A DNA stretch of 64,000 nt from positions 2,776,539 through 2,840,538 of the forward strand of contig NZ_FXXA01000002.1 in assembly GCF_900184265.1 (NCBI RefSeq), read 5' to 3'. Within the stretch, counting starts at the first letter, position 1, and each line of letters opens with the position of its first letter. A model generated the notes under the pieces. The model did no database searches. It was not told where the DNA came from and saw nothing but the letters and a program-made list of their open reading frames with translations. Shown here piece by piece: positions 1 to 64,000 of the stretch. The position numbers and the translations under genes were made by a program. This DNA comes from Eggerthella timonensis (GTDB lineage Bacteria > Actinomycetota > Coriobacteriia > Coriobacteriales > Eggerthellaceae).

Positions 1-48
1 GAGCACGGCCCCAAAGAACCAGCGCGCGAGGCGGCGGCGGGCGCTCAC
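1..48 (-). CDS. Start of an unidentified gene downstream of the sortase (partial)
   Basis: A GTG codon overlaps the sortase stop codon (GTGA). The frame stays open to the window edge, giving about 16 residues with a basic start followed by a hydrophobic run (MSARRRLARWFFGAVL). This looks like an N-terminal signal or membrane anchor. The tight overlap suggests translation coupled to the pilus operon. A signal peptidase, another sortase or a pilus-associated membrane protein would fit this position, but too little is visible to choose. Confidence 0.35.
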   Translation of the reverse strand, partial: MSARRRLARWFFGAVL

Positions 49-890
49 GAGCGCTCCCCTGCCGCGCGCCTGCGCCGCCGTCTGCGCGCCGCGCGCACGG
101 CGAGGGCGACGGCCAGCGCCGCGGCGGCGGTCAGCGCGCCGACGAGCGGCCAGGGCACGGGCGTCGCGGCCGCGAGCGCCGCATCGTCGGGCAGGTCGCA
201 GGGCGCGCCGCGCACGAGCAGGCGGTGCGAGTTCACGCCGTAGGGCGTGCAGGTGAGCAGCGTCACGTACTCGTGCTCGCCGTCGACCCGGATGGACGAC
301 ACGTCGTCGGGCTCCACCACGCTCACGTCGTCCACCGCGTAGGCGCGGCGCTCCCCCAGCACCTCGATGACGAACACGTCGCCCTCCTTCAGCCGTTCGA
401 GATCGGTGAACAGGCGCGCCGTGGGCAGGCCCGTGTGGCCCGTGAGGACGGCGTGCGTGCCCGCGCCGCCCACGGGCAGCGACGTCTGCGGGATGTGGCC
501 CGCGCCGTGCGCGAGCACGTCGTCGGACGTGCCGTGGTAGATGGGCAGCGTGAGGCCGATGGACGGGATGCTCACCGCGCCCATGAGGCCGGTGCCGTCC
601 ACGTCGAGCACGTCGTCGTAGTTGTCGGGAACCGCGTAGCCGCTGTTCGCCACGAACGGGTCGTGCACAGGATCGCCGCGCAGGCTGTCGTTGTAGGCGC
701 GCGCCTCGGCGAGCATCTGCCGGCGCACGTCGTCGGGCAGCGTCTGCACCGCCTCCTCGTAGTGGCTCACCGCGTCGTTGAACGAGCGCTCGTTGAGGTA
801 CGTGCCCACCACCGGGTACAGCACGAGGGCGATGCCCGCCAAAAGGCACGCCAGCATAAGGGCGCGGCGCACGCCCTCGCGCGCCCTCAT
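45..890 (-). CDS. Class C (pilin-polymerising) sortase
   Basis: This 281-residue membrane transpeptidase is expected to cleave LPXTG-type signals and link pilins through isopeptide bonds outside the membrane. It has an N-terminal membrane segment (about 9-30) and a class C lid motif Asp-Pro-Phe at 77-79. The catalytic triad is His152 (LTGHTG), Cys214 (TLLTC) and Arg223 (SHRLLVRG). A C-terminal membrane helix (about 247-266) is followed by an Arg-rich tail. The ATG at 890 overlaps the adhesin stop (ATGA), so translation is probably coupled; the longer upstream open frame is not needed. It is the last complete gene of the pilus operon and the only sortase visible, so it probably handles all three upstream substrates. 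Housekeeping anchoring may need a sortase encoded elsewhere. Confidence 0.93.
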   Translation of the reverse strand: MRAREGVRRALMLACLLAGIALVLYPVVGTYLNERSFNDAVSHYEEAVQTLPDDVRRQMLAEARAYNDSLRGDPVHDPFVANSGYAVPDNYDDVLDVDGTGLMGAVSIPSIGLTLPIYHGTSDDVLAHGAGHIPQTSLPVGGAGTHAVLTGHTGLPTARLFTDLERLKEGDVFVIEVLGERRAYAVDDVSVVEPDDVSSIRVDGEHEYVTLLTCTPYGVNSHRLLVRGAPCDLPDDAALAAATPVPWPLVGALTAAAALAVALAVRAARRRRRRRAAGERS

Positions 891-3800
891 GAGGAGGCGC
901 GCCGCGCGCGATGCAGCGCGATCGCGATCGCGATGAGCACGAGGCCCAGCAGCGCGCCCGCGTACGGCGCGATCGCCGGCGCGCCGGCGAAGGGCAGGTC
1001 GTAGCGCGCCACGTTCACGAGGTACACGCCGCGCTCGACGGCGCCGCCCACGGTGATGGAGGTGGAGAACGCGGTGGGCAGCAGGCCGCCGTCGCCCTTG
1101 CGGGCCAAAAGCGTGCTCACGTCGATGCCGTAGCCGCCCGCGCCGGACAGCTCGATAGCCTGAAACGCCCATTGCCCCGTGGGCTTCTGGTAGCCGTCGG
1201 GCGCGCTCGCCTCCACGAGCATGTACCAGGACGCCGGCGCCAGCTGCGTGAGCTTGACCTGGCCGAGCGTGTCGACGCTCGAGGACGACTCGAACACGTA
1301 GGGCACGTTCGACGCGTCGCCCGGCGCGCCCACGGTGCCGTCGGCCGCGATGACGGGCGCCCATTGGGCCGAGGCCGTGGTGGCCAGGTCGATGGAGCCG
1401 CCGTTGATGGTGAGCGGGCCGAGGGCGACCGAGCCCACGTAGCGGTACAGGTTGAACTGCGCGCCGCCCAGCTTCACCGTGGCGCCGGTGCGCTGGTCGG
1501 CCCCTACCTTCGTGAACGTCACGTCCGCGTGCAGGCCGCGCCACACCACGGCGCTGCCCGTGCCCGCCACGGCCGCGAGGCCCGCGTTCGCGTTGTTGAA
1601 GAACAGCTGGAGGCCCACGACGGGCGTCGAGCCCGTGCGCGAGGCGAACTGCGCGCCGGCCGCGAGCAGCGTACGATCAGCCGACGTGATGCCGACGGCC
1701 GCCGTGGGGGCCAGGCCCGACGTGTCCACCGCGATGGCGTAGGAGGTGCCCGAGCGGGCCGCTTCCAGGTCGGACGCCTTCGGCGCGTCGGTCGACGAGC
1801 CCTTGACGGGACGCCCCACGTTGCCGGAGACGAGCGCGGCGCCGCTGAGCGTGACGAGCGGAGACGTGCCCGCGTAGGCACCGAGCGCCACGCCGCCGAC
1901 GTAGGCGCCCGCATAGGCTCCCGCGTCGTTGTTCTCGGCCGAAGCCGCGTTGTTCACGACGGAGCCGCCCGTCATGACGAGCCGCGCCGCAGGATCCACG
2001 TACACGCCGCCGCCCGTGCGCTTCGCCGTGTTGGCGCGCACCTCCGCGAGGCCCGACAGCGTCACCGTCGCCTGCGGGCCCGCGTACACGCCGCCGCCGA
2101 AGCGCCCGGACGCGTTCGAGGCGATCGAGCCGCCGCTCTGCGCGAAGGTCGACGCCTCCACCGTCACGCCGCCGCCGTCGGCGGCCGTGCAGCCGGCGAT
2201 GCTCGCGCCGACGGTCATGCGCAGGGTTGCTCCGCCGGCGGCGAGCACCGCGCCGCCCGGGCCGGAGGCGTTGTAGGCGTTGCGTAGCGCGGCGCCGGCC
2301 CCCACCGTCAGGGACGAGGAGGCGCCCGACACCTCGAACAGCGCGTGGTCGGCCGCGATGCCCGTGCCGTCCTGGGCCTGGCGCACCGTGCAGCCGCCGT
2401 CCACGACGAGGTTCGTCACGCTCAGGCCCCCGGCCACCGAGAACCACGAGGAGACGGAGCCCGACGCCGTGCGCGTGAGCGTGGCCGCGAGCGACCCGGT
2501 GGACGGGACGGAGCCCAGCCACCCGCTCGCGCCCGGGACGGTCTGCACGAGCGGCGCCGTTGTCAGCGCGACGCCGCCGGTGCCCGCCGCCAGCGCCACG
2601 CCGCCGTCGGCGGGCTTGCTGGAGGCCGCGAAGTCGACGATGGGCGCGTCGCGCAGCATCTCGATGCGGTCGTTCGACTGTGCCGCGCGCAGCGCGTCGT
2701 AGAGCGTCGTGTACGATTGGAAGAACGCGTCGGGCACGCCGTCGCCGTTCGTGTCGCGAATGATCTGGCACACGCGCGGCGGCGTCTGCCACACGGCGTA
2801 CAGCACCATATGGCCGTTCTTCAGCGGGTCGAGCGACGCATCGTAGGACAGCGTCGCCCCGGGCTGGTACTGCGCCGTCGTCGCCGTGGGCGACGAGGCC
2901 CACCCCTTGAACGTGTAGCCGCTCACCGCCATGGTGCCCTGGTCGAGCAGCGTGGCCGCGCCGCCCGTGCGGGGGTAGGCGTTCGCCACGCCGTCCGCGC
3001 CGTCGAAGGGCGCCGTTCCCGCGAGCGTGGTGCCCGCAGGCGCATTGGCGCGGTAGTCCACCACGAACCCGCTTGCCCACACGAGCTGAGAGCCGTTGGC
3101 CGCCGCGACGAGCGTGGGGTCCGCATCGTTCGCGAAAGGGCCCAGGTTAGCCGAGGTTTGGAACACTGATCCGAATCGGGCGCCGCTCGCATTGAGCGTC
3201 GCCAAGCCGTCGGAAACGCGAACGCACACCTTCGAACCGTCTACCAGGTTGCCGTTCACGGAAATGCGCGTGGACGGGTAGAACGCGTTCGTCCACACGT
3301 TGGACGCGATGCCCGTTGCGCCCTGCGTGTTCGCGCGCACGATGCTCGATGCGACGATCTTTCCGGCGAGGATGCTCGTCTTGTAATAGGTAGGGTTCGT
3401 GAAGCCTCCGTTGGCGGACGCGGGGTAGTTGAACACGAGGCCGCGCGGGGCGCTCGCCGAGCTGCCCTGGAAGCCGTACAGGGCCACGCCGCCGCCCCCG
3501 AGCCCGGCATGGCTGCCCGTCACCGTGCCGCCGTACCAGAACAGGTCGTTGTACATATCCTGCATGATGCCGCCGCCGTACATATCCGCCGTGCAGTTCG
3601 TGACGGAGCAGTTGTACATCGTGGTGGACCCGCTGTACAGGTACATGCCGCCGCCGAACGCGCCGGCCGTGCAGCCGTCGATGCGCACGCTCTCGATGCT
3701 CGACCCGGCGCCGATGCTCAAGCCGCCCGCGATCTTGCCCGAGGTGCAGTTCGAGATGGACGGGCCGCCGCTCAGGTCGGCCGAGCCGTCGAGGCAGAAC

Positions 3801-5521
3801 ACCGACGTGCCGTAGTTCGACACGGCGCCGCCCTCGCTGTACGTGGAGCACCCCGCGATGCGCGAGCCGTCGGCCAGCACGACGAGGCCGTTGAACGCGC
3901 CGCAGATGGCGCCGCCGCCCACGCCGTAGCGCTCGAAATCGCCGTAGGAGCCCAACGTGATGGCGCGCAGCGTGCCCACGTCCGTGGTCGAGCAGTTCTG
4001 GATGGTGCCGGACAGCGTAACGGTGTCGTACACCTTGTCCACCACCTGGGCGGCCGAGGTCAGCGGCGCGTTGCCCGCGCCCACCCATAGGTTGTCGCCC
4101 TCGCCGTAGCCGTCCGCCTCGCTCCAGTAGAACACGCCGCCTCCCGCGATGGCCGAGCAGTTCGAGACGGTGCCGCTGATGGAGGTGCGGCAGTCCACGG
4201 CCGCGGTCGTCGTGCACCCGTAGTCGTAGAGGTACGCGCCGCCGCCTCCGGCGTAGAAGTTGGCCGCGGTGATGTTCACGCTGCTCACCACGTTGCACGC
4301 ATCGATGGTGCCGGCGATGTCCACCTTGCAGTTGTTGGCGAACAACCCGCCGCCGCCTTGGCGCGTGCCCGTCGGGTCGAACAGCAGGCCGAGCGAGCTG
4401 CGGAACGCGAGGTCCGACGAGCGCACGGCGGCGCCCGCTTGGATGCTGACCACGGCGTCGGCGGCATGGATGGCGCCGCCGCCCGACAGCGAGGCGTTCG
4501 CGGTGAGCTGCGTGTCGCAGTCGACGATGGACGAGCCGCCCTGCATGGTGAACGAGGCGCGGTTCGACGAGGAAGGGGTCGTTCCCGTGCCGGGCATGCG
4601 GTTCGCGAGGATGCTGACGGCCGCTCCGCCCGCCTGGGCGCCCTGCGTGACGAGACGGCAGTTCTGGATGATGCTGCCCGTCTGCATGGTGAGAGACGCG
4701 CCGTGGGCGTTCATGCGGAACGCTCCCGCCGTGCCCGAGCTGTACCAATTGCGCACGGTCGTGCCCGACGAAAGCGTGACCTGGGAGTTCGTGCCCGTAG
4801 CTTCGACCACCCGATGATCGACCGACGCAGATGCGCCGTCGAACACGATGTTCGAGAACGTGACGGACCCGGTGTTCACAGTGAACAGCGTGGCGGCGGT
4901 CGAGCCGGTGACCACGGCGGGCGCGCTCTGCGCCGGATCGGTGGTCACGACGACGTTCTTGGCGCCCACCGCGGCCGTCGTGGCGGCGGCGAGGTTGCCG
5001 ATGACGGCCACCGTGGTCGCGGCCGACGCGGAGGCCTTCTGCACTGCGGCCTGCAAAGTGGCGAACGGCTTCGCGCGGGTGCCGTCTCCCGTCAGGTCGC
5101 TGCCCGACGCGGACACGTACAAGGTGTCGCCGGTTGCGCGCGGCTCGGCCTGCGAGGCGGCGGCCGCGTCGGCGGGCTCGTCCGCATCCGGCGCGACCGC
5201 AGGCTCGTCGCCGGCATCGTCGACGGACGCGGAGGGCGCGGAGGGCTGCGTCCCGTCGATGGGCTCGCCCGTCGGCGGAAGCTCGTCGGAGGGCCGCCCG
5301 TCGGCGGCGTCGTCGGTCTCGGGCGCGGGCGCAGAGTCGGGCAGATCGGAATCGGGGGCGGGCGCGGCGGGCGCCTCCGCACGGCCGTCGGCGGCGCCGA
5401 CGGATGCGGAGCCGGCGCCGATGGAGGGGAACAGCGTGAACGCCAGCAGGGCGCACAGCAGCACGCGCCATGCCGCGCGCAGCGGGCGGGTCGGACGTCG
5501 CCGCTCGTTGAGCTTCTTCAT
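887..5521 (-). CDS. Giant pilus tip adhesin / beta-helix surface protein with LPFAG sorting signal
   Basis: This 1544-residue secreted protein starts at an ATG preceded by AGGAGG. A basic N-terminus and hydrophobic stretch form a signal peptide, followed by an acidic Pro/Ala/Asp-rich linker (about 45-125). Long Gly/Ser/Thr-rich repeats with recurring short beta-rungs (GGGVY/GGGAI type) indicate a right-handed parallel beta-helix. In the middle is an InlB/Flg_new-type repeat (YTFKGW...LYAVW). Near the C-terminus is a SpaA-like prealbumin domain (FNLYRYVG ... YMLVEASAPDGY). The end is a sorting signal LPFAG at about 1509-1513, a hydrophobic helix and a basic tail. Known pilus tips have this plan, so adhesion to host or bacterial ligands is inferred. 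The ligand is unknown. Confidence 0.9.
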   Translation of the reverse strand: MKKLNERRRPTRPLRAAWRVLLCALLAFTLFPSIGAGSASVGAADGRAEAPAAPAPDSDLPDSAPAPETDDAADGRPSDELPPTGEPIDGTQPSAPSASVDDAGDEPAVAPDADEPADAAAASQAEPRATGDTLYVSASGSDLTGDGTRAKPFATLQAAVQKASASAATTVAVIGNLAAATTAAVGAKNVVVTTDPAQSAPAVVTGSTAATLFTVNTGSVTFSNIVFDGASASVDHRVVEATGTNSQVTLSSGTTVRNWYSSGTAGAFRMNAHGASLTMQTGSIIQNCRLVTQGAQAGGAAVSILANRMPGTGTTPSSSNRASFTMQGGSSIVDCDTQLTANASLSGGGAIHAADAVVSIQAGAAVRSSDLAFRSSLGLLFDPTGTRQGGGGLFANNCKVDIAGTIDACNVVSSVNITAANFYAGGGGAYLYDYGCTTTAAVDCRTSISGTVSNCSAIAGGGVFYWSEADGYGEGDNLWVGAGNAPLTSAAQVVDKVYDTVTLSGTIQNCSTTDVGTLRAITLGSYGDFERYGVGGGAICGAFNGLVVLADGSRIAGCSTYSEGGAVSNYGTSVFCLDGSADLSGGPSISNCTSGKIAGGLSIGAGSSIESVRIDGCTAGAFGGGMYLYSGSTTMYNCSVTNCTADMYGGGIMQDMYNDLFWYGGTVTGSHAGLGGGGVALYGFQGSSASAPRGLVFNYPASANGGFTNPTYYKTSILAGKIVASSIVRANTQGATGIASNVWTNAFYPSTRISVNGNLVDGSKVCVRVSDGLATLNASGARFGSVFQTSANLGPFANDADPTLVAAANGSQLVWASGFVVDYRANAPAGTTLAGTAPFDGADGVANAYPRTGGAATLLDQGTMAVSGYTFKGWASSPTATTAQYQPGATLSYDASLDPLKNGHMVLYAVWQTPPRVCQIIRDTNGDGVPDAFFQSYTTLYDALRAAQSNDRIEMLRDAPIVDFAASSKPADGGVALAAGTGGVALTTAPLVQTVPGASGWLGSVPSTGSLAATLTRTASGSVSSWFSVAGGLSVTNLVVDGGCTVRQAQDGTGIAADHALFEVSGASSSLTVGAGAALRNAYNASGPGGAVLAAGGATLRMTVGASIAGCTAADGGGVTVEASTFAQSGGSIASNASGRFGGGVYAGPQATVTLSGLAEVRANTAKRTGGGVYVDPAARLVMTGGSVVNNAASAENNDAGAYAGAYVGGVALGAYAGTSPLVTLSGAALVSGNVGRPVKGSSTDAPKASDLEAARSGTSYAIAVDTSGLAPTAAVGITSADRTLLAAGAQFASRTGSTPVVGLQLFFNNANAGLAAVAGTGSAVVWRGLHADVTFTKVGADQRTGATVKLGGAQFNLYRYVGSVALGPLTINGGSIDLATTASAQWAPVIAADGTVGAPGDASNVPYVFESSSSVDTLGQVKLTQLAPASWYMLVEASAPDGYQKPTGQWAFQAIELSGAGGYGIDVSTLLARKGDGGLLPTAFSTSITVGGAVERGVYLVNVARYDLPFAGAPAIAPYAGALLGLVLIAIAIALHRARRASS

Positions 5522-5534
5522 GGGGCCGTTCCTC

Positions 5535-7109
5535 CTATCGATCGTCCGTACGTTCGCCGCGCCGCCGCAAGCGACGAGCCATCCCCGCGCCTGCGAGCGC
5601 GGCGACGGCGGCGGCGAGCAGCCAGCCCGCATCGCCCGTCTTCGCCAGCGCGCCGCCCACGGCGCTCCCTGCCCGGTCGAGGGGCGTTTCGAGGCGGTTC
5701 GCAACCGCCACGCGCACCTCGGCCGCCGCCGGGACGGCGGGGATCTCGACGGCTGCAGGCTCGGCAAGGCGCACGCAGGCCCGTTGCCGGCCCCGGGCAT
5801 CGACGTAGGCGGGAGCCTGCGTCTCCATGAGCCAGTAGGTGCCCGCGCCGAGGCCGCCGAGGGACGCCGCGCCGTCCGCTTCGGTGACGAGCTGCACATC
5901 CTGCAGCGAGCCGTCTACCGTCCGGGCGATGAAGCGTCCGGCCAGCGCGTCGGCGCGCGAGCGCGCCACCTTGAACGTCGCGCCGGAGAGCTTCTCCCCC
6001 GTTTCCTCGAGGTGCTTGTCGATGCGCACGCCTCCCGTGCTGAGGCGCGGGTGCGCCGGGTTCGCGGGATCGGGCACGCCTCCGGGGATGACCTCGGCCC
6101 CGATCGACGCGCCCGAGGCGGCCGTGAACGACACCGCGGCGTTGTTGTAGATGGTGCCCGGCTCGTCGTAAGCGGCCTCGTTCACCCGCGTGGTCACCGC
6201 GATGACGAGGTTGGCCGCGCCGGCATCGGCGATGCGCCGCAGCGCCTCGTCGGTGAAGGTCCACGTTACCGTGCGCCCCTGCTCGTCGTACGCCTCCTCG
6301 TAGTCCGCGCCGGGCACGAGCGCCGTCGCGCTCGGCTGGCCCGTCGCGTCGACAAGCGACACCTGCGCGCCGGGCGCGTTGTCGAGCCGGGCGTCCAGAA
6401 TATCGCGCACCTGCAAGCCGCGCCCGTAGCGCACCGAGCCGTCGGTCGCGACGAGCTTGAGCTCGGCGGGTACAGGCACTGTGATGCGCCAGCGCGCCTC
6501 GTCGCCCACGCCGTACACGGCGTCCGGGTCGTCCGCCGCCTTGGCGATGGACGCCGCCACGTACGATTTCGGGTAGACATGCACGTCCCAGCGTGCGTCG
6601 CCGCCAACCGCGCCCTGCATGGGCACGGCCACGAGCAGCTTCTTCTGCGCGGGCTGCACGCCGGCGACGTCGCCCTGCGCGAGCAGGTACACGCCGCGCG
6701 GCAGATCGCGGAACGCGAGCACGCCCTGCGCGTCGGTCGTGCCCGTGCGCGGGTCGAACGACGCCAACGGCGGCGAGTCGACGTCCACCGCAGGCTCGAA
6801 GCCGTTCGCCGCCTCGGGGTCGGTCGAGAGCTGGTACAGCGTGAGGGGCACGTCGGCCAACGGCAGGGCATCCTTCGGCAGCACGGGGTCCTCGTCGCCG
6901 TTTCCCGGGTTCGTGCCGCCCAGCTGCGAGCGGTACTCGTGCACGACGATGGAGCCGGTGCGCGCCGCGTCGGCGCCGGCGTCGGCGAGCGCCGGGCTGC
7001 CCGTGCCCGCGAGCGCCGCGGCGCAGAGGGCGAGCGCGGCGGCGAGCGCCGTCGCAGCGGCTGCGGCGCGCAGGTTCGCGCGCATCGCGCGTTCGCTCGT
7101 TCGTTTCAC
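5535..7109 (-). CDS. Ancillary/basal pilin, SpaA-like domains, LAKTG sorting signal
   Basis: This 524-residue pilin subunit is best started at a GTG with GAGGTG seven bases upstream. The ATG 24 bases further in lacks a site at good spacing. A signal peptide ends near ALA. The first domain carries a pilin-type lysine motif (VHVYPKS). A Cna/SpaA-type beta domain with an E-box-like segment (YWLMETQAPA) follows. The C-terminus has LAKTG (about 488-492), a hydrophobic helix and an Arg-rich tail. LAKTG departs from LPXTG at position 2. It sits between the major pilin and the tip adhesin, 13 bases before the adhesin start. Its length and position suit a basal or minor pilin; which of the two is inference. 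Confidence 0.88.
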   Translation of the reverse strand: MKRTSERAMRANLRAAAAATALAAALALCAAALAGTGSPALADAGADAARTGSIVVHEYRSQLGGTNPGNGDEDPVLPKDALPLADVPLTLYQLSTDPEAANGFEPAVDVDSPPLASFDPRTGTTDAQGVLAFRDLPRGVYLLAQGDVAGVQPAQKKLLVAVPMQGAVGGDARWDVHVYPKSYVAASIAKAADDPDAVYGVGDEARWRITVPVPAELKLVATDGSVRYGRGLQVRDILDARLDNAPGAQVSLVDATGQPSATALVPGADYEEAYDEQGRTVTWTFTDEALRRIADAGAANLVIAVTTRVNEAAYDEPGTIYNNAAVSFTAASGASIGAEVIPGGVPDPANPAHPRLSTGGVRIDKHLEETGEKLSGATFKVARSRADALAGRFIARTVDGSLQDVQLVTEADGAASLGGLGAGTYWLMETQAPAYVDARGRQRACVRLAEPAAVEIPAVPAAAEVRVAVANRLETPLDRAGSAVGGALAKTGDAGWLLAAAVAALAGAGMARRLRRRGERTDDR

Positions 7110-7140
7110 CCGATCACACCTCGCTCTTCCCTGCTCGCCG

Positions 7141-7173
7141 TGCGGCGGGGCCTCCGCTCGAGGCCCCGCCGCA
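7141..7173 (-). promoter_or_regulatory. Strong intercistronic hairpin after the major pilin gene
   Basis: A perfect 13-bp inverted repeat (TGCGGCGGGGCCT with its complement) encloses a 7-base loop, lying between the major pilin stop and the next pilin start. No T-tract follows on the minus strand. It is more likely a partial attenuator or 3' stabiliser than a full terminator. Either would raise major-pilin mRNA over the minor subunits, as pilus stoichiometry requires. Confidence 0.6.
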
Positions 7174-7183
7174 TCCGTTGCCT

Positions 7184-8899
7184 TTACGATTGGTCGTGCT
7201 GGTCGCGCCTGCGCGAGCGCACGAAGTACGCCACCGCGGCGCCGATGAGCACGGCGCCCACGATGCCGAAGATCAGCGCGCCCGTGCCGCCCGTGTTCGG
7301 CAGCGCGAAGTTGCCGCCGCCCTCCTGGCCGTCGCGCGTGTTGACGAGGGACAGCGGGCCGCCCACCACCGTGGTGGTCACCTTGGCGTCGGCCGTGGCC
7401 TTCACGATCTGCAGCGTCACCTTCTGGGGGGCCTGCAGGATGCGGTAGCCGTTCGGCGCCTTCGTCTCGCACAACCACAGCTCCACGTTCTGCACGGTGC
7501 CCAGGTTGGCGCGCGCGGCCGTCACGGCCTGCTCGATGGCCGTGTAGGCCGTGCCGCCCGAGGTGAGGTTGTCGAAGCTCAGGCCCGAGAACACGGCCTT
7601 GCCGTCGGCGAGGTTCGTCGTGGCCTGCAGATCGGCGGTGGCGGTGGCGTTCTTGAGGAACGTGCCCGCGACCGCGTTGTCGTAGGACGTGGCCAGCTTG
7701 AACGTGGCCGTGTCGGAGAGGATGGCGTTGCCCTCGGCGTCGACCTTGAGGAACTGGAAGCCGATGAGCGGAATGGCGACGGTCGTGCTCGCCTTGGCGT
7801 CGATGGTCGTAGTGCCGAGCGCGTCGATGACGGTGACCGCCGCGGTGTTCTGGATGATCGGCAGCCCGTCGGCGTCGACGCCCGCGTTGAAGGCGTTGTC
7901 GTTCACCGTGGCGTTTACGCGGATGAGGACCTTGCCGATCTGCTTCGCCGGCGTGGCGATGTTCGCCACGTTGATGACGTTGATGGCCTGGGCGATGGCC
8001 GGCGTGATGGTCCAGGTGGCCTGCCCGTTCGTGGCCGAGGTGTCGGAGAAGCCGATGTCGCCGGGAGTCAGCACGTTCTCGGTGCCGTCCTGGGCGAGCG
8101 CCACCACCGAGTAGTCGTTCTTGATGGTGATGGTGGGCTGGCCTGCGGCGTTCTTGGGCAGCGTGTCGACGATGGTGCCCTTGAGGCAGTTCGCGGGATC
8201 GGTGAAGATCTTGGAGGCCTCGGGGATCATGAACGCGATCTGGTAGCTCAGCGTGTCGCCGGGCTTCACGAGGTCAGGCTCGTCGATGACGGTCTTCTCG
8301 ACCTCTTCCTTGCTCACGTTCTTGGGATACACGTGCACGTCCTTGAGGTACGTGGTGGACCCGCCGCTCGCCTGCTGCGCGTAGGGCAGCGTGATGATGG
8401 AGGGCACGCTCGTCTCGACGTTCGCGCCGCCCGCGTTCGTCTCGACGAGCAGGTAGTAGCCGAACGACAGGCTGCCGAACACGGCCGTGCCGTCGGCGCC
8501 GGTGGTCTTGACGACCGGCGTGGAGCTCGCGGATTTGTACAGCGTGAGGAACGCCGCCACGCCGTCGGCCGACGGGGCGGCGGTTGCGGCCGCCGTGCCG
8601 GCGACCGAGCCCTCGACCTTGGCGGAGTCGAGCTTGTACAGCGTGAAGTCCACGCCCGACATCGGCTCGGCGCCGGTAGGCACGTTGCCCTCGTCGGCCG
8701 TCGACCCGGTGCCGGGCTCGGACGAAGCCGCGGGGGTCTTGTACTTGTGCACCGTGATCGATGCGGTGCCGTCGTCGGTCAGGCCGCCGTTGTTCAGCGC
8801 GAATGCCGGCGTGGTGCCCAGCGCCATCGACGCGGCGAGCGCGAGGGCCACGGCTGCGGCCATCATCCTTCCCGACAGCCCAGATAACCTCTGTTCCAT
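7184..8899 (-). CDS. Major pilin backbone (SpaA/FimA type), LPNTG sorting signal
   Basis: This 571-residue shaft pilin starts at an ATG behind AAAGGAAG. The signal peptide (about 1-35) ends AFA. The pilin motif VYPKN is at 190-194, and Lys193 should be the nucleophile for polymerisation. E-box glutamates typical of isopeptide-forming Ig-like domains are visible (YLLVETN near 149-155, and LCETKAPNGY further on). The C-terminal signal is LPNTG (533-537) plus a membrane helix and basic tail. It is the promoter-proximal gene of the pilus operon. Transcription probably starts within the 440 bases upstream. Confidence 0.92.
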   Translation of the reverse strand: MEQRLSGLSGRMMAAAVALALAASMALGTTPAFALNNGGLTDDGTASITVHKYKTPAASSEPGTGSTADEGNVPTGAEPMSGVDFTLYKLDSAKVEGSVAGTAAATAAPSADGVAAFLTLYKSASSTPVVKTTGADGTAVFGSLSFGYYLLVETNAGGANVETSVPSIITLPYAQQASGGSTTYLKDVHVYPKNVSKEEVEKTVIDEPDLVKPGDTLSYQIAFMIPEASKIFTDPANCLKGTIVDTLPKNAAGQPTITIKNDYSVVALAQDGTENVLTPGDIGFSDTSATNGQATWTITPAIAQAINVINVANIATPAKQIGKVLIRVNATVNDNAFNAGVDADGLPIIQNTAAVTVIDALGTTTIDAKASTTVAIPLIGFQFLKVDAEGNAILSDTATFKLATSYDNAVAGTFLKNATATADLQATTNLADGKAVFSGLSFDNLTSGGTAYTAIEQAVTAARANLGTVQNVELWLCETKAPNGYRILQAPQKVTLQIVKATADAKVTTTVVGGPLSLVNTRDGQEGGGNFALPNTGGTGALIFGIVGAVLIGAAVAYFVRSRRRDQHDQS

Positions 8900-9344
8900 C
8901 TGTCTTCCTTTCATACCGGGTTGGGACGGGTCGGCCCCGTCACGTATTCCGCACGGCGGCGTCGCGGCCGTGCTCGCGATCCCGCGTTCCGAGAGGGCCG
9001 CCGCTCGAACAGGACGGCATGCAAGGAAGCGATTGCGCTGCAAGAGGATACGAGCGCAGCGCCCGATAGAGGTCGGCTGGGCTCGTGGCCGAAGCATAAG
9101 CCCTACCTGCCTGGTGAACGATGATGAAGCCCGTTCTGGCACGACGGCGTGCCGATACCGCAACGAAGCCGTCGGCCGCCGTTCACGAGGTCGTAACGCA
9201 GGGACCTCTCCTTCACCGTCCCTATCCCCCTTTGGCGCGGTGGTTATCATGTGGGCCGGCAGACCTGCTTCACGCCGATCCGACGAAGGCGCGGCGTGCA
9301 CGGCGGACAGGCGTGCCGCCGCGCCGATATGCGGCAGCACGCAC
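8900..9344. other. Intergenic region upstream of the pilus operon
   Basis: About 440 bases lie between the pilin start and the aldehyde dehydrogenase terminator. The region must hold the pilus promoter on the minus strand, but I see no convincing -10/-35 pair, no long inverted repeat and no credible gene. Short open frames here show no recognisable protein. Confidence 0.5.
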
Positions 9345-9372
9345 AAAAAAGCGCCCCGGTTCCCCGGGGCGC
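9345..9372 (-). terminator. Rho-independent terminator of the aldehyde dehydrogenase gene
   Basis: A GCGCCCCGG stem with its complement around a short loop is followed on the minus strand by six T residues. It lies just after the aldehyde dehydrogenase stop and separates that gene from the pilus operon, which runs the same way. Confidence 0.85.
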
Positions 9373-9399
9373 TTCGCACGCTCGCTGTGAGCGCAATCC

Positions 9400-10884
9400 C
9401 TACTTCTCGGGGTAGAAGCCGCTCGGCTCCTCGCCCAGGTTGATCATGATGTTCTTCGTCTGCGTGTAGTGCTCGAGCATCACCTTGTGCGTCTCGCGGC
9501 CGATACCCGACTCCTTGTAGCCGCCGAACGGCGCGCCGGACGGGATCTGGTTGTAGGTGTTCACCCACATGCGGCCCGTCTGGATGCCCTCGGCCACGCG
9601 GAAGGCGCGGTTGATGTCGCGCGTCCACACGGCGCCGCCCAGGCCGTACACCGAGTCGTTCGCCATGTCGATGACTTCCTGCTCGTCCTTGAACTTGATG
9701 ACGACGGCCACGGGCCCGAAGATCTCCTCCTGCGCCACGCGGCACGAGTTGTTCGGCACCTCGAGCAGCGTCGGCTTCATGAACGCGCCCTTCGCGAGGT
9801 CGCCCTCGGTGTTGCGCTCGCCGCCGCAGAGGACCTTGCCGCCCTCCTGCTTCGCGATCTCCACGTATTCGAGGATCTTGTTGAGCTGGTTCTCGTCGAT
9901 CTGGCTGCCCATCTGGGTGTCGTCCTCCCAGGGCATGCCCACCTTCACCTTGCTGAAGGCCTCGCAGGCGTCCTTCACGAACTTGTCGTAGATGTCCTCC
10001 TGCACGAAGATGCGGCTGCCGGCGCAGCACACCTGGCCCTGGTTGAACAGGATGCCCAGCTGGATGCCGTCCATGACCATGTCCCACTTGGCGTCGTCGA
10101 AGACGATGTTCGCCGACTTGCCGCCCAGCTCCAGCGTGGCCGGGATGAGACGCTCGGCCGCCGCGCGGGCCACGTCGCGGCCCACTTCGGTGGAGCCGGT
10201 GAACGCGAGCTTGCTGATCTTCGGGTTGTCGAGGATGTACTGGCCCGACTTCGAGCCGCGGCCCGTGACGACGTTGAACACGCCGGCCGGGATGATGTCC
10301 TGCGTCAGCTTCGCCAGCTCGAGCACCGTGAGCGACGTGGTGGACGAGGGCTTGAACACCGTGCAGTCGCCGGCGGCCAGCACGGGGGCCAGCTTCCAGG
10401 CGGCCATGAGGAACGGGAAGTTCCACGGCACGATCTGGCCGACGACGCCGATGGGCTCGTGCAGCACGATGGACAGCAGGTTGCCGGGCAGCTTGTCGGC
10501 CTCGCCCGTGTCGGCCAGCAGCACGCCGGCGAAGTAACGGAAATGGTCCACGGACAGCGCCACGTCGATGGCGCGCGTCTCGCGGATGGGCTTGCCGTTG
10601 TCGAGCGACTCGAGGAGCGCGAACTTCTCGGCGTTCTCCTCGATGAGGTCGGCCACCTTGTTCAAGATGATGGCGCGTTCGGCCTTCGTCGTCTTGCCCC
10701 AGGTTTTGAACGCCTCCCACGCGGCGTCGACCGCGCGGTCGACATCTTCCTTCGTGGCGTCGGCGATGGTTGAAAGCTGCTCACCGTTGGCGGGGCAGTA
10801 CACGTCGAGCGTACCGCCGTCCGACGCGTCGACCCACTGGCCGTCGATGTAGAGCTGATAGGATTTCTGAGCAGGGTTGTTCAT
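9400..10884 (-). CDS. NAD(P)-dependent aldehyde dehydrogenase
   Basis: This 494-residue soluble enzyme oxidises an aldehyde to its carboxylic acid. It has the family hallmarks: the nucleotide-domain loop FTGSTEVG, the catalytic-Glu motif LELGGKSANIVF, and the catalytic-Cys motif NQGQVCCAGSR. Length matches the ALDH 1/2-like class. The ATG chosen is preceded by AAGGAAG; a start six codons earlier lacks a site. It stands alone between terminators, so no operon context gives the substrate. Acetaldehyde, phenylacetaldehyde or betaine aldehyde are all possible. If trimethylammonium compounds feed the neighbouring CoA modules, a trimethylamino-aldehyde substrate would be attractive, but nothing in the sequence shows that. 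Confidence 0.92.
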   Translation of the reverse strand: MNNPAQKSYQLYIDGQWVDASDGGTLDVYCPANGEQLSTIADATKEDVDRAVDAAWEAFKTWGKTTKAERAIILNKVADLIEENAEKFALLESLDNGKPIRETRAIDVALSVDHFRYFAGVLLADTGEADKLPGNLLSIVLHEPIGVVGQIVPWNFPFLMAAWKLAPVLAAGDCTVFKPSSTTSLTVLELAKLTQDIIPAGVFNVVTGRGSKSGQYILDNPKISKLAFTGSTEVGRDVARAAAERLIPATLELGGKSANIVFDDAKWDMVMDGIQLGILFNQGQVCCAGSRIFVQEDIYDKFVKDACEAFSKVKVGMPWEDDTQMGSQIDENQLNKILEYVEIAKQEGGKVLCGGERNTEGDLAKGAFMKPTLLEVPNNSCRVAQEEIFGPVAVVIKFKDEQEVIDMANDSVYGLGGAVWTRDINRAFRVAEGIQTGRMWVNTYNQIPSGAPFGGYKESGIGRETHKVMLEHYTQTKNIMINLGEEPSGFYPEK

Positions 10885-11112
10885 GGGCGCTTCCTTTCGC
10901 ACGAGAGTCGCATGCCTGCGCTCGCCGTCGCCGTGCGCCGTCTCTCAACGCGCATCGCCGACATGCGGGCGGCATCGCATGCCCGCTGCCCGGCCCCGCA
11001 AGGCCGTTGCCGCCACGATACACCCGCGCGCGCAAGCCCCCTTCCCCTCGTTGCCAAACGTTTACGTGAACGCCGCTCATGCGCGAAGCCCCGCCGCCCG
11101 CGCCCTCGACGC

Positions 11113-11142
11113 GAAACGCCCCGGCGGCTGCCGGGGCGTTTC
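11113..11142 (-). terminator. GAAACGCCCCGG hairpin terminator downstream of acyl-CoA dehydrogenase A
   Basis: A perfect 12-bp stem (GAAACGCCCCGG with its complement, six-base loop) carries its own short T-run in the stem base. A nearly identical hairpin ends the acyl-CoA dehydrogenase at 37.5 kb, so this is a reused terminator form. The rest of the 300-base gap between this gene and the aldehyde dehydrogenase holds no gene. Confidence 0.7.
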
Positions 11143-11192
11143 GAAGGATAAGGAGAGGATGGCGAAATCGTCTCTTGGAACGCTGGGAGAGC

Positions 11193-12401
11193 TTACAGGG
11201 CGGTGCCGGCGATCCAGTCGGCGTACTCCACGTGGCCGTCGTGCTTGTCCACGCCGCGCGCGATGGTGATGCGCTGGACGGTGGGGGCGCCTTCCTCAAG
11301 CCACATGGCGCGGCAGTCGCGGTACAAACGCTCGGTCGGGCCGTAGGGCGAATCCTCGAAGTAGCCGTCGCCGCCGAAGATCTCGAGCATCTCGTCGGAA
11401 ACCATCTTCACGGTGTCGATGGAGAACAGCTTGCACATGGCGGCCTTCTCGTCGACGAACTCGTTGTGCGGGTCCACGTCGTACTCGTCGGCGAAGTCCA
11501 TGATCATGCAGCGCAGCGCGTGGATGTTCGTGGCCATGTTCGCCAGCTTCATCTTGATGGCCTGGCGCTGGATGATCGGCTTGCCGAAGGTCACGCGGTC
11601 GCGGGCACGGGCGATGGACATCTCGAGCATGCGCTGGGACATTCCCAGGTTGGAGTCGGCGATGTGCACGCGGGAGATGGCGAGCGAGTGCATGGCCACT
11701 TCCATGCCCTGGCCCTCCTCGCCCAGCAGGTACTTCGGGTCGAGCACGACGTTGGTCATCTTGAAGCCCGCATGGCCCGCGCCGCGGCAGCCCATCATGT
11801 GCGGCATGGGGACCAGCTCGAAGCCCGGCGTGTCCATGGGCACGAAGAAGGCGGACAGGCGCTCGTCGCCCTTCTTCTCAGGGTCGGTCACCGCGATGAC
11901 GTAGGCGTACTGCGAGCAGTCGGTGTGGGAGATGAGCCACTTCTCGCCGTTGAGCACGTAGTTGCCGTTCTCGTCCTTGAGCGCGGTGGTGTGCAGGTCG
12001 GCGCCGGTGCCGCCCGTCTGCTCGGTCAGCGCGAAGTTCGTGAAGATGGTCTTGTCCTGGAACTTGTCCATGAACTCGGCCTTGAGCTCCGGCTTGCCGT
12101 AGTCGTCGAGGATGCGCCAGTTCAGGTCGGCCGCGTAGTGCAGGTGCATGCGCATGCCGCCCGGGCCGCGGGAGAACTCCTCCTGCACCTGCAGGATCTC
12201 CTTCTCGGACAGGCCCCATCCGCCGTACTCCTCGGGCAGCGCGTAGCGGTACAGGTTGTTCTCGATGGCCAGGTCGTAGAATTCCTGCGGGAACTTGTTG
12301 GTGACCTCGACCTCCTTCTGCATCTCCTCGAACGGGCCTTCGGCGAGCGCGCGCACGGTCTTGAGGTACTCGCGGAACTCCTCGGGGGTTAGCTTGCTCA
12401 T
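11193..12401 (-). CDS. Acyl-CoA dehydrogenase A (module 1; close paralogue of the one at 44 kb)
   Basis: This 402-residue FAD enzyme oxidises an acyl-CoA to a 2-enoyl-CoA or runs in reverse as a reductase. It starts at an ATG behind AAGGAGG. Visible family features are the substrate/FAD segment (LTEQTGGTGADLHTTA), the central RVTFGKPI motif, and a C-terminal segment with Glu370 (EEGAPTVQR) at the usual catalytic-base position. It resembles the enzyme at 43987-45174 along its whole length, with identical runs such as EYGGWGLSE and EEFSRGPGGMRMH. It is divergent from acyl-CoA dehydrogenase B and shares a mirrored promoter architecture with it. Its electron acceptor is probably the FixAB ETF encoded across the promoter. 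Confidence 0.92.
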   Translation of the reverse strand: MSKLTPEEFREYLKTVRALAEGPFEEMQKEVEVTNKFPQEFYDLAIENNLYRYALPEEYGGWGLSEKEILQVQEEFSRGPGGMRMHLHYAADLNWRILDDYGKPELKAEFMDKFQDKTIFTNFALTEQTGGTGADLHTTALKDENGNYVLNGEKWLISHTDCSQYAYVIAVTDPEKKGDERLSAFFVPMDTPGFELVPMPHMMGCRGAGHAGFKMTNVVLDPKYLLGEEGQGMEVAMHSLAISRVHIADSNLGMSQRMLEMSIARARDRVTFGKPIIQRQAIKMKLANMATNIHALRCMIMDFADEYDVDPHNEFVDEKAAMCKLFSIDTVKMVSDEMLEIFGGDGYFEDSPYGPTERLYRDCRAMWLEEGAPTVQRITIARGVDKHDGHVEYADWIAGTAL

Positions 12402-12484
12402 ACATCCTCCTTCAACGTAGTGCCAGACGGCGGGTTTCGGGTTGCTTCGTCTCCGGTCATCGGTGAGTGGCAACCGCGTTGATC

Positions 12485-12522
12485 ACAGTTTGCACCCTAA
12501 ACGATTATTTTGTCCAATAGGT
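12485..12522 (-). promoter_or_regulatory. Promoter-like block of acyl-CoA dehydrogenase A (mirror copy)
   Basis: Read towards the gene, ACCTATTGGAC, 14 bases, then GGGTGCAAACTGT. Exactly the same words and spacing occur in the opposite orientation in front of acyl-CoA dehydrogenase B. TTGGAC would serve as a -35 element and the GCAAACT end as a poor -10. This suggests an activator-dependent promoter. Confidence 0.55.
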
Positions 12523-12547
12523 AATCGTTGATGAATCATGTGCCAAA

Positions 12548-12564
12548 CATAGGTTTTGGCTATG
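12548..12564. promoter_or_regulatory. LysR-type operator candidate (CATAG-N7-CTATG)
   Basis: A perfect dyad, CATAG-GTTTTGG-CTATG, sits between the divergent acyl-CoA dehydrogenase promoters. A near-identical site (ATAG-GTTCTGG-CTAT) lies in the crotonase/CoA-ligase promoter region at 27 kb. The interrupted dyad containing T-N11-A fits LysR family binding sites. Confidence 0.6.
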
Positions 12565-12741
12565 GTTCACCGCTGATTTCCGCGATTCTTCGGACGAAAC
12601 AATCCGGATCACCGTTTCGACGATCTATATTTTACCTGATCATATGCACATAGTGCCACCATCATACCAACGGCCTTGTCCGGTTGCCCCCACCCATTGA
12701 TAGAAGAAACCTATGGATTGGCCTATGAATCGCTGAAAAGA

Positions 12742-12779
12742 ACCTATTGGACACTGACGTGATTCTGGGTGCAAACTGT
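12742..12779 (+). promoter_or_regulatory. Promoter-like block of acyl-CoA dehydrogenase B / fixABCX operon (mirror copy)
   Basis: ACCTATTGGAC, 14 bases, GGGTGCAAACTGT, reading towards acyl-CoA dehydrogenase B. Further CCTAT half-sites lie at 12710 and 12722. Together with its mirror copy at 12485 this marks a co-regulated divergent promoter pair. Confidence 0.55.
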
Positions 12780-12898
12780 ACGAAGCAACCGTTAGAACGA
12801 GGCAAATGCGGCAGCACCGCCCCCGCCAACCCGGGGGCGAACGGGGACGAACCGCGCGCATGCGGGGCAAGACACTGGACAGAAAAGGAGCGTTGACT

Positions 12899-14053
12899 AT
12901 GGATTTCAGCCTGACCGTCGATCAGGAACTGCTGGTCGAGAGCATCCAGGAATTCGCTGACCGGTACTTCGACGAGGAGACCGTCAGCGCCATGTACGAG
13001 AACCACGGCATCCCCGACGAGATCGGCGAGGCGTACCGCGACGCGGGGTTCGCCTTCATGGGGCTGCCCGAGGAGTGCGGCGGCATCCCCTGCGACAAGC
13101 TCACGCTGGGCCTCATGACCGAGACGCTGTACCACGCCACCGGCTGCATGACCCCGTTCATGACCGCCATGCTGGCCACGGCCGACGTCGCGGAGTTCGG
13201 CACGCCCGAGCAGGTGTCGCTCGTCGTCGACCAATATAACAAGTCGGGCAAGCCCATCGCCTCGCTGGCGCTGTCGGAGCCGGGCGCCGGCTCGGACAAC
13301 AAGGCCATGAGCACGTACACGAAGCGCCAGGCCGACGGCACGTACATCATGAACGGCCAGAAGACCTGGGTCACGAACGGCGGCAACACCCCCTACATGC
13401 TCGTGGTGTCCAAGGACGAGCATCCGGCCCACGCCAACGAGAGCATGTCGCTGTGGCTCATCCCCACCGACGCCCCGGGCCTGTCCACCGCCCCGCTCGA
13501 GAAGATCGGCCAGCAGATCATCCCGTTCGTCGACGTGTTCTTCGACGAGGTCGTGCTCACCGAGGACATGCGCCTCGGCAAGGAGGGCGAGGGCTTCCTG
13601 CTGCTCATGAAGAACTTCGAGATCGAGCGCTGCCTCGTGGTGGCCCAGTCGCTCGGGCTCGCCCAGGCGTGCATGGACGACGCGGCCGCCTACGCCAACG
13701 AGCGCTACGCCTTCGGCAAGCCCATCGGCTGGAACCCCATGATCCAGGACATGCTGGCCGAGATGGAGACCATCCTCGAGAACTCCCGCAACATGCTGTA
13801 CAAGACGCTGTGGCAGCTCGACCAGGGAGAATCGGTGCGCACCGAGGCGGCGCTGCTCAAGCGCTACGCCACGGTGGGCTGCACGAAGGTGGCCGACATG
13901 GCGCTGGAGATCTTCGCCGCCCTCGGCTACACCACGGCCTCCCGCGTCGGCCGCATCTGGACCGACCTGCGCGGCAACCAGCTTGCCGGCGGCACCGTGG
14001 AGATCATGAGCTACATCGCCGGGCGCCAGATCCTCAAGCGCTACGCGAAGTAA
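12899..14053 (+). CDS. CaiA-like acyl-CoA dehydrogenase B (2-enoyl-CoA reductase type)
   Basis: This 384-residue flavoprotein begins MDFSLTVDQELLVESI, close in style to CaiA (crotonobetainyl-CoA reductase). The ATG follows AAAAGGAG. FAD/substrate motifs are present (LSEPGAGSDNKAM, RYAFGKPIG). The usual catalytic Glu is replaced: the motif reads LAGGTVEIMSY with Gly364 where acyl-CoA dehydrogenases have Glu. CaiA, as I recall it, also lacks this Glu (SGGSDE). The gene heads a five-gene plus-strand operon with fixABCX, as expected for a reductase fed by an electron-transferring flavoprotein. The natural substrate is unknown; crotonobetainyl-CoA is only one option. Confidence 0.9.
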   Translation: MDFSLTVDQELLVESIQEFADRYFDEETVSAMYENHGIPDEIGEAYRDAGFAFMGLPEECGGIPCDKLTLGLMTETLYHATGCMTPFMTAMLATADVAEFGTPEQVSLVVDQYNKSGKPIASLALSEPGAGSDNKAMSTYTKRQADGTYIMNGQKTWVTNGGNTPYMLVVSKDEHPAHANESMSLWLIPTDAPGLSTAPLEKIGQQIIPFVDVFFDEVVLTEDMRLGKEGEGFLLLMKNFEIERCLVVAQSLGLAQACMDDAAAYANERYAFGKPIGWNPMIQDMLAEMETILENSRNMLYKTLWQLDQGESVRTEAALLKRYATVGCTKVADMALEIFAALGYTTASRVGRIWTDLRGNQLAGGTVEIMSYIAGRQILKRYAK

Positions 14054-14106
14054 GACGACCAGGCACGAACGAGAGCAATCGTACCCATCGAGCGAAAGGA
14101 ACCCGA

Positions 14107-14877
14107 ATGAACATTGCCGTAGCGGTGAAAGTGGTGCCCGACGACCAGGACATCGCCGTCGCATCCGACCGTACCCTCGACTACTCCAAAGCCCACCAGA
14201 TCGTGAGCGAGTACGACCTCAACGCCATCGAGGCGGCCACGCTCTTGGCCGAGGAGGCGGGCGCCACACTGTACGCGGTGAGCGCCAGCAACGCGAAGGC
14301 CGACGACCTCAAGGTGAAGAAGAGCATCCTGTCGCGCGGCCCCGCCGAGCTGCGCATGATCGCCGACGACGCGTTCGCCTTCGCGGACGCCCGCACCACG
14401 GCGCGCGCCCTCGCCTCGCTCGTGAGGGGCATCGGAGAGGTGGACCTCGTGGTGTGCGGCGACGGCTCGGCCGACATGTACGCCGGCCAGGTGGACGTGC
14501 AGCTGGCCGCCGAGCTGGACCTGCCGGTGATCAACGCCGTCTCGTCCATCAAGCTGGAAGACGGGGCAGTGGTGGTGGAGCGCACGCTGAGCGACGTGGT
14601 GGAGGAGATCGAGGTGCCGCTGCCCGCCGTGGTGGCCGTGACGCCCGAATGCGCGTTCCCCCGCATCGCGGGCATGCGCGAGATCCTCGCGGCCGGCAAG
14701 AAGCCCGCGACGGTGACCTCGGCCGCGGACGCGGGCGTGGACACGAGCGCCGCGGTGGAGACCGCCAGCATCACGGCGCCCGAGCTGGCCGAGCGCAAGC
14801 GCCAGGTGTTCGACATGAAAAACGACGGCGACTTCGACGCGTTCGCGTCGGCCGTGGCCGCGGCCGTCCGCGCGTAG
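14107..14877 (+). CDS. fixA: FixA-type electron transfer flavoprotein beta subunit
   Basis: The 256-residue EtfB/FixA protein (MNIAVAVKVVPDDQDI start) binds AMP or a second FAD and pairs with FixB. The conserved VVCGDGSADMYAGQV and RTLSDVVEEIEVPLPAVV segments match the family. The ATG follows GAAAGGAA. It sits 53 bases after acyl-CoA dehydrogenase B and 27 bases before fixB, in the classic cai/fix order. It should shuttle electrons between the acyl-CoA dehydrogenase and FixC. If it bifurcates, NADH would drive both enoyl-CoA and ferredoxin or quinone reduction. That is family knowledge, not visible here. Confidence 0.92.
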   Translation: MNIAVAVKVVPDDQDIAVASDRTLDYSKAHQIVSEYDLNAIEAATLLAEEAGATLYAVSASNAKADDLKVKKSILSRGPAELRMIADDAFAFADARTTARALASLVRGIGEVDLVVCGDGSADMYAGQVDVQLAAELDLPVINAVSSIKLEDGAVVVERTLSDVVEEIEVPLPAVVAVTPECAFPRIAGMREILAAGKKPATVTSAADAGVDTSAAVETASITAPELAERKRQVFDMKNDGDFDAFASAVAAAVRA

Positions 14878-14904
14878 CCGGTAGACGAGAGAGAGGCATC
14901 CATC

Positions 14905-15795
14905 ATGAAAGCATTCGTTATCGCTGAATCGGCCGATGCGCAGAAGGAGCTCTGCGCCGGGGCGCGCACGCTCGCCGACGAGGTCCTGCTCGTCACCATC
15001 GGCACCGACCCCGCGACGGGCGTGGCCGACAAGGCCTTCGCCGTGGAGCTGCCGCAAGGCGAACTCGTGGAGAACGCCTACGGCGCCGTGGCCGCGCTGT
15101 TCGACGAAACCGCGCCCGACGTGGTGCTGTTCGAGCCCACGCCGCGCCTCAAGATCGTGGGCGGGCGCCTCGCGGCCCACGCGAACACGAGCGTGATGAG
15201 CGACGTCACCGCCCTCGACGGCGCCGAGGCCGAGAGCCTGTACTTCGGCGGCCTCGCCACGAAGAAGCAGCATGCCGCGGGGCCCGTGGCCTTCTACTCC
15301 TGCAACGGCGCCGCCTTCGACGGGGCCGAGGCGTCGGGCACCGACGTCGTGGAGGCGCGCGCGTTCGTCGCGCCGGAGAAGCCCCTCAAGCTGCGCGGCA
15401 CGCACGAGGTGCCGCACATGGGCGCCGACCTGGGCCGCGCGTCGGTCATCGTGGGCGCCGGGCGCGGCTTCGCGCACGAGGAGGACCTCGAGCTGGCGCG
15501 CAGCCTGGCCTCGGCCGTGCACGGCGAGATCGCCTGCTCCCGCCCGCTCGCCGAGAACGAGAAGTGGCTGCCCAAGAACCTCTACCTGGGCGTGTCGGGC
15601 CGCATGGTGGCGCCGAAGGTGTACTTCGCCGTCGGGATCTCCGGCCAGATGCAGCACATGATCGGCGTGCACAACGCCGACATCATCGTGGCCGTGAACA
15701 AGGACCAGAACGCGCCCGTGTTCGCCCAGGCCGACTTCGGCCTCGTGGGCGACCTGCACGAGGCGCTGCCGGCCCTCGTCGAGAAGCTGTCCTAG
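14905..15795 (+). CDS. fixB: FixB-type electron transfer flavoprotein alpha subunit
   Basis: This 296-residue EtfA/FixB protein has a Rossmann-like N-terminal half and the C-terminal FAD domain signature (GVSGRMVAPKVYFAVGISG, QMQHMIG). It is preceded by GAGAGAGG. It forms the heterodimer with FixA and passes electrons to FixC. The spacing of 27 bases on each side shows co-transcription with fixA and fixC. Confidence 0.93.
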   Translation: MKAFVIAESADAQKELCAGARTLADEVLLVTIGTDPATGVADKAFAVELPQGELVENAYGAVAALFDETAPDVVLFEPTPRLKIVGGRLAAHANTSVMSDVTALDGAEAESLYFGGLATKKQHAAGPVAFYSCNGAAFDGAEASGTDVVEARAFVAPEKPLKLRGTHEVPHMGADLGRASVIVGAGRGFAHEEDLELARSLASAVHGEIACSRPLAENEKWLPKNLYLGVSGRMVAPKVYFAVGISGQMQHMIGVHNADIIVAVNKDQNAPVFAQADFGLVGDLHEALPALVEKLS

Positions 15796-15822
15796 CGGAC
15801 CGGGCTGAGGAAAGGTATCCCC

Positions 15823-17118
15823 ATGTCCGATGATCAATTCGACGCGATCGTCGTCGGCGCCGGGTGCGCCGGCGCGGTCGCGGCCTACCGGCTGGCCTCC
15901 GCGGGCCTCGCCGTGCTCGTGGTGGAGCGCGGCAACTACGCCGGCGCGAAGAACATGACCGGCGGGCGCATCTACACGCATGCGCTCGCCCGCGTGTTCC
16001 CCGACTTCGAGGAGCGCGCTCCCCTGCAGCGGCGCATCACGCACGAGAAGATCTCGCTGGCCGCGCCCGATGCGCTGTTCACGATGGACTTCACGGCCGA
16101 CGAGCTGCGCGAGTCGGGCAAGGACTCCTACGCGGTGCTGCGCGGGCCCTTCGACCAATGGCTCGCCGAGCAGGCCGAACAGGCGGGCGCCGACTTCATC
16201 TACGGCATCGCCGTGGAGGACCTCATCGTGCGCGACGGCAAGGTATGCGGCGTGCGTACCGGCGGCGACGAGGTGGAGGCGCGCGTCACCGTGCTGGCCG
16301 ACGGCGTGAACTCGCTGCTCGCCCAGAAGGCGGGCCTCGCCGACGGAACGCCCCTGCCCCACCAGATGGCCGTGGGAGTGAAGGAGACCATCGCGCTTCC
16401 GCCGTCGGTCATCGAGGACCGCTTCCTGTGCGCGCCCGGCGAGGGCGCGGCGTGGATGTTCGCCGGCGACTGCACGAAGGGCCGCGTGGGCGGCGGCTTC
16501 CTGTACACGAACGACGACTCGATCTCGCTCGGCCTCGTGGCCACGCTGTCCGACCTCGCGGCGGGCGACGTGCCCATCTACCAGATGCTCGAGGACTTCA
16601 AGCAGCGCGCCGACATCGCCCCGCTCGTCAAGGGCGGCGAACTCGTGGAGTACTCGGGGCACCTCGTGCCCGAGGGCGGCCTCGCCATGGTGCCGCGCCT
16701 CTACGGCGACGGCGTGCTCGCGTGCGGCGACGCCGCGATGCTCTGCATGAACCTGGGCTACTCGGTGCGCGGCATGGACTTCGCCGTCAGCTCGGGCGAC
16801 CTCGCGGCCGACGCCGTCATGGGCGCGCTCGAGGCCGACGACGTGTCGGCAGCGCGCCTGGCCGCCTACGAGCAGCTGCTCGACGGCTGCTACGTGCTGC
16901 AGGACCTCAAGCGCTTCCGCCGCTTCCCGCGCTACATGGAGGAGACGACGCGCATCTTCAACGAGTACCCGGCCATGGCCCGCGACGTCATGCTCAACCT
17001 GTTCAAGGTAGACGGGCATCCGCAGCAGCGCGTCAAGGACAAGCTTTTGGGCCCGCTCAAGCGCGTGGGCCTGTGGCAGCTGGCCCAGGACGGCAGAAAG
17101 GGGATGAAGGCCCTATGA
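15823..17118 (+). CDS. fixC: FixC-type FAD-dependent ETF:quinone oxidoreductase-like protein
   Basis: This 431-residue flavoprotein has an N-terminal dinucleotide-binding motif (VVGAGCAGAVAA, residues about 10-21), a mid-region FAD contact and a C-terminal ACGDAAMLCMN segment where the FAD pyrophosphate usually sits. Homologues take electrons from FixAB and pass them to FixX and then quinone or another acceptor. The stop overlaps the fixX start (ATGA), indicating translational coupling and a FixCX complex. No membrane helix is obvious, so membrane contact would be peripheral. Confidence 0.92.
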   Translation: MSDDQFDAIVVGAGCAGAVAAYRLASAGLAVLVVERGNYAGAKNMTGGRIYTHALARVFPDFEERAPLQRRITHEKISLAAPDALFTMDFTADELRESGKDSYAVLRGPFDQWLAEQAEQAGADFIYGIAVEDLIVRDGKVCGVRTGGDEVEARVTVLADGVNSLLAQKAGLADGTPLPHQMAVGVKETIALPPSVIEDRFLCAPGEGAAWMFAGDCTKGRVGGGFLYTNDDSISLGLVATLSDLAAGDVPIYQMLEDFKQRADIAPLVKGGELVEYSGHLVPEGGLAMVPRLYGDGVLACGDAAMLCMNLGYSVRGMDFAVSSGDLAADAVMGALEADDVSAARLAAYEQLLDGCYVLQDLKRFRRFPRYMEETTRIFNEYPAMARDVMLNLFKVDGHPQQRVKDKLLGPLKRVGLWQLAQDGRKGMKAL

Positions 17119-17411
17119 GCGATCCCGTCATCAACGTGAACGTCGACGCCAAACTGGCGCTCAACAAGTACAACGTGGACGAGGGCCACGCGCACATCGA
17201 GCTCGTCGACGACGCGGACCGCGCCGAGTTCCGCAAGCTCGTGCTGGCCTGCCCCGCCGCGCTGTACAAGTTCGACGAGGACGGCGGCCTGTCGTTCGAC
17301 TACGCCGGGTGCCTCGAGTGCGGCACGTGCCGCATCCTGTGCGGCGCCACCATCCTCGAGCGCTGGGAGTACCCCCAGCCCACCATGGGCGTCGAGTACC
17401 GCTACGGGTAA
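17115..17411 (+). CDS. fixX: FixX ferredoxin-like protein
   Basis: This 98-residue iron-sulphur protein is of normal FixX length. It carries CLECGTCRILCG near residues 61-72, supplying Cys for a [4Fe-4S] cluster, and the family ending (ILERWEYPQPTMGVEYRYG). It probably receives electrons from FixC. It is the last gene of the operon. A GC-rich gap follows before the divergent-style promoter of the LysR gene. Confidence 0.92.
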   Translation: MSDPVINVNVDAKLALNKYNVDEGHAHIELVDDADRAEFRKLVLACPAALYKFDEDGGLSFDYAGCLECGTCRILCGATILERWEYPQPTMGVEYRYG

Positions 17412-17547
17412 GCCTTTCCCAGCACCCCGCTCCGTCGCGCGCGCAGAACGGCGAACGAGCCGCCAAACGGCCCGGCGCGCGCGAGGGAGCGGCGCGAAAA
17501 CCCCTAGATCAGCCATTTTGTGTGGCAACCTCCTCGTCATTCACCCG

Positions 17548-17553
17548 TATAAT
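17548..17553 (+). promoter_or_regulatory. TATAAT -10 element of the LysR gene
   Basis: A perfect TATAAT lies 44 bases before the LysR start codon in an otherwise GC-rich gap. No clear -35 stands at 17 bases; TGGCAA at 19 bases spacing is the nearest. It supports separate transcription of the regulator from fixX. Confidence 0.5.
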
Positions 17554-17596
17554 GGAGGCGGTGTTCGATGCGTCGTGAGACCCCAGGGGGCGACTG

Positions 17597-18523
17597 ATGA
17601 ACCTTTCCCAGCTGTACTACTTCCGCAAGCTCGCAGAGCTGCAGCACTACGCCAAGGCGGCCAAGGAGCTCTACATCACCCAGCCCTCGCTCTCGAACGC
17701 CATCAGCTCGCTCGAGCAGGAGCTGGGCGTGTCGCTGTTCCAGAAGACGGGCCGCAACATCCACCTCACGAAGTACGGCAGCGAGTTCCTCGTCTACGTG
17801 AACAAGGGCCTCGAGCAGATCGACAAGGGCATCGCCATCATGAAGAACTACGCCGGCACGAGCGACGGCGGCAAGATCGACCTCGGCTGCATCATCACCG
17901 TGCAGACCGACTTCATCCCCAAGCTCCTCAACGGCTACAAGGCCTCCACCGGCGGCGTCGCGTTCAGCGTGCGCGAGGACACCTCGCAGCCCCTCGTGAA
18001 GGACCTGCTGAGCGGCTGCTACGACGTGGTGTTCTGCGCGCGGGGCGACGACGACCCCGACCTCACGTACGTGCCCGTGCTCACCCAGAAGGTGGTCGTG
18101 GCCATGAGCGCCGACTGCCCGCTGGTCGAAAAGGCGTTCGTCACGCCGGCCGACCTGTACGAGCAGCACCTCATCACCTACGTCGACACCATCCCGCTCG
18201 GGCGGGCCATCAGGCGCATGCTCGACGAGCGCGACATCAAGAACGTCGAGTACAGCTACCTCGACGAGTCCATCCTGGCCGGCTTCGCGGCCAACGGCGT
18301 GGAGGCGGCCATCATGCTGGACACCTTCCTGCTGCGCAGCGTCGACAACGTGGTGGTCAGGCCCTTCTACCTGAGCCCGCTCGAGCGCCGCAGCTGCTAC
18401 CACCGCGTGTACATGGCCTACAGCACGAAGAACTACCACCCGTACTGCGTGGACCACTTCATCCAGTACGTCGCCGACACGAAGGCACTCGCCACCAACC
18501 CGAACGCCCGCTACATCGACTGA
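17597..18523 (+). CDS. LysR-family transcriptional regulator (module 1, first)
   Basis: The 308-residue protein has a LysR winged helix-turn-helix in residues 1-60 (LSQLYYFRKLAELQHYAKAA ... QPSLSNAISSLEQELGVSLF). A periplasmic-binding-protein-like effector domain follows. It probably senses the substrate or a CoA-pathway intermediate and controls the adjacent promoters. ATAG-N7-CTAT dyads at 12.5 and 27 kb are plausible sites. The gene 25 bases downstream runs the same way. It is clearly related to the two other LysR proteins in the window (shared LSQLYYF or LSQLYNF start), so the three probably arose with module duplication. Confidence 0.93.
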   Translation: MNLSQLYYFRKLAELQHYAKAAKELYITQPSLSNAISSLEQELGVSLFQKTGRNIHLTKYGSEFLVYVNKGLEQIDKGIAIMKNYAGTSDGGKIDLGCIITVQTDFIPKLLNGYKASTGGVAFSVREDTSQPLVKDLLSGCYDVVFCARGDDDPDLTYVPVLTQKVVVAMSADCPLVEKAFVTPADLYEQHLITYVDTIPLGRAIRRMLDERDIKNVEYSYLDESILAGFAANGVEAAIMLDTFLLRSVDNVVVRPFYLSPLERRSCYHRVYMAYSTKNYHPYCVDHFIQYVADTKALATNPNARYID

Positions 18524-18548
18524 TTCGAGATTCTCCCGGAGGATTGCC

Positions 18549-19136
18549 ATGGCAGACACCGACAGCACCGGCTTGAGCCCCACGCGCACCCGCGCAACCT
18601 GGAAGCCCGGCGTATCCGACGAGCCGATCCCCTTCTACGGCTGCGACGGGTGCGCGGCGGTGTTCGTGGGCGTCGACGGCGGCGAGGGCCCGCAGCTCAC
18701 GGGCGGCGGGCGGCGCCCCACGATCGAGCTGCCCTACGCCCCCGCCCCCGACGCGAGCGCGTGCGCCGGCTCCCTGACGCGCCTCGCGGCCGCGGATGCC
18801 GCCTCCTGCGCCGACGCGATCGAGCTCTCCTACGACGTGGTGGGCGGGTTCGACCAGAACGCCCTGCGCGTGTTCTGGAAGGTGCGCGAGGACGGCTGCG
18901 AGCCGCGTTGGGTCGCGCTCAAGACGTTCACGGGGATGCAGCTCAAGTACGTGCTGCCGGGCAAGCGGCCGCCGCTCGTGTTCGCGCTGGGCGACGAGGA
19001 CGCCTACGCCTACTGCGACGAGGATCCCTGCGTCAGCTGCACCTTCCGCTGCAAGCGCGGATTCGAGCTGTACGCCTACGTCGAACGCGTCGGGCTCGTC
19101 GCGCTGGGCGTGCACCGCGAGGCCGTCACGCGCTAG
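18549..19136 (+). CDS. Unknown Cys-rich protein, possible degenerate desulfoferrodoxin fold (copy 1)
   Basis: This 195-residue protein is not a recognised family to me. It shares an 11-residue N-terminal block (SPTRTRATWKP) and a C-terminal block (DEDAYxYCDxDPCxxCxxRCKRGF) with the protein at 45199-45792. The N-terminal FYGCDGC (Cys32, Cys35) and the order of later segments (LKYVLPGKRPPLVF, then AYAYC) recall the desulforedoxin domain and superoxide-reductase domain of desulfoferrodoxins. The iron-ligand His residues of that domain are not evident. Cys156, 161, 164 and 168 form a tight cluster that could bind iron or zinc. Both copies sit next to acyl-CoA dehydrogenase modules and a LysR gene. 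A redox or metal-binding accessory role is inferred. It overlaps the convergent LysR gene by 11 bases. Confidence 0.75.
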   Translation: MADTDSTGLSPTRTRATWKPGVSDEPIPFYGCDGCAAVFVGVDGGEGPQLTGGGRRPTIELPYAPAPDASACAGSLTRLAAADAASCADAIELSYDVVGGFDQNALRVFWKVREDGCEPRWVALKTFTGMQLKYVLPGKRPPLVFALGDEDAYAYCDEDPCVSCTFRCKRGFELYAYVERVGLVALGVHREAVTR

Positions 19137-20073
19137 GACGGCCGTCCTCGGGGCGATCGGGGCGATAGCCGAGGTCGATCCCCGCCCCCTCGGCGTCGAA
19201 CTCCTTCACGAAGTCGATGAACGACTGCACGGCCGCCGTCTTGGCGTGCTTCGCGCTCGAAGCCAGGTACACCCAGTAGAAATCGGGGCGCACGCCTTCG
19301 AGGGGAACCGTCGTGATGTTCGAGAACACCTTGAGGCCGATGGAGTTCAGCATGAGCGCGCCGAGGCCCCCGTCCACCGACAGCGCCGAGGCCATCGTGA
19401 TGTCGTCGTCGTAGAGCGCGTCGACTCCCTCGAGCGAGCTCCGGGCAAGCAGGCGCTGCACCTCCTCGCCGATGGGCGTTCCGCGCCGATACGTGATGAG
19501 GCGTTGGTCGCGCAGCTCGTCGAACGACACCGACGCGCGGTCGGCCAGCGGGTGGTCTACGCGAACTCCCAGCTCCAGGCTGCGGTTGAGCACGGGGAAG
19601 TACTCGATGTCGGGCTCGTGGTCGCGCCTGCCGCAGAACGACACGTCGAGCGTCTCGTTGTGCAGGCTCTGCGTGAGGTAGTTCGTGAACGCCTGGTACG
19701 TCTCGATGCGAACCTCGTCGCCGAAGCGCTCGCGATACGCCTTGAGCAGCGTCGGCAGGTAGTCGTCCTGCACGGTGAACGTGGCTCCCAGGTTGATGGC
19801 GCCGCCCAGCTGCGCCTTGCGCCGGTTCATCGCGTCGATGCCGTCGTCGAGGGAGCGCAGGCTGTCGCTCACGTAGCGGTAGAACTCGCTGCCGTTCGAC
19901 GTCAGCCTGACGCTGCGGCCGTCGCGGCAGAACAGCGCAACGCCCAGCTCCTTCTCCAGCGAGCTGATCGCGTCGGAGAGCGTGGGCTGGGCGATGTAGA
20001 GCTCCTTGGCCGCTCGCGTGTAGTGCTGCAGTTCGGCGAGCTTCTTGAAGTAGTAGAGCTGGGACAGGTTCAT
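19126..20073 (-). CDS. LysR-family transcriptional regulator (module 1, second)
   Basis: This 315-residue regulator has an N-terminal LysR helix-turn-helix (residues 1-60, QPTLSDAISSLEKELGVALF) and a ligand-binding domain. It lies upstream of nothing on its own strand and 110 bases from the MFS gene, separated by a strong hairpin. Its 3' end overlaps the convergent Cys-rich gene by 11 bases. Control of the MFS transporter or the acyl-CoA dehydrogenase operon is inferred from position. Confidence 0.93.
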   Translation of the reverse strand: MNLSQLYYFKKLAELQHYTRAAKELYIAQPTLSDAISSLEKELGVALFCRDGRSVRLTSNGSEFYRYVSDSLRSLDDGIDAMNRRKAQLGGAINLGATFTVQDDYLPTLLKAYRERFGDEVRIETYQAFTNYLTQSLHNETLDVSFCGRRDHEPDIEYFPVLNRSLELGVRVDHPLADRASVSFDELRDQRLITYRRGTPIGEEVQRLLARSSLEGVDALYDDDITMASALSVDGGLGALMLNSIGLKVFSNITTVPLEGVRPDFYWVYLASSAKHAKTAAVQSFIDFVKEFDAEGAGIDLGYRPDRPEDGRPSA

Positions 20074-20113
20074 TGCGATGCTCCCCCACGATCTCGACCG
20101 GTCTGAAAGAAGG

Positions 20114-20150
20114 CGCTCGGCGGGGGCCCGCCGAAACGGGCCCCCGAGCG
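20114..20150 (-). terminator. Hairpin terminator of the first MFS gene
   Basis: CGCTCGG and GGGGCCCG arms pair with CGGGCCCC and CGAGCG around a CCGAAA loop. On the minus strand a CTTCTTTC run follows. It separates the transporter from the LysR gene downstream on the same strand. Confidence 0.65.
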
Positions 20151-20185
20151 AAGTGCAGAGCTGTTCTAGCAGAGTATACCCGTGT

Positions 20186-21451
20186 TTAGTCGGTCCACTG
20201 GCTCTTGAACTTCTTGGCGTTCGAGAACGTGTAGAAGCCGAGCAGCAGGATGAGGACCAGCAGCACGAGGCCCACGACGAACACGGCGTTGAAGCCGAAG
20301 CTGGAACCGATCCAAGCCCAGATCATGGATGCGAACGCGGCGATCAGGTTGAAGACGGTGCTCACGCGGGAATAGATGATGGAGTACTCGCGGGAGCCGA
20401 ACGACTGGCGCACGACGATCGGGACGAGCACGACGGCCGTCGCGTAGAACGCGCCGAAGATGAACGCGCCGCTGTACAGGACGTACTCGGAAGCGATGCC
20501 GAACCAGCACAGCAGAACGCCGCCGACGCCGCAGACGAACGCGAAGATGAGGGCGCCCTTGGCGTTGCGGTCGGCCACCACGCCGAGGATGAGCTTGAAC
20601 ACCGCTTGGCCCACCATCATGACCGTGGTCATCACGCCGCCCACGACCAGAACGTCGAACGTGACGTCGGTGAGCGACTTGGTGTAGGTCGGGAACTGCA
20701 TGGCGATGAGGACGGCGATGTTGATCAGGCCTGCGAACACGCACACGGTGTAGAACGCGGGGGTCTTCATGGCCGCGGCGGCGGACAAGCCGGTGGGCTT
20801 GGCGGGAGCCTGGCCGGCGACGACCGATGCGCCGTAGGGAGCCAGGCCGCAATCCTCGGGCTTGCTGCGCACGCAGAACAGCGTGAACGGAAGCGACGTG
20901 ACCAAGGCGATGACGGCCCAGATGAGGTAGATGGTGTGGAAGTCCATGCCGCCGGAACGCAGGCCTGTGAACACGGCGGACCACACCGCGCCGCCGATGC
21001 CGGTGAACGCCATGCACAGTCCGATGAAGGTGCCCGCCTTGTCGGCGAACCAGCGGTTGATCAGCGTGGGGATGGCGAGCCACAGGATGGAGATCTCGCC
21101 CAAGCCCAGAAGCACGGCGGCGAGGTAGAACATCCAAATCTCGTTCGATACGCTCATCAGCAAAAACGCGCCGCCCACCAAGCAGGCGGAAACGGACAGG
21201 ATGATGCGGATGTCCACCGTTTGCAACAGCTTGCCCATGAACGGCGAAGCGACGGTCATCGTGAGGTACATGACCGTGACGTACATGGCGAACGCCGTGG
21301 TCTCGACGCCCAGGCCCTCGGCGACGACCGGCTGGAACAGGCCCCACGTGGAAAAGCACAGGGCCGAGCACCCGAAGGTGATCATGATGCCCGTGAGAAC
21401 GACGAGCATGTGGCGCACGCTCATCTTCTCTTTCTTAGCTGCGGTACTCAA
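20186..21451 (-). CDS. MFS transporter, OFA-like (module 1)
   Basis: This 421-residue, 12-helix membrane carrier resembles oxalate/formate-antiporter-type MFS proteins (SALCFSTWGLFQPVV, then ILLGLGEISILWLAIP). It is a close paralogue of the transporter at 47084-48346, matching over almost the whole length. It likely imports a carboxylate or exchanges substrate for product for the CoA pathway. The start appears to be TTG: AGGAGG stands six bases before it, whereas the first ATG, nine codons in, is 30 bases away from that site. Confidence 0.9.
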   Translation of the reverse strand: MSTAAKKEKMSVRHMLVVLTGIMITFGCSALCFSTWGLFQPVVAEGLGVETTAFAMYVTVMYLTMTVASPFMGKLLQTVDIRIILSVSACLVGGAFLLMSVSNEIWMFYLAAVLLGLGEISILWLAIPTLINRWFADKAGTFIGLCMAFTGIGGAVWSAVFTGLRSGGMDFHTIYLIWAVIALVTSLPFTLFCVRSKPEDCGLAPYGASVVAGQAPAKPTGLSAAAAMKTPAFYTVCVFAGLINIAVLIAMQFPTYTKSLTDVTFDVLVVGGVMTTVMMVGQAVFKLILGVVADRNAKGALIFAFVCGVGGVLLCWFGIASEYVLYSGAFIFGAFYATAVVLVPIVVRQSFGSREYSIIYSRVSTVFNLIAAFASMIWAWIGSSFGFNAVFVVGLVLLVLILLLGFYTFSNAKKFKSQWTD

Positions 21452-21707
21452 TTTGTCCTCCTAATTTCTCCGTCGTCCCCCTCCGTGGTATTGAGCGCAC
21501 ACGAAAGGGAACGGCACCCCTGACACTATCTGCTTAGAGCAGGCTCTCTAGCAGTCATTATTCCGTGCCTCCCGACGCACGAGAATGGTCATAACGACAG
21601 AACTGACCCAGAAACAGACTGCACAATGGATAATATTGAACAATTGAGTAATACTTTTGAGCGCATGCGCAGGACTATCCGCTCCGCTTGTACCAAATAG
21701 CATGAAA
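21452..21707. other. Intergenic region upstream of the first MFS gene
   Basis: This holds the transporter promoter on the minus strand. The sequence is more AT-rich than its surroundings around 21600-21660. I see no repeat, RNA gene or small gene with a recognisable product. Confidence 0.4.
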
Positions 21708-21734
21708 ATGCCCGCCGCATTGCGCGACGGGCAT
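21704..21734 (-). terminator. Terminator of acyl-CoA dehydrogenase C
   Basis: An ATGCCCG/CGGGCAT stem, extended by GC pairs, is followed on the minus strand by TTTTC. It lies 36 bases after the stop codon. Confidence 0.7.
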
Positions 21735-21769
21735 CCCCTTGCTTCTCCGATCGTTTCGGCGCGGCGGCC

Positions 21770-22918
21770 TCAGTACTTCTCCATGATGAGCGGCGAGGCG
21801 ATGTACACCATGATCTGGTCGGTGCCCTCCGCAATCTGGTTGCCGCGGCAGTCCTGCCACAGCTGGCTCACCCGCGCGCCCTCCGTGTAGCCCATGCCGC
21901 CGAGGATCTGCATGGCGCTCGAGGCCACCTCGGTGGCGGCGTTGGGCACGTAGCGCTTCATGAGCGCCACCGACAGCCGCTCGTCGGGGCCGCCGTTGTC
22001 CACCGCCAGAGCCGCGCGGTACAGCATGGAGTTCATATTGAAGATGCTCACCTCCATGTCCGTCAGCATCTGCTCGATCTGCTGGAAGCGCCCGATCTGC
22101 ACGCCGAACGCCTTGCGGCTGCGCGCGTGGGCCACGGCGTCCTCCATGGCGGCGCGGGCCATGCCCAAAGACGAGGCGCACGTGAACACGCGGCCGAACT
22201 CGAGCAGGCGGAACAGCTGGCGGAAGCCCTCCTGGCGCCCGTTCAGGCGATAGGACGGGGACAGCTCCACGTTGTCGAACACGAGCGTGGCGAACGGGAG
22301 CATCGACTGCCCTATCTTGTTGATGGGGTAGGCGCTTATGCCCTTGAGGTCGCGCGGCAGCAGCCAGAACGTCATGGGCGGGTACTTGCCCGGCGACTCC
22401 TTGTCGCGGTCGATGGCGGCTACCATGATATAGGGGGCGTACTCGCCGTTGTTCACGTAGGTCTTGTGCCCGTTCAAGATGAGGTGCTCGTCGACGGTGC
22501 GCGTGTAGGTCTGCATGTTCATGGCGTCCGAGCCGGCCTCCGGCTCCGAGATGGCCAGCGCGAACAGGAGGCGGCCCGTCTCGCGGTAGTCCTTCAGCAC
22601 GTCGGCGAACTCGCCCGCGCCGGCGAACTGGCGCACGATGGAGAGGTTGAACAGGTCGTTCTGGAACGGCAGCGTGGCGCCGGCGCACCGCGACAGCTCC
22701 TCGATGATGAGCGCCTGCGAGCATAGGCTGAACGTGCCCTCGCCGTCTTCGAGCTCCTCGAGGCCGAAGTACAGGTCGACGAACCCCTTCACCACCTCGT
22801 CGGGCAGGCCCTGGTCGCGACGCCATTGGTGCACGTGCTCGGGCGTGAACGTTTCCTCGCCGAACGCGCGGAACGCCTCCACGAGCTTGCGCTGCTTGTC
22901 GGTCAATTCGAAATCCAC
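21770..22918 (-). CDS. Acyl-CoA dehydrogenase C (module 1)
   Basis: This 382-residue flavoenzyme shows the acyl-CoA dehydrogenase core: ISEPEAGSDAMNM for FAD/substrate binding, SRKAFGVQIGRFQ, and a C-terminal AEGTDQIMVY with Glu364 at the catalytic-base position. I start it at a GTG (VDFELTDKQRKLVEAF) preceded by AGAAGG. An upstream GTG has no ribosome site. It is divergent from the CaiB-type transferase across about 350 bases that include the word TTTGCACCCT, also found in the 12.5 kb promoters. Confidence 0.9.
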   Translation of the reverse strand: MDFELTDKQRKLVEAFRAFGEETFTPEHVHQWRRDQGLPDEVVKGFVDLYFGLEELEDGEGTFSLCSQALIIEELSRCAGATLPFQNDLFNLSIVRQFAGAGEFADVLKDYRETGRLLFALAISEPEAGSDAMNMQTYTRTVDEHLILNGHKTYVNNGEYAPYIMVAAIDRDKESPGKYPPMTFWLLPRDLKGISAYPINKIGQSMLPFATLVFDNVELSPSYRLNGRQEGFRQLFRLLEFGRVFTCASSLGMARAAMEDAVAHARSRKAFGVQIGRFQQIEQMLTDMEVSIFNMNSMLYRAALAVDNGGPDERLSVALMKRYVPNAATEVASSAMQILGGMGYTEGARVSQLWQDCRGNQIAEGTDQIMVYIASPLIMEKY

Positions 22919-23265
22919 AGGGTGCCTTCTTTCCTTCAACACGCCGCAGCGGCCACGCTCGCTGAGCAGGCCCGCAACGCTGCAAGCAGGGATTACTTGT
23001 TACCAGTATACTGAGACAACCCTCGCGCATCACCCTCAAATCTGCCGAATTAACCAAAACGATGGACGAATCCGACGATTTGCACCCTCTGCCCCCGGCA
23101 AATGGCCAACAAATCGGGGAACCTGTGAGTGAAACGCTCCCAACGCATCAAAACTTACGGACGACCATCAATTGAAAATAATTGTCCATAGCAACAAAAC
23201 GGATGACATGTGAGTATATCTGCAGGAGGAAAACAACAAGTCATCGAAGAAAGGAGAACCGTCGT
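22919..23265. promoter_or_regulatory. Divergent promoter region, acyl-CoA dehydrogenase C / CaiB 1
   Basis: At 23079-23088 it carries TTTGCACCCT, on the minus strand GGGTGCAAA with TTGGCC 16 bases upstream. This resembles the TTGGAC-N14-GGGTGCAAA blocks at 12.5-12.8 kb. No gene is visible in it. Confidence 0.45.
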
Positions 23266-24576
23266 ATGTCAGTGACAGAGAAACTGAACGGGTATGGTCC
23301 TCTGAACGGCGTCAAGGTCGTCGAGCTGTGCGAATGGGTGGCGGCGCCTGCGACGGTGCGCGTTCTGTCCGAAATGGGAGCCGAGATCATCAAGGTCGAG
23401 CCCCTGCACGGCGATGCACAGCGCACGCAGGGCCCCGGGTTCGGATGCGAGCAGACCGAGCGCGAGGATCCCACCATCGACCTGAACAACACGAACAAGA
23501 ACTGGCTGTCACTCAACCTGAAGACCGAAGAGGGCTCCAAGGTCATGCACCAGCTGCTGGCCACCGCCGACGTGTTCGTGAACAACCTGCGCGACAAGGC
23601 GCTCGTGAAGCTGGGCCTGGACTACGCCTCGCTCAAGGAGAAGTACCCGACCCTCATCTGGGCGCAGATGCGCGGCTACGGCGAGTTCGGCCCCGAGCGC
23701 GACACCCCCGGCTTCGACGCGGTGTGCTGGGCGGCGCGCGGCGGCGTGGCGAACGTGTTCCGCGAGGACGGCCAGTCCCCCGCCATCCCGCCTCAGGCGT
23801 TCGGCGACTACAACGCGGCGTCCATCCTTTCCGGCGGCATCCTCGCCGCGCTGTTCAACCGCACCCGCACGGGCAAGGGCGACAAGGTCACCTGCAACCT
23901 GTACGGCGCGGCCATCTGGGGCGGCAACATCGGCGTCATGGCCACGCAGTTCGGCGCGCCCTACCCGAAGTCCCGCAAGCACGTGCCCAACCCCTTCAAC
24001 AACACGTACCGCACCAAGGACGAGAAGTGGATGCTCATCTGCATGCCGCAGTACGACAAGTACTACAACATGATGATGGAGATCACCGGCAACGACGAGC
24101 ACAAGGATCAGCCCGACACCTGCAACCTGCCCGCCCTCAAGGCGTCCGGCAAGCAGCCTGAGGTCATCGGCTGGCTCGAGGCGTCCTTCGCCACGAAGAC
24201 GTTCGAGGAGTGGGACGAGATCCTGCGCGAGCACGAGGTGCCTCACCAGAAGTGCTTCCGCTACACCGACATCATCAAGGACGAAGAGGCCTACGACAAC
24301 GACTCGCTGCGCTGGGTGGAGTACGAGGCGTTCGGCAAGAAGGCCATCCCCATGTCGCCGCTGCGCTTCGACGACTACGGCGATCCGCCGATCATCCTGT
24401 CGAAGCCGATCGGCTACCACACGGCCGAGTTCCTGCAGGGCCTGGGTTACAGCGACGCCGAGATCGCCGAGATGGAGGAGAAGGAAGCCATCAAGTGCTA
24501 CCACGGCGAGGAAGTGCCGGACGTCATCTTCAAGTCCGAGCGCCAGATCGCCGGCGAGGCCCCCTGCAACTGGTAA
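23266..24576 (+). CDS. CaiB/BaiF-type family III CoA-transferase (module 1)
   Basis: This 436-residue class III CoA-transferase moves CoA between carboxylates without ATP. The N-terminal half has the Rossmann-type CoA domain (GVKVVELCEWVAAPATVRVLSEMGAEIIKVE); the small domain and linker fill the rest. RGYGEFGPERDTPGFDAVCWAARGG precedes the usual active-site region. It starts at the ATG after AAAGGAG; an earlier in-frame start at 23182 lacks support. A strong terminator follows, so it is a single-gene unit. It probably keeps the acid substrate charged as a CoA ester once the CaiC-type ligase has primed the cycle. Confidence 0.92.
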   Translation: MSVTEKLNGYGPLNGVKVVELCEWVAAPATVRVLSEMGAEIIKVEPLHGDAQRTQGPGFGCEQTEREDPTIDLNNTNKNWLSLNLKTEEGSKVMHQLLATADVFVNNLRDKALVKLGLDYASLKEKYPTLIWAQMRGYGEFGPERDTPGFDAVCWAARGGVANVFREDGQSPAIPPQAFGDYNAASILSGGILAALFNRTRTGKGDKVTCNLYGAAIWGGNIGVMATQFGAPYPKSRKHVPNPFNNTYRTKDEKWMLICMPQYDKYYNMMMEITGNDEHKDQPDTCNLPALKASGKQPEVIGWLEASFATKTFEEWDEILREHEVPHQKCFRYTDIIKDEEAYDNDSLRWVEYEAFGKKAIPMSPLRFDDYGDPPIILSKPIGYHTAEFLQGLGYSDAEIAEMEEKEAIKCYHGEEVPDVIFKSERQIAGEAPCNW

Positions 24577-24599
24577 GGCCCTTCCCTGCATCGATCGAA

Positions 24600-24633
24600 A
24601 GAGCCGCAGCAACGCGCTGCGGCTCTTTTTTTT
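24600..24633 (+). terminator. Rho-independent terminator of CaiB 1
   Basis: AGAGCCGCAGC pairs with GCTGCGGCTCT around a five-base loop and is followed by an uninterrupted T-run. Confidence 0.93.
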
Positions 24634-24945
24634 GCGCCGTCGCCGAAGTCGGCACCGGGCGCCGTCCTGGGCGGAGCGGCGCGAGCATGATCGGGATCGA
24701 AGGGGGTCGAAGGTTCGGCGCCTCTCGAGCCCGACCCTGCACGAAAACGCGCCTCGATGGTGCGTCGGGAGACGGTTTCGCACGCCTGCGATTTCCGAGA
24801 CCTGGGGAAACGCTCACGAAGCGCAAGCTGCGGGGCGTCAAAGCCTCGCCGGGAGCGCGCCGACGAAACACTGCGGCCCGTTCCGTGCGGAAACGTATCG
24901 AACCGGCGGCAGCCGACGCGCCTCAAACCATGACTGGCAACATCA

Positions 24946-25084
24946 TGGACAAAAGCGCGAGTTTTCTCTAGATTTTCCGTGACAAACTGAGGGATGGAAA
25001 TTAGACGGGCGCATCGTGCCTGATCATCGGCTTGACTTCTTCACTATCCTCGTAAAGGATAAAGAGAACTCCGCTTTTTGTCCA
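24946..25084. repeat. 139-bp intergenic element with terminal inverted repeats (TGGACAAAA...), copy 1
   Basis: Left end TGGACAAAAGCGCGAGTTTT. The right end, read in reverse complement, is TGGACAAAAAGCGGAGTTCT. A second element of 140 bp with the same ends lies at 51791-51930, but the interiors do not match by eye. It lies between convergent genes with no coding potential. A miniature inverted-repeat element or a conserved structured RNA/DNA site are the options. Confidence 0.7.
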
Positions 25085-25170
25085 CCCGACCCGTTCTCCG
25101 CTGGAAAACCAAGATCGACGCAGTCCCCTTCCCGGGATACGGAAGACGGGCCCTGCGCCTACGATGCGCC

Positions 25171-25785
25171 CTACCCGAGGCGCTTCAGCAGCTCGACCAT
25201 GTCGGCGCCGAGCTGGCGGGCGAAGGCGAAGGCGGTGCGGTCGTCCTGGATGCGGCGCCAGCGGATGCGGCCCTCGTCGTCCAATCCGGCGAACTGGGAC
25301 GCCGCCGTGCCGTTCGCCAGCACCGGGCCCGCAGGACGCGGATGCACGACGAGCATCTCGTGGGTGGCGAAGAAGCGGTCGAGCGCGCCGAGCGTCTCCT
25401 CGGCGCCGCAGTCGACGAGCCCCGACGTGGTCACCGCGCCGGCCACCTTGCCCTTGAGCGCGTTGGCCCTCATGTGCAAAGGGCGGGTGCGGTCGATGAA
25501 CGTCTTCATGCGCGCCGTGACGTTCGCGAAGTAGTCGGGAGACCCGAGGACGATGCCGTCGGCGGCCTTCATCTTCCCCACGAGGCCGTCCATGTCGTCG
25601 GACAGCGCGCAGGCAGGCTTCGCCAGGCACGCGTTGCACCCGACGCAGTAGCCGATGTCGAGCCGCGCGAGCTCCACGAGCTCGGTCTCGGCCCCCGCGT
25701 CGCGCGCCGCGTCGAGCGCCGTCTGCAGCAGCGCCGCCGTCCCCTTGTCCGGCCGATGGCTTCCGTTGATGGCGAGTATCCGCAT
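25171..25785 (-). CDS. Flavodoxin-fold NAD(P)H-dependent FMN reductase / iron-sulphur flavoprotein
   Basis: The 204-residue protein has an FMN-binding N-terminus (ILAINGSHRPDKGTAALL, residues 3-20) and a Cys motif (CVGCNACLAKPAC, about 47-59) like that of iron-sulphur flavoproteins. An SPDYFANVTARMKTFIDR segment lines the flavin site. It would reduce or shuttle electrons via FMN and perhaps a [4Fe-4S] cluster. It is 100 bases downstream of the crotonase gene on the same strand, with a hairpin between, so partial co-transcription is possible. Its place in the CoA pathway is unproven. Confidence 0.87.
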   Translation of the reverse strand: MRILAINGSHRPDKGTAALLQTALDAARDAGAETELVELARLDIGYCVGCNACLAKPACALSDDMDGLVGKMKAADGIVLGSPDYFANVTARMKTFIDRTRPLHMRANALKGKVAGAVTTSGLVDCGAEETLGALDRFFATHEMLVVHPRPAGPVLANGTAASQFAGLDDEGRIRWRRIQDDRTAFAFARQLGADMVELLKRLG

Positions 25786-25822
25786 GTCTCATCCTCTCTC
25801 GTCGATCCGCGCCGAAACGCGA

Positions 25823-25854
25823 CCGCCCCCGGCCGCAGAGCGGGCCGGGGGCGG
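25823..25854 (-). terminator. GC-rich hairpin after crotonase 1
   Basis: A perfect 12-bp stem (CCGCCCCCGGCC and complement, eight-base loop) between the crotonase stop and the flavoprotein start. No T-run follows, so it may terminate only partly. Confidence 0.5.
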
Positions 25855-25884
25855 CGATGGCGAGCGCGTGCGTGCGCGTGCGCC

Positions 25885-26763
25885 CTACAAGTTGTGGAAC
25901 TGGTACTTCTCCGGGTTGTCCTTGACGTCCTGCTTGTTCTTCGGGTTCATCTTGCCGACGCCCATGCGGCCGTCGGTGGTGTTGGAGGCCAGCACCTGGT
26001 TGCGGTTCTCCATCTTCACGACGTTCTCGAAGCTCGTGCCGTCGAGGGAGGCCTGCAGGCACTCCTTCGTCAGGCGCAGGCCGAACGGGGCGGTGGCGTC
26101 GCACATCTGCTGGGCGAAGGCCACGGCCTCCTCCACCACGTCGTCGTCGGCAACCACCTTGTTGGCGAAGCCCCACTCCAGCAGCTTCTCGGCGCCGAAG
26201 CGGTTGGGGTTCATGAGGATCTCGCAGGCGCGGGCGTAGCCGACGATCTTGGGCAGGAAGAACGCGCCGCCCATGTCGGTGCCGGTATAGCCGATGGACA
26301 GGTAACCGGCGTTCATCTTGAAGCTCTCGCCCAGCACGCGCATGTCGCACGCGCAGGAGATGGACAGGCCGCCGCCCACGGCGTAGCCCTTGAGGGCGCC
26401 GATGATGGGCTGCTCGCAGCGGCGCATGTTGATGATCTGGTCGGAGCACATGCGCTGCATGATGTAGAAGTCGCGCTGGATGCGGCCCATATCCTCAGGC
26501 GGCTCGAGCGCCAGGTCGTTCAGGTTGAAGCCGGCGCAGAACGACTTGCCCTCGCCCGTCAGCACGATGACGCGGCAATCCTTGTCCATGCGCACCTTGA
26601 TGAGGAAGTCGTTGAACTCGGCCATCTGGGCGTACGACATGGCGTTGAGGTTCGCGGCGTCGTTGAAGCTGCACACGTACACCGGACCGCGGCGGTCGAT
26701 GATCAGCTTCTCGTAGTCGTAGTCGAACTCCGGCAGATGGTAATCCTCCTGATACACGCTCAT
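25885..26763 (-). CDS. Crotonase-fold protein lacking the canonical hydratase glutamates (module 1)
   Basis: The 292-residue enoyl-CoA hydratase/isomerase-family protein starts at an ATG behind AAAGGGG. The oxyanion-hole segments are present: FCAGFN (75-80) and GGG (130-132). The two catalytic Glu positions of ordinary enoyl-CoA hydratase are not acidic: GGGLSIS replaces GGGCE, and MNAGYLSIG replaces the QPEI segment. An Asp is nearby (D163 in TGTDMGG). A different reaction on a CoA ester, such as isomerisation, hydrolysis or elimination, is therefore possible. The paralogue at 48438-49319 has the same substitutions. The gene is divergent from the CoA ligase, across ATAG-N7-CTAT operators. 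Confidence 0.88.
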   Translation of the reverse strand: MSVYQEDYHLPEFDYDYEKLIIDRRGPVYVCSFNDAANLNAMSYAQMAEFNDFLIKVRMDKDCRVIVLTGEGKSFCAGFNLNDLALEPPEDMGRIQRDFYIMQRMCSDQIINMRRCEQPIIGALKGYAVGGGLSISCACDMRVLGESFKMNAGYLSIGYTGTDMGGAFFLPKIVGYARACEILMNPNRFGAEKLLEWGFANKVVADDDVVEEAVAFAQQMCDATAPFGLRLTKECLQASLDGTSFENVVKMENRNQVLASNTTDGRMGVGKMNPKNKQDVKDNPEKYQFHNL

Positions 26764-27066
26764 TGGCACTACCCCTTTCCCTGTAGTCTTCATATCGTTC
26801 GTTGCGTCTTGTGCACGCGATACGGGCCGTGCTCATCGGCCCTTCTTCATGATCCACGGATGGGCGCGATTAATCTACGGACAATCGGTTGATACTGTCT
26901 AACTTGCGAAATCAGAGTTCATCATTTTTAGATATTTGTCCATCATTTCCTGGAAAAGACCCCTTGATACCTTCTTGACTCGTCTTCTGTAGGGAAAACT
27001 GCCTCCTTGAACAAAGACGGTGCCCATGCCCGAAAATCCGCTGTATGATCAGGTTTTTTGCTATCA

Positions 27067-27102
27067 ATAGGTTCTGGCTATCAACACATAGGAACTTCCT
27101 AT
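27067..27102. promoter_or_regulatory. Tandem LysR-type operators (two ATAG-N7-CTAT dyads)
   Basis: ATAG-GTTCTGG-CTAT (27067-27081) and ATAG-GAACTTC-CTAT (27088-27102) are 21 bases apart, two helical turns. The second is a perfect palindrome around a central C. The first matches the site at 12549-12563 with one spacer difference. The remainder of the 570-base divergent region (26764-27333) holds no visible gene. Confidence 0.65.
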
Positions 27103-27333
27103 CGGTATACCCACAAATGTGCATCATCGACCATCATCGCAGGGTCTACAATGAGAGACACTGAGTGAGGCGCATGGGATTCCATGCACGATGCCCGACG
27201 TTCGCCGCATCGCGCGAGGGCGGGTCGGAGGGGACCCGTCGCAACGGGCAGGCAGATCGAGATTAAGCGGAACATCCGGCGGGGAAAGCCGGATGAGAGA
27301 AGCGAGCCGTCATCAAGAGAGGACTCAGGGGTG

Positions 27334-28959
27334 ATGATTACCGATCTCAAAATCAATGCCGAGCGGAAGCGATTCTACTACGAGAAGGGGTACTGGACCG
27401 ACAAGACCATCGGCGACGTGTGGGCCGATCGCGTCGCCTCCCATCCGGAGCGCACCTACGTTACCGACGACCAAGGGTCGTCGTACACGTACGGAGAGGT
27501 TGACGACCGCGCCGCGCGCCTGGCATCGTGGCTCATCGCGGAGGGAGTGCAGCCCGGAGACGTCGTGACGTTCCAAGTGCCCATCTGGGCCGAGTTCTGC
27601 ATCGTGTACGTGGCCTGCCTCAAGTGCGGTGCCGTGATGCACCCCGTGCCGCCGAACTTCAACGACGAGGACCTCGTCTACAACATGAACAAGGTGGGGT
27701 CGCGCGCGTTCATCTGCCCGACCGAGTTCCATCGCTGCGACTTCGTCGCGCAGGCCTACGCCGTGAAGGACCGCATCCCCACGCTGACGTCCATCGCGTT
27801 CATCGACAAGCAGGCCCCTGCGCCCGACGGTGCGCCGTGCCTGAGCGGCATCTGCGCCTCGTTCGAGCCCGTGCGGGAGCGCGCCGCCGCGTCGTCCGAC
27901 GACGTGGCGTGCATCCTGTCCACGTCGGGCACCACCGGCCGCCAGAAGGCGGTGCTGTTCACGCACAACAACATCCTGTTCTCCGAGCGCTCCTTCGTGA
28001 AGGGGCTCGGACGCACCGCCGATGACGTCATGTACATGCCCTCGCCGCTCAACCACGCGACGGGCTTCTACCACGGCCTCATCTCCCCCATGATCCTGGG
28101 CGGCCGCACGGTGCTGCAGGAGCACTTCGACGCTGCGAAAGCCTTCGAGCTGTGCAACCGCGAAGGCGTCACCTGGTCGATGGGCGCCACGCCGTTCATC
28201 TACGACATCCTCAAGTACCTCACGGCGGAGAACCTCGGCTCGTTCGACACGCTGCGCCTGTTCATCTGCGGAGGCGCCCCGGTGCCGGGATCGCTCGTGC
28301 AGTGCGCCTACGGCCACGGCATCCTGCTGTGCGAATGCTACGGCTCCACCGAGAGCTGCCCGCATGCGTTCGTGCCGCCCGAGCATTGCCTGGAGTGGGA
28401 CGGAGCCTGGTCGGGCATCCCCTTCCCCGGCATCGAGGTGCGCGTGGTGGACGCGGATCATCGCGACGTCGCGCACGGAGCGCAGGGCGAGGAGATCTCG
28501 CGCGGGCCGCACCAGTTCGTCGGCTACCTGAACGACAAGGAGCGCACCGATCGCGCGCTCGACGACGACGGCTGGTTCTACAGCGGGGATCTGTGCTACA
28601 TGGACGAAGAGGGCCGCATCCGCATCAACGGGCGCAAGAAGGAGATCATCATTCGCGGGGGCGAGAACATCTGCGCGAACGAGATCGACGAGAACCTCAT
28701 GGAGTGCCCCGGCATCGGCGATCACGCCACCATCGGCATGCCCGACGAGCGCCTGGGCGAGCGCATCTGCACCTTCGCGGTGCCGACGGGCGACGAGCGC
28801 CCCGTCCTGGCCGACGTCACGGGTTTTTTGGCCGAGCGCCACGTGGCGAAGCGCCTATGGCCCGAGCGCATCGAATACATCGACGAGATACCGAAGACGG
28901 CCACCGGCAAGGTCAAGCGCCATCTGCTGGCAGCGGAGCTGGCCGAGCGCATGAAGTAG
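27334..28959 (+). CDS. CaiC-like acyl-CoA ligase (AMP-forming)
   Basis: This 541-residue ATP-dependent acid:CoA ligase makes an acyl-adenylate and then the CoA thioester. Motifs are the AMP-binding P-loop STSGTTGRQK (197-206), the hinge/A8 region (GWFYSGDLCYMDEEGRI, INGRKKEIIIRGGENI) and the C-terminal catalytic Lys526 (PKTATGKVK). An ATG and a GTG one codon earlier are both usable behind AGAGAGGA; I chose the ATG. Its place opposite the crotonase and the shared operators make it the probable entry enzyme of module 1. Confidence 0.92.
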   Translation: MITDLKINAERKRFYYEKGYWTDKTIGDVWADRVASHPERTYVTDDQGSSYTYGEVDDRAARLASWLIAEGVQPGDVVTFQVPIWAEFCIVYVACLKCGAVMHPVPPNFNDEDLVYNMNKVGSRAFICPTEFHRCDFVAQAYAVKDRIPTLTSIAFIDKQAPAPDGAPCLSGICASFEPVRERAAASSDDVACILSTSGTTGRQKAVLFTHNNILFSERSFVKGLGRTADDVMYMPSPLNHATGFYHGLISPMILGGRTVLQEHFDAAKAFELCNREGVTWSMGATPFIYDILKYLTAENLGSFDTLRLFICGGAPVPGSLVQCAYGHGILLCECYGSTESCPHAFVPPEHCLEWDGAWSGIPFPGIEVRVVDADHRDVAHGAQGEEISRGPHQFVGYLNDKERTDRALDDDGWFYSGDLCYMDEEGRIRINGRKKEIIIRGGENICANEIDENLMECPGIGDHATIGMPDERLGERICTFAVPTGDERPVLADVTGFLAERHVAKRLWPERIEYIDEIPKTATGKVKRHLLAAELAERMK

Positions 28960-28963
28960 TCGC

Positions 28964-29001
28964 AAGCGAAGGATCGGGGGCTCCCCGATCCTTCGCTTTT
29001 C
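28964..29001 (+). terminator. Terminator of the acyl-CoA ligase gene
   Basis: A long near-perfect stem (AGCGAAGGATCGGGG with complement, three-base loop) followed by TTTT begins five bases after the stop codon. Confidence 0.9.
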
Positions 29002-29059
29002 GCGACGCCTGCCTACAACGCGGCGCGCGCATCGCCGATTCATGGCGTTCGTGGTTCGT

Positions 29060-29219
29060 GGCAGGTTTTGCGAGAAATTCGTCGTCTCTCGGCTTCGCTC
29101 GGTGCAGCGCGCCTCCCTGCTCGCTTCCGACCTGGGACGACGAGAACGACTCAGCAGCCGAGCGCGCAACCGTGGCCGCATCCGGGCGAAACGCGACGAA
29201 AAACTCGCGAAATCTGCCG
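29060..29219. repeat. 160-bp intergenic element bounded by imperfect inverted repeats
   Basis: Left end GGCAGGTTTTGCGAGAAATT, continuing CGTCG. The right end in reverse complement is GGCAGATTTCGCGAGTTTTT, continuing CGTCG. The element fills most of the gap between convergent genes. Its interior contains a CGACCTGGG word also seen in the element at 49.6 kb. No gene is visible. Confidence 0.5.
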
Positions 29220-29313
29220 CGAGCGGCGGCGGCGAAACGTCCCGGCGGGGCCGCAACCCGCGCAGCGGGGCCGCAACGGGCCAGCCGAGCAGCGCGAGCG
29301 GCGCGCACGCGCT

Positions 29314-30075
29314 TTACCGAAGCCCCTGCTGCTCGAGGTACTCCAGCTGGGCGCGGATGTTGATGCGGGCAGCGGGGTCGAGGCGGGCGTCGACGTCCTG
29401 GTACACGGCCTCGATGATGCGCTCGACGTCCGAGCCGGCACCGGCCGCCGCCACGACGCGCACGCGCTCGAGGCGCTCGAGGCGATGGCGGCGCGCGCGA
29501 TCGATGGCGGCGAGCGGGTCGTCGATGAGCGGGCCGTGGGCCGTCAGCAGCCGCGCGACGCCGTGCGCCTCCACCGCGGCGCGCAGGCGCTCGAGGCTGT
29601 CCAGGTACTCCGCGAGGCTGCCGTCGGGCCAGCAGATGAGCGTGGAGCTCTGCCGGAACAGCATGTCGCCCGTCACGATGGACGCGTCGGCGGGAACGAG
29701 GAAGCCCACGAGGTCGCTCGCATGCCCGGGAAGCGGGATCACCTCGAGGCGCGGCGCGCCCGGGCCGAGGTCGAGCGGCCCGTCGGGCAGCGTGCCGCCC
29801 TTGCGCGAGAGCACCGGCGCGCCCGCCAGCGCGGCGAAGCGCTCGGCGCCCTCCGCGTGGTCGGCATGGTCGTGGGTGAGGAGGACGGCCGCCACCTCGT
29901 ACCCGTCCTCGGCGCAGGCGCGCAGAACGGCGCGCAGGTGAGGAGCGCTGTCGGGCCCGGGATCCACCACGACGCACGCCGGCGCGCCGGGATCGGCCAG
30001 CACCCAGGTGTTCGTGCCGAGGTAGGTGAGCGGAGACGGGTTGTCGGCGAGGATCGCGCGCGCACGCGCCGACAC
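29314..30075 (-). CDS. Metallo-beta-lactamase-fold hydrolase, LACTB2-like
   Basis: The 253-residue protein has the MBL metal-binding motif THDHADH, then PLPGHASD, TGDMLF and AHGPLID. A C-terminal winged-helix tail (ARINIRAQLEYLEQQG) is typical of the LACTB2/glyoxalase-II-like branch. Homologues include RNA endonucleases and thioester or lactone hydrolases. The start is the GTG behind GGGGAAG; upstream codons would overlap the Nudix gene without a site. The Nudix gene ends 50 bases before it, so the two form an operon. Joint turnover of CoA or nucleotide metabolites is inferred. Confidence 0.87.
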   Translation of the reverse strand: MSARARAILADNPSPLTYLGTNTWVLADPGAPACVVVDPGPDSAPHLRAVLRACAEDGYEVAAVLLTHDHADHAEGAERFAALAGAPVLSRKGGTLPDGPLDLGPGAPRLEVIPLPGHASDLVGFLVPADASIVTGDMLFRQSSTLICWPDGSLAEYLDSLERLRAAVEAHGVARLLTAHGPLIDDPLAAIDRARRHRLERLERVRVVAAAGAGSDVERIIEAVYQDVDARLDPAARINIRAQLEYLEQQGLR

Positions 30076-30125
30076 GCGGCCGCTTCCCCAGGCGGGCGCA
30101 CCGGCCGCGACGGGCGCGCGGCGCG

Positions 30126-30962
30126 CTACGGCAGCCGGCACGAGAGCACCGCCTTCCCTCCGTCGCGCACGGCGGGCTCGAGCATCACGCGGCGCGCATG
30201 CTCCACGCCCGCCGCGAACGCTTCCACGCTGGGAGCGTGCGCGAGGTGGGCCAGGTTGTAGGCCGTGGGCGGCACGAGGCGAACCGCGCCGGCCGCGCCG
30301 CGCTCCAGCATGAGGCGCGGATCGACCCACCCCGCCCTATCGGCCTCGCTGGTGCGGCTGTCGGGCGCCTGCCCGGCGGGCGCGAGCGCGGCGAAGAAGT
30401 ACGTGTCGTAGCGGCGCGGCTCGAACGCGGGCGTCAGCCAATGCGAGCGCAGGCCCAGAAGGTCGGTGCGCAGCGCGAGCCCGTGCCGGCCCAGCACGTC
30501 GGCGAACGAGGTCTCGTGGCTCACGAGCCGACGACGCTCCTCGGCCCATGCGGGCTCCGCGGCGTCCACGGCGCAGACGCCGCGCTCGTCGCCGGCCAGC
30601 AGCACGCCGCACTCCTCGAACACCTCGCGCGCGGCCGCCGTCACCACGCACCTCGCCACGTCGGCGCTCGTGCCCATGCGACGGCCCCACTCCTCCTCGT
30701 CCGGGCCGATCCACGAGCAAGGCGCATCGCCGTCGCGCGGATCCACGCCCCCGCCCGGGAACACGACGGCCTCCGGCACGAACGCCATCGTGGCCGCCCG
30801 GCGCAGCATGAACACCTCGCGCGTGCTGCGCACGAGCATGACGGTGGCCGCGAGCTTCGGCGCGACGGGAGCGGCCCCCGCAGCGCAAAAGTCCTCGTAC
30901 GTGCGGGCCAGCTGCTCGCCCATCGGCACCTCGAGCGTCTCGCCCGACCTCCACGCGTTCAT
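30126..30962 (-). CDS. Nudix hydrolase, NUDT19-like with interrupted Nudix box
   Basis: This 278-residue hydrolase starts at an ATG behind GGAGGTG. The Nudix box is split: FPGGGVDPRDGD, then an insert of about 35 residues, then AAAREVFEECGVLL. As I recall, NUDT19-type CoA diphosphatases also have an insertion here, so cleavage of CoA or acyl-CoA is a reasonable guess. That would suit a region full of acyl-CoA enzymes. It is paired with the MBL hydrolase. Confidence 0.87.
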   Translation of the reverse strand: MNAWRSGETLEVPMGEQLARTYEDFCAAGAAPVAPKLAATVMLVRSTREVFMLRRAATMAFVPEAVVFPGGGVDPRDGDAPCSWIGPDEEEWGRRMGTSADVARCVVTAAAREVFEECGVLLAGDERGVCAVDAAEPAWAEERRRLVSHETSFADVLGRHGLALRTDLLGLRSHWLTPAFEPRRYDTYFFAALAPAGQAPDSRTSEADRAGWVDPRLMLERGAAGAVRLVPPTAYNLAHLAHAPSVEAFAAGVEHARRVMLEPAVRDGGKAVLSCRLP

Positions 30963-30995
30963 AGGCCACCTCCGTGCGCACCTATCATCCATCTC

Positions 30996-31034
30996 GGTTT
31001 GCCCCTCTTCGCGCACCGCGCAAGGGGGCAAACC
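30996..31034 (-). terminator. Hairpin after the EMO-type gene
   Basis: GGTTTGCCCC pairs with GGGGCAAACC across a loop that itself can pair (GCGCACCGCGC). It lies between the quinone-reductase stop and the Nudix start. There is no T-run, so strength is uncertain. Confidence 0.45.
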
Positions 31035-31042
31035 TCATGGTA

Positions 31043-33103
31043 TCACCGCTCGAGGGCGAGCGCGTCGGACAACAGCTCGGCGATGTCCCGTACCGGCGGC
31101 GCCTCGTCGCATGACGCGAGGCCGTCTTCGAGCATGGACAGGCAGAAGGGGCAAGCGGTGGCCACGGCATCGGCGCCGGTCGCGCGGGCCTGCTCGGCGC
31201 GCAAGGCGCTCATGCGCTGCCCCTCGCGCTCCTCGAGCCACATGCGCCCGCCGCCTGCGCCGCAGCAGAAGCTCTTCTCGCGCGTGCGCTCCATCTCCAC
31301 CACCTGCGCGCCGCACGCGGCCACGACGGCGCGCGGCTCGTCGTACACGTCGGCGTAGCGCCCCAGGTAGCACGAGTCGTGGTACGTGACGCGCTCGAAC
31401 GCCGCAGGCTCGCCCGTCGCCCCCGCGCCCGGCAGCCTCCCCTCGGACACGAGCCTCTCGAGCAGCTGCGCGTGGCGCACCACCTCGAACGAGCCGCCCA
31501 GCTGCGGGTAGTCGCGTTCGAGAACCTGGGCGCAGTGGGGACACTGCACGACGATCTTCTTCGCCCCGAAGCGCTGCAGCGTCTCGATGTTCTCGGTTGC
31601 CAGCTGGTAGTACAGAAACTCGTTGCCCATACGGCGCGCCGCATCGCCGCAGCACTTCTCCTGAGCTCCGATGACGGCGAAATCAACGCCCGCGCGCCTC
31701 AGCAGCGCCACGAGGGCGCTCGACACCTTGCGGTTGCGCGCGTCGTAGGCGCCCGCGCAGCCGGGCCAGTACACGTACTCCGCGTCCGGCCGGTCGGCCA
31801 GCGTGGGCACGTCGAGCCCCTCCGCCCACGCCAGGCGGCTTTGCCACCCCAGGCCCCACGGGTTGCCGTTCGTCTCGAGGTTGCGGAAGGCCGCCTTCGC
31901 CTCCGCGGGGAACGCGCTCTCCATCGACACCTGGTAGGTGCGCATGCCTACCACTTTCGGCACATGCTCGAGCAGCGCCGGGCACGCCTCCGTGCACGCG
32001 CCGCACGTGGTGCACGACCACAGCGCCTCGGGCGCGACCACGTCGCCCACGAGCGCCTTGTCGAGCACAGCCCGCTGCTGCTCGGTCGGCTCGAACGCAG
32101 CGCCTGCGGCCTCGGCCTTGCGCTCGAGGAGCACGAGCGGCCCACGCTCTTCGAGATGGGTTTCGAGCGATTGGATCAGGCTCATCGGCGACAGCGGCTT
32201 GCCGCTCGCATGCGCGGGGCATACAGCTTCGCAGCGCCCGCAGCGCACGCACGCCTCGGCATCGAGCAGGTCCTTCCACGTGAAGTCCTCCAGCTTGCCC
32301 GCGCCGAACTCCTCGAGCTCCTCGTCTTCGAGGTCGACGAACGGCAGCGTTCCCTTCGGCTCGAGCGGGCGGCAGTACACCGTGGCGGGGACGAGCAGCA
32401 CGTGCACGAGCTTGGAGTACGCCCAGTACGCCAGAATGCCGAAGGCGATGGCCATGTGGAACCACCACAGCGCCTGGTGCGCGAGCGTCACCTGGGCGGC
32501 ATCGAGGCCCGACAGCGCCTGCGCGAACAGGTTGCCGACGGGCGACCACGCGGCCCAGGGGTCGTTCGTCCCGACGATGCGCAGCCCCTCCACGACGAAG
32601 CCCGTGACGCCGATGACGAGCAGCCAGACGAGCACGACGATGTCGGCCGGCGACGTGCGGAGCGAGGGGTTGCGGCCCGCCGCGCGCCGCACGATGCACG
32701 CCGCCATCGCGATGCAGAACGCCAGGCCGGCGATGTCGGTGCCGAGCGCCAGCACATAGAGGTAGTAGTCCCCCTTCGCGATGTCCACTCCGAGGTCCAC
32801 CTGCGCCGCGTAGCTCACGGTGGCCACCACCATGACGGCCATGCCCACGTACATCCCGAGATGCGCGATGCCGATGCCGCGCTCGCGCACCACGGTTGCC
32901 TGCAAAAGCGCGTCGAAGAACGCGCCCTTCAGGCGCTCGCGCGGACGGTCGGCGCGCTCGAGGGGGCGGCCGATCCTCCACAGCCGGTAGCGCCGCACGA
33001 AGAAGTACGCGGCCACGGCCAGCACCACCAGGAAGCAGGGGTACATGATCCACGACCCCTCGATGTTCCACAACGCCTCGCGCGCAGGCGTCGCCGCGTC
33101 CAC
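31043..33103 (-). CDS. Membrane FeS/haem-b electron-transfer flavoprotein:menaquinone oxidoreductase (EMO type)
   Basis: This 686-residue integral membrane oxidoreductase has an N-terminal NarI-like part with about five or six helices and membrane His residues for haem b. Two [4Fe-4S] motifs follow ([12 protein letters not shown] and [12 protein letters not shown]), then two CCG domains ([10 protein letters not shown] and [12 protein letters not shown]) like heterodisulfide-reductase subunits. Proteins of this architecture beside EtfBA have been assigned as ETF:menaquinone oxidoreductases. A GTG start two bases before the end of the EtfA stop fits tight coupling. It should pass electrons between EtfBA and the menaquinone pool. 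The direction depends on the substrate. Confidence 0.88.
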
Positions 33104-33104
33104 G

Positions 33105-34097
33105 CTAGGACGCCTTGCTCGCGCGGAAGGCCTCGGTCAGCAGCGGCACCGCCTCGAACAGGTCGGCCACGATGCCGTAGTCGGCCACCTTGAAGATCTC
33201 GGCCTGCGGGTCGGTGTTCACAGCCACGATGCACTTCGACGCCGCTGCGCCGGCCATGTGCTGGATGGAGCCCGAGATGCCGCAGGCGATGTAGAGCGAC
33301 GGGGCGACGGTCTTGCCCGTCTGCCCCACCTGGAACTGGATGTCGGTCCAGCCCTCGTCCACCGCGGGGCGCGAGGCCCCGACGGCGGCGCCCAGCACGT
33401 CGGCCAGCTCCTCGACGAGCGCGAAGCCCGCCGCGCCCTTCGTGCCGCGCCCGCCCGACACCACCGCGTCGGCCTCGGTCAGCTCCACGCGGCCCGACGC
33501 GCGGCGCACCACGTCGGCCACCGTCTGGCGCACGTCGCCGAAGCCGTCGACGTGCTGCATGAGCACCGGCGCCGTGCGGCCCTCGTCGGGCGCGGCCGGG
33601 TCGAACGCCTTCGGGCGCACGGTGACGACCATCGGGCGCGCGTCGGCGGCGAAGGCCACATCGGCGCGCACCTTGCCCGAGTACGGCTCGCGCGTGAACA
33701 GGAAGCCCTCCTGCGCGTCGGCCTCGACGGCCACCACGTCGGCGACGAAGCCGGTGTCCAGGCGCTGCGCGAGCACGGGGCCCACGTCGAGCCCGGTGGC
33801 GCCGTCGGCGAACAGCACCGCGTCGGGTCGCTGCTGCGCCGCGAGGGCCGCGAGGGCCGCCGCGTAGGCGTCGGTGGTGTACGGGGCCAGCGCCGGATCG
33901 TCCAGCGCGAGCACGGCGTCGGCGCCCGCCGCGCCGAGCGGGGCGCAATCGACGTCCCCCAGCCCGCTGCCCAGCACGACGGCGGCCACGTCCGTCCCCT
34001 CCGCGTCGGCCATGCGGCGCGCGAGTGCCAGCATCTCGAACGTCACGCGCGGAAACGACCCGTCCCGCGGCTCCGCGTATACCCAGATTCCTGCCAT
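33105..34097 (-). CDS. etfA: Electron transfer flavoprotein alpha subunit
   Basis: The 330-residue EtfA has a variable N-terminal domain and the C-terminal FAD-binding signature ([26 protein letters not shown]). It starts at an ATG behind GGGAGAG; the much longer open frame upstream is a shadow. It pairs with EtfB encoded 20 bases upstream and feeds the EMO-type reductase just downstream. It is distinct from fixB at 15 kb, so the region carries two separate ETF systems. Confidence 0.93.
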
Positions 34098-34117
34098 GGA
34101 TGCTCTCCCTTCCCGTC

Positions 34118-34906
34118 CTACCAGACCTTGGCTTCGGTTCCCAGCAGCCCCACCGCGGTGGCGACCGCCTCGGCCGTCGTCTCGCCCTCCACGATGCGGC
34201 CGCCCTGGCGCGCGGCCTTGGCGCGGTAGCGCACCACGCGCGTGTGCGCCGCCTCGGGCGCCGCGGCGTCCTCTCTGCCGAGGTCGGCCAGCGTCCACAC
34301 GGTGACGGGCTTCTTCTTCGACTGCATGATGGCGCGCACGTTGGGGTAGCGCGGCTCGGCCAGCCCCTGCTGCGCCGTGACGACGGCCGGCAGCGCCACG
34401 TCCACCACGGCCACGCCGTCGTCGATCTCGCGCGTGGCGCGCGCGGTGCCCGCCGCGGGGTCCGCCTCGAGCGCGGTGACCACCTGCACGCACGGCAGGC
34501 CCAGGAGCTCGGCCACGCGCGGCATGGTCTGCGCGCCCGCCGTGTCGGCCGACTTGCAGCCGCCCATGACCAGGTCGGCCGACACGCGCTCGAGCGCGGC
34601 GGCCAGCACGCGCGCCCGCGCCGCCGCGTCCGCCGCGTCGAGCGCGCGATCGTCGATCAGGTAGCCCGCGGCCGCGCCCATCGACAGCGCGTGGCGCACG
34701 GCCGGCATCGCCTCGTCGCCGCCGATGCACACGACGGCCACCTCGCCGCCGTGCTCCTCGACGAGCTGAACGGCGCGCTCGACGGCGAACTCGCTGTACG
34801 GGTCGATGACGAGCGTCTGCCCCTCGGTGAGCACCCGCCCTTCGGCGTCGACGCCCACCTCGGCCTCGGTGTCGACGGTTTGCTTGATGCACACTGCGAT
34901 GTTCAT
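34118..34906 (-). CDS. etfB: Electron transfer flavoprotein beta subunit
   Basis: This 262-residue EtfB (MNIAVCIKQTVDTEAEVGVD start) has the family ADP/AMP-binding region (DLVMGGCKSADTAGAQTMPRVA) and the conserved loop ending KKKPVTVW. AGGAGG precedes the ATG. It lies in an operon: acyl-CoA dehydrogenase D, etfB, etfA, EMO. It would carry electrons from dehydrogenase D, and possibly other acyl-CoA dehydrogenases in the window. Confidence 0.93.
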   Translation of the reverse strand: MNIAVCIKQTVDTEAEVGVDAEGRVLTEGQTLVIDPYSEFAVERAVQLVEEHGGEVAVVCIGGDEAMPAVRHALSMGAAAGYLIDDRALDAADAAARARVLAAALERVSADLVMGGCKSADTAGAQTMPRVAELLGLPCVQVVTALEADPAAGTARATREIDDGVAVVDVALPAVVTAQQGLAEPRYPNVRAIMQSKKKPVTVWTLADLGREDAAAPEAAHTRVVRYRAKAARQGGRIVEGETTAEAVATAVGLLGTEAKVW

Positions 34907-34954
34907 GGCTGCGATCCTCCTCGCCCCCTGCGCGCCGCGCCCGGCGGCGCGCTC

Positions 34955-36094
34955 CTAGTATTCCTTCAGCACCGACTTCGCGATGAGCGAGCGCTGCACC
35001 TGGCTCGTGCCCTCCACGATGGTGAACGACTTCGCGTCGCGGTAGTAGCGCTCCACCGGGTAGTCCTTGCACAGGCCGTAGCCGCCGAAGATCTGCACGG
35101 CGGTCTCGGCAGCCTTCACCGCGGCCTCCGAGCAGTACACCTTCGCCACCGACGCCGTCTTCATCATCGTCTGGATGTCGCCCCCGAACGCCGTGGCCGC
35201 CTGGTCGAGCAGCAAACGCGACGCCTCGAGGGCTATCTCCATGTCGGCCAGCATGAAGCGGATGGCCTGCAGATCGGCGATGTGCTTGCCGAACTGGATG
35301 CGCTCCTTCGCATAGGCGGCCGCCGCCCCGAGCGACGCCGCCGTCACGCCGGTGGCCAGCGCCGCCACGGCCAGCCGGCCACGGTTGAGCGTATGGTGCG
35401 CGATGGCGAACCCGTCGCCCACCGCGCCCACCACGGACTCGGGACCCACGTGCATGTTCTCGAAGAACAGCTGCGAGGTCACCGAGCCGCGAAGCCCCAT
35501 CTTGTCCTCCTTGCGGCCGATCACGAGGCCGGGCGTGTCGCGGTGCACGACGAAGCAGGAGGGCTTCGACTGCCCGTCCTCCACCACGCGCGCGAACACG
35601 GTGAACCAGTCGCCGACCGCGCCGTTCGTGATGAATATCTTGCTGCCGTTCACGGTGTAGCCCTCGCCGTCGGGAAGCGCCGTGGTGGCGATGGCCGAGA
35701 TGTCGGAGCCGGCGTTCGGCTCGGTCAGCGCGAAGCAGATCTTCGCCTCGCCTGCCGCCAGCGCGGGCAAGATGGCGCGCTTCTGCTCGTCGCTCCCCGA
35801 GAACACGAGGGCGTCGGAGCCGATGGCCGATATGAGGATCATGAGCGCCACGGCCGGCGATTCGCGCGCGATGCGCTCGATCACCTGCACCCAGCAGTGC
35901 ATGCTCACCTCCACGCCGCCGTGCTCCTCGCCGTAGGCAAGCGCGAACAGCCCTTGCTCCACGAACAGCTCGTAGACGTCGTGCGGGAACTCGTCCTCCT
36001 CGTCGATCTCGGCCGCGCGCTGCGCCACCACGTCGACGCACAGATCGTCCACCATCGAAAGGATCATGCGCTCTTCTTGCGTCAGTTCGTACAT
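34955..36094 (-). CDS. Acyl-CoA dehydrogenase D (EtfBA/EMO operon)
   Basis: This 379-residue dehydrogenase is the most classical of the six. LTEPNAGSDISAIATTA binds FAD/substrate, RIQFGKHIADLQ is the dimer/FAD motif, and YGLCKDYPVERYYRDAK precedes the catalytic-base motif VEGTSQVQR with Glu361. The ATG follows GGGGAAGGGG. As first gene of the etfB-etfA-EMO operon it probably catalyses oxidation of a saturated acyl-CoA linked to menaquinone, or the reverse reduction as anaerobic respiration. Confidence 0.93.
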   Translation of the reverse strand: MYELTQEERMILSMVDDLCVDVVAQRAAEIDEEDEFPHDVYELFVEQGLFALAYGEEHGGVEVSMHCWVQVIERIARESPAVALMILISAIGSDALVFSGSDEQKRAILPALAAGEAKICFALTEPNAGSDISAIATTALPDGEGYTVNGSKIFITNGAVGDWFTVFARVVEDGQSKPSCFVVHRDTPGLVIGRKEDKMGLRGSVTSQLFFENMHVGPESVVGAVGDGFAIAHHTLNRGRLAVAALATGVTAASLGAAAAYAKERIQFGKHIADLQAIRFMLADMEIALEASRLLLDQAATAFGGDIQTMMKTASVAKVYCSEAAVKAAETAVQIFGGYGLCKDYPVERYYRDAKSFTIVEGTSQVQRSLIAKSVLKEY

Positions 36095-36420
36095 GGAACC
36101 CCTTCCCCGCGAAACGTGCCGCCGCGCCAGCGAATCCGACGGCAATTCATTTCCTTTTCCTATTGATTCCCCTTTAAATAATAGGCTGCGTCTATGGTTT
36201 GCCTACGGTCAAAACAGGGGCCCTGAGCATACTGACTGGTCAATCGAACATATTTGTTGGCCTTCGTTCCACCCATTCTTGCGAAATCAACGGAACCGAG
36301 CGCCTTGACATGGGCCCGAAGACAAAAACCGCACAGTCGAGCCAAACTAGCCGGTCAATCACTGCAAGCGGTGCACTATGATCTATAGAGGAAGAATCAT
36401 GCACGAAAAGGAGCATCGCC
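36095..36420. other. Divergent intergenic region (acyl-CoA dehydrogenase D / B12-activation protein)
   Basis: AT-richer DNA with the octamer GGTCAATC repeated directly at 36236 and 36351, each preceded by an ACT or AGCC step. It must contain both promoters. I see no gene. Confidence 0.4.
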
Positions 36421-37203
36421 ATGACCGGAGCCGTACGGCAGATCATCGAAGTCCCCTGCACCGTCGACGCGCTCGAGCGCTCCGAGGTGCTTGCGCAGCT
36501 GGCTCCCGAGGCGGCGCGCGCCCTCGGCGTGGGCGCGGCCGACGAGGGCGCGCTCGAAGCCGACGCCGCCGCGCGCATCGATGCCGCCATCGCGGCGTGC
36601 CTGGCGGCCTACGATCCGCGCGGCGTGTACAAGCTGTTCAACCCCGCCATCTGCACGCTGCCGCCCGAATACTCCGAGCCGGCCATCAAGCTCGTGGGCA
36701 CCATGATGATGTTCCACGGCCAAAGCGTGTACGAGCGCTTGCGCCGCGCGGCGCACTGCGCGCTCATGGCGGTGACCATCGGCGCCGACAACCCCGAAGC
36801 GCTGCCCGCCGACGCCGACGAGCTCGACCGAGCCCTGGCCGACGCCTGTGCGCGGGCGCTCGTGGAAAGCGCGGCCGACCGCGTGAACGCCGCCATCGTG
36901 GCCGCCGCCATGGACGACGGCCTCTACACCGACGACCGCCTGAGCCCCGGCATGGGCGACTTCCCGCTCGACACGCGCTCCCAGTTCGTGTTCTACACCC
37001 AGTCGGAGAAGCGCCTGGGGCTCAAGCTGGGCAAGGACGGCGTCTTCGAGCCACGCTACAGCACGGTGGGCGTCGTCGGCCTCTACGACCCCTCCCACAA
37101 GAACCGCAAGCGCGCCTGCGGCCGCTGCAAGTACCGCTCGTACTGCTCCATCCGCGCCATCGGCATGACCTGCCACGGCGCCAAGGGAACCTTCGCCAAG
37201 TAA
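36421..37203 (+). CDS. Vitamin B12-dependent methionine synthase activation-domain protein, Cys-rich tail
   Basis: This 260-residue protein resembles the AdoMet-binding reactivation domain of MetH. The signature is RLSPGMGDFPLDTRSQ, which binds AdoMet in that family. The helical N-terminal half includes a YKLFNPAICTLPPEY segment. A C-terminal tail with clustered Cys (CGRCKYRSYCS, then TCHG) is an addition that could bind an FeS cluster. Stand-alone proteins of this kind accompany corrinoid methyltransferases and may reactivate oxidised cobalamin. No methyltransferase or corrinoid protein is in view, so the partner is unknown. AAAAGGAG precedes the ATG. Confidence 0.85.
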   Translation: MTGAVRQIIEVPCTVDALERSEVLAQLAPEAARALGVGAADEGALEADAAARIDAAIAACLAAYDPRGVYKLFNPAICTLPPEYSEPAIKLVGTMMMFHGQSVYERLRRAAHCALMAVTIGADNPEALPADADELDRALADACARALVESAADRVNAAIVAAAMDDGLYTDDRLSPGMGDFPLDTRSQFVFYTQSEKRLGLKLGKDGVFEPRYSTVGVVGLYDPSHKNRKRACGRCKYRSYCSIRAIGMTCHGAKGTFAK

Positions 37204-37228
37204 GGCGGCCCCTCCCCCCTCTCTCGGA

Positions 37229-37244
37229 TGTTTCACGTGAAACA
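37229..37244. promoter_or_regulatory. parS: parS site 1 (ParB/Spo0J binding)
   Basis: A perfect TGTTTCACGTGAAACA, the known bacterial parS consensus, with extra symmetric flanks (GGA...TCC). It lies in the gap after the B12-activation protein gene. Confidence 0.93.
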
Positions 37245-37351
37245 TCCGTTCGCCCATCGCATCGACCGTGCGCCTCGGATCCTGCCGGAACGCGGCGATG
37301 CGCAACGTCCGCGAGCGCTTCGCCGCGCCGCCCGACCCTCCCAGAGCCGGA

Positions 37352-37367
37352 TGTTTCACGTGAAACA
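37352..37367. promoter_or_regulatory. parS: parS site 2
   Basis: A second perfect TGTTTCACGTGAAACA, 123 bases from site 1, with the same GGA/TCC flanks. Open frames starting MFHVKH here are by-products of the palindrome. Confidence 0.93.
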
Positions 37368-37458
37368 TCCGTTCGTTTCATCCTGAGGGAGCGGGACTTC
37401 CCTTCCCGGCGCCCGTGCGCCTTTCGGGCGACGGCGCGTTCGGCCTTTCGCGCAACGG

Positions 37459-37488
37459 CAAACGCCCCGGCCGAAGCCGGGGCGTTTC
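37459..37488 (-). terminator. Terminator of acyl-CoA dehydrogenase E
   Basis: AAACGCCCCGGC pairs with GCCGGGGCGTTT. It is almost the same hairpin as the one after acyl-CoA dehydrogenase A at 11.1 kb. Confidence 0.75.
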
Positions 37489-37527
37489 GCGCGGAGCCGG
37501 CGATAAGCCCCGCATGCTGAAGCGTCT

Positions 37528-38712
37528 TTAGATCGTGTACAGGTAATCGGGATCCTCGGCGACCTTGGCGTACTCCTTGAGGATGCCGCGGCCGGAGATG
37601 TGCACCATGATCTCCACCGTGCCGCCGCCGATCTGGAAGCCGCGGCAGTCGAGCATGAGGCGCGACACGCGGGTCTCGTCGGTGAAGCCGAGGCCGCCCA
37701 TGAGCTGCAGCGCGCGCGAGCAGCAGTCGGTGAGCGCCGGGGCGCCGTAGCGCTTGAGCATGGCGGCGTCGTTGTTCACCGGGATGCCGTTGTCCATCTT
37801 CCAGCAGGTGCGGTACAGGAAGTTGCGGGTGTTCGAGAGCTCGATCTGCATCTCGACGATGTGCTCCTGCACGAGCTGGTAGGTCTTGATGCCCTTGCCG
37901 AACTGCATGCGCTCGTTGGTCCAGGCGCACGCGTCCTCCATGGCGGCCTGCGCCTCGCCGAGCAGCTCGGCCAGAAGCACGCAGCGCTCCCACTCGAAGT
38001 TCTTCATGAGCTGGTAGAAGCCCTTGCCCTGGATGCCCAGAAGGTCGGTCTCGTCGATGACCACGTCGTCGAAGTGGATCATCGCGAAGGGCATGATCTG
38101 CATGCCGATCTTGTTGAGCGGCTCGATGGTGACGCCCTTGGCATTGGCCGGCACGAGGTACATGGACATGTTCTTGTTCTCGCGGGACGGATCCTCGTCC
38201 TTGCACACCACGATGAAGCCGTCGACGTGCTCGCCCTGGGTCACCCAGGTCTTCACGCCGTTGATGTGCACCTTGCCGTCGCCCGTGCGGGTGGCCAGGC
38301 ATTCCATGCCCTGGTTGTCGGAGCCCGCCTCAGGCTCGGAGATGGCCAGGCAGTACGGCGGGTAGCCGTTCTCCACGTAGTAGTCCATCGCGTACTTGAT
38401 CTGCTCCGGCGTGCCGAACTCGCACACGTCGAACATGATGAGCAGGTTGGGAGCCATGGGGATGTTGCCGCCGGCATGGTTGAGCTCTTCGATGATCATG
38501 GCCATCGTCTGATGGTCGACGGGCTTTCCACCGTACTCCTCGGGCAGGCCGTACATGCCCCAACCCGAATCCACCCACGCCTTCGCCACTTCGGGAGCGA
38601 TGCCGCGGTTCTTGTAGCCGGCCGCGATAACCTCTTCCGTCAGGTTCTCCTTGGCCCACTCGCGGATGCCCTTCTTGATGCGGAGCTGTTCCTCGGTGTA
38701 TGCGAAATCCAT
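37528..38712 (-). CDS. CaiA-like acyl-CoA dehydrogenase E (reductase-type active site)
   Basis: This 394-residue flavoprotein (MDFAYTEEQLRIKKGI start, AAGGAGG before the ATG) resembles acyl-CoA dehydrogenase B and CaiA. FAD motifs are ISEPEAGSDNQGMEC and RMQFGKGI. The catalytic-base position reads GGGTVEIMVH with Gly363 in place of Glu. It may thus act as an enoyl-CoA reductase or use a different base. It is 115 bases downstream of the Old Yellow Enzyme gene on the same strand with a GC-rich hairpin between, so the two may share a transcript. Confidence 0.9.
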   Translation of the reverse strand: MDFAYTEEQLRIKKGIREWAKENLTEEVIAAGYKNRGIAPEVAKAWVDSGWGMYGLPEEYGGKPVDHQTMAMIIEELNHAGGNIPMAPNLLIMFDVCEFGTPEQIKYAMDYYVENGYPPYCLAISEPEAGSDNQGMECLATRTGDGKVHINGVKTWVTQGEHVDGFIVVCKDEDPSRENKNMSMYLVPANAKGVTIEPLNKIGMQIMPFAMIHFDDVVIDETDLLGIQGKGFYQLMKNFEWERCVLLAELLGEAQAAMEDACAWTNERMQFGKGIKTYQLVQEHIVEMQIELSNTRNFLYRTCWKMDNGIPVNNDAAMLKRYGAPALTDCCSRALQLMGGLGFTDETRVSRLMLDCRGFQIGGGTVEIMVHISGRGILKEYAKVAEDPDYLYTI

Positions 38713-38774
38713 GCTTCCTCCTTAACCGTTTTCCCTATATTCAAAACACCTGCGTGTTTGAATCGAAGTCCTGC

Positions 38775-38812
38775 AGCGCCCGCCCCCTCATGCAGCAGAC
38801 GAGGCGGGCGCT
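38775..38812 (-). terminator. Hairpin after the Old Yellow Enzyme gene
   Basis: AGCGCCCGCC pairs with GGCGGGCGCT over an 18-base loop. There is no T-run on the minus strand. It may be a weak terminator or processing site. Confidence 0.45.
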
Positions 38813-38827
38813 TGGTGCCTGCGATGC

Positions 38828-40903
38828 CTAGAAGGCCATAGCCTCCTTGTAGCCGGCGTTCACGGCCTCGAGCGTGCGGTACACCTTGCCCGCGGGCGTG
38901 GTGGCGTCGCCGATGAGCTTGGCGTCCGGGAAGATCTTGACCACTTCGTCGTAGAGCTTCGTGTTGGCCTCGACGCCCAGCGACAGCAGCACGGTGTCGC
39001 ACTCGAGCAGCTGCTCCTCGCCCGTCTCCACGTTCTGAACCTTCGCGCCCTTCTTCGTGACCTCGACGAGCTTCGTCAGCGGCATGAGCTTCACGCCCTT
39101 CTGCTTCACGAGGTTGATGGTGGGGTTCTTGTCGATGATGCCGATGCCGTTGCCCATCTTCTTGGCCTCGTCGATGACCGTGATCTCGCGGCCGTCGCTC
39201 ATGGATTCGGCGACCTCGAGGCCGGCGAACCCGCCGCCCACGACCACGACGCGCTTGCCCACGATGGCGGTGGGGCCGCTCGCCATGTTGAGGCCCATGC
39301 GCATGAAGCCCACGGTGCCGCCCTGCGCCTTGATGGCCGCAACGGCCGCCTTCCAGATGAGGCCCTTGCCCTCGGGCACGATGCCCGCGACCATGTCCTT
39401 GATGTCCTGCGAGCTGACGACGTTCTTGCCGTCGATGCCCGGCACGTCCACGCCGATGACCTCGCCGCCGGGCGCGACCACGACCTCGTCGGGGTCGAGC
39501 GCCTTGATGGTGTCGGCCGTCACCTTCGTGTTCAGCTTGAGCTCGATGTTGGGATGCAGCTTCATCTCCTCGTTCCAGTACGTCACGAGGGGCTCGATCT
39601 TGTCGTTCAGCACCTGCGCCATGTTCAGCAGGCCGCCCACGCGGTCGGACTTGTCGAGCACGGTCACCTTGTGTCCGCGCACGGCCGCAACGCGCGCCGT
39701 CTCGAGGCCGCCGGGGCCGGCGCCCACCACGACGATGTGCTTCTTCTCGTCGGCGGGCTGGTCCTCGGGATGCCCGATGGCGATGTTGTCGATGTTGCCG
39801 TTGACCGAGCACCAGATGGGCTGGCCGAGGAACGTGTGGTCGAGGCAGCGGCTGCACACGATGCAGGGACGCACCTGCTCGGGATGGCCGGCGGCAACCT
39901 TGCCCGCCGTCTCCGGGTCGGCGATGAACTGGCGCGCCATGCCCACGGCGTCGCCGTAGCCCTGCGTGACCACCTTGTCGCACACGTCGAGCGAGTTGAT
40001 GCGGGTGCCGGGGAACACGGGCTTGTCCGTGACGGTCTTCACCTGCTTGGCGAGGTCGATGAACTCGCCTTCCGGCACGATCTGGTTGGCCACGGGGCGC
40101 GGGGCCTCATGGAAGCCCGCCTGCACGCTCCACGCGTCCACGCCGTGCTTCTCGATGATCGGGATGAGCTCGAGGGTGTCCTCGATGCGGTTGCCGTTCG
40201 GCATGAGGTCGTCGGCCGAGATGCGCACGAGCACCGGGGTGTCGGGGCACACGCGATGCACTTCGTCGAGGATCTCGGTCAGCAGGCGCGCACGGTTCTC
40301 CGGGCTGCCGCCGTACTCGTCGGTGCGGTGGTTGGAGTACTTGGACAAAAAGCGCATGACCATGTAGCCGATGCCCGCGTGGATCTCGATGATGTCGAAG
40401 CCGGCCTCCACGGCGCGGCGCGCGGCCTCGCCGTACTGCTTCACCACGATGGCGATCTCGTCGGTGGTGTACTCGCACTCGGGCATGCCCACGAACGGGC
40501 CGCTCGGCACGTCCTTGGACGGGGCGTAGCTCTTCAGCTCGTCGTCGCCCGACGCGCGCCACTCGTAGCACAGCTGCAGCTGGACGGCCGTCTTGGCGCC
40601 GTGCTTGTGGCACGCCTCGTTGATGCGCGCAAGGCCGGGCACGAACGCGTCGTCCCAGATGCCGGCGGCACCCGTGGTGGTGTGGTACTTCGGCGTCGCG
40701 TTGAAGCAGTCGCTGACGTAGGCGCTGCCCAGCTCCAACAGGCCCGTGCCGCCCTTGGCGCGCTCCTCGTAGAAGTCGACGATGGCGTCGGTGATGTAGT
40801 AGTTGTCGACCATCTCGGTGGTCATGGGCAGCATGACGAACCGGTTCCGGATCTCCACCCCGCCGATGCTGAACGGTTCCAGCAGCTTCTGATACTTTGC
40901 CAC
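38828..40903 (-). CDS. Old Yellow Enzyme-family NADH:flavin oxidoreductase / 2,4-dienoyl-CoA reductase-like
   Basis: The 691-residue enzyme has three parts. An N-terminal FMN TIM barrel (residues 1 to about 370) includes EIHAGIGYMVMRFLSKYSNHRTDEYGG. A [4Fe-4S] motif CIVCSRCLDHTF...C joins it to C-terminal FAD and NAD(P)H domains (VVVGAGPGGLETARVAA, VVVGGGFAGLEVAESM). Relatives reduce activated C=C bonds: dienoyl-CoA, 2-enoates, and bile-acid or steroid enones (BaiCD/BaiH). The start is GTG behind AAAGGGG. A TetR gene diverges from it. The substrate is unknown; the surrounding CoA genes favour an unsaturated acyl-CoA or acid. Confidence 0.92.
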   Translation of the reverse strand: MAKYQKLLEPFSIGGVEIRNRFVMLPMTTEMVDNYYITDAIVDFYEERAKGGTGLLELGSAYVSDCFNATPKYHTTTGAAGIWDDAFVPGLARINEACHKHGAKTAVQLQLCYEWRASGDDELKSYAPSKDVPSGPFVGMPECEYTTDEIAIVVKQYGEAARRAVEAGFDIIEIHAGIGYMVMRFLSKYSNHRTDEYGGSPENRARLLTEILDEVHRVCPDTPVLVRISADDLMPNGNRIEDTLELIPIIEKHGVDAWSVQAGFHEAPRPVANQIVPEGEFIDLAKQVKTVTDKPVFPGTRINSLDVCDKVVTQGYGDAVGMARQFIADPETAGKVAAGHPEQVRPCIVCSRCLDHTFLGQPIWCSVNGNIDNIAIGHPEDQPADEKKHIVVVGAGPGGLETARVAAVRGHKVTVLDKSDRVGGLLNMAQVLNDKIEPLVTYWNEEMKLHPNIELKLNTKVTADTIKALDPDEVVVAPGGEVIGVDVPGIDGKNVVSSQDIKDMVAGIVPEGKGLIWKAAVAAIKAQGGTVGFMRMGLNMASGPTAIVGKRVVVVGGGFAGLEVAESMSDGREITVIDEAKKMGNGIGIIDKNPTINLVKQKGVKLMPLTKLVEVTKKGAKVQNVETGEEQLLECDTVLLSLGVEANTKLYDEVVKIFPDAKLIGDATTPAGKVYRTLEAVNAGYKEAMAF

Positions 40904-41109
40904 GATGCAAACCCCTTTCCGCTTTGAACAGTGCTAAGCGTCTCTCTGCGCGATTGGTGCGAGGTCGATCCGTGCGAACTATCCCTCTCGATGTGCGCGG
41001 CTTCCTCGTTGCCAACATTGTAGGCTCCCGAAAAGGACGATACGATGGACAGAATTTGCATATTGGTTAGTCATTGCCAAAAAAGTCTCCCAATATTGCC
41101 ATAGATGAG

Positions 41110-41141
41110 CCTGTTTTTATGGGGAATATCCCCAAAACAGG
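41110..41141. promoter_or_regulatory. Operator candidate between Old Yellow Enzyme and TetR genes
   Basis: CCTGTTTT, a three-base bulge, GGGGA, a three-base centre ATA, then TCCCC and AAAACAGG form a long dyad. A second small palindrome GAACCGGTTC lies at 41154-41163. The position between divergent genes, one encoding TetR, suits an autoregulated operator. Confidence 0.5.
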
Positions 41142-41219
41142 GGCACTCGACCGGAACCGGTTCGGAGAATTACTGCACATATTTTCATCTTTGTCCTAGA
41201 AATGTCCGAAAACGCGACG

Positions 41220-41225
41220 TATAAT
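41220..41225 (+). promoter_or_regulatory. TATAAT -10 element of the TetR gene
   Basis: A perfect TATAAT 44 bases before the TetR start codon. No consensus -35 is seen at 16-18 bases. Confidence 0.5.
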
Positions 41226-41268
41226 AGCCCTGGCACTATCATCATTATCGAGAGCGAGGCCCGATCCT

Positions 41269-41922
41269 ATGAACGCGCTCAGCACGATGCTCCTCATCGC
41301 CGACACGTTCGTCGCGCTATGCGACGAGATGCCGCTCAAGAAGGTGTCCATCAGCGACATCATCGAGCGCACGGGGAAGAACCGCAAGACGTTCTACTAC
41401 CACTTCGAGAACAAGGACTGCCTCATCACGTGGATCTTCCGCTACGACCTCGGCCAGGAGCTCAAGCGCCGCTTCCCCGAAAGCGCGCTCGTGTACGAGA
41501 CCGGCACGAGCGACTCCTCGGCGCAGTTCCCGTTCTACATCCTGCAGAAATCCGGCGTGCGCTCCCTCGACCACGCCGAGTTCTTCGACTGCTTCGCCCA
41601 CGTCCTCGAGGCCAAGCGGCACTTCTACACCCAGGCGCTGGCCGACACGAACCCCTACTCGCTGCGCAACTACCTGTACCACCTGTACCTGCCCGCGCTG
41701 CGCAACGACATCGACCTCATCCTGGCGAACCGCTACCTGCCTCAGGAGAACATCCAGTTCCTGGCCGAGTTCTACACGTGCGCGTTCCTGTACTACTTCA
41801 TCCGCAAGTGCGATCAGCCGGGCGCTGAGCGCCTGACCGGCCAGGCCGGGCCCTTCGCGAACATCATCCACAGCTCGCTCGAGGCGCAGATCAAGGAAGC
41901 GCAGCTGCGCCGCAACCTGTAG
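41269..41922 (+). CDS. TetR/AcrR-family regulator
   Basis: The 217-residue protein has a TetR helix-turn-helix in its first 55 residues (KKVSISDIIERTGKNRKTFYYHFENKDCLI) and an all-helical ligand domain. It diverges from the Old Yellow Enzyme gene across 365 bases with dyad symmetry, so it probably represses that gene and itself until a ligand appears. The 3' end converges on the thioesterase gene. Confidence 0.9.
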   Translation: MNALSTMLLIADTFVALCDEMPLKKVSISDIIERTGKNRKTFYYHFENKDCLITWIFRYDLGQELKRRFPESALVYETGTSDSSAQFPFYILQKSGVRSLDHAEFFDCFAHVLEAKRHFYTQALADTNPYSLRNYLYHLYLPALRNDIDLILANRYLPQENIQFLAEFYTCAFLYYFIRKCDQPGAERLTGQAGPFANIIHSSLEAQIKEAQLRRNL

Positions 41923-41943
41923 AGCGGACCGCCGAGCGCGCGC

Positions 41944-42429
41944 TCAGGCGAGGAACTTCGGCGGCAGGGGCTCCGCGCCCAGCTCGCGCACGGCCGCGCT
42001 CATCGGCTGCAGGCGCGCCCCCACGAGCATCTTCGACGTCGCGTGCGCCAAGAGCGCGCCGCGCTCGTCGTGCGCCTCGGCTTCGCACAAGCACACGGTG
42101 CGCCCGCGCTTGATGACGCGCCCCGACGCCGTGACGGGGCCCATGCCGGTCGCCTTCAGGCAGGTCGTGGAAAGATCCATCGTGGTGAATCCCTCGTCCT
42201 CAGCGAGCGAGCCGTACAGCGCCCAGTACGCGGCGCAGTCGAGCAGCGAGGCGTACGCGCCGCCGTGGGCGCCGCCGAACGCGTTCATATGCTTGCGCTC
42301 GAACGCGCACGTCGCCCGGCACGACCCTTCGGCCAGCTCCACGAGCTCGATGCCGAGCAGCTCGAAGTACGGCGAGCGGTTGATCAGCTCCATCACCGCG
42401 TTCGCATGATCCGGATTCATGGTGCCCAT
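41944..42429 (-). CDS. Hotdog-fold thioesterase, PaaI-like
   Basis: This 161-residue acyl-CoA thioesterase has the family pattern NAFGGAHGGAYASLLDCAAYWAL, then TMDLSTTCLKA and ASGRVIKRGRTVCLCEAEA. It hydrolyses a CoA thioester to release free acid and CoA, either ending the pathway or rescuing trapped CoA. The ATG at 42429 follows GGAAGGA at an acceptable distance; a second ATG three codons later is also possible. It lies about 100 bases after the CaiB-type gene on the same strand, so the two are probably co-transcribed. Confidence 0.87.
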   Translation of the reverse strand: MGTMNPDHANAVMELINRSPYFELLGIELVELAEGSCRATCAFERKHMNAFGGAHGGAYASLLDCAAYWALYGSLAEDEGFTTMDLSTTCLKATGMGPVTASGRVIKRGRTVCLCEAEAHDERGALLAHATSKMLVGARLQPMSAAVRELGAEPLPPKFLA

Positions 42430-42533
42430 AGCGCGTGTCGTCCTTCCCTCGTCGTCGCCTTCTCCTTTCATGGTAGCGTCCCGCGCCGCGGCGCGACACG
42501 GGCAAACCGCGCGCTTCGGGACGTCGCCCCGCC

Positions 42534-43691
42534 TCACGACGCGCTGCGCACGGCGCCGCGCCGCTCGAGGCGCGCGACGTCGTCGGCGGAAAGCCCCGCC
42601 TCGGCCAGCACCGCAGCCGTGTGCTCGCCGTGGGCCGGGGCCTCGGCGAACGCGTCGATGGACGGCCGCATCCCCGCGATGTCGTGCGGCAGGTTCGTCT
42701 GCAGCACGCGCCCCGCGCGCGGGAAGTCGCGGTAGGCCATCATGTCCGGCTCGCGCTCGAGCAGCTGGGCGATGGCCTCGTCCTTGTCGATGACCGAGGC
42801 GATGCACAAGTCCTTGCCGACCAGCCATTCCTCCCACTCCTCGCGCGTGCGCGACGCCACGAGCTCGCGCATGCGCTCGTAGGCGCCGACCGGCTTGCTC
42901 GCCAGCTCTGGCACGCCCGCGGCCTCGCAGAACGACGTCCAGAACTTGTCCTCGATGAGGCCGAACGCCAGCTTGCCGCCGTCGCGCGTCTCGTAGATGT
43001 TGTAGAAGCAGCAGTCGGCCGGGTAGATGACCGTGCTCTCGTCGATGCCGCCCTGGAAGCACCAGCGCTCGTCGATGAGCGAGTTCCACCACACGAAGGA
43101 GTCGTACATCGACACGTCGATGAAGCGCCCCTCGCCCGTGATCTCGCGGTCGTAGAGCGCGGCGAGCACGCTCTGCGCCGCCACCATCGAGCTGGCGAGG
43201 TCGCACAGGTGCAGCGGCGCCTTCACGCCGCCGTTGAGCGAAAGGTAGCCGCTCTGCGCCTGCATGTTCAGGTCGTGCAGCGGCTGCTGGCTGCGCGGGT
43301 CGTCCTGGCCGTAGCCCGACAGCGAGCAGTACACGAGCCGCGGGTTCGCGGCGGCGAGCGCTTCGTAGTCGATGCCGAGCTTCTTCGTCACGCCCGGGCG
43401 GAAGCTCTCCACAACCACGTCGGCGCCTTCCGCCAGCTTGAGGAACGCCGCATGCGCCTCCTCGTCCTTGAGGTCGAGCGCGACGGAGCGCTTGTTGCGC
43501 CCGAGCGCCTCGATGTAGTAGCTCATGCCGCCGCGCTGGGGCCGCTCGTGACGGCAGAAGTCGCCGAGCCCGACGTCCTCCACCTTCACGACGTCGGCTC
43601 CCAAATCCGCCAGCACCTGCGTGGCGTACCCGCCGGGCAGGTATCTCGACAGGTCGAGCACGCGCAGGCGCGCAAACGATGGATTGCCCAT
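42534..43691 (-). CDS. CaiB/BaiF-type family III CoA-transferase (module 2)
   Basis: This 385-residue class III CoA-transferase or alpha-methylacyl-CoA racemase relative begins FARLRVLDLSRYLPGGYATQVLADLGADVVKVE. RNKRSVALDLKD and SLSGYGQDDPRSQQPLHDLNMQAQSGYLS cover the CoA site and the usual catalytic Asp region (HDLN). AAAGGAG precedes the ATG. It differs clearly from CaiB 1 (shorter, more racemase-like). It diverges from acyl-CoA dehydrogenase F over about 295 bases containing a 15-bp dyad. Confidence 0.9.
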   Translation of the reverse strand: MGNPSFARLRVLDLSRYLPGGYATQVLADLGADVVKVEDVGLGDFCRHERPQRGGMSYYIEALGRNKRSVALDLKDEEAHAAFLKLAEGADVVVESFRPGVTKKLGIDYEALAAANPRLVYCSLSGYGQDDPRSQQPLHDLNMQAQSGYLSLNGGVKAPLHLCDLASSMVAAQSVLAALYDREITGEGRFIDVSMYDSFVWWNSLIDERWCFQGGIDESTVIYPADCCFYNIYETRDGGKLAFGLIEDKFWTSFCEAAGVPELASKPVGAYERMRELVASRTREEWEEWLVGKDLCIASVIDKDEAIAQLLEREPDMMAYRDFPRAGRVLQTNLPHDIAGMRPSIDAFAEAPAHGEHTAAVLAEAGLSADDVARLERRGAVRSAS

Positions 43692-43783
43692 GGGTTCCGC
43701 TCCTTTCCCTCGGCGCGCCGCCGCGCGCCTCCTCGTCGCCCCCAACGATAGCCCAACCGACGGGCGCACGGGACGTCGCGGCG

Positions 43784-43798
43784 ATTGGCATTCCCAAT
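43784..43798. promoter_or_regulatory. LysR-type operator candidate (ATTGG-N5-CCAAT)
   Basis: A perfect interrupted dyad in the divergent CaiB 2 / acyl-CoA dehydrogenase F region. TCCAATTGGA, a related palindrome, lies at 43896-43905. CCATTG-N7-CAATGG occurs upstream of crotonase 2 at 49447-49465. Confidence 0.5.
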
Positions 43799-43986
43799 GC
43801 AAGATGCCCGTCCAACCTATCATCCCAGGTCGTTCCCGTGAGATTCGCGCCCCTTCCGCGATGCATAAAACGTTTCAATCGAAAGGCCGCGCCTTTCCAA
43901 TTGGACGCGCCCGACTGCGCGCACGGACAATGGGGTGCAGGAGCAGCGCCGCCGATGCGCGCGGCGCACGATGCAGAGGAGGAACC

Positions 43987-45174
43987 ATGGGCAAGCTGAC
44001 GCCGCAGGAATTCGAGGCGCACCTCAAGGGGCTGCGCGCCTTCGTCGAAGGGCCGTGCGAGGAGATGCAGGCCGACATCGAGGTGACGAACAAGTTCCCG
44101 CAGGAGTTCTACGACCAGTGCAACGAGCACAACATCTACCGTATGTCGCTGCCCGAGGAGTACGGCGGCTGGGGCCTGAGCGAGCTCGAGACGCTCAAGT
44201 GCCAGGAGGAGTTCTCGCGCGGCCCCGGCGGCATGCGCATGCACATGCACTTCGCCCAGGACCTGAACTGGCGTCCGCTGTACGACTACGGCTCCGAGGA
44301 GCTCAAGGCCGAGCTCATGCCGAAGTTCCAGGACAAGTCCATCTTCTCGGCCTGGTGCCTCACCGAGGCCACGGGCGGCACGGGCGCCGACCTGCACACG
44401 ACGGCCGTCAAGGACGAGAACGGCGATTACGTGCTGAACGGCGAGAAGTGGCTCATCTCGTTCACCGACATGAACACGCACTCCTACATCCACGCGGTCA
44501 CCGACCCCGACGCCGACCCCGACCATCGCCTGTCCACGTTCTACGTGCCGGTGAACACCCCCGGCTACGAGGTCACGCCCATGCCGCATATGATGGGCTG
44601 CCGCGGTGCCGGCCACACGGGCCTCAAGTTCACGAACATGAAGGTGGACAAGAAGTACCTCCTGGGCGAAGAAGGCCAGGGCATGGAGATCGCCATGCAC
44701 TCGCTGGCCGTGTCGCGCGTGCACATCGCCGCGTCGAACCTCGGCATGGCGCAGCGCATGCTGGAGATCTCGCTCGCCCGCGCCGCCGACCGCATCACGT
44801 TCGGCAAGCCCATCCTGTCGCGCCAGGCCATCAAGATGAAGATCGCGAACATGCAGATGTACATCCACGCGCTGCGCACCATGGTGTACGACTTCTGCAA
44901 GGACTACATGCACGAGCCGAACGGCGCCTACATCGCCGAGAAGGCGGCCTGCTGCAAGCTGTTCTCCATCGACACGACGCGCCTCGTGTCCGACGAGATG
45001 CTCGAGATCTTCGGCGGCGACGGCTACTTCGAGGACAACCCGTTCGGCCCGGTGGAGCGCCTGTACCGCGACTGCCGCGCCATGTGGCTGGAAGAGGGCG
45101 CGCCCACGGTGCAGCGCATCACCATCGCGCGCGACTGCATCAAGCACGGCGGAACGATGGCCTACCTCGACTAG
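43987..45174 (+). CDS. Acyl-CoA dehydrogenase F (module 2; paralogue of A)
   Basis: This 395-residue flavoenzyme starts at an ATG behind GAGGAGG. Motifs are LTEATGGTGADLHTTAV, RITFGKPILSRQ and the catalytic-base segment EEGAPTVQR with Glu370. It is closely similar to dehydrogenase A across its whole length, with the same active-site residues, so the two probably handle related substrates in the two modules. The Cys-rich gene follows 24 bases later on the same strand. Confidence 0.93.
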   Translation: MGKLTPQEFEAHLKGLRAFVEGPCEEMQADIEVTNKFPQEFYDQCNEHNIYRMSLPEEYGGWGLSELETLKCQEEFSRGPGGMRMHMHFAQDLNWRPLYDYGSEELKAELMPKFQDKSIFSAWCLTEATGGTGADLHTTAVKDENGDYVLNGEKWLISFTDMNTHSYIHAVTDPDADPDHRLSTFYVPVNTPGYEVTPMPHMMGCRGAGHTGLKFTNMKVDKKYLLGEEGQGMEIAMHSLAVSRVHIAASNLGMAQRMLEISLARAADRITFGKPILSRQAIKMKIANMQMYIHALRTMVYDFCKDYMHEPNGAYIAEKAACCKLFSIDTTRLVSDEMLEIFGGDGYFEDNPFGPVERLYRDCRAMWLEEGAPTVQRITIARDCIKHGGTMAYLD

Positions 45175-45198
45175 CGCCCCGCGCGAACCGATGGCCCG

Positions 45199-45792
45199 AT
45201 GACCGACCGTGCGACATCCTCCTTGCGCGCGTGCGCGCCGCCAAGGCTCTCGCCGACGCGCACGCGCGCCACCTGGAAGCCCCGGGTGGACGAGGCGGAC
45301 GTCGCCCTGTATCGCTGCCCGCGCTGCGAAAGCCTCCTCATGGAGCTCGGCAGCGCCGCGGCGCAGGTCGAAACCGACCTGTGGCGCTCGGCGATCGTGC
45401 GCGCGCCCTACGGCGAGGCCGGCGGCGGCGCGCACGCACGGTGCCCGCGCTGCGGCGGGTCCCCCGTGCAGCCCATGGCCTTCCGCAGCGCATGCGCCGC
45501 CGACGAGGGGTTCTCCTTCGCGTTCACGGGAGGGATGGACGCGAACCGCCTGACGCTTTCCTGGGAGGATGCCGAAAACGGGCCCGCGCTCGTCGTGCTC
45601 AAGACGTTCACCGGCCTGCAGACGCGCCCGCGCCCGCGCGGAGGCGCGGCGGTGTTCCCCCTCGCAGACGAGGACGCCTACTGCTACTGCGACCTCGATC
45701 CCTGCGAGCAGTGCGTCGCGCGCTGCAAGCGCGGCTTCAAGCTGTACGTGGTGCGCGCCGACGGGGAGGCCCTGCGGTTCGCCTGCACATGA
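45199..45792 (+). CDS. Unknown Cys-rich protein, possible degenerate desulfoferrodoxin fold (copy 2)
   Basis: This 197-residue protein is homologous to the one at 18549-19136. It has four N-terminal Cys in two CxxC pairs (YRCPRC, Cys40/43; RCPRCGGSPVQPM, Cys82/85), which is the rubredoxin-like layout of desulforedoxin domains. The C-terminal cluster Cys164, 169, 172 and 176 is in YCDLDPCEQCVARCKRGF. Copy 1 has lost the second CxxC pair. No ribosome site is strong before the ATG, so coupling to dehydrogenase F translation is likely. Possible roles are electron carrier, metal site or oxygen protection for the flavoenzyme. None is shown directly. Confidence 0.75.
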   Translation: MTDRATSSLRACAPPRLSPTRTRATWKPRVDEADVALYRCPRCESLLMELGSAAAQVETDLWRSAIVRAPYGEAGGGAHARCPRCGGSPVQPMAFRSACAADEGFSFAFTGGMDANRLTLSWEDAENGPALVVLKTFTGLQTRPRPRGGAAVFPLADEDAYCYCDLDPCEQCVARCKRGFKLYVVRADGEALRFACT

Positions 45793-45880
45793 GACGACAC
45801 CCCCGTCCCCTCGTCTCCCCATGAGACGATGCCCCGTCTCTTTGTCTCCCTTTGTCACCTTTGGAGCGCGGAGCGGGCGG
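45789..45880. repeat. Degenerate copies of the GAGAC/GTCTC palindromic repeat
   Basis: ATGAGACGACACC, CCGTCCCCTCGTCTC, ATGAGACGATGCCCC and GTCTCTTTGTCTC words match pieces of the intact palindromes at 46970 and 59814. They lie between the convergent Cys-rich and LysR genes and may also help terminate both. Confidence 0.5.
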
Positions 45881-45914
45881 GCGCGGGCGATTCGGCGCAA
45901 GGACGCGCGGCCGC

Positions 45915-46856
45915 TCAGGCGGGGACGGCGAGTGCGCCCGGAGGGTCGCCCTGCGCGATCGACGAGAAGCGCCGCGCCGTCTCGACGAAGCTCTCCACCA
46001 CCTGGCTGCGGTAGATGCGCTTGTCGAAGGCCAGGTAGATGTAGTGGAAGTCGTCGGGCACGTCGGCCAGCGCGATCTTCTTCACGCCGTCGAAGCGCTC
46101 GATGGCGAACGTGTCCAGCATGACGCCCGGCATGGCGCGGTTCGCCACGACGACGCTCGTCAGCATGAACTCGTCGTCGTACACGATGGCGGGCTCGATG
46201 CCGCACCCCTCGAACAGCCGCTTCGCCTCCAGCCCCAGCGGCGTGTCGGGCGCGTAGCTGGCGAACGGCACGCCCCGCAGCTCCGCGAGCGACACGCTGT
46301 CGCGCTCGGCGAAGGGGCTTTCCTCGTGCACGACGAGGATGAGGCGCTTCGTCAGCATGGGCACGAAGCACAGGTTGGGCTCGCCTTCGGCCTTCGAGGC
46401 GAAGATCAGGTCGAACTCCTGGGCCTTGAGCGAGCGGATGAGCGGCAGCGAGAACTCCACCGTGAAGCCCATCTTCACGTCGTAGCCGTACTCCTGCCAG
46501 AACTGCTGCAGCAGCTCGGGAAGGAAGTCGTGCTGGATCGTGGGGATGGTGCCGATGCTGAGCGAGCCGCTTCCCACCGTGCCCTGGGCGCGCACCGCCG
46601 CGATGCTGCGGTCGAGGTCACCCAGCACGCCGGCGACGTCGGCGTAGAAGTCGCGCCCGTGCTTCGTCAGCCTGATCTGGCGCCCGTCGCGGAAGAAGAG
46701 GGGCACGCCCAGCTCGTGCTCGAGGGCCTTGATGGACAGGCTCAGCGTGGGCTGGGTGATGTAGAGCTCTTTCGCCGCGCGGGTCATGTGCTGCGTCTCC
46801 GCCAGCTTCTTGAAGTTGTACAGCTGCGAGAGGGAAAGCGAAGAAGAGTTGTTCAC
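45915..46856 (-). CDS. LysR-family transcriptional regulator (module 2)
   Basis: This 313-residue regulator has a LysR helix-turn-helix (LSQLYNFKKLAETQHMTRAA, QPTLSLSIKALEHELGVPLF) and an effector domain. I start it at a GTG with GAGGAG six bases upstream; an ATG seven codons earlier overlaps that site. It is related to the two module 1 LysR proteins. Likely targets are the CaiB 2 / dehydrogenase F promoter and the second crotonase promoter with their CCAATG words. Confidence 0.92.
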   Translation of the reverse strand: MNNSSSLSLSQLYNFKKLAETQHMTRAAKELYITQPTLSLSIKALEHELGVPLFFRDGRQIRLTKHGRDFYADVAGVLGDLDRSIAAVRAQGTVGSGSLSIGTIPTIQHDFLPELLQQFWQEYGYDVKMGFTVEFSLPLIRSLKAQEFDLIFASKAEGEPNLCFVPMLTKRLILVVHEESPFAERDSVSLAELRGVPFASYAPDTPLGLEAKRLFEGCGIEPAIVYDDEFMLTSVVVANRAMPGVMLDTFAIERFDGVKKIALADVPDDFHYIYLAFDKRIYRSQVVESFVETARRFSSIAQGDPPGALAVPA

Positions 46857-46969
46857 GGGTATCTCCTCACCTGCCATGGATGCAACCGGCGCTCGGCCCT
46901 TGTCCCTATCCTAGGCGCTTCGACGCCGCCGCGCCACGGCCAGCCTGGCCGTTCTGTTCCGTTCGGAAT

Positions 46970-47065
46970 GAGACAAAGGGACGGGGTAATTGTCTCATTT
47001 TGCAGCCTGCACGGACTTCCGGCTCCGCCTATGAAAATGAGACAATTACCCCGTCCCTTTGTCTC
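46970..47065. repeat. Long palindromic (REP-like) element, GAGACAAAGGGACGGGG type
   Basis: A 32-base arm starting GAGACAAAGGGACGGGGTAA and its perfect complement are separated by a 32-base spacer. Each arm also carries small GAGACAA/TTGTCTC symmetry. Copies recur at 59814-59883 and, degraded, at 45789. It sits between the LysR start and the MFS stop. A mobile REP/BIME element is the likely identity. Confidence 0.8.
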
Positions 47066-47083
47066 CCTTTGTCTCGCAGACGC

Positions 47084-48346
47084 CTATTCCCACAGCGCGC
47101 GCAGGCGCCGCTTCCCCGCCGCAAGCGACGCCAGACCGGTGACGAGCACCACCACGAGCATGACGAGCCCCACCGTGAACACGGCGTCGAACCCGTAGGA
47201 CGATCCCACCCACGCCCAGATCATGGACGCGAACGCCCCGATGAGGTTGAACACGGTGGAGATGCGCGAGTAGATGATCGGGTACTCGCGCGTGCCGAAG
47301 ACGGCGCGCGTGAGCGCCGGAACCAGCACCACGGCCGTGGCGTAGAACGCGCCGAAGATGAACGCGCCGGCGTACAGCATGAACTCGGACGCGAAGCCGA
47401 ACCAGCACAGGAAGATGCCCACCACGCCGGCCGCGAACGCGAACCACAGCGCGCCCTTCACGCTCTTGTCCACGGCGGCGCCCAGCACGATCTTGAACAG
47501 CGCCTGGCCCACCATCATGACGGTGGACATGATGCCGCCCACCACGAGCACGTCGAAGGCCACGCCGGTGAGCGACTTCGTGTACGTGGGGAATTGCATG
47601 GCGATGAGGTTCGCGATGTTGATGATGCCCGCGCAGACGCACACGAGGTAGAACGCCGACGACTTCATAGCGAGCGACGCGGACAGGCCGCACGGCTTCG
47701 CAGCCTCCTTGCCCTCGGCCACGGCGGCGCCGTAGGGCGCCAGCCCGCAGTCGGACGGGCGCGTGCGCACGCAGAACAGCGTGAACGGCAGCGAGGTGAC
47801 CAGCGCGATGACGGCCCAGATGAGGTAGATCTGATGGAAGTCCATGCCGCCGGACTTGAGCGCGGTGAACACCATGGACCACAGCGCCCCGCCGATGCCG
47901 GTGAACGCCATGCACAGCCCGATGAAGAACCCGGCCCGCTCGTAGAACCAGTTGTTGACCAGCACGGGGATGGCCAGCCACAGGATGGATATCTCGCCGA
48001 GGCCCAGCAGCACGCCGGCGACGTAGAACAGGTAGATGTTGGTCGAGAGGCCCATCAGCGCGAACGCGGCGGCCACGCTCACCGCCGACGCGCTCAGGAT
48101 GATGCGCACGTCCACCTTCTGCAGCAGCTTGCCCGCGAAGGGCGAGGCCACGGTCATGGTCAGGTACATAATGGTCACGTACAGGGCGAACGAGGTCGTG
48201 GGGATGCCGAGCGCCTCCGACACGACCGGTTGGAACAGCCCCCAGGTCGAGAAGCACAGCGCCGAGCATCCGAAGGTGATCATGATGCCGGTGAGCACGA
48301 CGAGCAGATGACGTGACGAAAGCTTCTCACGCGTTTGCATAGCCAT
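47084..48346 (-). CDS. MFS transporter, OFA-like (module 2)
   Basis: This 420-residue, 12-helix carrier is a close paralogue of the module 1 transporter (shared runs such as LVVLTGIMITFGCSALCFST and IYLIWAVIALVTSLPFTLFC). The ATG at 48346 follows GAGGGGG; a second ATG two codons later is possible. It lies directly downstream of crotonase 2 on the same strand with a hairpin in the 91-base gap. It probably imports the acid used by module 2, or exchanges substrate for product. Confidence 0.92.
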   Translation of the reverse strand: MAMQTREKLSSRHLLVVLTGIMITFGCSALCFSTWGLFQPVVSEALGIPTTSFALYVTIMYLTMTVASPFAGKLLQKVDVRIILSASAVSVAAAFALMGLSTNIYLFYVAGVLLGLGEISILWLAIPVLVNNWFYERAGFFIGLCMAFTGIGGALWSMVFTALKSGGMDFHQIYLIWAVIALVTSLPFTLFCVRTRPSDCGLAPYGAAVAEGKEAAKPCGLSASLAMKSSAFYLVCVCAGIINIANLIAMQFPTYTKSLTGVAFDVLVVGGIMSTVMMVGQALFKIVLGAAVDKSVKGALWFAFAAGVVGIFLCWFGFASEFMLYAGAFIFGAFYATAVVLVPALTRAVFGTREYPIIYSRISTVFNLIGAFASMIWAWVGSSYGFDAVFTVGLVMLVVVLVTGLASLAAGKRRLRALWE

Positions 48347-48371
48347 ACAGCCCCCTCTTGACGGTGTGGGA

Positions 48372-48402
48372 CGAACCCGGGCGTGAGCAGCGCCCGGGTT
48401 CG
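48372..48402 (-). terminator. Hairpin after crotonase 2
   Basis: A perfect 12-bp stem (CGAACCCGGGCG and complement) with a seven-base loop and no T-run. It may reduce rather than block readthrough into the transporter. Confidence 0.55.
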
Positions 48403-48437
48403 CAGGGTGGGGTGCCAGCGCTCGCGCGCGGCGGAGA

Positions 48438-49319
48438 TCAGAGGTTCTTGAACCGGTACTTCTCGGGGTTGTCCTTCACGTCCTGCTTGTTGTGCGGGTT
48501 CATCTTCGCGCGGCCGATCACGCCGTCCTGCGACACCGCGCCCAGCACCTGGTTGCGGTTCTCCATCTTCACCTGCGTCTCGAAGCTCGTGCCGTCGACG
48601 GCGGCGTGGATGGATTCCTTCGTGAGGCGCAGCGCCATGGGGGCGGTGGTGTCGCACATGTGGTGCGCCAGCGCCACGGCCTTGTCGACCACCTCGTCGT
48701 CGGGCACCACTTCCAGGCCGAAGCCCCAGCTGTGCAGCGTCTCGGCGTCCCAGCGGTCCGGCGAGGACATGATGCGGAACGCGCGCTCGTAGCCGACGAT
48801 CTTCGGCAGGTAGAACGAGCCGGACATGTCGGTGCCGGTGTAGCCGATGGCCAGGTAGCCGGCGTTCATCTTGAAGCTCTCGCCCAGGATGCGCATGTCG
48901 CAGGCGCAGGACAGCGACATGCCGCCGCCCACCGCGTAGCCCTTGAGCGCGCCGATGATGGGCTGCTCGCAGCGGTGCATGTACACCACCTGGTCGGAGC
49001 AGATGCGCTGCATGAGGTAGTACATCGTCTGCACGTCGCCCATGTCGTCGGGATGCTCCATGGCCAGGTCGTTGAGGTTGAAGCCGGCGCAGAACGCGCG
49101 GCCCTCGCCCGTCAGCACGATGACGCGGCACTCGTGGTCCATGCGCACCTTGATGAGGAACTCGTTGAATTCGGCCATCTGGGCGTACGACATGGCGTTG
49201 AGGTTGCCCGGATCGTTGAACGAGACGATGTAGACGGGGCCGTCCTTCTTGACGGTGATCTTCTCGTACTCGTCGTACGTGAACTCGGGGACGTGGTACT
49301 TCTCCTGATACTGACCCAT
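48438..49319 (-). CDS. Crotonase-fold protein lacking the canonical hydratase glutamates (module 2)
   Basis: The 293-residue paralogue of the crotonase at 25.9 kb starts at an ATG behind GAGGAGG. The oxyanion segments are present (FCAGFN, GGGMSLS). As in copy 1, ordinary hydratase Glu positions are Ser/Leu and Gly/Tyr (GGGMSLS, MNAGYLAIG), and TGTDMSG keeps the nearby Asp. Both end with the same unusual tail (KMNPxNKQDVKDNPEKYxFxNL), so they form one subfamily. The CoA-linked reaction is unknown. Confidence 0.88.
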   Translation of the reverse strand: MGQYQEKYHVPEFTYDEYEKITVKKDGPVYIVSFNDPGNLNAMSYAQMAEFNEFLIKVRMDHECRVIVLTGEGRAFCAGFNLNDLAMEHPDDMGDVQTMYYLMQRICSDQVVYMHRCEQPIIGALKGYAVGGGMSLSCACDMRILGESFKMNAGYLAIGYTGTDMSGSFYLPKIVGYERAFRIMSSPDRWDAETLHSWGFGLEVVPDDEVVDKAVALAHHMCDTTAPMALRLTKESIHAAVDGTSFETQVKMENRNQVLGAVSQDGVIGRAKMNPHNKQDVKDNPEKYRFKNL

Positions 49320-49446
49320 GATTCCTCCTCGTGAACGGATCGTCCCGGTGACCCTGAGCAACCGGGATCGTATGCTTTGCAGCCTACCGGCCGCGCTTCC
49401 GCTCGAACATGGACAGGATCGCCGGTTTTGTCCCTGCATTTTTCTT

Positions 49447-49465
49447 CCATTGAAAGTTCCAATGG
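49447..49465. promoter_or_regulatory. CCATTG-N7-CAATGG dyad upstream of crotonase 2
   Basis: An interrupted palindrome about 130 bases before the crotonase start. Its half-site CCAATG also appears at 43791-43800 in the CaiB 2 / dehydrogenase F promoter region, suggesting a module 2 regulon site. Confidence 0.4.
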
Positions 49466-49639
49466 ATCGGACGGCCCTGCGTCGGCGTTTCCCGAGCAAA
49501 ACGGCGCGAGAACCCCTCGAAATGCCAATGAGTCCACCGCCCGTCGCCGCGGTCGGGATAGGAAAACCGGTTCGATCCCGCGCGCGAAAACGTCGCCCGT
49601 CGACAGCTTGCATCGGACACGCGATTCGCCGATTTCTAA

Positions 49640-49796
49640 GCAATTATTTCGTTTTGCGTACGTTGGAGGCCCGACGAGCCCGTTTCCGCCATCGACGCGG
49701 AGGAAGACGTGAACCGTTTCCCCAGGTCGCGTACCATGCGTCTCCTAAAACAGGTGCCGAACGCGCCCCGTGCGTTCGCAAAACGCAGTAATTGCC
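49640..49796. repeat. About 157-bp intergenic element bounded by imperfect inverted repeats
   Basis: Left end GCAATTATTTCGTTTTGCG, then TACG. The right end in reverse complement is GCAATTACTGCGTTTTGCG, then AACG. It lies in the 600-base gap between leuA and crotonase 2. Inside, on the minus strand, GACCTGGGGAAACG also occurs at 24797-24815 upstream of the TGGACA element. No gene is visible in the gap. Confidence 0.5.
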
Positions 49797-49886
49797 TACT
49801 TCGAGCCGATCCGCGCGCCGACGCGCCTCGCGAACGGCGGCGAAACGGGCGAGCGGGTTCCGAGAGCGCATGCAGCCCGAAACGCC

Positions 49887-49912
49887 GACGGCCCGTCCGA
49901 AGACGGGCCGTC
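49887..49912 (-). terminator. Terminator of leuA
   Basis: GACGGCCCGTC pairs perfectly with GACGGGCCGTC around a CGAA tetraloop, 25 bases past the stop codon. The T-run is weak. Confidence 0.65.
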
Positions 49913-49937
49913 GATGACGCATGGAAACCGCGAAGCT

Positions 49938-51470
49938 CTAGCGGCGCTGCTCCTGCTTGTCGTTGAGCAGGCGGTTGAGCGCGTTGAGGTAGGCCTTCGT
50001 CGACGAGACCACGATGTCGCCGTCGGCGCCGCGGCCCGTGTACACGGCGCCGCTCGGATCGGTCACGCGGATGGTCACCTCGCCGAGGGCGTCGATGCCG
50101 CGCGTGACGGACTGCACCGAGAACTCGGTGAGGTCGTTGTCCACCTGCACGATCTTGTTCACGGCCTTGCACATGGCGTCGATGGGGCCCGTGCCGTACT
50201 CGCACGCGGTCACCACCTGGTCGGCTGCGTTGCGCAGCGTGACCGTGGCCGTCGGCGTCAGCGGGAAGCCGGTGCTGATCTGCACGCCCTCGAGCGAGTA
50301 CAGCGCGCTCTCGTTGCGGTCGCGCTCGTTCACGAGGCTCTCGAGGTCCTCGTCGTACACTTCCTTCTTCTTGTCGGCCAGGTTGAGGAACGCCTCGTAC
50401 ACCTGGTCGAGCGCCTCGCCCTCCAGCTCGTAGCCCAGCTCCTCGAGGCGGTGCTTGAGAGCCGCATGGCCCGAGCGCGCCGTGAGCACGATCTGGCTGG
50501 TGCCCGCGCCCACGTCGGCCGGGTCGATGATCTCGTAGGTGTCGCGCTTCTTGAGCACGCCGTCCTGGTGGATGCCGGAGGAGTGCGCGAAGGCGTTCGC
50601 GCCCACGATGGCCTTGTTGGCCTGCACGTTCATGCCCGTGATGGACGACACGAGGCGGCTCGCCTTGATGAACTCGCGCGTGTTGATCTCGGTGCAGGCG
50701 TCCAGCTCGTCGCCGTGCATCTTGATGCCCATGACCACTTCCTCCATGGCCGTGTTGCCCGCGCGCTCGCCCAGGCCGTTGATGGTGCACTCCACCTGCG
50801 TGGCACCGTTCTTCACGCCGGCCAGCGACAGCGCCGTGGCCATCCCCAAGTCGTTGTGGCAGTGCACCGACACCGTGGCCTTCTCGATGCCGTCCACGTT
50901 GTCCATGAGGTACTTGATGCGCGCGCCGAACTCCTCGGGCAGCGAGTAGCCCGTGGTGTCGGGGATGTTCACCACCGTGGCGCCGGCTTTGATGACGGCT
51001 TCGATGACGCGCACGAGGAAGTCGTAGTCGGAGCGGCCCGCGTCCTCGGCGTAGAACTGCACGTCCTCCACGAACGTCTTGGCGTACTTCACGCACTTCA
51101 CCGCGCGCTCGACGCACTCGTCCTCGGTGATGCGCAGCTTGTCGCGCAGGTGGCTCGGGCTCACGCCGATGCCCGTGTGGATGCGGGGGCGCTTGGCGTA
51201 CTTGAGCGCGTCGGCCGCCGCGTCGATGTCCTTCTCCACCGCGCGCGTGAGGCCGCACACCGTGGCCTGGTCGCCCGCCAGCTCGGCGATGCGGCGGACC
51301 GATTCGAAGTCGCCGGGGCTCGAGATGGGGAAGCCCGCCTCGATGACGTCCACGTTGAGCCGCAGAAGTTGACGCGCCACGACCAGCTTCTCCTCGGTGT
51401 TCATGGAGGCGCCCGGCGACTGCTCGCCGTCGCGAAGCGTCGTATCGAAGATGTTGATCTTGCGAGTCAT
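49938..51470 (-). CDS. leuA: 2-isopropylmalate synthase
   Basis: This 510-residue enzyme condenses acetyl-CoA and 2-oxoisovalerate in the first committed step of leucine synthesis. [16 protein letters not shown], the metal-binding HCHNDLGMA segment and GLGERAGN identify the catalytic barrel. The last 130 residues form the LeuA regulatory domain ([20 protein letters not shown]) that binds leucine. The ATG follows AAGGAAGG. The frame stays open a further 109 codons upstream through a tandem repeat, but the LeuA N-terminus begins at this ATG. It is a single gene with its own terminator. Confidence 0.94.
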
Positions 51471-51655
51471 GTGCGTGTTCCTTCCTTCTCGTGTCCAGTC
51501 CCGCCGCATCGAACCGCGCAAGCGTTGACCGCGTTTCAGATTGATTTGACAATCATAGCAAATATGCCGACCGAAGCCGTGGGAATTCGGCAGCGGCCCC
51601 GGGTTCTCCCCGGTCATTTTCGCGTGCATGGCGAAACGGGCGATCGTCTCGCCGG

Positions 51656-51760
51656 CGCCGACAGGCGCCCCGCAGTCGTCGGCAGGCATCCCGCCGTCGC
51701 CGGTAAGCGCCCCGCAGATGCCGGAAGGCGCCCCGCCGTCGCCGGCAAGCATCCACCCGT
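51656..51760. repeat. 21-bp tandem repeat, five units, upstream of leuA
   Basis: Units of exactly 21 bases (for example CGCCGGTAAGCGCCCCGCAG plus one base) run head to tail with a few changes each. The period is a multiple of three, so both strands read as heptapeptide repeats (AGDGGAP-like). No ribosome site or known protein goes with them. It is probably a minisatellite in the leuA 5' region. Confidence 0.75.
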
Positions 51761-51790
51761 TCCGCGGGTTATATATGATTAGAAAGGTAA

Positions 51791-51930
51791 TGGACAAAAG
51801 TGCGAGTATTCGCTAGATTTTGCCAGCGTGCGAGGCCCTCCGAACATGGCGGTTCGCATAACACCTGGTAGAAAGTCCGCTCTCACGATTATTCCCAACA
51901 AAAGATAAAGAATACTCGCGTTTTTGTCCA
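51791..51930. repeat. 140-bp intergenic element with terminal inverted repeats (TGGACAAAA...), copy 2
   Basis: Left end TGGACAAAAGTGCGAGTATT, continuing CGCTAGATTTT. The right end in reverse complement is TGGACAAAAACGCGAGTATT, continuing CTTTATC. It matches copy 1 at 24946-25084 in both ends and in length. The interior has its own CGAAC/GTTCG dyad. Confidence 0.72.
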
Positions 51931-51965
51931 CCGTCCCGACCGTGCGATACCGCGGCGGAACACCC

Positions 51966-52430
51966 TCAGGCAAGCAGAACCGACACGCCGGTGAGCGCCA
52001 GGTCGCGCGGGAACGGATCGCCGTTATAGTACTGCTCGATACACTGGCCGGACGAAACGAGCCCGCGCTGCGCGAGCCAGCCCTCCATATCCTCGTACGC
52101 CGGCCCCATGTTCTCGTTGGGTCCCAGAAACATGAACGTGACGTAGCGTCCGCCCGGGACGCACCCGGCAGCGACGTCGCCAGCGCCGGGCAGAGGGCGC
52201 GCGAGCGGGAAACCCACTTCGACGAGCGCATCGTCCATGCCGCCCATATCCACGAAGCGCACGTACGGGATGTCCGCAGGCTCCAGGCCCTCGTCGGCGA
52301 CATAGGCACCCAACTGGGAAAACGCAGATCCTATGAGCGCGGGCAGCTGCGCGATGGGCGTACGCCCGCTCACTACGACTGACGGCTGCTCGGCGCGTTC
52401 GACGAGGGCGAAATCGGTGATGCGGGGCAT
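51966..52430 (-). CDS. GyrI-like/AraC effector-binding domain protein
   Basis: The 154-residue protein starts at an ATG behind GAGGAGG. The sequence fits the GyrI-like/effector-binding fold: VSGRTPIAQLPALIG near the start, YVRFVDMGGMDDALVEVGFPLA in the middle, YVTFMFLGPNENM and a CIEQYYNGD segment near the end. Stand-alone members bind small hydrophobic molecules or act as toxin-sequestering or regulatory accessory proteins. No DNA-binding domain is present. It has no obvious operon partner. Confidence 0.75.
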   Translation of the reverse strand: MPRITDFALVERAEQPSVVVSGRTPIAQLPALIGSAFSQLGAYVADEGLEPADIPYVRFVDMGGMDDALVEVGFPLARPLPGAGDVAAGCVPGGRYVTFMFLGPNENMGPAYEDMEGWLAQRGLVSSGQCIEQYYNGDPFPRDLALTGVSVLLA

Positions 52431-52561
52431 GGCTCCTCCTCAGCTCGGCGAACGTTCGCCCGATTATACCATCGCAGGACTTCGCACGGTTGGCGAACAC
52501 GCCTCGGATTCCGTATACTCGGAAGCGCGCCTGCAGCGATCGACGAGACGAAAGGGCTGCC

Positions 52562-53290
52562 ATGTTCGAAAACGATGCGTTCGTGCGCTCGGCCGAGATC
52601 CTCTGGAACGAGGTCCCCGACGCCGACGCCTACCCGTTCGACATCCCCGCGATCGCCTCGCTTCGCAAGCTGCGGTTCGACAAGGGCATCACGTTCTTCT
52701 GCGGCGAGAACGGCACGGGCAAGTCCACCCTGCTCGAGGCCGTCGGCATCGCCTTCGGCTTCAACCCCGAGGGCGGTTCGCGCAACTACACGTTCTCGAC
52801 GAAGCCCACGCACTCCGCGCTGCACGACTTCATCCGGCTCGACCGATCCCTCTACCGCCCGCTCGACGGCTTCTTCGTCCGCTCCGACACGCTGTTCAAC
52901 CTCATCAGCGCCACCGACGAGCTCGAGGACGACCAACGCTACTACGGCGGCGTGTCGCTGCACGCCCGCTCGCACGGCGAGAGCATCATGGCGCTCATCA
53001 CGCGCCGCTTCCGAACCGAGGGCTTCTACATCCTCGACGAGCCCGAGACGGGACTGTCGCAAAGCGGGCAGATCGCGCTCGCCTGCGAGTTGACCCGGCT
53101 GCGAGACGCGGGCTGCCAGCTCGTCATCGCCACGCACTCCCCCATCCTGCTGGCGCTGCCCGGCGCCACCGTCTACCAGTTCGACGACGAGATTCGTGAG
53201 ATCGACGGGAAGGACTCGCTCGAATGGATCATGATGCGGCGCTTCATGGACGACCCGGAAGCCGCCGTGAGGGCCTTCCTCGAGCCATAG
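52562..53290 (+). CDS. ABC-type/AAA ATPase, predicted ATP-binding protein
   Basis: The 242-residue protein has Walker A GENGTGKST (48-56), an ABC-like signature region (HGESIMALI), Walker B ILDEPETGLS and an H-loop IATHSP. It resembles small stand-alone AAA_21-type ATPases rather than a transporter subunit, since no permease is adjacent. The ATG at 52562 follows AAAGGGC; an upstream in-frame start lacks a site. The role is unknown. Confidence 0.85.
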   Translation: MFENDAFVRSAEILWNEVPDADAYPFDIPAIASLRKLRFDKGITFFCGENGTGKSTLLEAVGIAFGFNPEGGSRNYTFSTKPTHSALHDFIRLDRSLYRPLDGFFVRSDTLFNLISATDELEDDQRYYGGVSLHARSHGESIMALITRRFRTEGFYILDEPETGLSQSGQIALACELTRLRDAGCQLVIATHSPILLALPGATVYQFDDEIREIDGKDSLEWIMMRRFMDDPEAAVRAFLEP

Positions 53291-53298
53291 CGACCTAA

Positions 53299-53333
53299 AT
53301 GTACCCAAAGGGGTCAGGCACCTTTGGGTACAT
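53299..53333. repeat. REP-like palindrome with GGGGTCAGGCACC core
   Basis: ATGTACCCAAAGG and its exact complement surround GGTCAGGCA. It lies between convergent genes and could serve as a bidirectional terminator. It is a different family from the GAGAC palindromes. Confidence 0.75.
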
Positions 53334-53338
53334 GCAAA

Positions 53339-53372
53339 GGCCCGGCAAGCGCAGGGGTTCGCTTGCCGGGCC
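53339..53372 (-). terminator. Terminator of the molybdoenzyme operon
   Basis: A perfect 13-bp stem (GGCCCGGCAAGCG and complement) with an eight-base loop, followed on the minus strand by TTTGC. It lies 38 bases past the NrfD-type stop. Confidence 0.7.
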
Positions 53373-53410
53373 GCAATGCCGACCGCATGCAGGAGAGGAG
53401 GTTGCACGCG

Positions 53411-54646
53411 CTAGCAGGAGGGTGAGCTCGCTTTCGCATCGGCCGCGCCGTGGGCGGCCGCGTCGGCGTCGATGAGGTCGGTCGGCTTCGCCTTCATGAT
53501 AAAGCGCTCGACGAGGATGAGGAAGGCCAGCGTGCCCAGCGCGATCACGCCGAGGAGCACCGCGTACTCCACCCACGACGGCGCGTACCAGCTGGTCGCC
53601 GCCCACACGTCCATGCCCGAGGCGTTGGCCGACGTGCCGTCGATGAGGCCCGGGCCGCCGAAGGTGTTCGGCGTGATGAACGAGGAGAACAAGAGCCACA
53701 CGCGCTTGCAGAACACGCCCACCACGACGCATGCCGACGAGAACACGATGAGGCCGGTCTTCTGGCGGTTCTTCGCGAACACGAGGATGGTGAACGGGAT
53801 GATGACGCCCACGACGATCTCGATCCAGAAGTACGGGGCCGTGGCGCCGAAGAACATCTGCGACAGCACGTGCCAGCCGCCCTCGGAACCGGGATACGCC
53901 GTGGTCAGAAGCTCGCAGCCCACCATGTAGCCGTCAACCGCGATGCAGGTGGCCAACAGCCCAGCCAGCATGCCCATGAGCTTCTTCGACGTCTCCCAGA
54001 TGCCGCGACGATTCATCCAAGCGAGCGAGATGAGCAGCAGCGCCAAGCCCGAGTCCATGGCCGAGGCCACGAACAAGGGGCCCATGATGGCCGAGTGCCA
54101 GCCCTCGCGGGCGATCTGCAGGCCGAAGATCCACGCCGTCACCGTGTGCACGAGGATGGCGATGGGCAGGGCGAAGCGCGACACGATGGCGATCTTGGAC
54201 TTGTCGGCCTTCTTCGACGTCATGAAGTACAGGTAGACCAGGTTGATGATCAGGTAGCAGGTGATGACGCAGATGTCCCAGAACAAAGGCGAGATGAAGT
54301 TCGGGGAGAGGATCAGGTTGAACAGGCGCGCCACGCCGCCGAGGTCGAGGATGACCAGCAGGCCCGCGCAGCAGATGCACACCGTGGACACGCACACGGC
54401 CGGCAGCGCCACCTTCTTGAACTCGGTGACGTGGAAGATCGATGCCGAGGAGGCCACGATGAGGCCGCCGGCGGACAGGCCGACGAAGAACATGAACGCG
54501 GCGATGTAGAGGCCCCAGGAGGTGCCGTTGTTCATGCCGGTCACGCCGAGGCCGAACATGGTCTGGTAGATCCAGGCGGCCGCGCCGACGGCGGCGATCA
54601 CGGCCAGGACGATCATGACCGGACGGGAGATTCGTTTCGTTTGCAT
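53411..54646 (-). CDS. NrfD/PsrC-type membrane subunit of the molybdoenzyme complex
   Basis: This 411-residue quinone-interacting membrane anchor has about ten hydrophobic helices (AAFMFFVGLSAGGLIVASSA, SPLFWDICVITCYLIINLVY). The ATG follows AGGGGGC. It is third in the operon, nine bases after the FeS subunit stop. It should exchange electrons between menaquinone and the FeS subunit on the outer face. No haem-binding motif is expected. Confidence 0.9.
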   Translation of the reverse strand: MQTKRISRPVMIVLAVIAAVGAAAWIYQTMFGLGVTGMNNGTSWGLYIAAFMFFVGLSAGGLIVASSASIFHVTEFKKVALPAVCVSTVCICCAGLLVILDLGGVARLFNLILSPNFISPLFWDICVITCYLIINLVYLYFMTSKKADKSKIAIVSRFALPIAILVHTVTAWIFGLQIAREGWHSAIMGPLFVASAMDSGLALLLISLAWMNRRGIWETSKKLMGMLAGLLATCIAVDGYMVGCELLTTAYPGSEGGWHVLSQMFFGATAPYFWIEIVVGVIIPFTILVFAKNRQKTGLIVFSSACVVVGVFCKRVWLLFSSFITPNTFGGPGLIDGTSANASGMDVWAATSWYAPSWVEYAVLLGVIALGTLAFLILVERFIMKAKPTDLIDADAAAHGAADAKASSPSC

Positions 54647-54656
54647 GTCAAGCCCC

Positions 54657-55277
54657 CTAAGCGTTGTAGTAGCGGAGCTGCGGGCGGGTACCGAACTCCT
54701 CGAGAAGCTGATAGGCCTTGTTCTCGCGCACGACCTTCGAGATCTCGGACTCGGGATCGTCCAGGTCGCCGTAGACGCGGGCGCGGCCCGGGCACACGCG
54801 CACGCACATCGGGATGTCGCCGCGATCGGTGCGCTCCTTGCACAGCGTGCACTTCTCGGCCACGCCCTTCGGGCGCACCGGCACGTCCTTGTCGCCGTAG
54901 TTCCAGTTGGGGTCGCGCTCGGGCTCGTTCCAGTTGAACACGCGGGCGTTGTACGGGCAGGCGGCCATGCAGATGCGGCAGCCGATGCACTTGTCGTAAT
55001 GGATCTCCACGCGGCCCAAGTCATCCTTGTACGTGGCGCCCACGGGGCACACCTTCAGACACGCGGGGTTCTCGCAGTGCTGGCACGCCACGGGGATGTA
55101 GGTGCGGCTGAGGTTGGGATAGGTCCCCTGCGCGCCATCGGCGGTGTCCACACCGTCGGTCTCCACGCGGATGTACAGCATGTTCATGGGAACGTTGTTC
55201 TGCATCTTGCAGGCGTTTGCGCAGGTGTTGCACCCGACGCAGCGCTCAAGGTTGATAGCGATGCCAAGCTTGGTCAT
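54657..55277 (-). CDS. Four-cluster ferredoxin subunit (DmsB/PsrB type)
   Basis: The 206-residue electron-transfer subunit has four Cys groups: CVGCNTCANACK, CQHCENPACLKVCP, CIGCRICMAACP, and CTLC...CVRVCPGRA. These would hold four [4Fe-4S] clusters. It lies ten bases after the catalytic subunit gene. It wires the molybdenum subunit to the NrfD-type anchor. It lacks a Tat signal, as partner subunits are usually co-exported. Confidence 0.94.
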   Translation of the reverse strand: MTKLGIAINLERCVGCNTCANACKMQNNVPMNMLYIRVETDGVDTADGAQGTYPNLSRTYIPVACQHCENPACLKVCPVGATYKDDLGRVEIHYDKCIGCRICMAACPYNARVFNWNEPERDPNWNYGDKDVPVRPKGVAEKCTLCKERTDRGDIPMCVRVCPGRARVYGDLDDPESEISKVVRENKAYQLLEEFGTRPQLRYYNA

Positions 55278-55287
55278 GATCTCTCAC

Positions 55288-57690
55288 CTACGCTTTCTTG
55301 ATCTCGACGAGGGTATCGGAGAACGGGATGACCGGGCCGCACATGAGCTCGGCGCCTCGCTCGACGTAGCCGTCGTTCGTGACGTTCTGAACGTTGCCCT
55401 CGATGAGGAAGTCGGCCGTCTGCCCCTCGAACATGCGGGCGCTGCCGGGGCGGATGGACTCGTTCGCCTTCACGCGGCACGTGAAGGAGCCGCGGTCGTT
55501 GAACACCTCGACCGCGTCGCCCGTCGCCAGCCCGCGCGACTCCATCTCGGAGGGGTTGAGCTCGATGCGCGGCTCGGCGAACTGCTGGATCCACTTGGCG
55601 TCGTTGAACTGGTTGTGGATGCGGTAGCGCGTGCGCACGTTCGCCAGCTGCAGCGGGTAGGTGGAGGCCAGATCGCTCGCGGCATGCGCCTCAAGGGGCG
55701 GCTCCCAGGTGGGCAGCGCCTGGTCGTAGGCGGTCAGCGCGTCGTAGTACACGTCCATGCGGGTGGAGGTGGTGGCGAACACGCGGTCCATGAACTCGCG
55801 GCGCGGCTCCTCGATGCCCTCGAGCGGGTAGACGCCCTGCTTATCGTTGATCTTGTCGATGGTGAGCGCCGAGACGTAGGGGTCCTCGGAGGAGGACAGC
55901 ACCTTCTCCACCCACTCCTCGGACGTGGCGGGCAGGTACTGGTCTTTGCCGAAGCGCTTGGCGATCTCCTTGCCGATCCAGAAGTCGGTGCGGGCCTCGA
56001 ACAAAGGCTCGATGACCTTGTTCTGCAGCACGATGTTGCTGTAGCCCACCTTCACGTTGCCCACCTCCGCGTCGTTCTCGAAGCGCGTCGTGGCGGGCAG
56101 GATGATGTCGGCCCACTTGGCGCCCTCGGTGAAGTACGGGTCGATGGTGACGATGAAATCGAGGCCGCGGGCGAACTCGGCCGTCTTGTTCATGTTGCCG
56201 ATGTGCTGCTGCAGCACGTCGCCGCAGAAGATGCAGGCGCGCACCTTGGCCTGGCCGTCGCGCGCGTCGTACAGCGGCATCTCGAGCGTGCCGGCCGCGA
56301 GGTCCTCGGGCAGCTCCCACGCGCCGAGCGTGCCCGCATGGCCGTTGTAGCTGCCGCCCACGAACACGCCCACGCCGGCGCCCACCTTGCCCACATTGCC
56401 CGTGAGGGCCACGAGCGTGGCGGCGGCGTGGCCCGCGATGTCGGCGTTGCCCATCTTGTCGTTGCCGCCCCAGCCGAGCGCGAGGCAAGCGGGGCCCTCG
56501 GCGTACTCGCGAGCGAGGCTGCGGATGGTGTCGGCGGGAACGCCGCTCACGCCTTCGGCCCACTCGGGGGTGTACTCGGCCTGCTTCTTCTTGAGCAGCG
56601 AGAACACGGTGGTGCACGACGCGCCGTCGACGGTGAAGGTGCCTTCGAGCGCCGGCTTCGCGGCCGCGTCGGTGTAGGCGGCCTTCGCGCTCGACGCCGT
56701 GTCCCACACGAAGAAGGGGTTCTGCTCGCCCGTCTCGGGCTCTTCGGCATCCATGTCCTCCGCATGGTCGCGCAAAAGCTTGCCGGTGGAGGCGTCCACG
56801 AGGAACGGCAGCGAGGTGCAGTTCAGCACGAAGTCCTCGTCGTAGAGCTTCTCGTCCAGGATGACGCTGGCCATGCCCAGGAACAACGCCGCGTCGGTGC
56901 CCGGCGTGATGGGCACCCACTGGTCGGACTTGCCGGCCGTAGTGGAGAAGTGCGGGTCCACCGTCACCATGCGGGTGCCGGCTTCCTTCGCCTCGAAGAA
57001 CAGGCGCGCGTTGGGCAGGCTGGACTCGAGGAAGTTGCTGCCCACGTTGAGCACGAGCTTAGAGTTCACCCAGTCGCGCGCCTCGCAGGTGGCCATCGCG
57101 TAGCCGCCGCCGAAGCCGATGGCCGGGTCGAGGCCGTTGCCGATGCCCACGTCGATGCCCGAGCTGGCGTCAACCTGCGCGCCCAGCACGGCCGCGAGCC
57201 ACGGGAAGTTCGCCTCGGCGCCCGTGGAGATGACCACGCAGTCGTTGCCGTGCTTGCTCTGGAGGTCCTTCAAGGTGTCGCACACCTCGTCGAGCGCCTC
57301 GTCCCACGAGATGGGCTCGAACTCGCCCGCGCCGCGCTCGCCCGTGCGGCGCAGCGGGGTCTGCACGCGATGGTCGCCGTAGATGTGCTGGACCTCGGAA
57401 ATGCCCTTCACGCAGATCGTCTCGTACCTATCGTCGCAGCAGTGGTTCGGCTGCACCGATACCATGCGGCCGTCGCGCACCGTGCACGCGAGCGGGCACA
57501 TGCCGCCGCAATGCGACTGGTGGTACGTGTACGCCGTGTACTCCTCGCCCGAATCCGCGTGGGCCGGCGACAACCATCCGTCGGCGGTGGTCATCGCGCC
57601 CGCCGCGCCCAGCATCGCCAGGCCGGCGCCTGCGGCGGCGGTTCCCTTGATGAAACCCCGGCGCGTTACGTTCGTCTCGTCTGTGGCCAT
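55288..57690 (-). CDS. Tat-exported molybdopterin oxidoreductase catalytic subunit (DMSO reductase family)
   Basis: This 800-residue subunit has a twin-arginine signal (TRRGFIKG, residues 9-16, then a hydrophobic stretch ending AHA). Cys61, 65, 69 and 93 fit one [4Fe-4S] cluster. Mo-bis-PGD domains follow (GWGGNDKMGNADIAGHAAATLV, ACIFCGDVLQQHIGNMN, TTRFENDAEVGN). The operon order is catalytic, FeS, NrfD. The family includes DMSO, tetrathionate, thiosulphate/polysulphide reductases and gut catechol dehydroxylases; I cannot assign the substrate. The Mo ligand is unclear: the stretch around DVGIGNGLDPA shows no Ser or Cys, so an Asp ligand is possible. Confidence 0.92.
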   Translation of the reverse strand: MATDETNVTRRGFIKGTAAAGAGLAMLGAAGAMTTADGWLSPAHADSGEEYTAYTYHQSHCGGMCPLACTVRDGRMVSVQPNHCCDDRYETICVKGISEVQHIYGDHRVQTPLRRTGERGAGEFEPISWDEALDEVCDTLKDLQSKHGNDCVVISTGAEANFPWLAAVLGAQVDASSGIDVGIGNGLDPAIGFGGGYAMATCEARDWVNSKLVLNVGSNFLESSLPNARLFFEAKEAGTRMVTVDPHFSTTAGKSDQWVPITPGTDAALFLGMASVILDEKLYDEDFVLNCTSLPFLVDASTGKLLRDHAEDMDAEEPETGEQNPFFVWDTASSAKAAYTDAAAKPALEGTFTVDGASCTTVFSLLKKKQAEYTPEWAEGVSGVPADTIRSLAREYAEGPACLALGWGGNDKMGNADIAGHAAATLVALTGNVGKVGAGVGVFVGGSYNGHAGTLGAWELPEDLAAGTLEMPLYDARDGQAKVRACIFCGDVLQQHIGNMNKTAEFARGLDFIVTIDPYFTEGAKWADIILPATTRFENDAEVGNVKVGYSNIVLQNKVIEPLFEARTDFWIGKEIAKRFGKDQYLPATSEEWVEKVLSSSEDPYVSALTIDKINDKQGVYPLEGIEEPRREFMDRVFATTSTRMDVYYDALTAYDQALPTWEPPLEAHAASDLASTYPLQLANVRTRYRIHNQFNDAKWIQQFAEPRIELNPSEMESRGLATGDAVEVFNDRGSFTCRVKANESIRPGSARMFEGQTADFLIEGNVQNVTNDGYVERGAELMCGPVIPFSDTLVEIKKA

Positions 57691-57836
57691 TGCATCCCCT
57701 TTCTCAGTGACTCATGACCGTTTCCTCTAAGACTGCTAGTTAACTGTTTTCATAGTAATATAGTTAAATAGGAAATTGAATATGTACATTTCAAGAATAA
57801 TTTGCCCGTCCGCGAACGGCGCGGAAAACGCGGCGA

Positions 57837-57867
57837 AAGCCGCAGGAGCGATTGGCCCCTGCGGCTT
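57837..57867. repeat. Hairpin upstream of the molybdoenzyme operon
   Basis: AAGCCGCAGG pairs with CCTGCGGCTT over an 11-base loop. It lies in a 690-base gap with no adjacent gene end to terminate, so its role is unclear. Confidence 0.45.
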
Positions 57868-57909
57868 CCGCAGCTGCGGGACGACGCTTCGCCCGCATCA
57901 TATACCCAC

Positions 57910-57936
57910 GTCAACCATTATATATAACCTGTTGAC
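57910..57936. promoter_or_regulatory. GTCAAC...GTTGAC dyad with TTATATATAA core
   Basis: GTCAAC and GTTGAC arms flank a perfect AT-rich palindrome TTATATATAA in an otherwise GC-rich chromosome. It lies between the molybdoenzyme start and parS site 3. It looks like a regulator operator; no gene starts close by on the plus strand. Confidence 0.45.
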
Positions 57937-58025
57937 ATATGTTTTACTTCGCCACCCTCCCCCGATGGGCGCCGCGCGTTCGCAAGCCGATTCGTGCTCG
58001 CAGGCGCACGTCCAGAGCGTACAAA

Positions 58026-58041
58026 TGTTTCACGTGAAACA
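58026..58041. promoter_or_regulatory. parS: parS site 3
   Basis: A perfect TGTTTCACGTGAAACA in the 690-base gap between the SPFH gene and the molybdoenzyme operon. Confidence 0.93.
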
Positions 58042-58306
58042 TCCGCATGCATCGACGGACCTGCGCCGCAAAACCGCGTAAACGAAGGCGCGCCGCTGCC
58101 CGGGAAACGCCCGCCGCCCAGGGCCCGTTACCGTGAAAAAGCCGCCGACGCGAGGCGATTTCGGGGGTTCCGACCGGTTTCGGGCATCGGAGGCGAGCGC
58201 CCGGCGCGCCCTTCACGAAACGAAGCGCGCTGCCGGCTCGACGAGTTTCGCGGCGGCGGATTCGTGCGCAACAGCTGCCCTCCCCGACGGCGGGCCATCG
58301 CCGGAA

Positions 58307-58322
58307 TGTTTCACGTGAAACA
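58307..58322. promoter_or_regulatory. parS: parS site 4
   Basis: A perfect TGTTTCACGTGAAACA with AA/TT symmetric flanks, 281 bases from site 3 and about 60 bases past the SPFH stop codon. Confidence 0.93.
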
Positions 58323-58381
58323 TTTGTACGGGTTTTGCGTACGCGCGCTTCGCGACGCGGCGGGGGCTCGCAAGAGGCACC

Positions 58382-59314
58382 CTACTTCTTGCCCTTCAGC
58401 GCGCTCGCGATGTCGCCGGTGAAGCCCTGGGCGTAGGGGCTCGGCACCACCACCATGTTGCCGCCCTCCTTCACGCTCTCGTTCACGAGGCTCATCATGC
58501 GCAGCTGGAGGGCCAGGTCGTCCTCGCGGTAGGCGTGCGCGGCCTCGATGAACATGTCGGAGATGTCCTTCTCCACCTCGGCCAGCACGACGCGGGCGTT
58601 GCGCTCCTGCTGCGCCTGGGCCTCGGCGCTCATGGCGTTCTGCAGCTCCTGGGGCATGCGGATGTCGCGGATCTCCACGTCGATGATCGTGACGCCCCAC
58701 TGCTCGGTCTTCTCCTCGATGTTCTTCTTCAGCTGATGGTCGATGTGCGAGCGCTGCATGGACAGCTCGGCGATCTCCACCTGGCCGATGGCATCGCGCA
58801 GCGCGGTCTGGGCCACGAGCGACGCTGAGTGCTCGTAGTCCTCGACGGCGAGGCACGCCTTCTTCGGGTCCCACACCATCCAGAACACGACGGCGTCGAG
58901 GTCGACCGGCACGAGGTCGGCCGTCAGAACCTGCTCGGCCGAGCACGAGATGGACGAGATGCGCTGGTCGATGACGATGGTCACCGAGTCCACCACGGGG
59001 ATGGTGACGTACAGCCCCGGGCCCGCGAGGCGATGGAACCGCCCGAAGCGCAGCACCACGGCGCGTTCCCATTCGTAGGCGATGTGCACGCTGCCGGCCA
59101 GCCCCAAGCCCACGAGCACGCCCAGACCCACGGTGAACGCCGAGCGGAAGGGGTACGTCGCGCCCACCACCACGGCGAACGCCGCGAGAAACAGCGCCAC
59201 GGCCAGCACGACCGCGCCGCGGCGCGACGCCTTCCGCCTGCCGGAGACGGGCTCTTCCCCGCCCGACAGCACGTCGCTCGGACGATCGTTGCCGCGTTTG
59301 CCGAACTTGACCAT
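58382..59314 (-). CDS. SPFH/Band 7 (stomatin-like) membrane protein
   Basis: The 310-residue protein has two N-terminal membrane segments (about 33-52 and 59-77), the second opening the SPFH domain (YEWERAVVLRFGRFHRLAGPGLYVTIPVVDSV). A helical/coiled-coil C-terminal part (EAQAQQERNARVVLAEVEKDI) is typical of stomatins. Such proteins form oligomers in membrane microdomains and often work with an NfeD protease-like partner, which is not seen here. It starts nine bases after the GntR gene, with its ribosome site inside that gene's end, so the two are co-transcribed. Confidence 0.92.
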   Translation of the reverse strand: MVKFGKRGNDRPSDVLSGGEEPVSGRRKASRRGAVVLAVALFLAAFAVVVGATYPFRSAFTVGLGVLVGLGLAGSVHIAYEWERAVVLRFGRFHRLAGPGLYVTIPVVDSVTIVIDQRISSISCSAEQVLTADLVPVDLDAVVFWMVWDPKKACLAVEDYEHSASLVAQTALRDAIGQVEIAELSMQRSHIDHQLKKNIEEKTEQWGVTIIDVEIRDIRMPQELQNAMSAEAQAQQERNARVVLAEVEKDISDMFIEAAHAYREDDLALQLRMMSLVNESVKEGGNMVVVPSPYAQGFTGDIASALKGKK

Positions 59315-59323
59315 AGCTCGCTC

Positions 59324-59704
59324 CTATCCCATCCGGGAGATCTTGTCCTGAAGGCGCCCCGCGATCTCGCTGCGCGTCATGCCCAGCTCCTCGCATTGGC
59401 GGATGAAATCGCCCATCATGGCGTCGATCGTCGATTCGACGGAATCCTCGTCGGCGGATGCGGGGTTCTCGGCGACGAAGGTGCCGCGGCCCCGCTTCGA
59501 CATGATGAGGCCCGACGTCTCCATGCTGCGGTACACCTTGTTCACGGTGTTGTAGTTGATGTTGAGGTTGACGGCCATCTCGTGCACGGTGGGCAGCTGG
59601 TCGCCCGGCTGGTACTGCCCCGTCTGGATGAGGTAGACGAGCCTGTTGCGCAGCTGCACCCAGATGGGCACGCCGCTTCGTTCGTCTATGCTGAAATCGT
59701 CCAT
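59324..59704 (-). CDS. GntR-family (YtrA-type) transcriptional regulator
   Basis: This 126-residue regulator has a winged helix-turn-helix (GVPIWVQLRNRLVYLIQTGQYQPGDQLPTVHEMAVNLNINYNTVNKVYRSMETSG) and only a short tail. This is the YtrA pattern, in which the regulator controls its own membrane-protein operon. The upstream AT-rich stretch (near 59760-59780, TACTACCGTATACA) probably holds the promoter and operator. The SPFH gene follows directly. Confidence 0.92.
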   Translation of the reverse strand: MDDFSIDERSGVPIWVQLRNRLVYLIQTGQYQPGDQLPTVHEMAVNLNINYNTVNKVYRSMETSGLIMSKRGRGTFVAENPASADEDSVESTIDAMMGDFIRQCEELGMTRSEIAGRLQDKISRMG

Positions 59705-59813
59705 GCGCCGAGCTTCCTTCGCACCGCCGGGGCGGGTGCCGGTTTTCCTACATCCCTAGCTAAATACTACCGTATACATTCTAACGCGCTTCGCCCCCGA
59801 TGCCGACGAGAAT

Positions 59814-59883
59814 GAGACAGAGGGACGGGGTAATCGTCTCATTTTGCGGGCAAAATGAGACGATTACCCCGTCCCTCTGTCTC
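59814..59883. repeat. Perfect 33-bp inverted repeat, GAGACAGAGGGACGGGG type
   Basis: A 33-base arm beginning GAGACAGAGGGACGGGGTAA is followed by CGGG and then its exact complement. It is the same family as 46970-47065, with a shorter loop. It lies 20 bases past the stop of the NrfD-like gene and may terminate it. Confidence 0.85.
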
Positions 59884-59903
59884 CTCTGTCGCACACCTTC
59901 GTC

Positions 59904-60767
59904 TCACAAGTACGACGCGATGCCCGCGAACGGCGCCATGCAGAGGCAGTACCGCAGGAAGAAGCCGCCTACGAGCAGCAGAACGCCGATGCAGGCGCAG
60001 GCGCGCGCATCGGGCGCGCGCAGCGCGACCTCGAGCGCGAACGGCGCCGCGATGCCCGCCGCCGCGAGCCCGCCCCAGAACGCGAGCGCCATGTCGCCGG
60101 TCAGCAGGCGCGCGGCGGCCGCGCTCGACAGCGGGTCGTTCGCCGCGAGGCCCACGAGGGCGGCGAGCGCGAGGGCCTCGAGCACCAGCAGCGCCCCGTC
60201 GATGCGGGCGATCTCCCGGAACAGCGGGCGCGCATCGGCATCGCACAAAAGCGGCAGCACGAGCAGCACGCCTCCCCCGCACGACAGCGACGAGCACACG
60301 AACAGCGCCGGCACGAGCGGCGAGGCCAAGAACGGCAGCGTCCAGATAGTGGACAGGAACAACCCCGAGTACACCATCACCACGACGGCGCACGCGCACC
60401 CGAACGCCTTCGCCGCCGCAGCGCCGACGCGGCCGAGCCTGAGCACCCCCAGGTTGCACGCGGCGAGCACCGCGGCGGCGGCCACGAACGCCACGAGCGC
60501 CCACGCGCCCGCCGACAGCACGCTGCCCAGCGGGTTCGCCAGCACGTCGAGCGCGAGCTCGGGCCGTCCCAGGTCGAGCATGAGGCACGTCGCCCCCACC
60601 GCCACCATGCCGCACGAGGCGACGAGCGCCGGCAGCGCGACGCGCCCGAAGGAGCGCTTCAGCGCCGCGGACGAGCGCGCCCGCCACGACAGGAACACGG
60701 CCGCGACGAACGTGCCGCAGCCCGCACCCGCCAAGAACAGGTAGATGACGATGAGCGGGCTGAACAT
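59904..60767 (-). CDS. Orphan NrfD-like integral membrane protein
   Basis: The 287-residue protein has about eight helices and the NrfD pattern of small-residue-rich helices (LFLAGAGCGTFVAAVFLSW, LMLDLGRPELALDVLANPLGS). NrfD proteins exchange electrons with quinone for an attached FeS subunit, but no such subunit adjoins here. It follows serA by ten bases on the same strand and has only a weak ribosome site, so readthrough from serA is likely. The partner complex may be encoded elsewhere. Confidence 0.82.
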   Translation of the reverse strand: MFSPLIVIYLFLAGAGCGTFVAAVFLSWRARSSAALKRSFGRVALPALVASCGMVAVGATCLMLDLGRPELALDVLANPLGSVLSAGAWALVAFVAAAAVLAACNLGVLRLGRVGAAAAKAFGCACAVVVMVYSGLFLSTIWTLPFLASPLVPALFVCSSLSCGGGVLLVLPLLCDADARPLFREIARIDGALLVLEALALAALVGLAANDPLSSAAAARLLTGDMALAFWGGLAAAGIAAPFALEVALRAPDARACACIGVLLLVGGFFLRYCLCMAPFAGIASYL

Positions 60768-60777
60768 CGCGCGTCCG

Positions 60778-62358
60778 CTACAGCTTCACGTACCAGAGGT
60801 TTTTGAGGTCGCCCAGCCCGGCGCGCAGCGAGGCCAGCACGTCGTCGTCGACGTCGCCCTCCACGTTCATGTACACGAGCGCGCACTGCTCGGCCGGCTT
60901 AGTGCCGATCTGCATCGTGGTGATGTTGATGCCCGCCTCGCCCAGGATGGTTCCGATGGTGCCCACGCGGCCCGGCGCGTCAACGTACTCGAACACGAGC
61001 GACTGGCCCGCCGGCGCGATGTCCAGCTTGTAGCCCAAAAGCGACACGAGGCGCGCGGCCTGAGCCTCGCCTGCCAGCGTGCAGGCCACCTCGGTGCCGT
61101 CGGCCACCACCGACACGGTGGATGCGTAGCCGTCGGCATCGGCCACCGACAGGGTGTCCACCTTGATGCCGTGGCGCTTCGCGACCGCGTCGGCGTTCAC
61201 CGGCGTCACCGTGGTCGAGCTTTGGTAGGACAGGATGCCCTTGAGCGTGCCCGCCACGAGGATGGACACGTCGGCGTTCGCCAGCGTCCCGGCGGTCGTC
61301 AGCTTGAGGAACTGCGGGATCTCGCCGTCGATCTGCGCGAGCATGCTGCCCATCATCTGGCACGCGGGCACGTACGGCCCCACCGCGTCCATCACCTCGG
61401 GCGGCACGGGCGCCATGTTGAGCGCCGTCGGCACGATGGAGCCCTCGAGGCCCGCGGCCACGTACTCGGCGGTCTGCACGCCGGCGCGCAGCTGCGCCTC
61501 CCGCGTCGACGCGCCCAGGTGCGGCGTGAGCACGGCGTTGTCGAACTCGTGCAGGGGGCTCGCCAGGCAGGGCTCGCTCTCGTACACGTCCAGCCCGACG
61601 GCGCCGATCTTGCCGGCGGCCAGGAAGTCGGCGAGCGAGTCCACGTCGTAGATGCCTCCGCGCGCCGCGTTCACCAGCACCACGCCGTCCTTCATGCGCG
61701 CGTACTGGTCGGGGCCGAACATGCGAAGAGTCTCCTTCGTCTTGGGAAGGTGCACGGTGATGAAGTCGGCCAGCGGCACGAGCGCGTCCACGTCGTCGTA
61801 CAGGGTGACGCCCAGCTGCTCGGCGCGCTCGGGGCTGCAATAGGGGTCGTAGCCGATGAGCTTCATGCCGAAGGCGCGGGCGCGCTCGGCAACGAGGCCG
61901 CCGATGCGGCCGAGGCCGAAGATGGCGAGCGTCTTCTCGTACAGCTCCACGCCGGTGAAGCGGCTGCGCTCCCACTTGCCCTCGTGCATGGACGCGTTCG
62001 CCTGGGGCACCTTGCGGGCGCAGGCCAGCATGAGGCCCATCGTGTGCTCGGCGGCCGAGACGATGTTCGACGTGGGGGCGTTGCACACGATGATGCCGCG
62101 CTCGGTGGCCGCCTCGACGTCCACGTTGTCGACGCCCACGCCGGCGCGCCCGATGATGCGCAGGTTCTCGGCCGCCTCGATGGCCGCGCGGTCCACCTTC
62201 GTCGCCGAGCGCACGATGAGCGCGTCGTAGGCGGGGATCGCAGCGACCAGATCCTCGGGCGCGAGCTCCAGCCTCACGTCCACCTCGTAGCCCTTGTCGC
62301 GAAGCACCGCGAGGCCGGCGTCGGCCAGCTTCTCGGTAACCAGCACCTTCTTCGTCAT
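60778..62358 (-). CDS. serA: D-3-phosphoglycerate dehydrogenase
   Basis: This 526-residue NAD enzyme oxidises 3-phosphoglycerate in the first step of serine synthesis. The nucleotide motif GLGRIGGLVAERARAFGM, the active-site Arg/Glu/His regions (VNAARGGIYD, LDVYESEP, TPHLGAS) and the long C-terminal part with an intervening domain and ACT domain (EYVDAPGRVGTIGTILGEAGINI) show the full-length type I form. ACT domains usually bind serine for feedback inhibition. The ATG follows AAGGTGG; an ATG eleven codons earlier has no site. Confidence 0.94.
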   Translation of the reverse strand: MTKKVLVTEKLADAGLAVLRDKGYEVDVRLELAPEDLVAAIPAYDALIVRSATKVDRAAIEAAENLRIIGRAGVGVDNVDVEAATERGIIVCNAPTSNIVSAAEHTMGLMLACARKVPQANASMHEGKWERSRFTGVELYEKTLAIFGLGRIGGLVAERARAFGMKLIGYDPYCSPERAEQLGVTLYDDVDALVPLADFITVHLPKTKETLRMFGPDQYARMKDGVVLVNAARGGIYDVDSLADFLAAGKIGAVGLDVYESEPCLASPLHEFDNAVLTPHLGASTREAQLRAGVQTAEYVAAGLEGSIVPTALNMAPVPPEVMDAVGPYVPACQMMGSMLAQIDGEIPQFLKLTTAGTLANADVSILVAGTLKGILSYQSSTTVTPVNADAVAKRHGIKVDTLSVADADGYASTVSVVADGTEVACTLAGEAQAARLVSLLGYKLDIAPAGQSLVFEYVDAPGRVGTIGTILGEAGINITTMQIGTKPAEQCALVYMNVEGDVDDDVLASLRAGLGDLKNLWYVKL

Positions 62359-62614
62359 AATGGTAACCACCTTGCGTCCTATGCGTTTCATTGATTCGAA
62401 TCGTTGCCGCGCCCGAGAGGGGCGGCGCGCCGCGCTTGAAGAGCGCAACGAGTCCATGATAGTGCGAAACCGCCCGAACCAAGGGCTCAACCTGCGAAAT
62501 CCCGAGAAACCCACCTTTGGGGTGTACGCGGCGCACGCTGCCGCGGGTATGGTCGGAACCGTCAAACGCCGGGGGCGGGACGCCTCCTGCCCGAGGGAAA
62601 CGGACGAGGAGATC

Positions 62615-64000
62615 ATGGACAGCATGCAGAAGCATCGAGGCATCAGCAGACGAACGTTTTTGGGCGCGACGGCGCTCGCCGGGGTGCAGGTGGCCGTGTT
62701 CGGGTTGGCCGGCTGCGCGCCGAAGGCGCCGGGCGCGGAGGGGTCGTTCCGAGCGGGCACGTACACGGGCGAGGCCGAGGGCAAGTTCGACAAGATCGTC
62801 GTGGAAGCCGACTTCTCCGCCACGGCGATCGAGGCGGTGCGCGTCGTGCAGAGCGCCGACACCGAGCGCATCGCGGCGCCCGCCATCGAGCGAATCCCCG
62901 AGCGCATCGTGGCCGCGCAGGGCCTCGGCGTCGACGCGGTCACGGGCGCGACCCTCACGAGCATGGGCATCGTGCAAGCGGCCGCCGCGTGCGTGGAGCA
63001 GGCGGGCGGCAACGCGAGCGCCCTCAAGCGCGTCGGAGCCTCGGAACCCTCAGGCGAGCGCGTCGACCTCGAAGCCGACGTCGTGGTCATCGGCGCCGGA
63101 GCCGCGGGCATGGGCGGGGCCATCGCGGCGGCGCAGGGCGGCAAGCGGGTCGTCGTGTTGGAGAAGAACTCGAACATCGGCGGCAACTGCCTCGTGTCGG
63201 GCGGCTACCTGGAGTACCTCACCGCGCCGGACGCCGACCGGCCCGAGATGACGGCCGAGTTCCATCGCTACGTCGAAGACGTGCTGGCAAGCGACGCGGC
63301 GGCCGAGACCGACCCTGCGTTCGTCGCCCAGGTGCAGGCCGAATACGACGCCTACCGCGCCTCGGGCGGCACGAAGCTGTTCGACTCCCCGAACTTCTAC
63401 GCGCTCGATTTCGCCGCCACCACGGGCGAGGGCATGCCCGTCGACGCCTACCTGCCCGTGGCCCGCAACATCTCGGTGCTCAACGATTGGATGACCGAGC
63501 TGGGCTTCGAGTGGGCCACGCCCCTGCACGCCATCACCGGCTACACCTACCCCCGCTGGTCGAACCCCACGACGGGCGTGGGCGGCGAAGGCTACTTCGA
63601 CTTCTTCGACGAGGTGCTGGCCACCCAGGACCTCGGGGTGCAGGTGCTGCTGGCCACCGCCGCCGACGACATCCTCGCGGAGGGAGGCGCGGTATCCGGC
63701 GTGACCGCCACGGCCGAGGACGGCACGACGTACGCCATCGCGGCGCCGCGCGTGCTGATCGCCACCGGCGGGTTCTCCGGCAACTCGGACTTGCTCAAGA
63801 AGTACAACACCACGTGGAACTTCCCCGACGCGGCCATCGCCACGACGAACGTGAACGGCCACACGGGCGACGGCGTGCGCATGGCGACGGCGCTGGGCGC
63901 GGGGGTGGCCGACATGGGCAACCAGATGCTGTTCCCCTTCAACAGCCCCATCACGCTGTCGGCCGAGGACATCATGGGCGCGTTCGGCGACAGCCCCGTG
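62615..64000 (+). CDS. Tat-exported lipoprotein flavin reductase: FMN-binding domain plus fumarate-reductase-like FAD domain (partial)
   Basis: The frame is open for 462 codons to the window end. The ATG follows GAGGAG. A twin-arginine motif (SRRTFLG, about 11-17) precedes a lipobox (GLAGC, Cys34). Residues about 45-130 form an FMN_bind domain ending DAVTGATLTS, where the second Thr of the motif is the known covalent FMN site added by ApbE. From about 145 (VVVIGAGAAGMGGAIAAAQGG) the FAD domain of fumarate/urocanate/cinnamate-type reductases begins. Such exported enzymes use small unsaturated acids as respiratory electron acceptors. The active-site Arg region lies beyond the edge, so the substrate cannot be judged. 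Confidence 0.92.
   Translation, partial: MDSMQKHRGISRRTFLGATALAGVQVAVFGLAGCAPKAPGAEGSFRAGTYTGEAEGKFDKIVVEADFSATAIEAVRVVQSADTERIAAPAIERIPERIVAAQGLGVDAVTGATLTSMGIVQAAAACVEQAGGNASALKRVGASEPSGERVDLEADVVVIGAGAAGMGGAIAAAQGGKRVVVLEKNSNIGGNCLVSGGYLEYLTAPDADRPEMTAEFHRYVEDVLASDAAAETDPAFVAQVQAEYDAYRASGGTKLFDSPNFYALDFAATTGEGMPVDAYLPVARNISVLNDWMTELGFEWATPLHAITGYTYPRWSNPTTGVGGEGYFDFFDEVLATQDLGVQVLLATAADDILAEGGAVSGVTATAEDGTTYAIAAPRVLIATGGFSGNSDLLKKYNTTWNFPDAAIATTNVNGHTGDGVRMATALGAGVADMGNQMLFPFNSPITLSAEDIMGAFGDSPV

Follow-up and report, generated by a model that had tools for sequence, protein, structure and literature searches.

Superoxide reductases (SORs) of the desulfoferrodoxin type, collected in Pfam family PF01880 and solved in the structures 1dfx, 1y07 and 2ji1, join a desulforedoxin-like N-terminal domain to a beta-sandwich that holds an Fe(His)4Cys site. 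In the class III SOR of Treponema pallidum, the N-terminal iron site has presumably been lost.

Small proteins of other folds are encoded beside genes of acyl-CoA metabolism. The gamma-butyrobetaine (bbu) cluster comprises the acyl-CoA dehydrogenase (ACDH) gene bbuA and genes for two CoA transferases, a ferredoxin, a transporter and a thioesterase (PMC8364193). For the zinc-ribbon/OB-fold proteins known as DUF35, which are unrelated to the family described here, a role in binding acyl-CoA or handing it over has been proposed (PMC2954200).

Here, we analysed a window of 64,000 nucleotides from the genome of Eggerthella timonensis that encodes two members of a Cys-rich protein family. The family shares descent with SOR and carries an invariant loop of four cysteines (Cys4) at the former iron-ligand position, and it co-occurs over genomes with one ACDH subfamily and one acyl-CoA ligase. 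Judged from sequence and gene context, it is probably a new dedicated helper of a CoA pathway and perhaps an electron carrier.

A gene pair with LysR neighbours

The features of the window are collected in Table 1. Copies 1 and 2 are 44% identical (E = 2.5e-30), and a search of the genome found no third copy beyond those at 18549 and 45199. A preliminary description of the window had given their lengths as 195 and 197 residues and reported that they share SPTRTRATWKP and a pattern, DEDAYxYCDxDPCxxCxxRCKRGF, that fits both; lengths and motifs are present as described. In copy 1, the SPTRTRATWKP arm is followed by a degenerate desulforedoxin-like part (C32xxC35 ... C72), an SOR-like beta domain and the Cys4 loop. 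The GC3 values of 0.96 (copy 1) and 0.91 (copy 2) are typical of real genes in this genome. Copy 1 is preceded by GGAGG as a ribosome-binding site and begins 25 bases past the stop of a LysR gene; no obvious ribosome-binding site precedes the ATG of copy 2. In the family tree, copy 2 belongs to a very long branch that is confined to the genus and shared only with two further species of it. The placement of a LysR gene beside each copy and the gap of 24 bases between an ACDH gene and copy 2, both already noticed in the preliminary description, were confirmed: LysR genes lie on both sides of copy 1 and one follows copy 2.

Table 1. The two family genes, their Cys4 loops and associated genes in the window
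Feature	Position	Strand	Remarks
Second ACDH, same subfamily as 43987	11193..12401	-	Module 1; 72% to 43987
ACDH	12899..14053	+	Best NCBIfam match PRK12341, sub-threshold
FixA/EtfB, FixB/EtfA, FixC-like and FixX-like genes	14107..17411	+	FixC-like above NCBIfam PRK10015 cut-off
LysR regulator	17597..18523	+	Directly upstream of copy 1; Pfam-confirmed
Copy 1 (P0001)	18549..19136	+	195 aa; C-terminal Cys4 loop after SOR-like beta domain
Cys4 loop of copy 1	19014..19052	+	C156-x4-C161-x2-C164-x3-C168, then K169
LysR regulator	19126..20073	-	Convergent with copy 1, 11-base overlap at copy 1 3' end; Pfam-confirmed
CaiB-type (family III) CoA-transferase	23266..24576	+	
FadK-like acyl-CoA ligase	27334..28959	+	Above NCBIfam PRK06087 cut-off; elsewhere, its homologue usually lies just upstream of the family gene
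ACDH of co-occurring subfamily	43987..45174	+	24 bases upstream of copy 2; under all NCBIfam equivalog cut-offs
Copy 2 (P0003)	45199..45792	+	197 aa; N-terminal site CxxC ... CxxC
Cys4 loop of copy 2	45688..45726	+	Invariant Cys4 loop
LysR regulator	45915..46877	-	Convergent with copy 2, downstream of it

Descent from superoxide reductase

No Pfam or NCBIfam model matched the family. Neither copy matched PF01880 at E up to 1, and the genome's sole match to PF01880 lies in a separate gene. When a profile built from 13 homologues was run against all PDB sequences, the five best matches (all with E < 0.02, from 0.0013) were desulfoferrodoxins, followed by antibodies at chance level; the Cys loop alone gave only chance matches in the PDB. 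Alignment of the family with ten canonical SORs from related genomes by hhalign covered both domains with 99.2% probability and a pairwise E of 8e-20. AlphaFold2 models were made of the window protein (mean pLDDT 75.6) and of a clostridial member (77.7), and for each model the first nine Foldseek matches were all SORs with a probability of 1.00. The superposition is moderate, with a TM-score by target length of at most 0.72, and the Cys loop region, in structures predicted without cofactors, has low confidence (pLDDT about 45–65). In a class-wide run of the family profile, canonical SOR genes came up as a weaker, distant second tier whose positions are those of PF01880 matches (for example, in genomes G045, G065 and G069).

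Because the profile-profile alignment, the PDB profile search, the models and the class-wide second tier agree, common descent with SOR is secure, and the fold evidence indicates desulfoferrodoxin/SOR and nothing else. The distant desulfoferrodoxin relationship suggested in the preliminary description, which an unrelated predicted fold would have contradicted, is thus borne out by hhalign, the PDB profile search and SOR-like predicted folds. Weak partial matches to PF01880 were also seen in larger open reading frames (about 210–480 aa) of Eggerthellaceae (G090:C5:35861-36028, G020:C1:3043778-3043948 and others similar), a third group that is possibly another SOR-fold family.

Loss of the iron ligands and a conserved four-cysteine loop

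Conservation was counted over 50 family members. No His is conserved across them, and several members have none at all. The family rows of the joint alignment have other residues in place of the EKH motif, the HPM..H motif and the C-terminal His; EKH is invariant in the ten SORs and absent from every family row. The motif YC-x4-C-x2-C-x3-C-K is kept in 50 of 50 members, so that the loss of His ligands and the gain of a C-terminal Cys cluster, as first proposed from copies 1 and 2, hold for the family as a whole. Numbered by the trimmed alignment, the invariant positions are F137, E142-D143-A144 and Y147-C148-x4-C153-x2-C156-x3-C160-K161. The first Cys of the loop aligns with the iron-ligand Cys of SOR, i.e., the Cys trans to the substrate site. 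The first three Cys share their CX4CX2C spacing with plant-type [2Fe-2S] ferredoxins.

Far more variation is seen at the N-terminal desulforedoxin-type site. It is intact as CxxC ... CC in 17 of the 50 members, takes the form CxxC/CxxC in 9 and CxxC/CH in 3, has three Cys in 4 (the copy 1 type) and is lost in 17; on the family tree it has switched between kept and lost at least four times. Since this site varies or disappears and the Cys4 loop is present in every member, the family can do without the old N-terminal iron site but not without the C-terminal one. Superoxide reductase function was considered and rejected: the His ligands are absent and the genome has a separate SOR gene, and with its Fe(His)4Cys site gone the family cannot be SOR.

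Distribution, gene neighbourhood and co-occurrence

Of 138 Eggerthellaceae genomes, 39 carry the family, in 17 of 48 genera; its members are related far beyond what chance would give. Elsewhere it is rare: two of 391 genomes in a clostridial class sample carry it, one of them the query's own, as does one of 394 genomes in another order, again the query's own. Isolated occurrences are in Agrilactobacillus, a Desulfovibrionaceae MAG, Eubacterium/Clostridiales MAGs and a Sporomusa termitida plasmid. This scattered occurrence outside Eggerthellaceae suggests horizontal transfer. Eggerthella sinensis (79% identity) is the closest named relative found, and where a label was seen (Sporomusa) the protein is annotated as hypothetical.

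Neighbours were counted by tblastn at 50 loci; score-based gene calling misses the family gene in several AT-richer loci. Within 8 kb of the family gene, any ACDH is found at 42 loci, the specific ACDH subfamily at 38, a CaiB-type transferase at 43, a FadK/CaiC-type ligase at 31, LysR at 39 (within 4 kb at 38) and Etf/Fix genes at 18, about a third. The ligase is the direct upstream neighbour on the same strand, within 1 kb, at 26 of the 50, and at six loci, clostridial ones included, the start of the family gene overlaps the stop of an upstream ligase-sized frame by 4 bases. The canonical SOR genes of 20 of these genomes were examined as a control: within 8 kb, no ACDH, CaiB-type or LysR gene of the kinds counted was present at any of them, and a ligase at one. 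The homologues thus lie mostly inside acyl-CoA gene clusters, as expected from the preliminary description. On the Sporomusa plasmid, the order is ACDH - family gene - LysR - MFS ... CaiB - ACDH - Etf, and the plasmid adds a gene for a UbiD-type decarboxylase; in Agrilactobacillus (L155 7020-14551) the operon ACDH - CaiB - ACDH - EtfB - EtfA - ligase - family gene - GlcD-like oxidase is followed by genes for shikimate dehydrogenase, 3-dehydroquinate dehydratase and a BaiCD-like flavoenzyme. A shikimate dehydrogenase gene precedes the family gene in the Desulfovibrionaceae MAG (L013 1374-2138).

Among the 138 Eggerthellaceae genomes, 38 of 39 carriers have the ACDH subfamily vs 8 of 99 non-carriers (phi 0.85), and 38 of 39 vs 9 of 99 have the ligase (phi 0.84), comparisons whose Fisher p-values ignore kinship. 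A control ACDH of the window (37528) gave 12 of 39 vs 9 of 99 at 80% identity or more (phi 0.27), and phi 0.58 when the threshold was loosened so that paralogues counted. Inside several genera, the family and the ACDH/ligase set appear and vanish together. Near the ACDH and ligase genes of non-carriers, a search for a hidden divergent copy found no C-x4-C-x2-C-x3-C gene and only one chance frame of 26 residues. As the set exists without the family in these 8 (ACDH) and 9 (ligase) genomes, the family depends on the ligase/ACDH set and not vice versa; it is not universally required by either. The proposal of a "dedicated partner or redox sensor" is therefore sustained as to dedication, through co-occurrence with the ACDH subfamily and the ligase; the sensor part is weighed below.

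Pathway genes and candidate substrate

Module 1 is similar to the ydi region of E. coli, in that the cut-offs of PRK10015 and PRK06087 are passed and PRK12341 is the best, sub-threshold match of an ACDH. We take PRK10015, PRK06087 and PRK12341 to model E. coli YdiS, FadK and YdiO, and the quinate/shikimate genes presumably adjoin ydiS/fadK/ydiO in E. coli. The shikimate genes beside the Agrilactobacillus and Desulfovibrionaceae MAG loci hint in the same direction, and hydroaromatic acids are at most a candidate substrate of the family-linked clusters; the Sporomusa plasmid, with its UbiD-type decarboxylase, differs in this respect. A literature search for Eggerthella with shikimate or cyclohexane metabolism or with desulfoferrodoxin found nothing relevant. 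The bbu cluster was rejected as the home of the family, as the family protein is not part of its described content.

A 260-aa protein at 36421-37203 has no Pfam match at E up to 1e-5, and in two other genomes (L082 and L083) a homologue of it (42% and 38%) immediately follows the family gene. An Fe-S flavoenzyme at 38828-40903 has BaiCD as its best NCBIfam match, well under the cut-off, and adjoins an ACDH that is 85–90% identical across several genera. At 31043-36094 lies another EtfA/EtfB/ACDH set, the second of the window, accompanied by a membrane Fe-S protein (CCG-domain, nitrate-reductase-gamma-like).

Proposed role and alternatives

The reading that we put forward, with about an even chance of being right, is that the SOR scaffold has been repurposed, with a Cys4 metal site, as a dedicated electron-transfer partner of a CoA pathway. 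The two-part desulfoferrodoxin architecture, a desulforedoxin-like N-terminal domain and an SOR-like beta-sandwich, is kept and the Fe(His)4Cys site is lost, and the C-x4-C-x2-C-x3-C-K loop right behind the old iron-ligand Cys position would most likely form a Cys4 metal site for an Fe-S cluster or for a single Fe or Zn. That the four cysteines bind a metal is very probable; whether the site would be redox active we judge to be evenly balanced. An organic acid would be activated by a FadK/CaiC-type ligase or a CaiB-type transferase, the ACDH subfamily would oxidise or reduce the activated CoA ester, and the family protein, made with the pathway and serving it, would most likely carry electrons to the ACDH from its donor, or from it to its acceptor (the Etf/Fix route). 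The metal, redox activity, physical partner and substrate are all things that we infer from sequence. Three observations weigh against an electron partner: the Cys loop is modelled with low confidence, Etf/Fix genes are near the family gene at only about a third of the loci, and some genomes, as counted above, have the ACDH subfamily or the ligase and lack the family.

A non-redox scaffold, with structural Zn in the Cys sites and a beta domain that binds acyl-CoA and transfers it from ligase to dehydrogenase, much like the role proposed for DUF35, is the main alternative, a distinct if not a favoured possibility. It would fit the drift of the N-terminal site to zinc-ribbon-like CxxC/CxxC or CxxC/CH forms or to loss, the ligase rather than Etf as usual neighbour, and the basic and aromatic residues R13, K19, W110, K133 and K169, invariant or nearly so, which could bind CoA. 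However, the family has no sequence match to DUF35 (Pfam), and what it conserves best is no CoA-binding motif but a compact Cys4 loop where the redox site used to be.

A redox or metal sensor acting on the neighbouring LysR regulators or enzymes is improbable. Cys4 sites are common in sensors, and LysR is frequent within 4 kb; yet LysR proteins, of which these genomes have many, sense small ligands themselves, the family gene is coupled more tightly to the ligase and ACDH than to LysR, and a Pfam search of the copies found no DNA-binding domain. Removal of reactive oxygen for the protection of an oxygen-sensitive flavoenzyme, as a remnant of SOR function, would suit the descent from SOR but is more improbable still, with all His ligands lost and a canonical SOR elsewhere in the genome of 35 of the 39 carriers, without association (phi 0.01).

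For the electron-transfer partner, a more specific version can be put forward only tentatively: the His4Cys iron of SOR may have been replaced in place by a Cys4-bound cluster, yielding an Fe-S electron-transfer subunit for CoA-ester respiration in anaerobic gut bacteria. The acids respired might be hydroaromatic ones from plants, for example shikimate or quinate. If true, a metalloenzyme fold would have lost its catalytic iron and gained a new metal site in place. In Eggerthella and its relatives, the family marks particular clusters of acyl-CoA genes, and one gene together with one ACDH subfamily and one ligase provides a handle for a substrate search.

Comparison with known systems

The di-[4Fe-4S] ferredoxin BbuD resembles the family as a small presumed electron carrier whose gene accompanies those for the ACDH and CoA-transferases of an anaerobic pathway in the gut (PMC8364193), but its fold is unrelated and the resemblance is one of position only. 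DUF35 proteins likewise combine a Zn-ribbon-like N-terminal domain with a beta domain in acyl-CoA gene neighbourhoods (PMC2954200); their C-terminal domain is an OB fold, whereas that of the family matches SOR (Foldseek). With the SORs of PF01880, the family has in common the domain order, the SOR-like beta-sandwich, the Tyr-Cys position of the iron-ligand Cys and, in clostridial members, the desulforedoxin-type CxxC...CC site. Unlike SOR, it has an extra N-terminal arm containing R and KP, and its genes lie in acyl-CoA operons, whereas canonical SOR genes are found elsewhere in the genome. Its best structural and sequence match is the class III SOR of Treponema pallidum (1y07), with a degenerate N-terminal domain, and the presumed loss of the iron site there would parallel that in the family. 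Yet 1y07 is an SOR with an intact iron site, and in the family that site is gone and a Cys4 loop has been gained.
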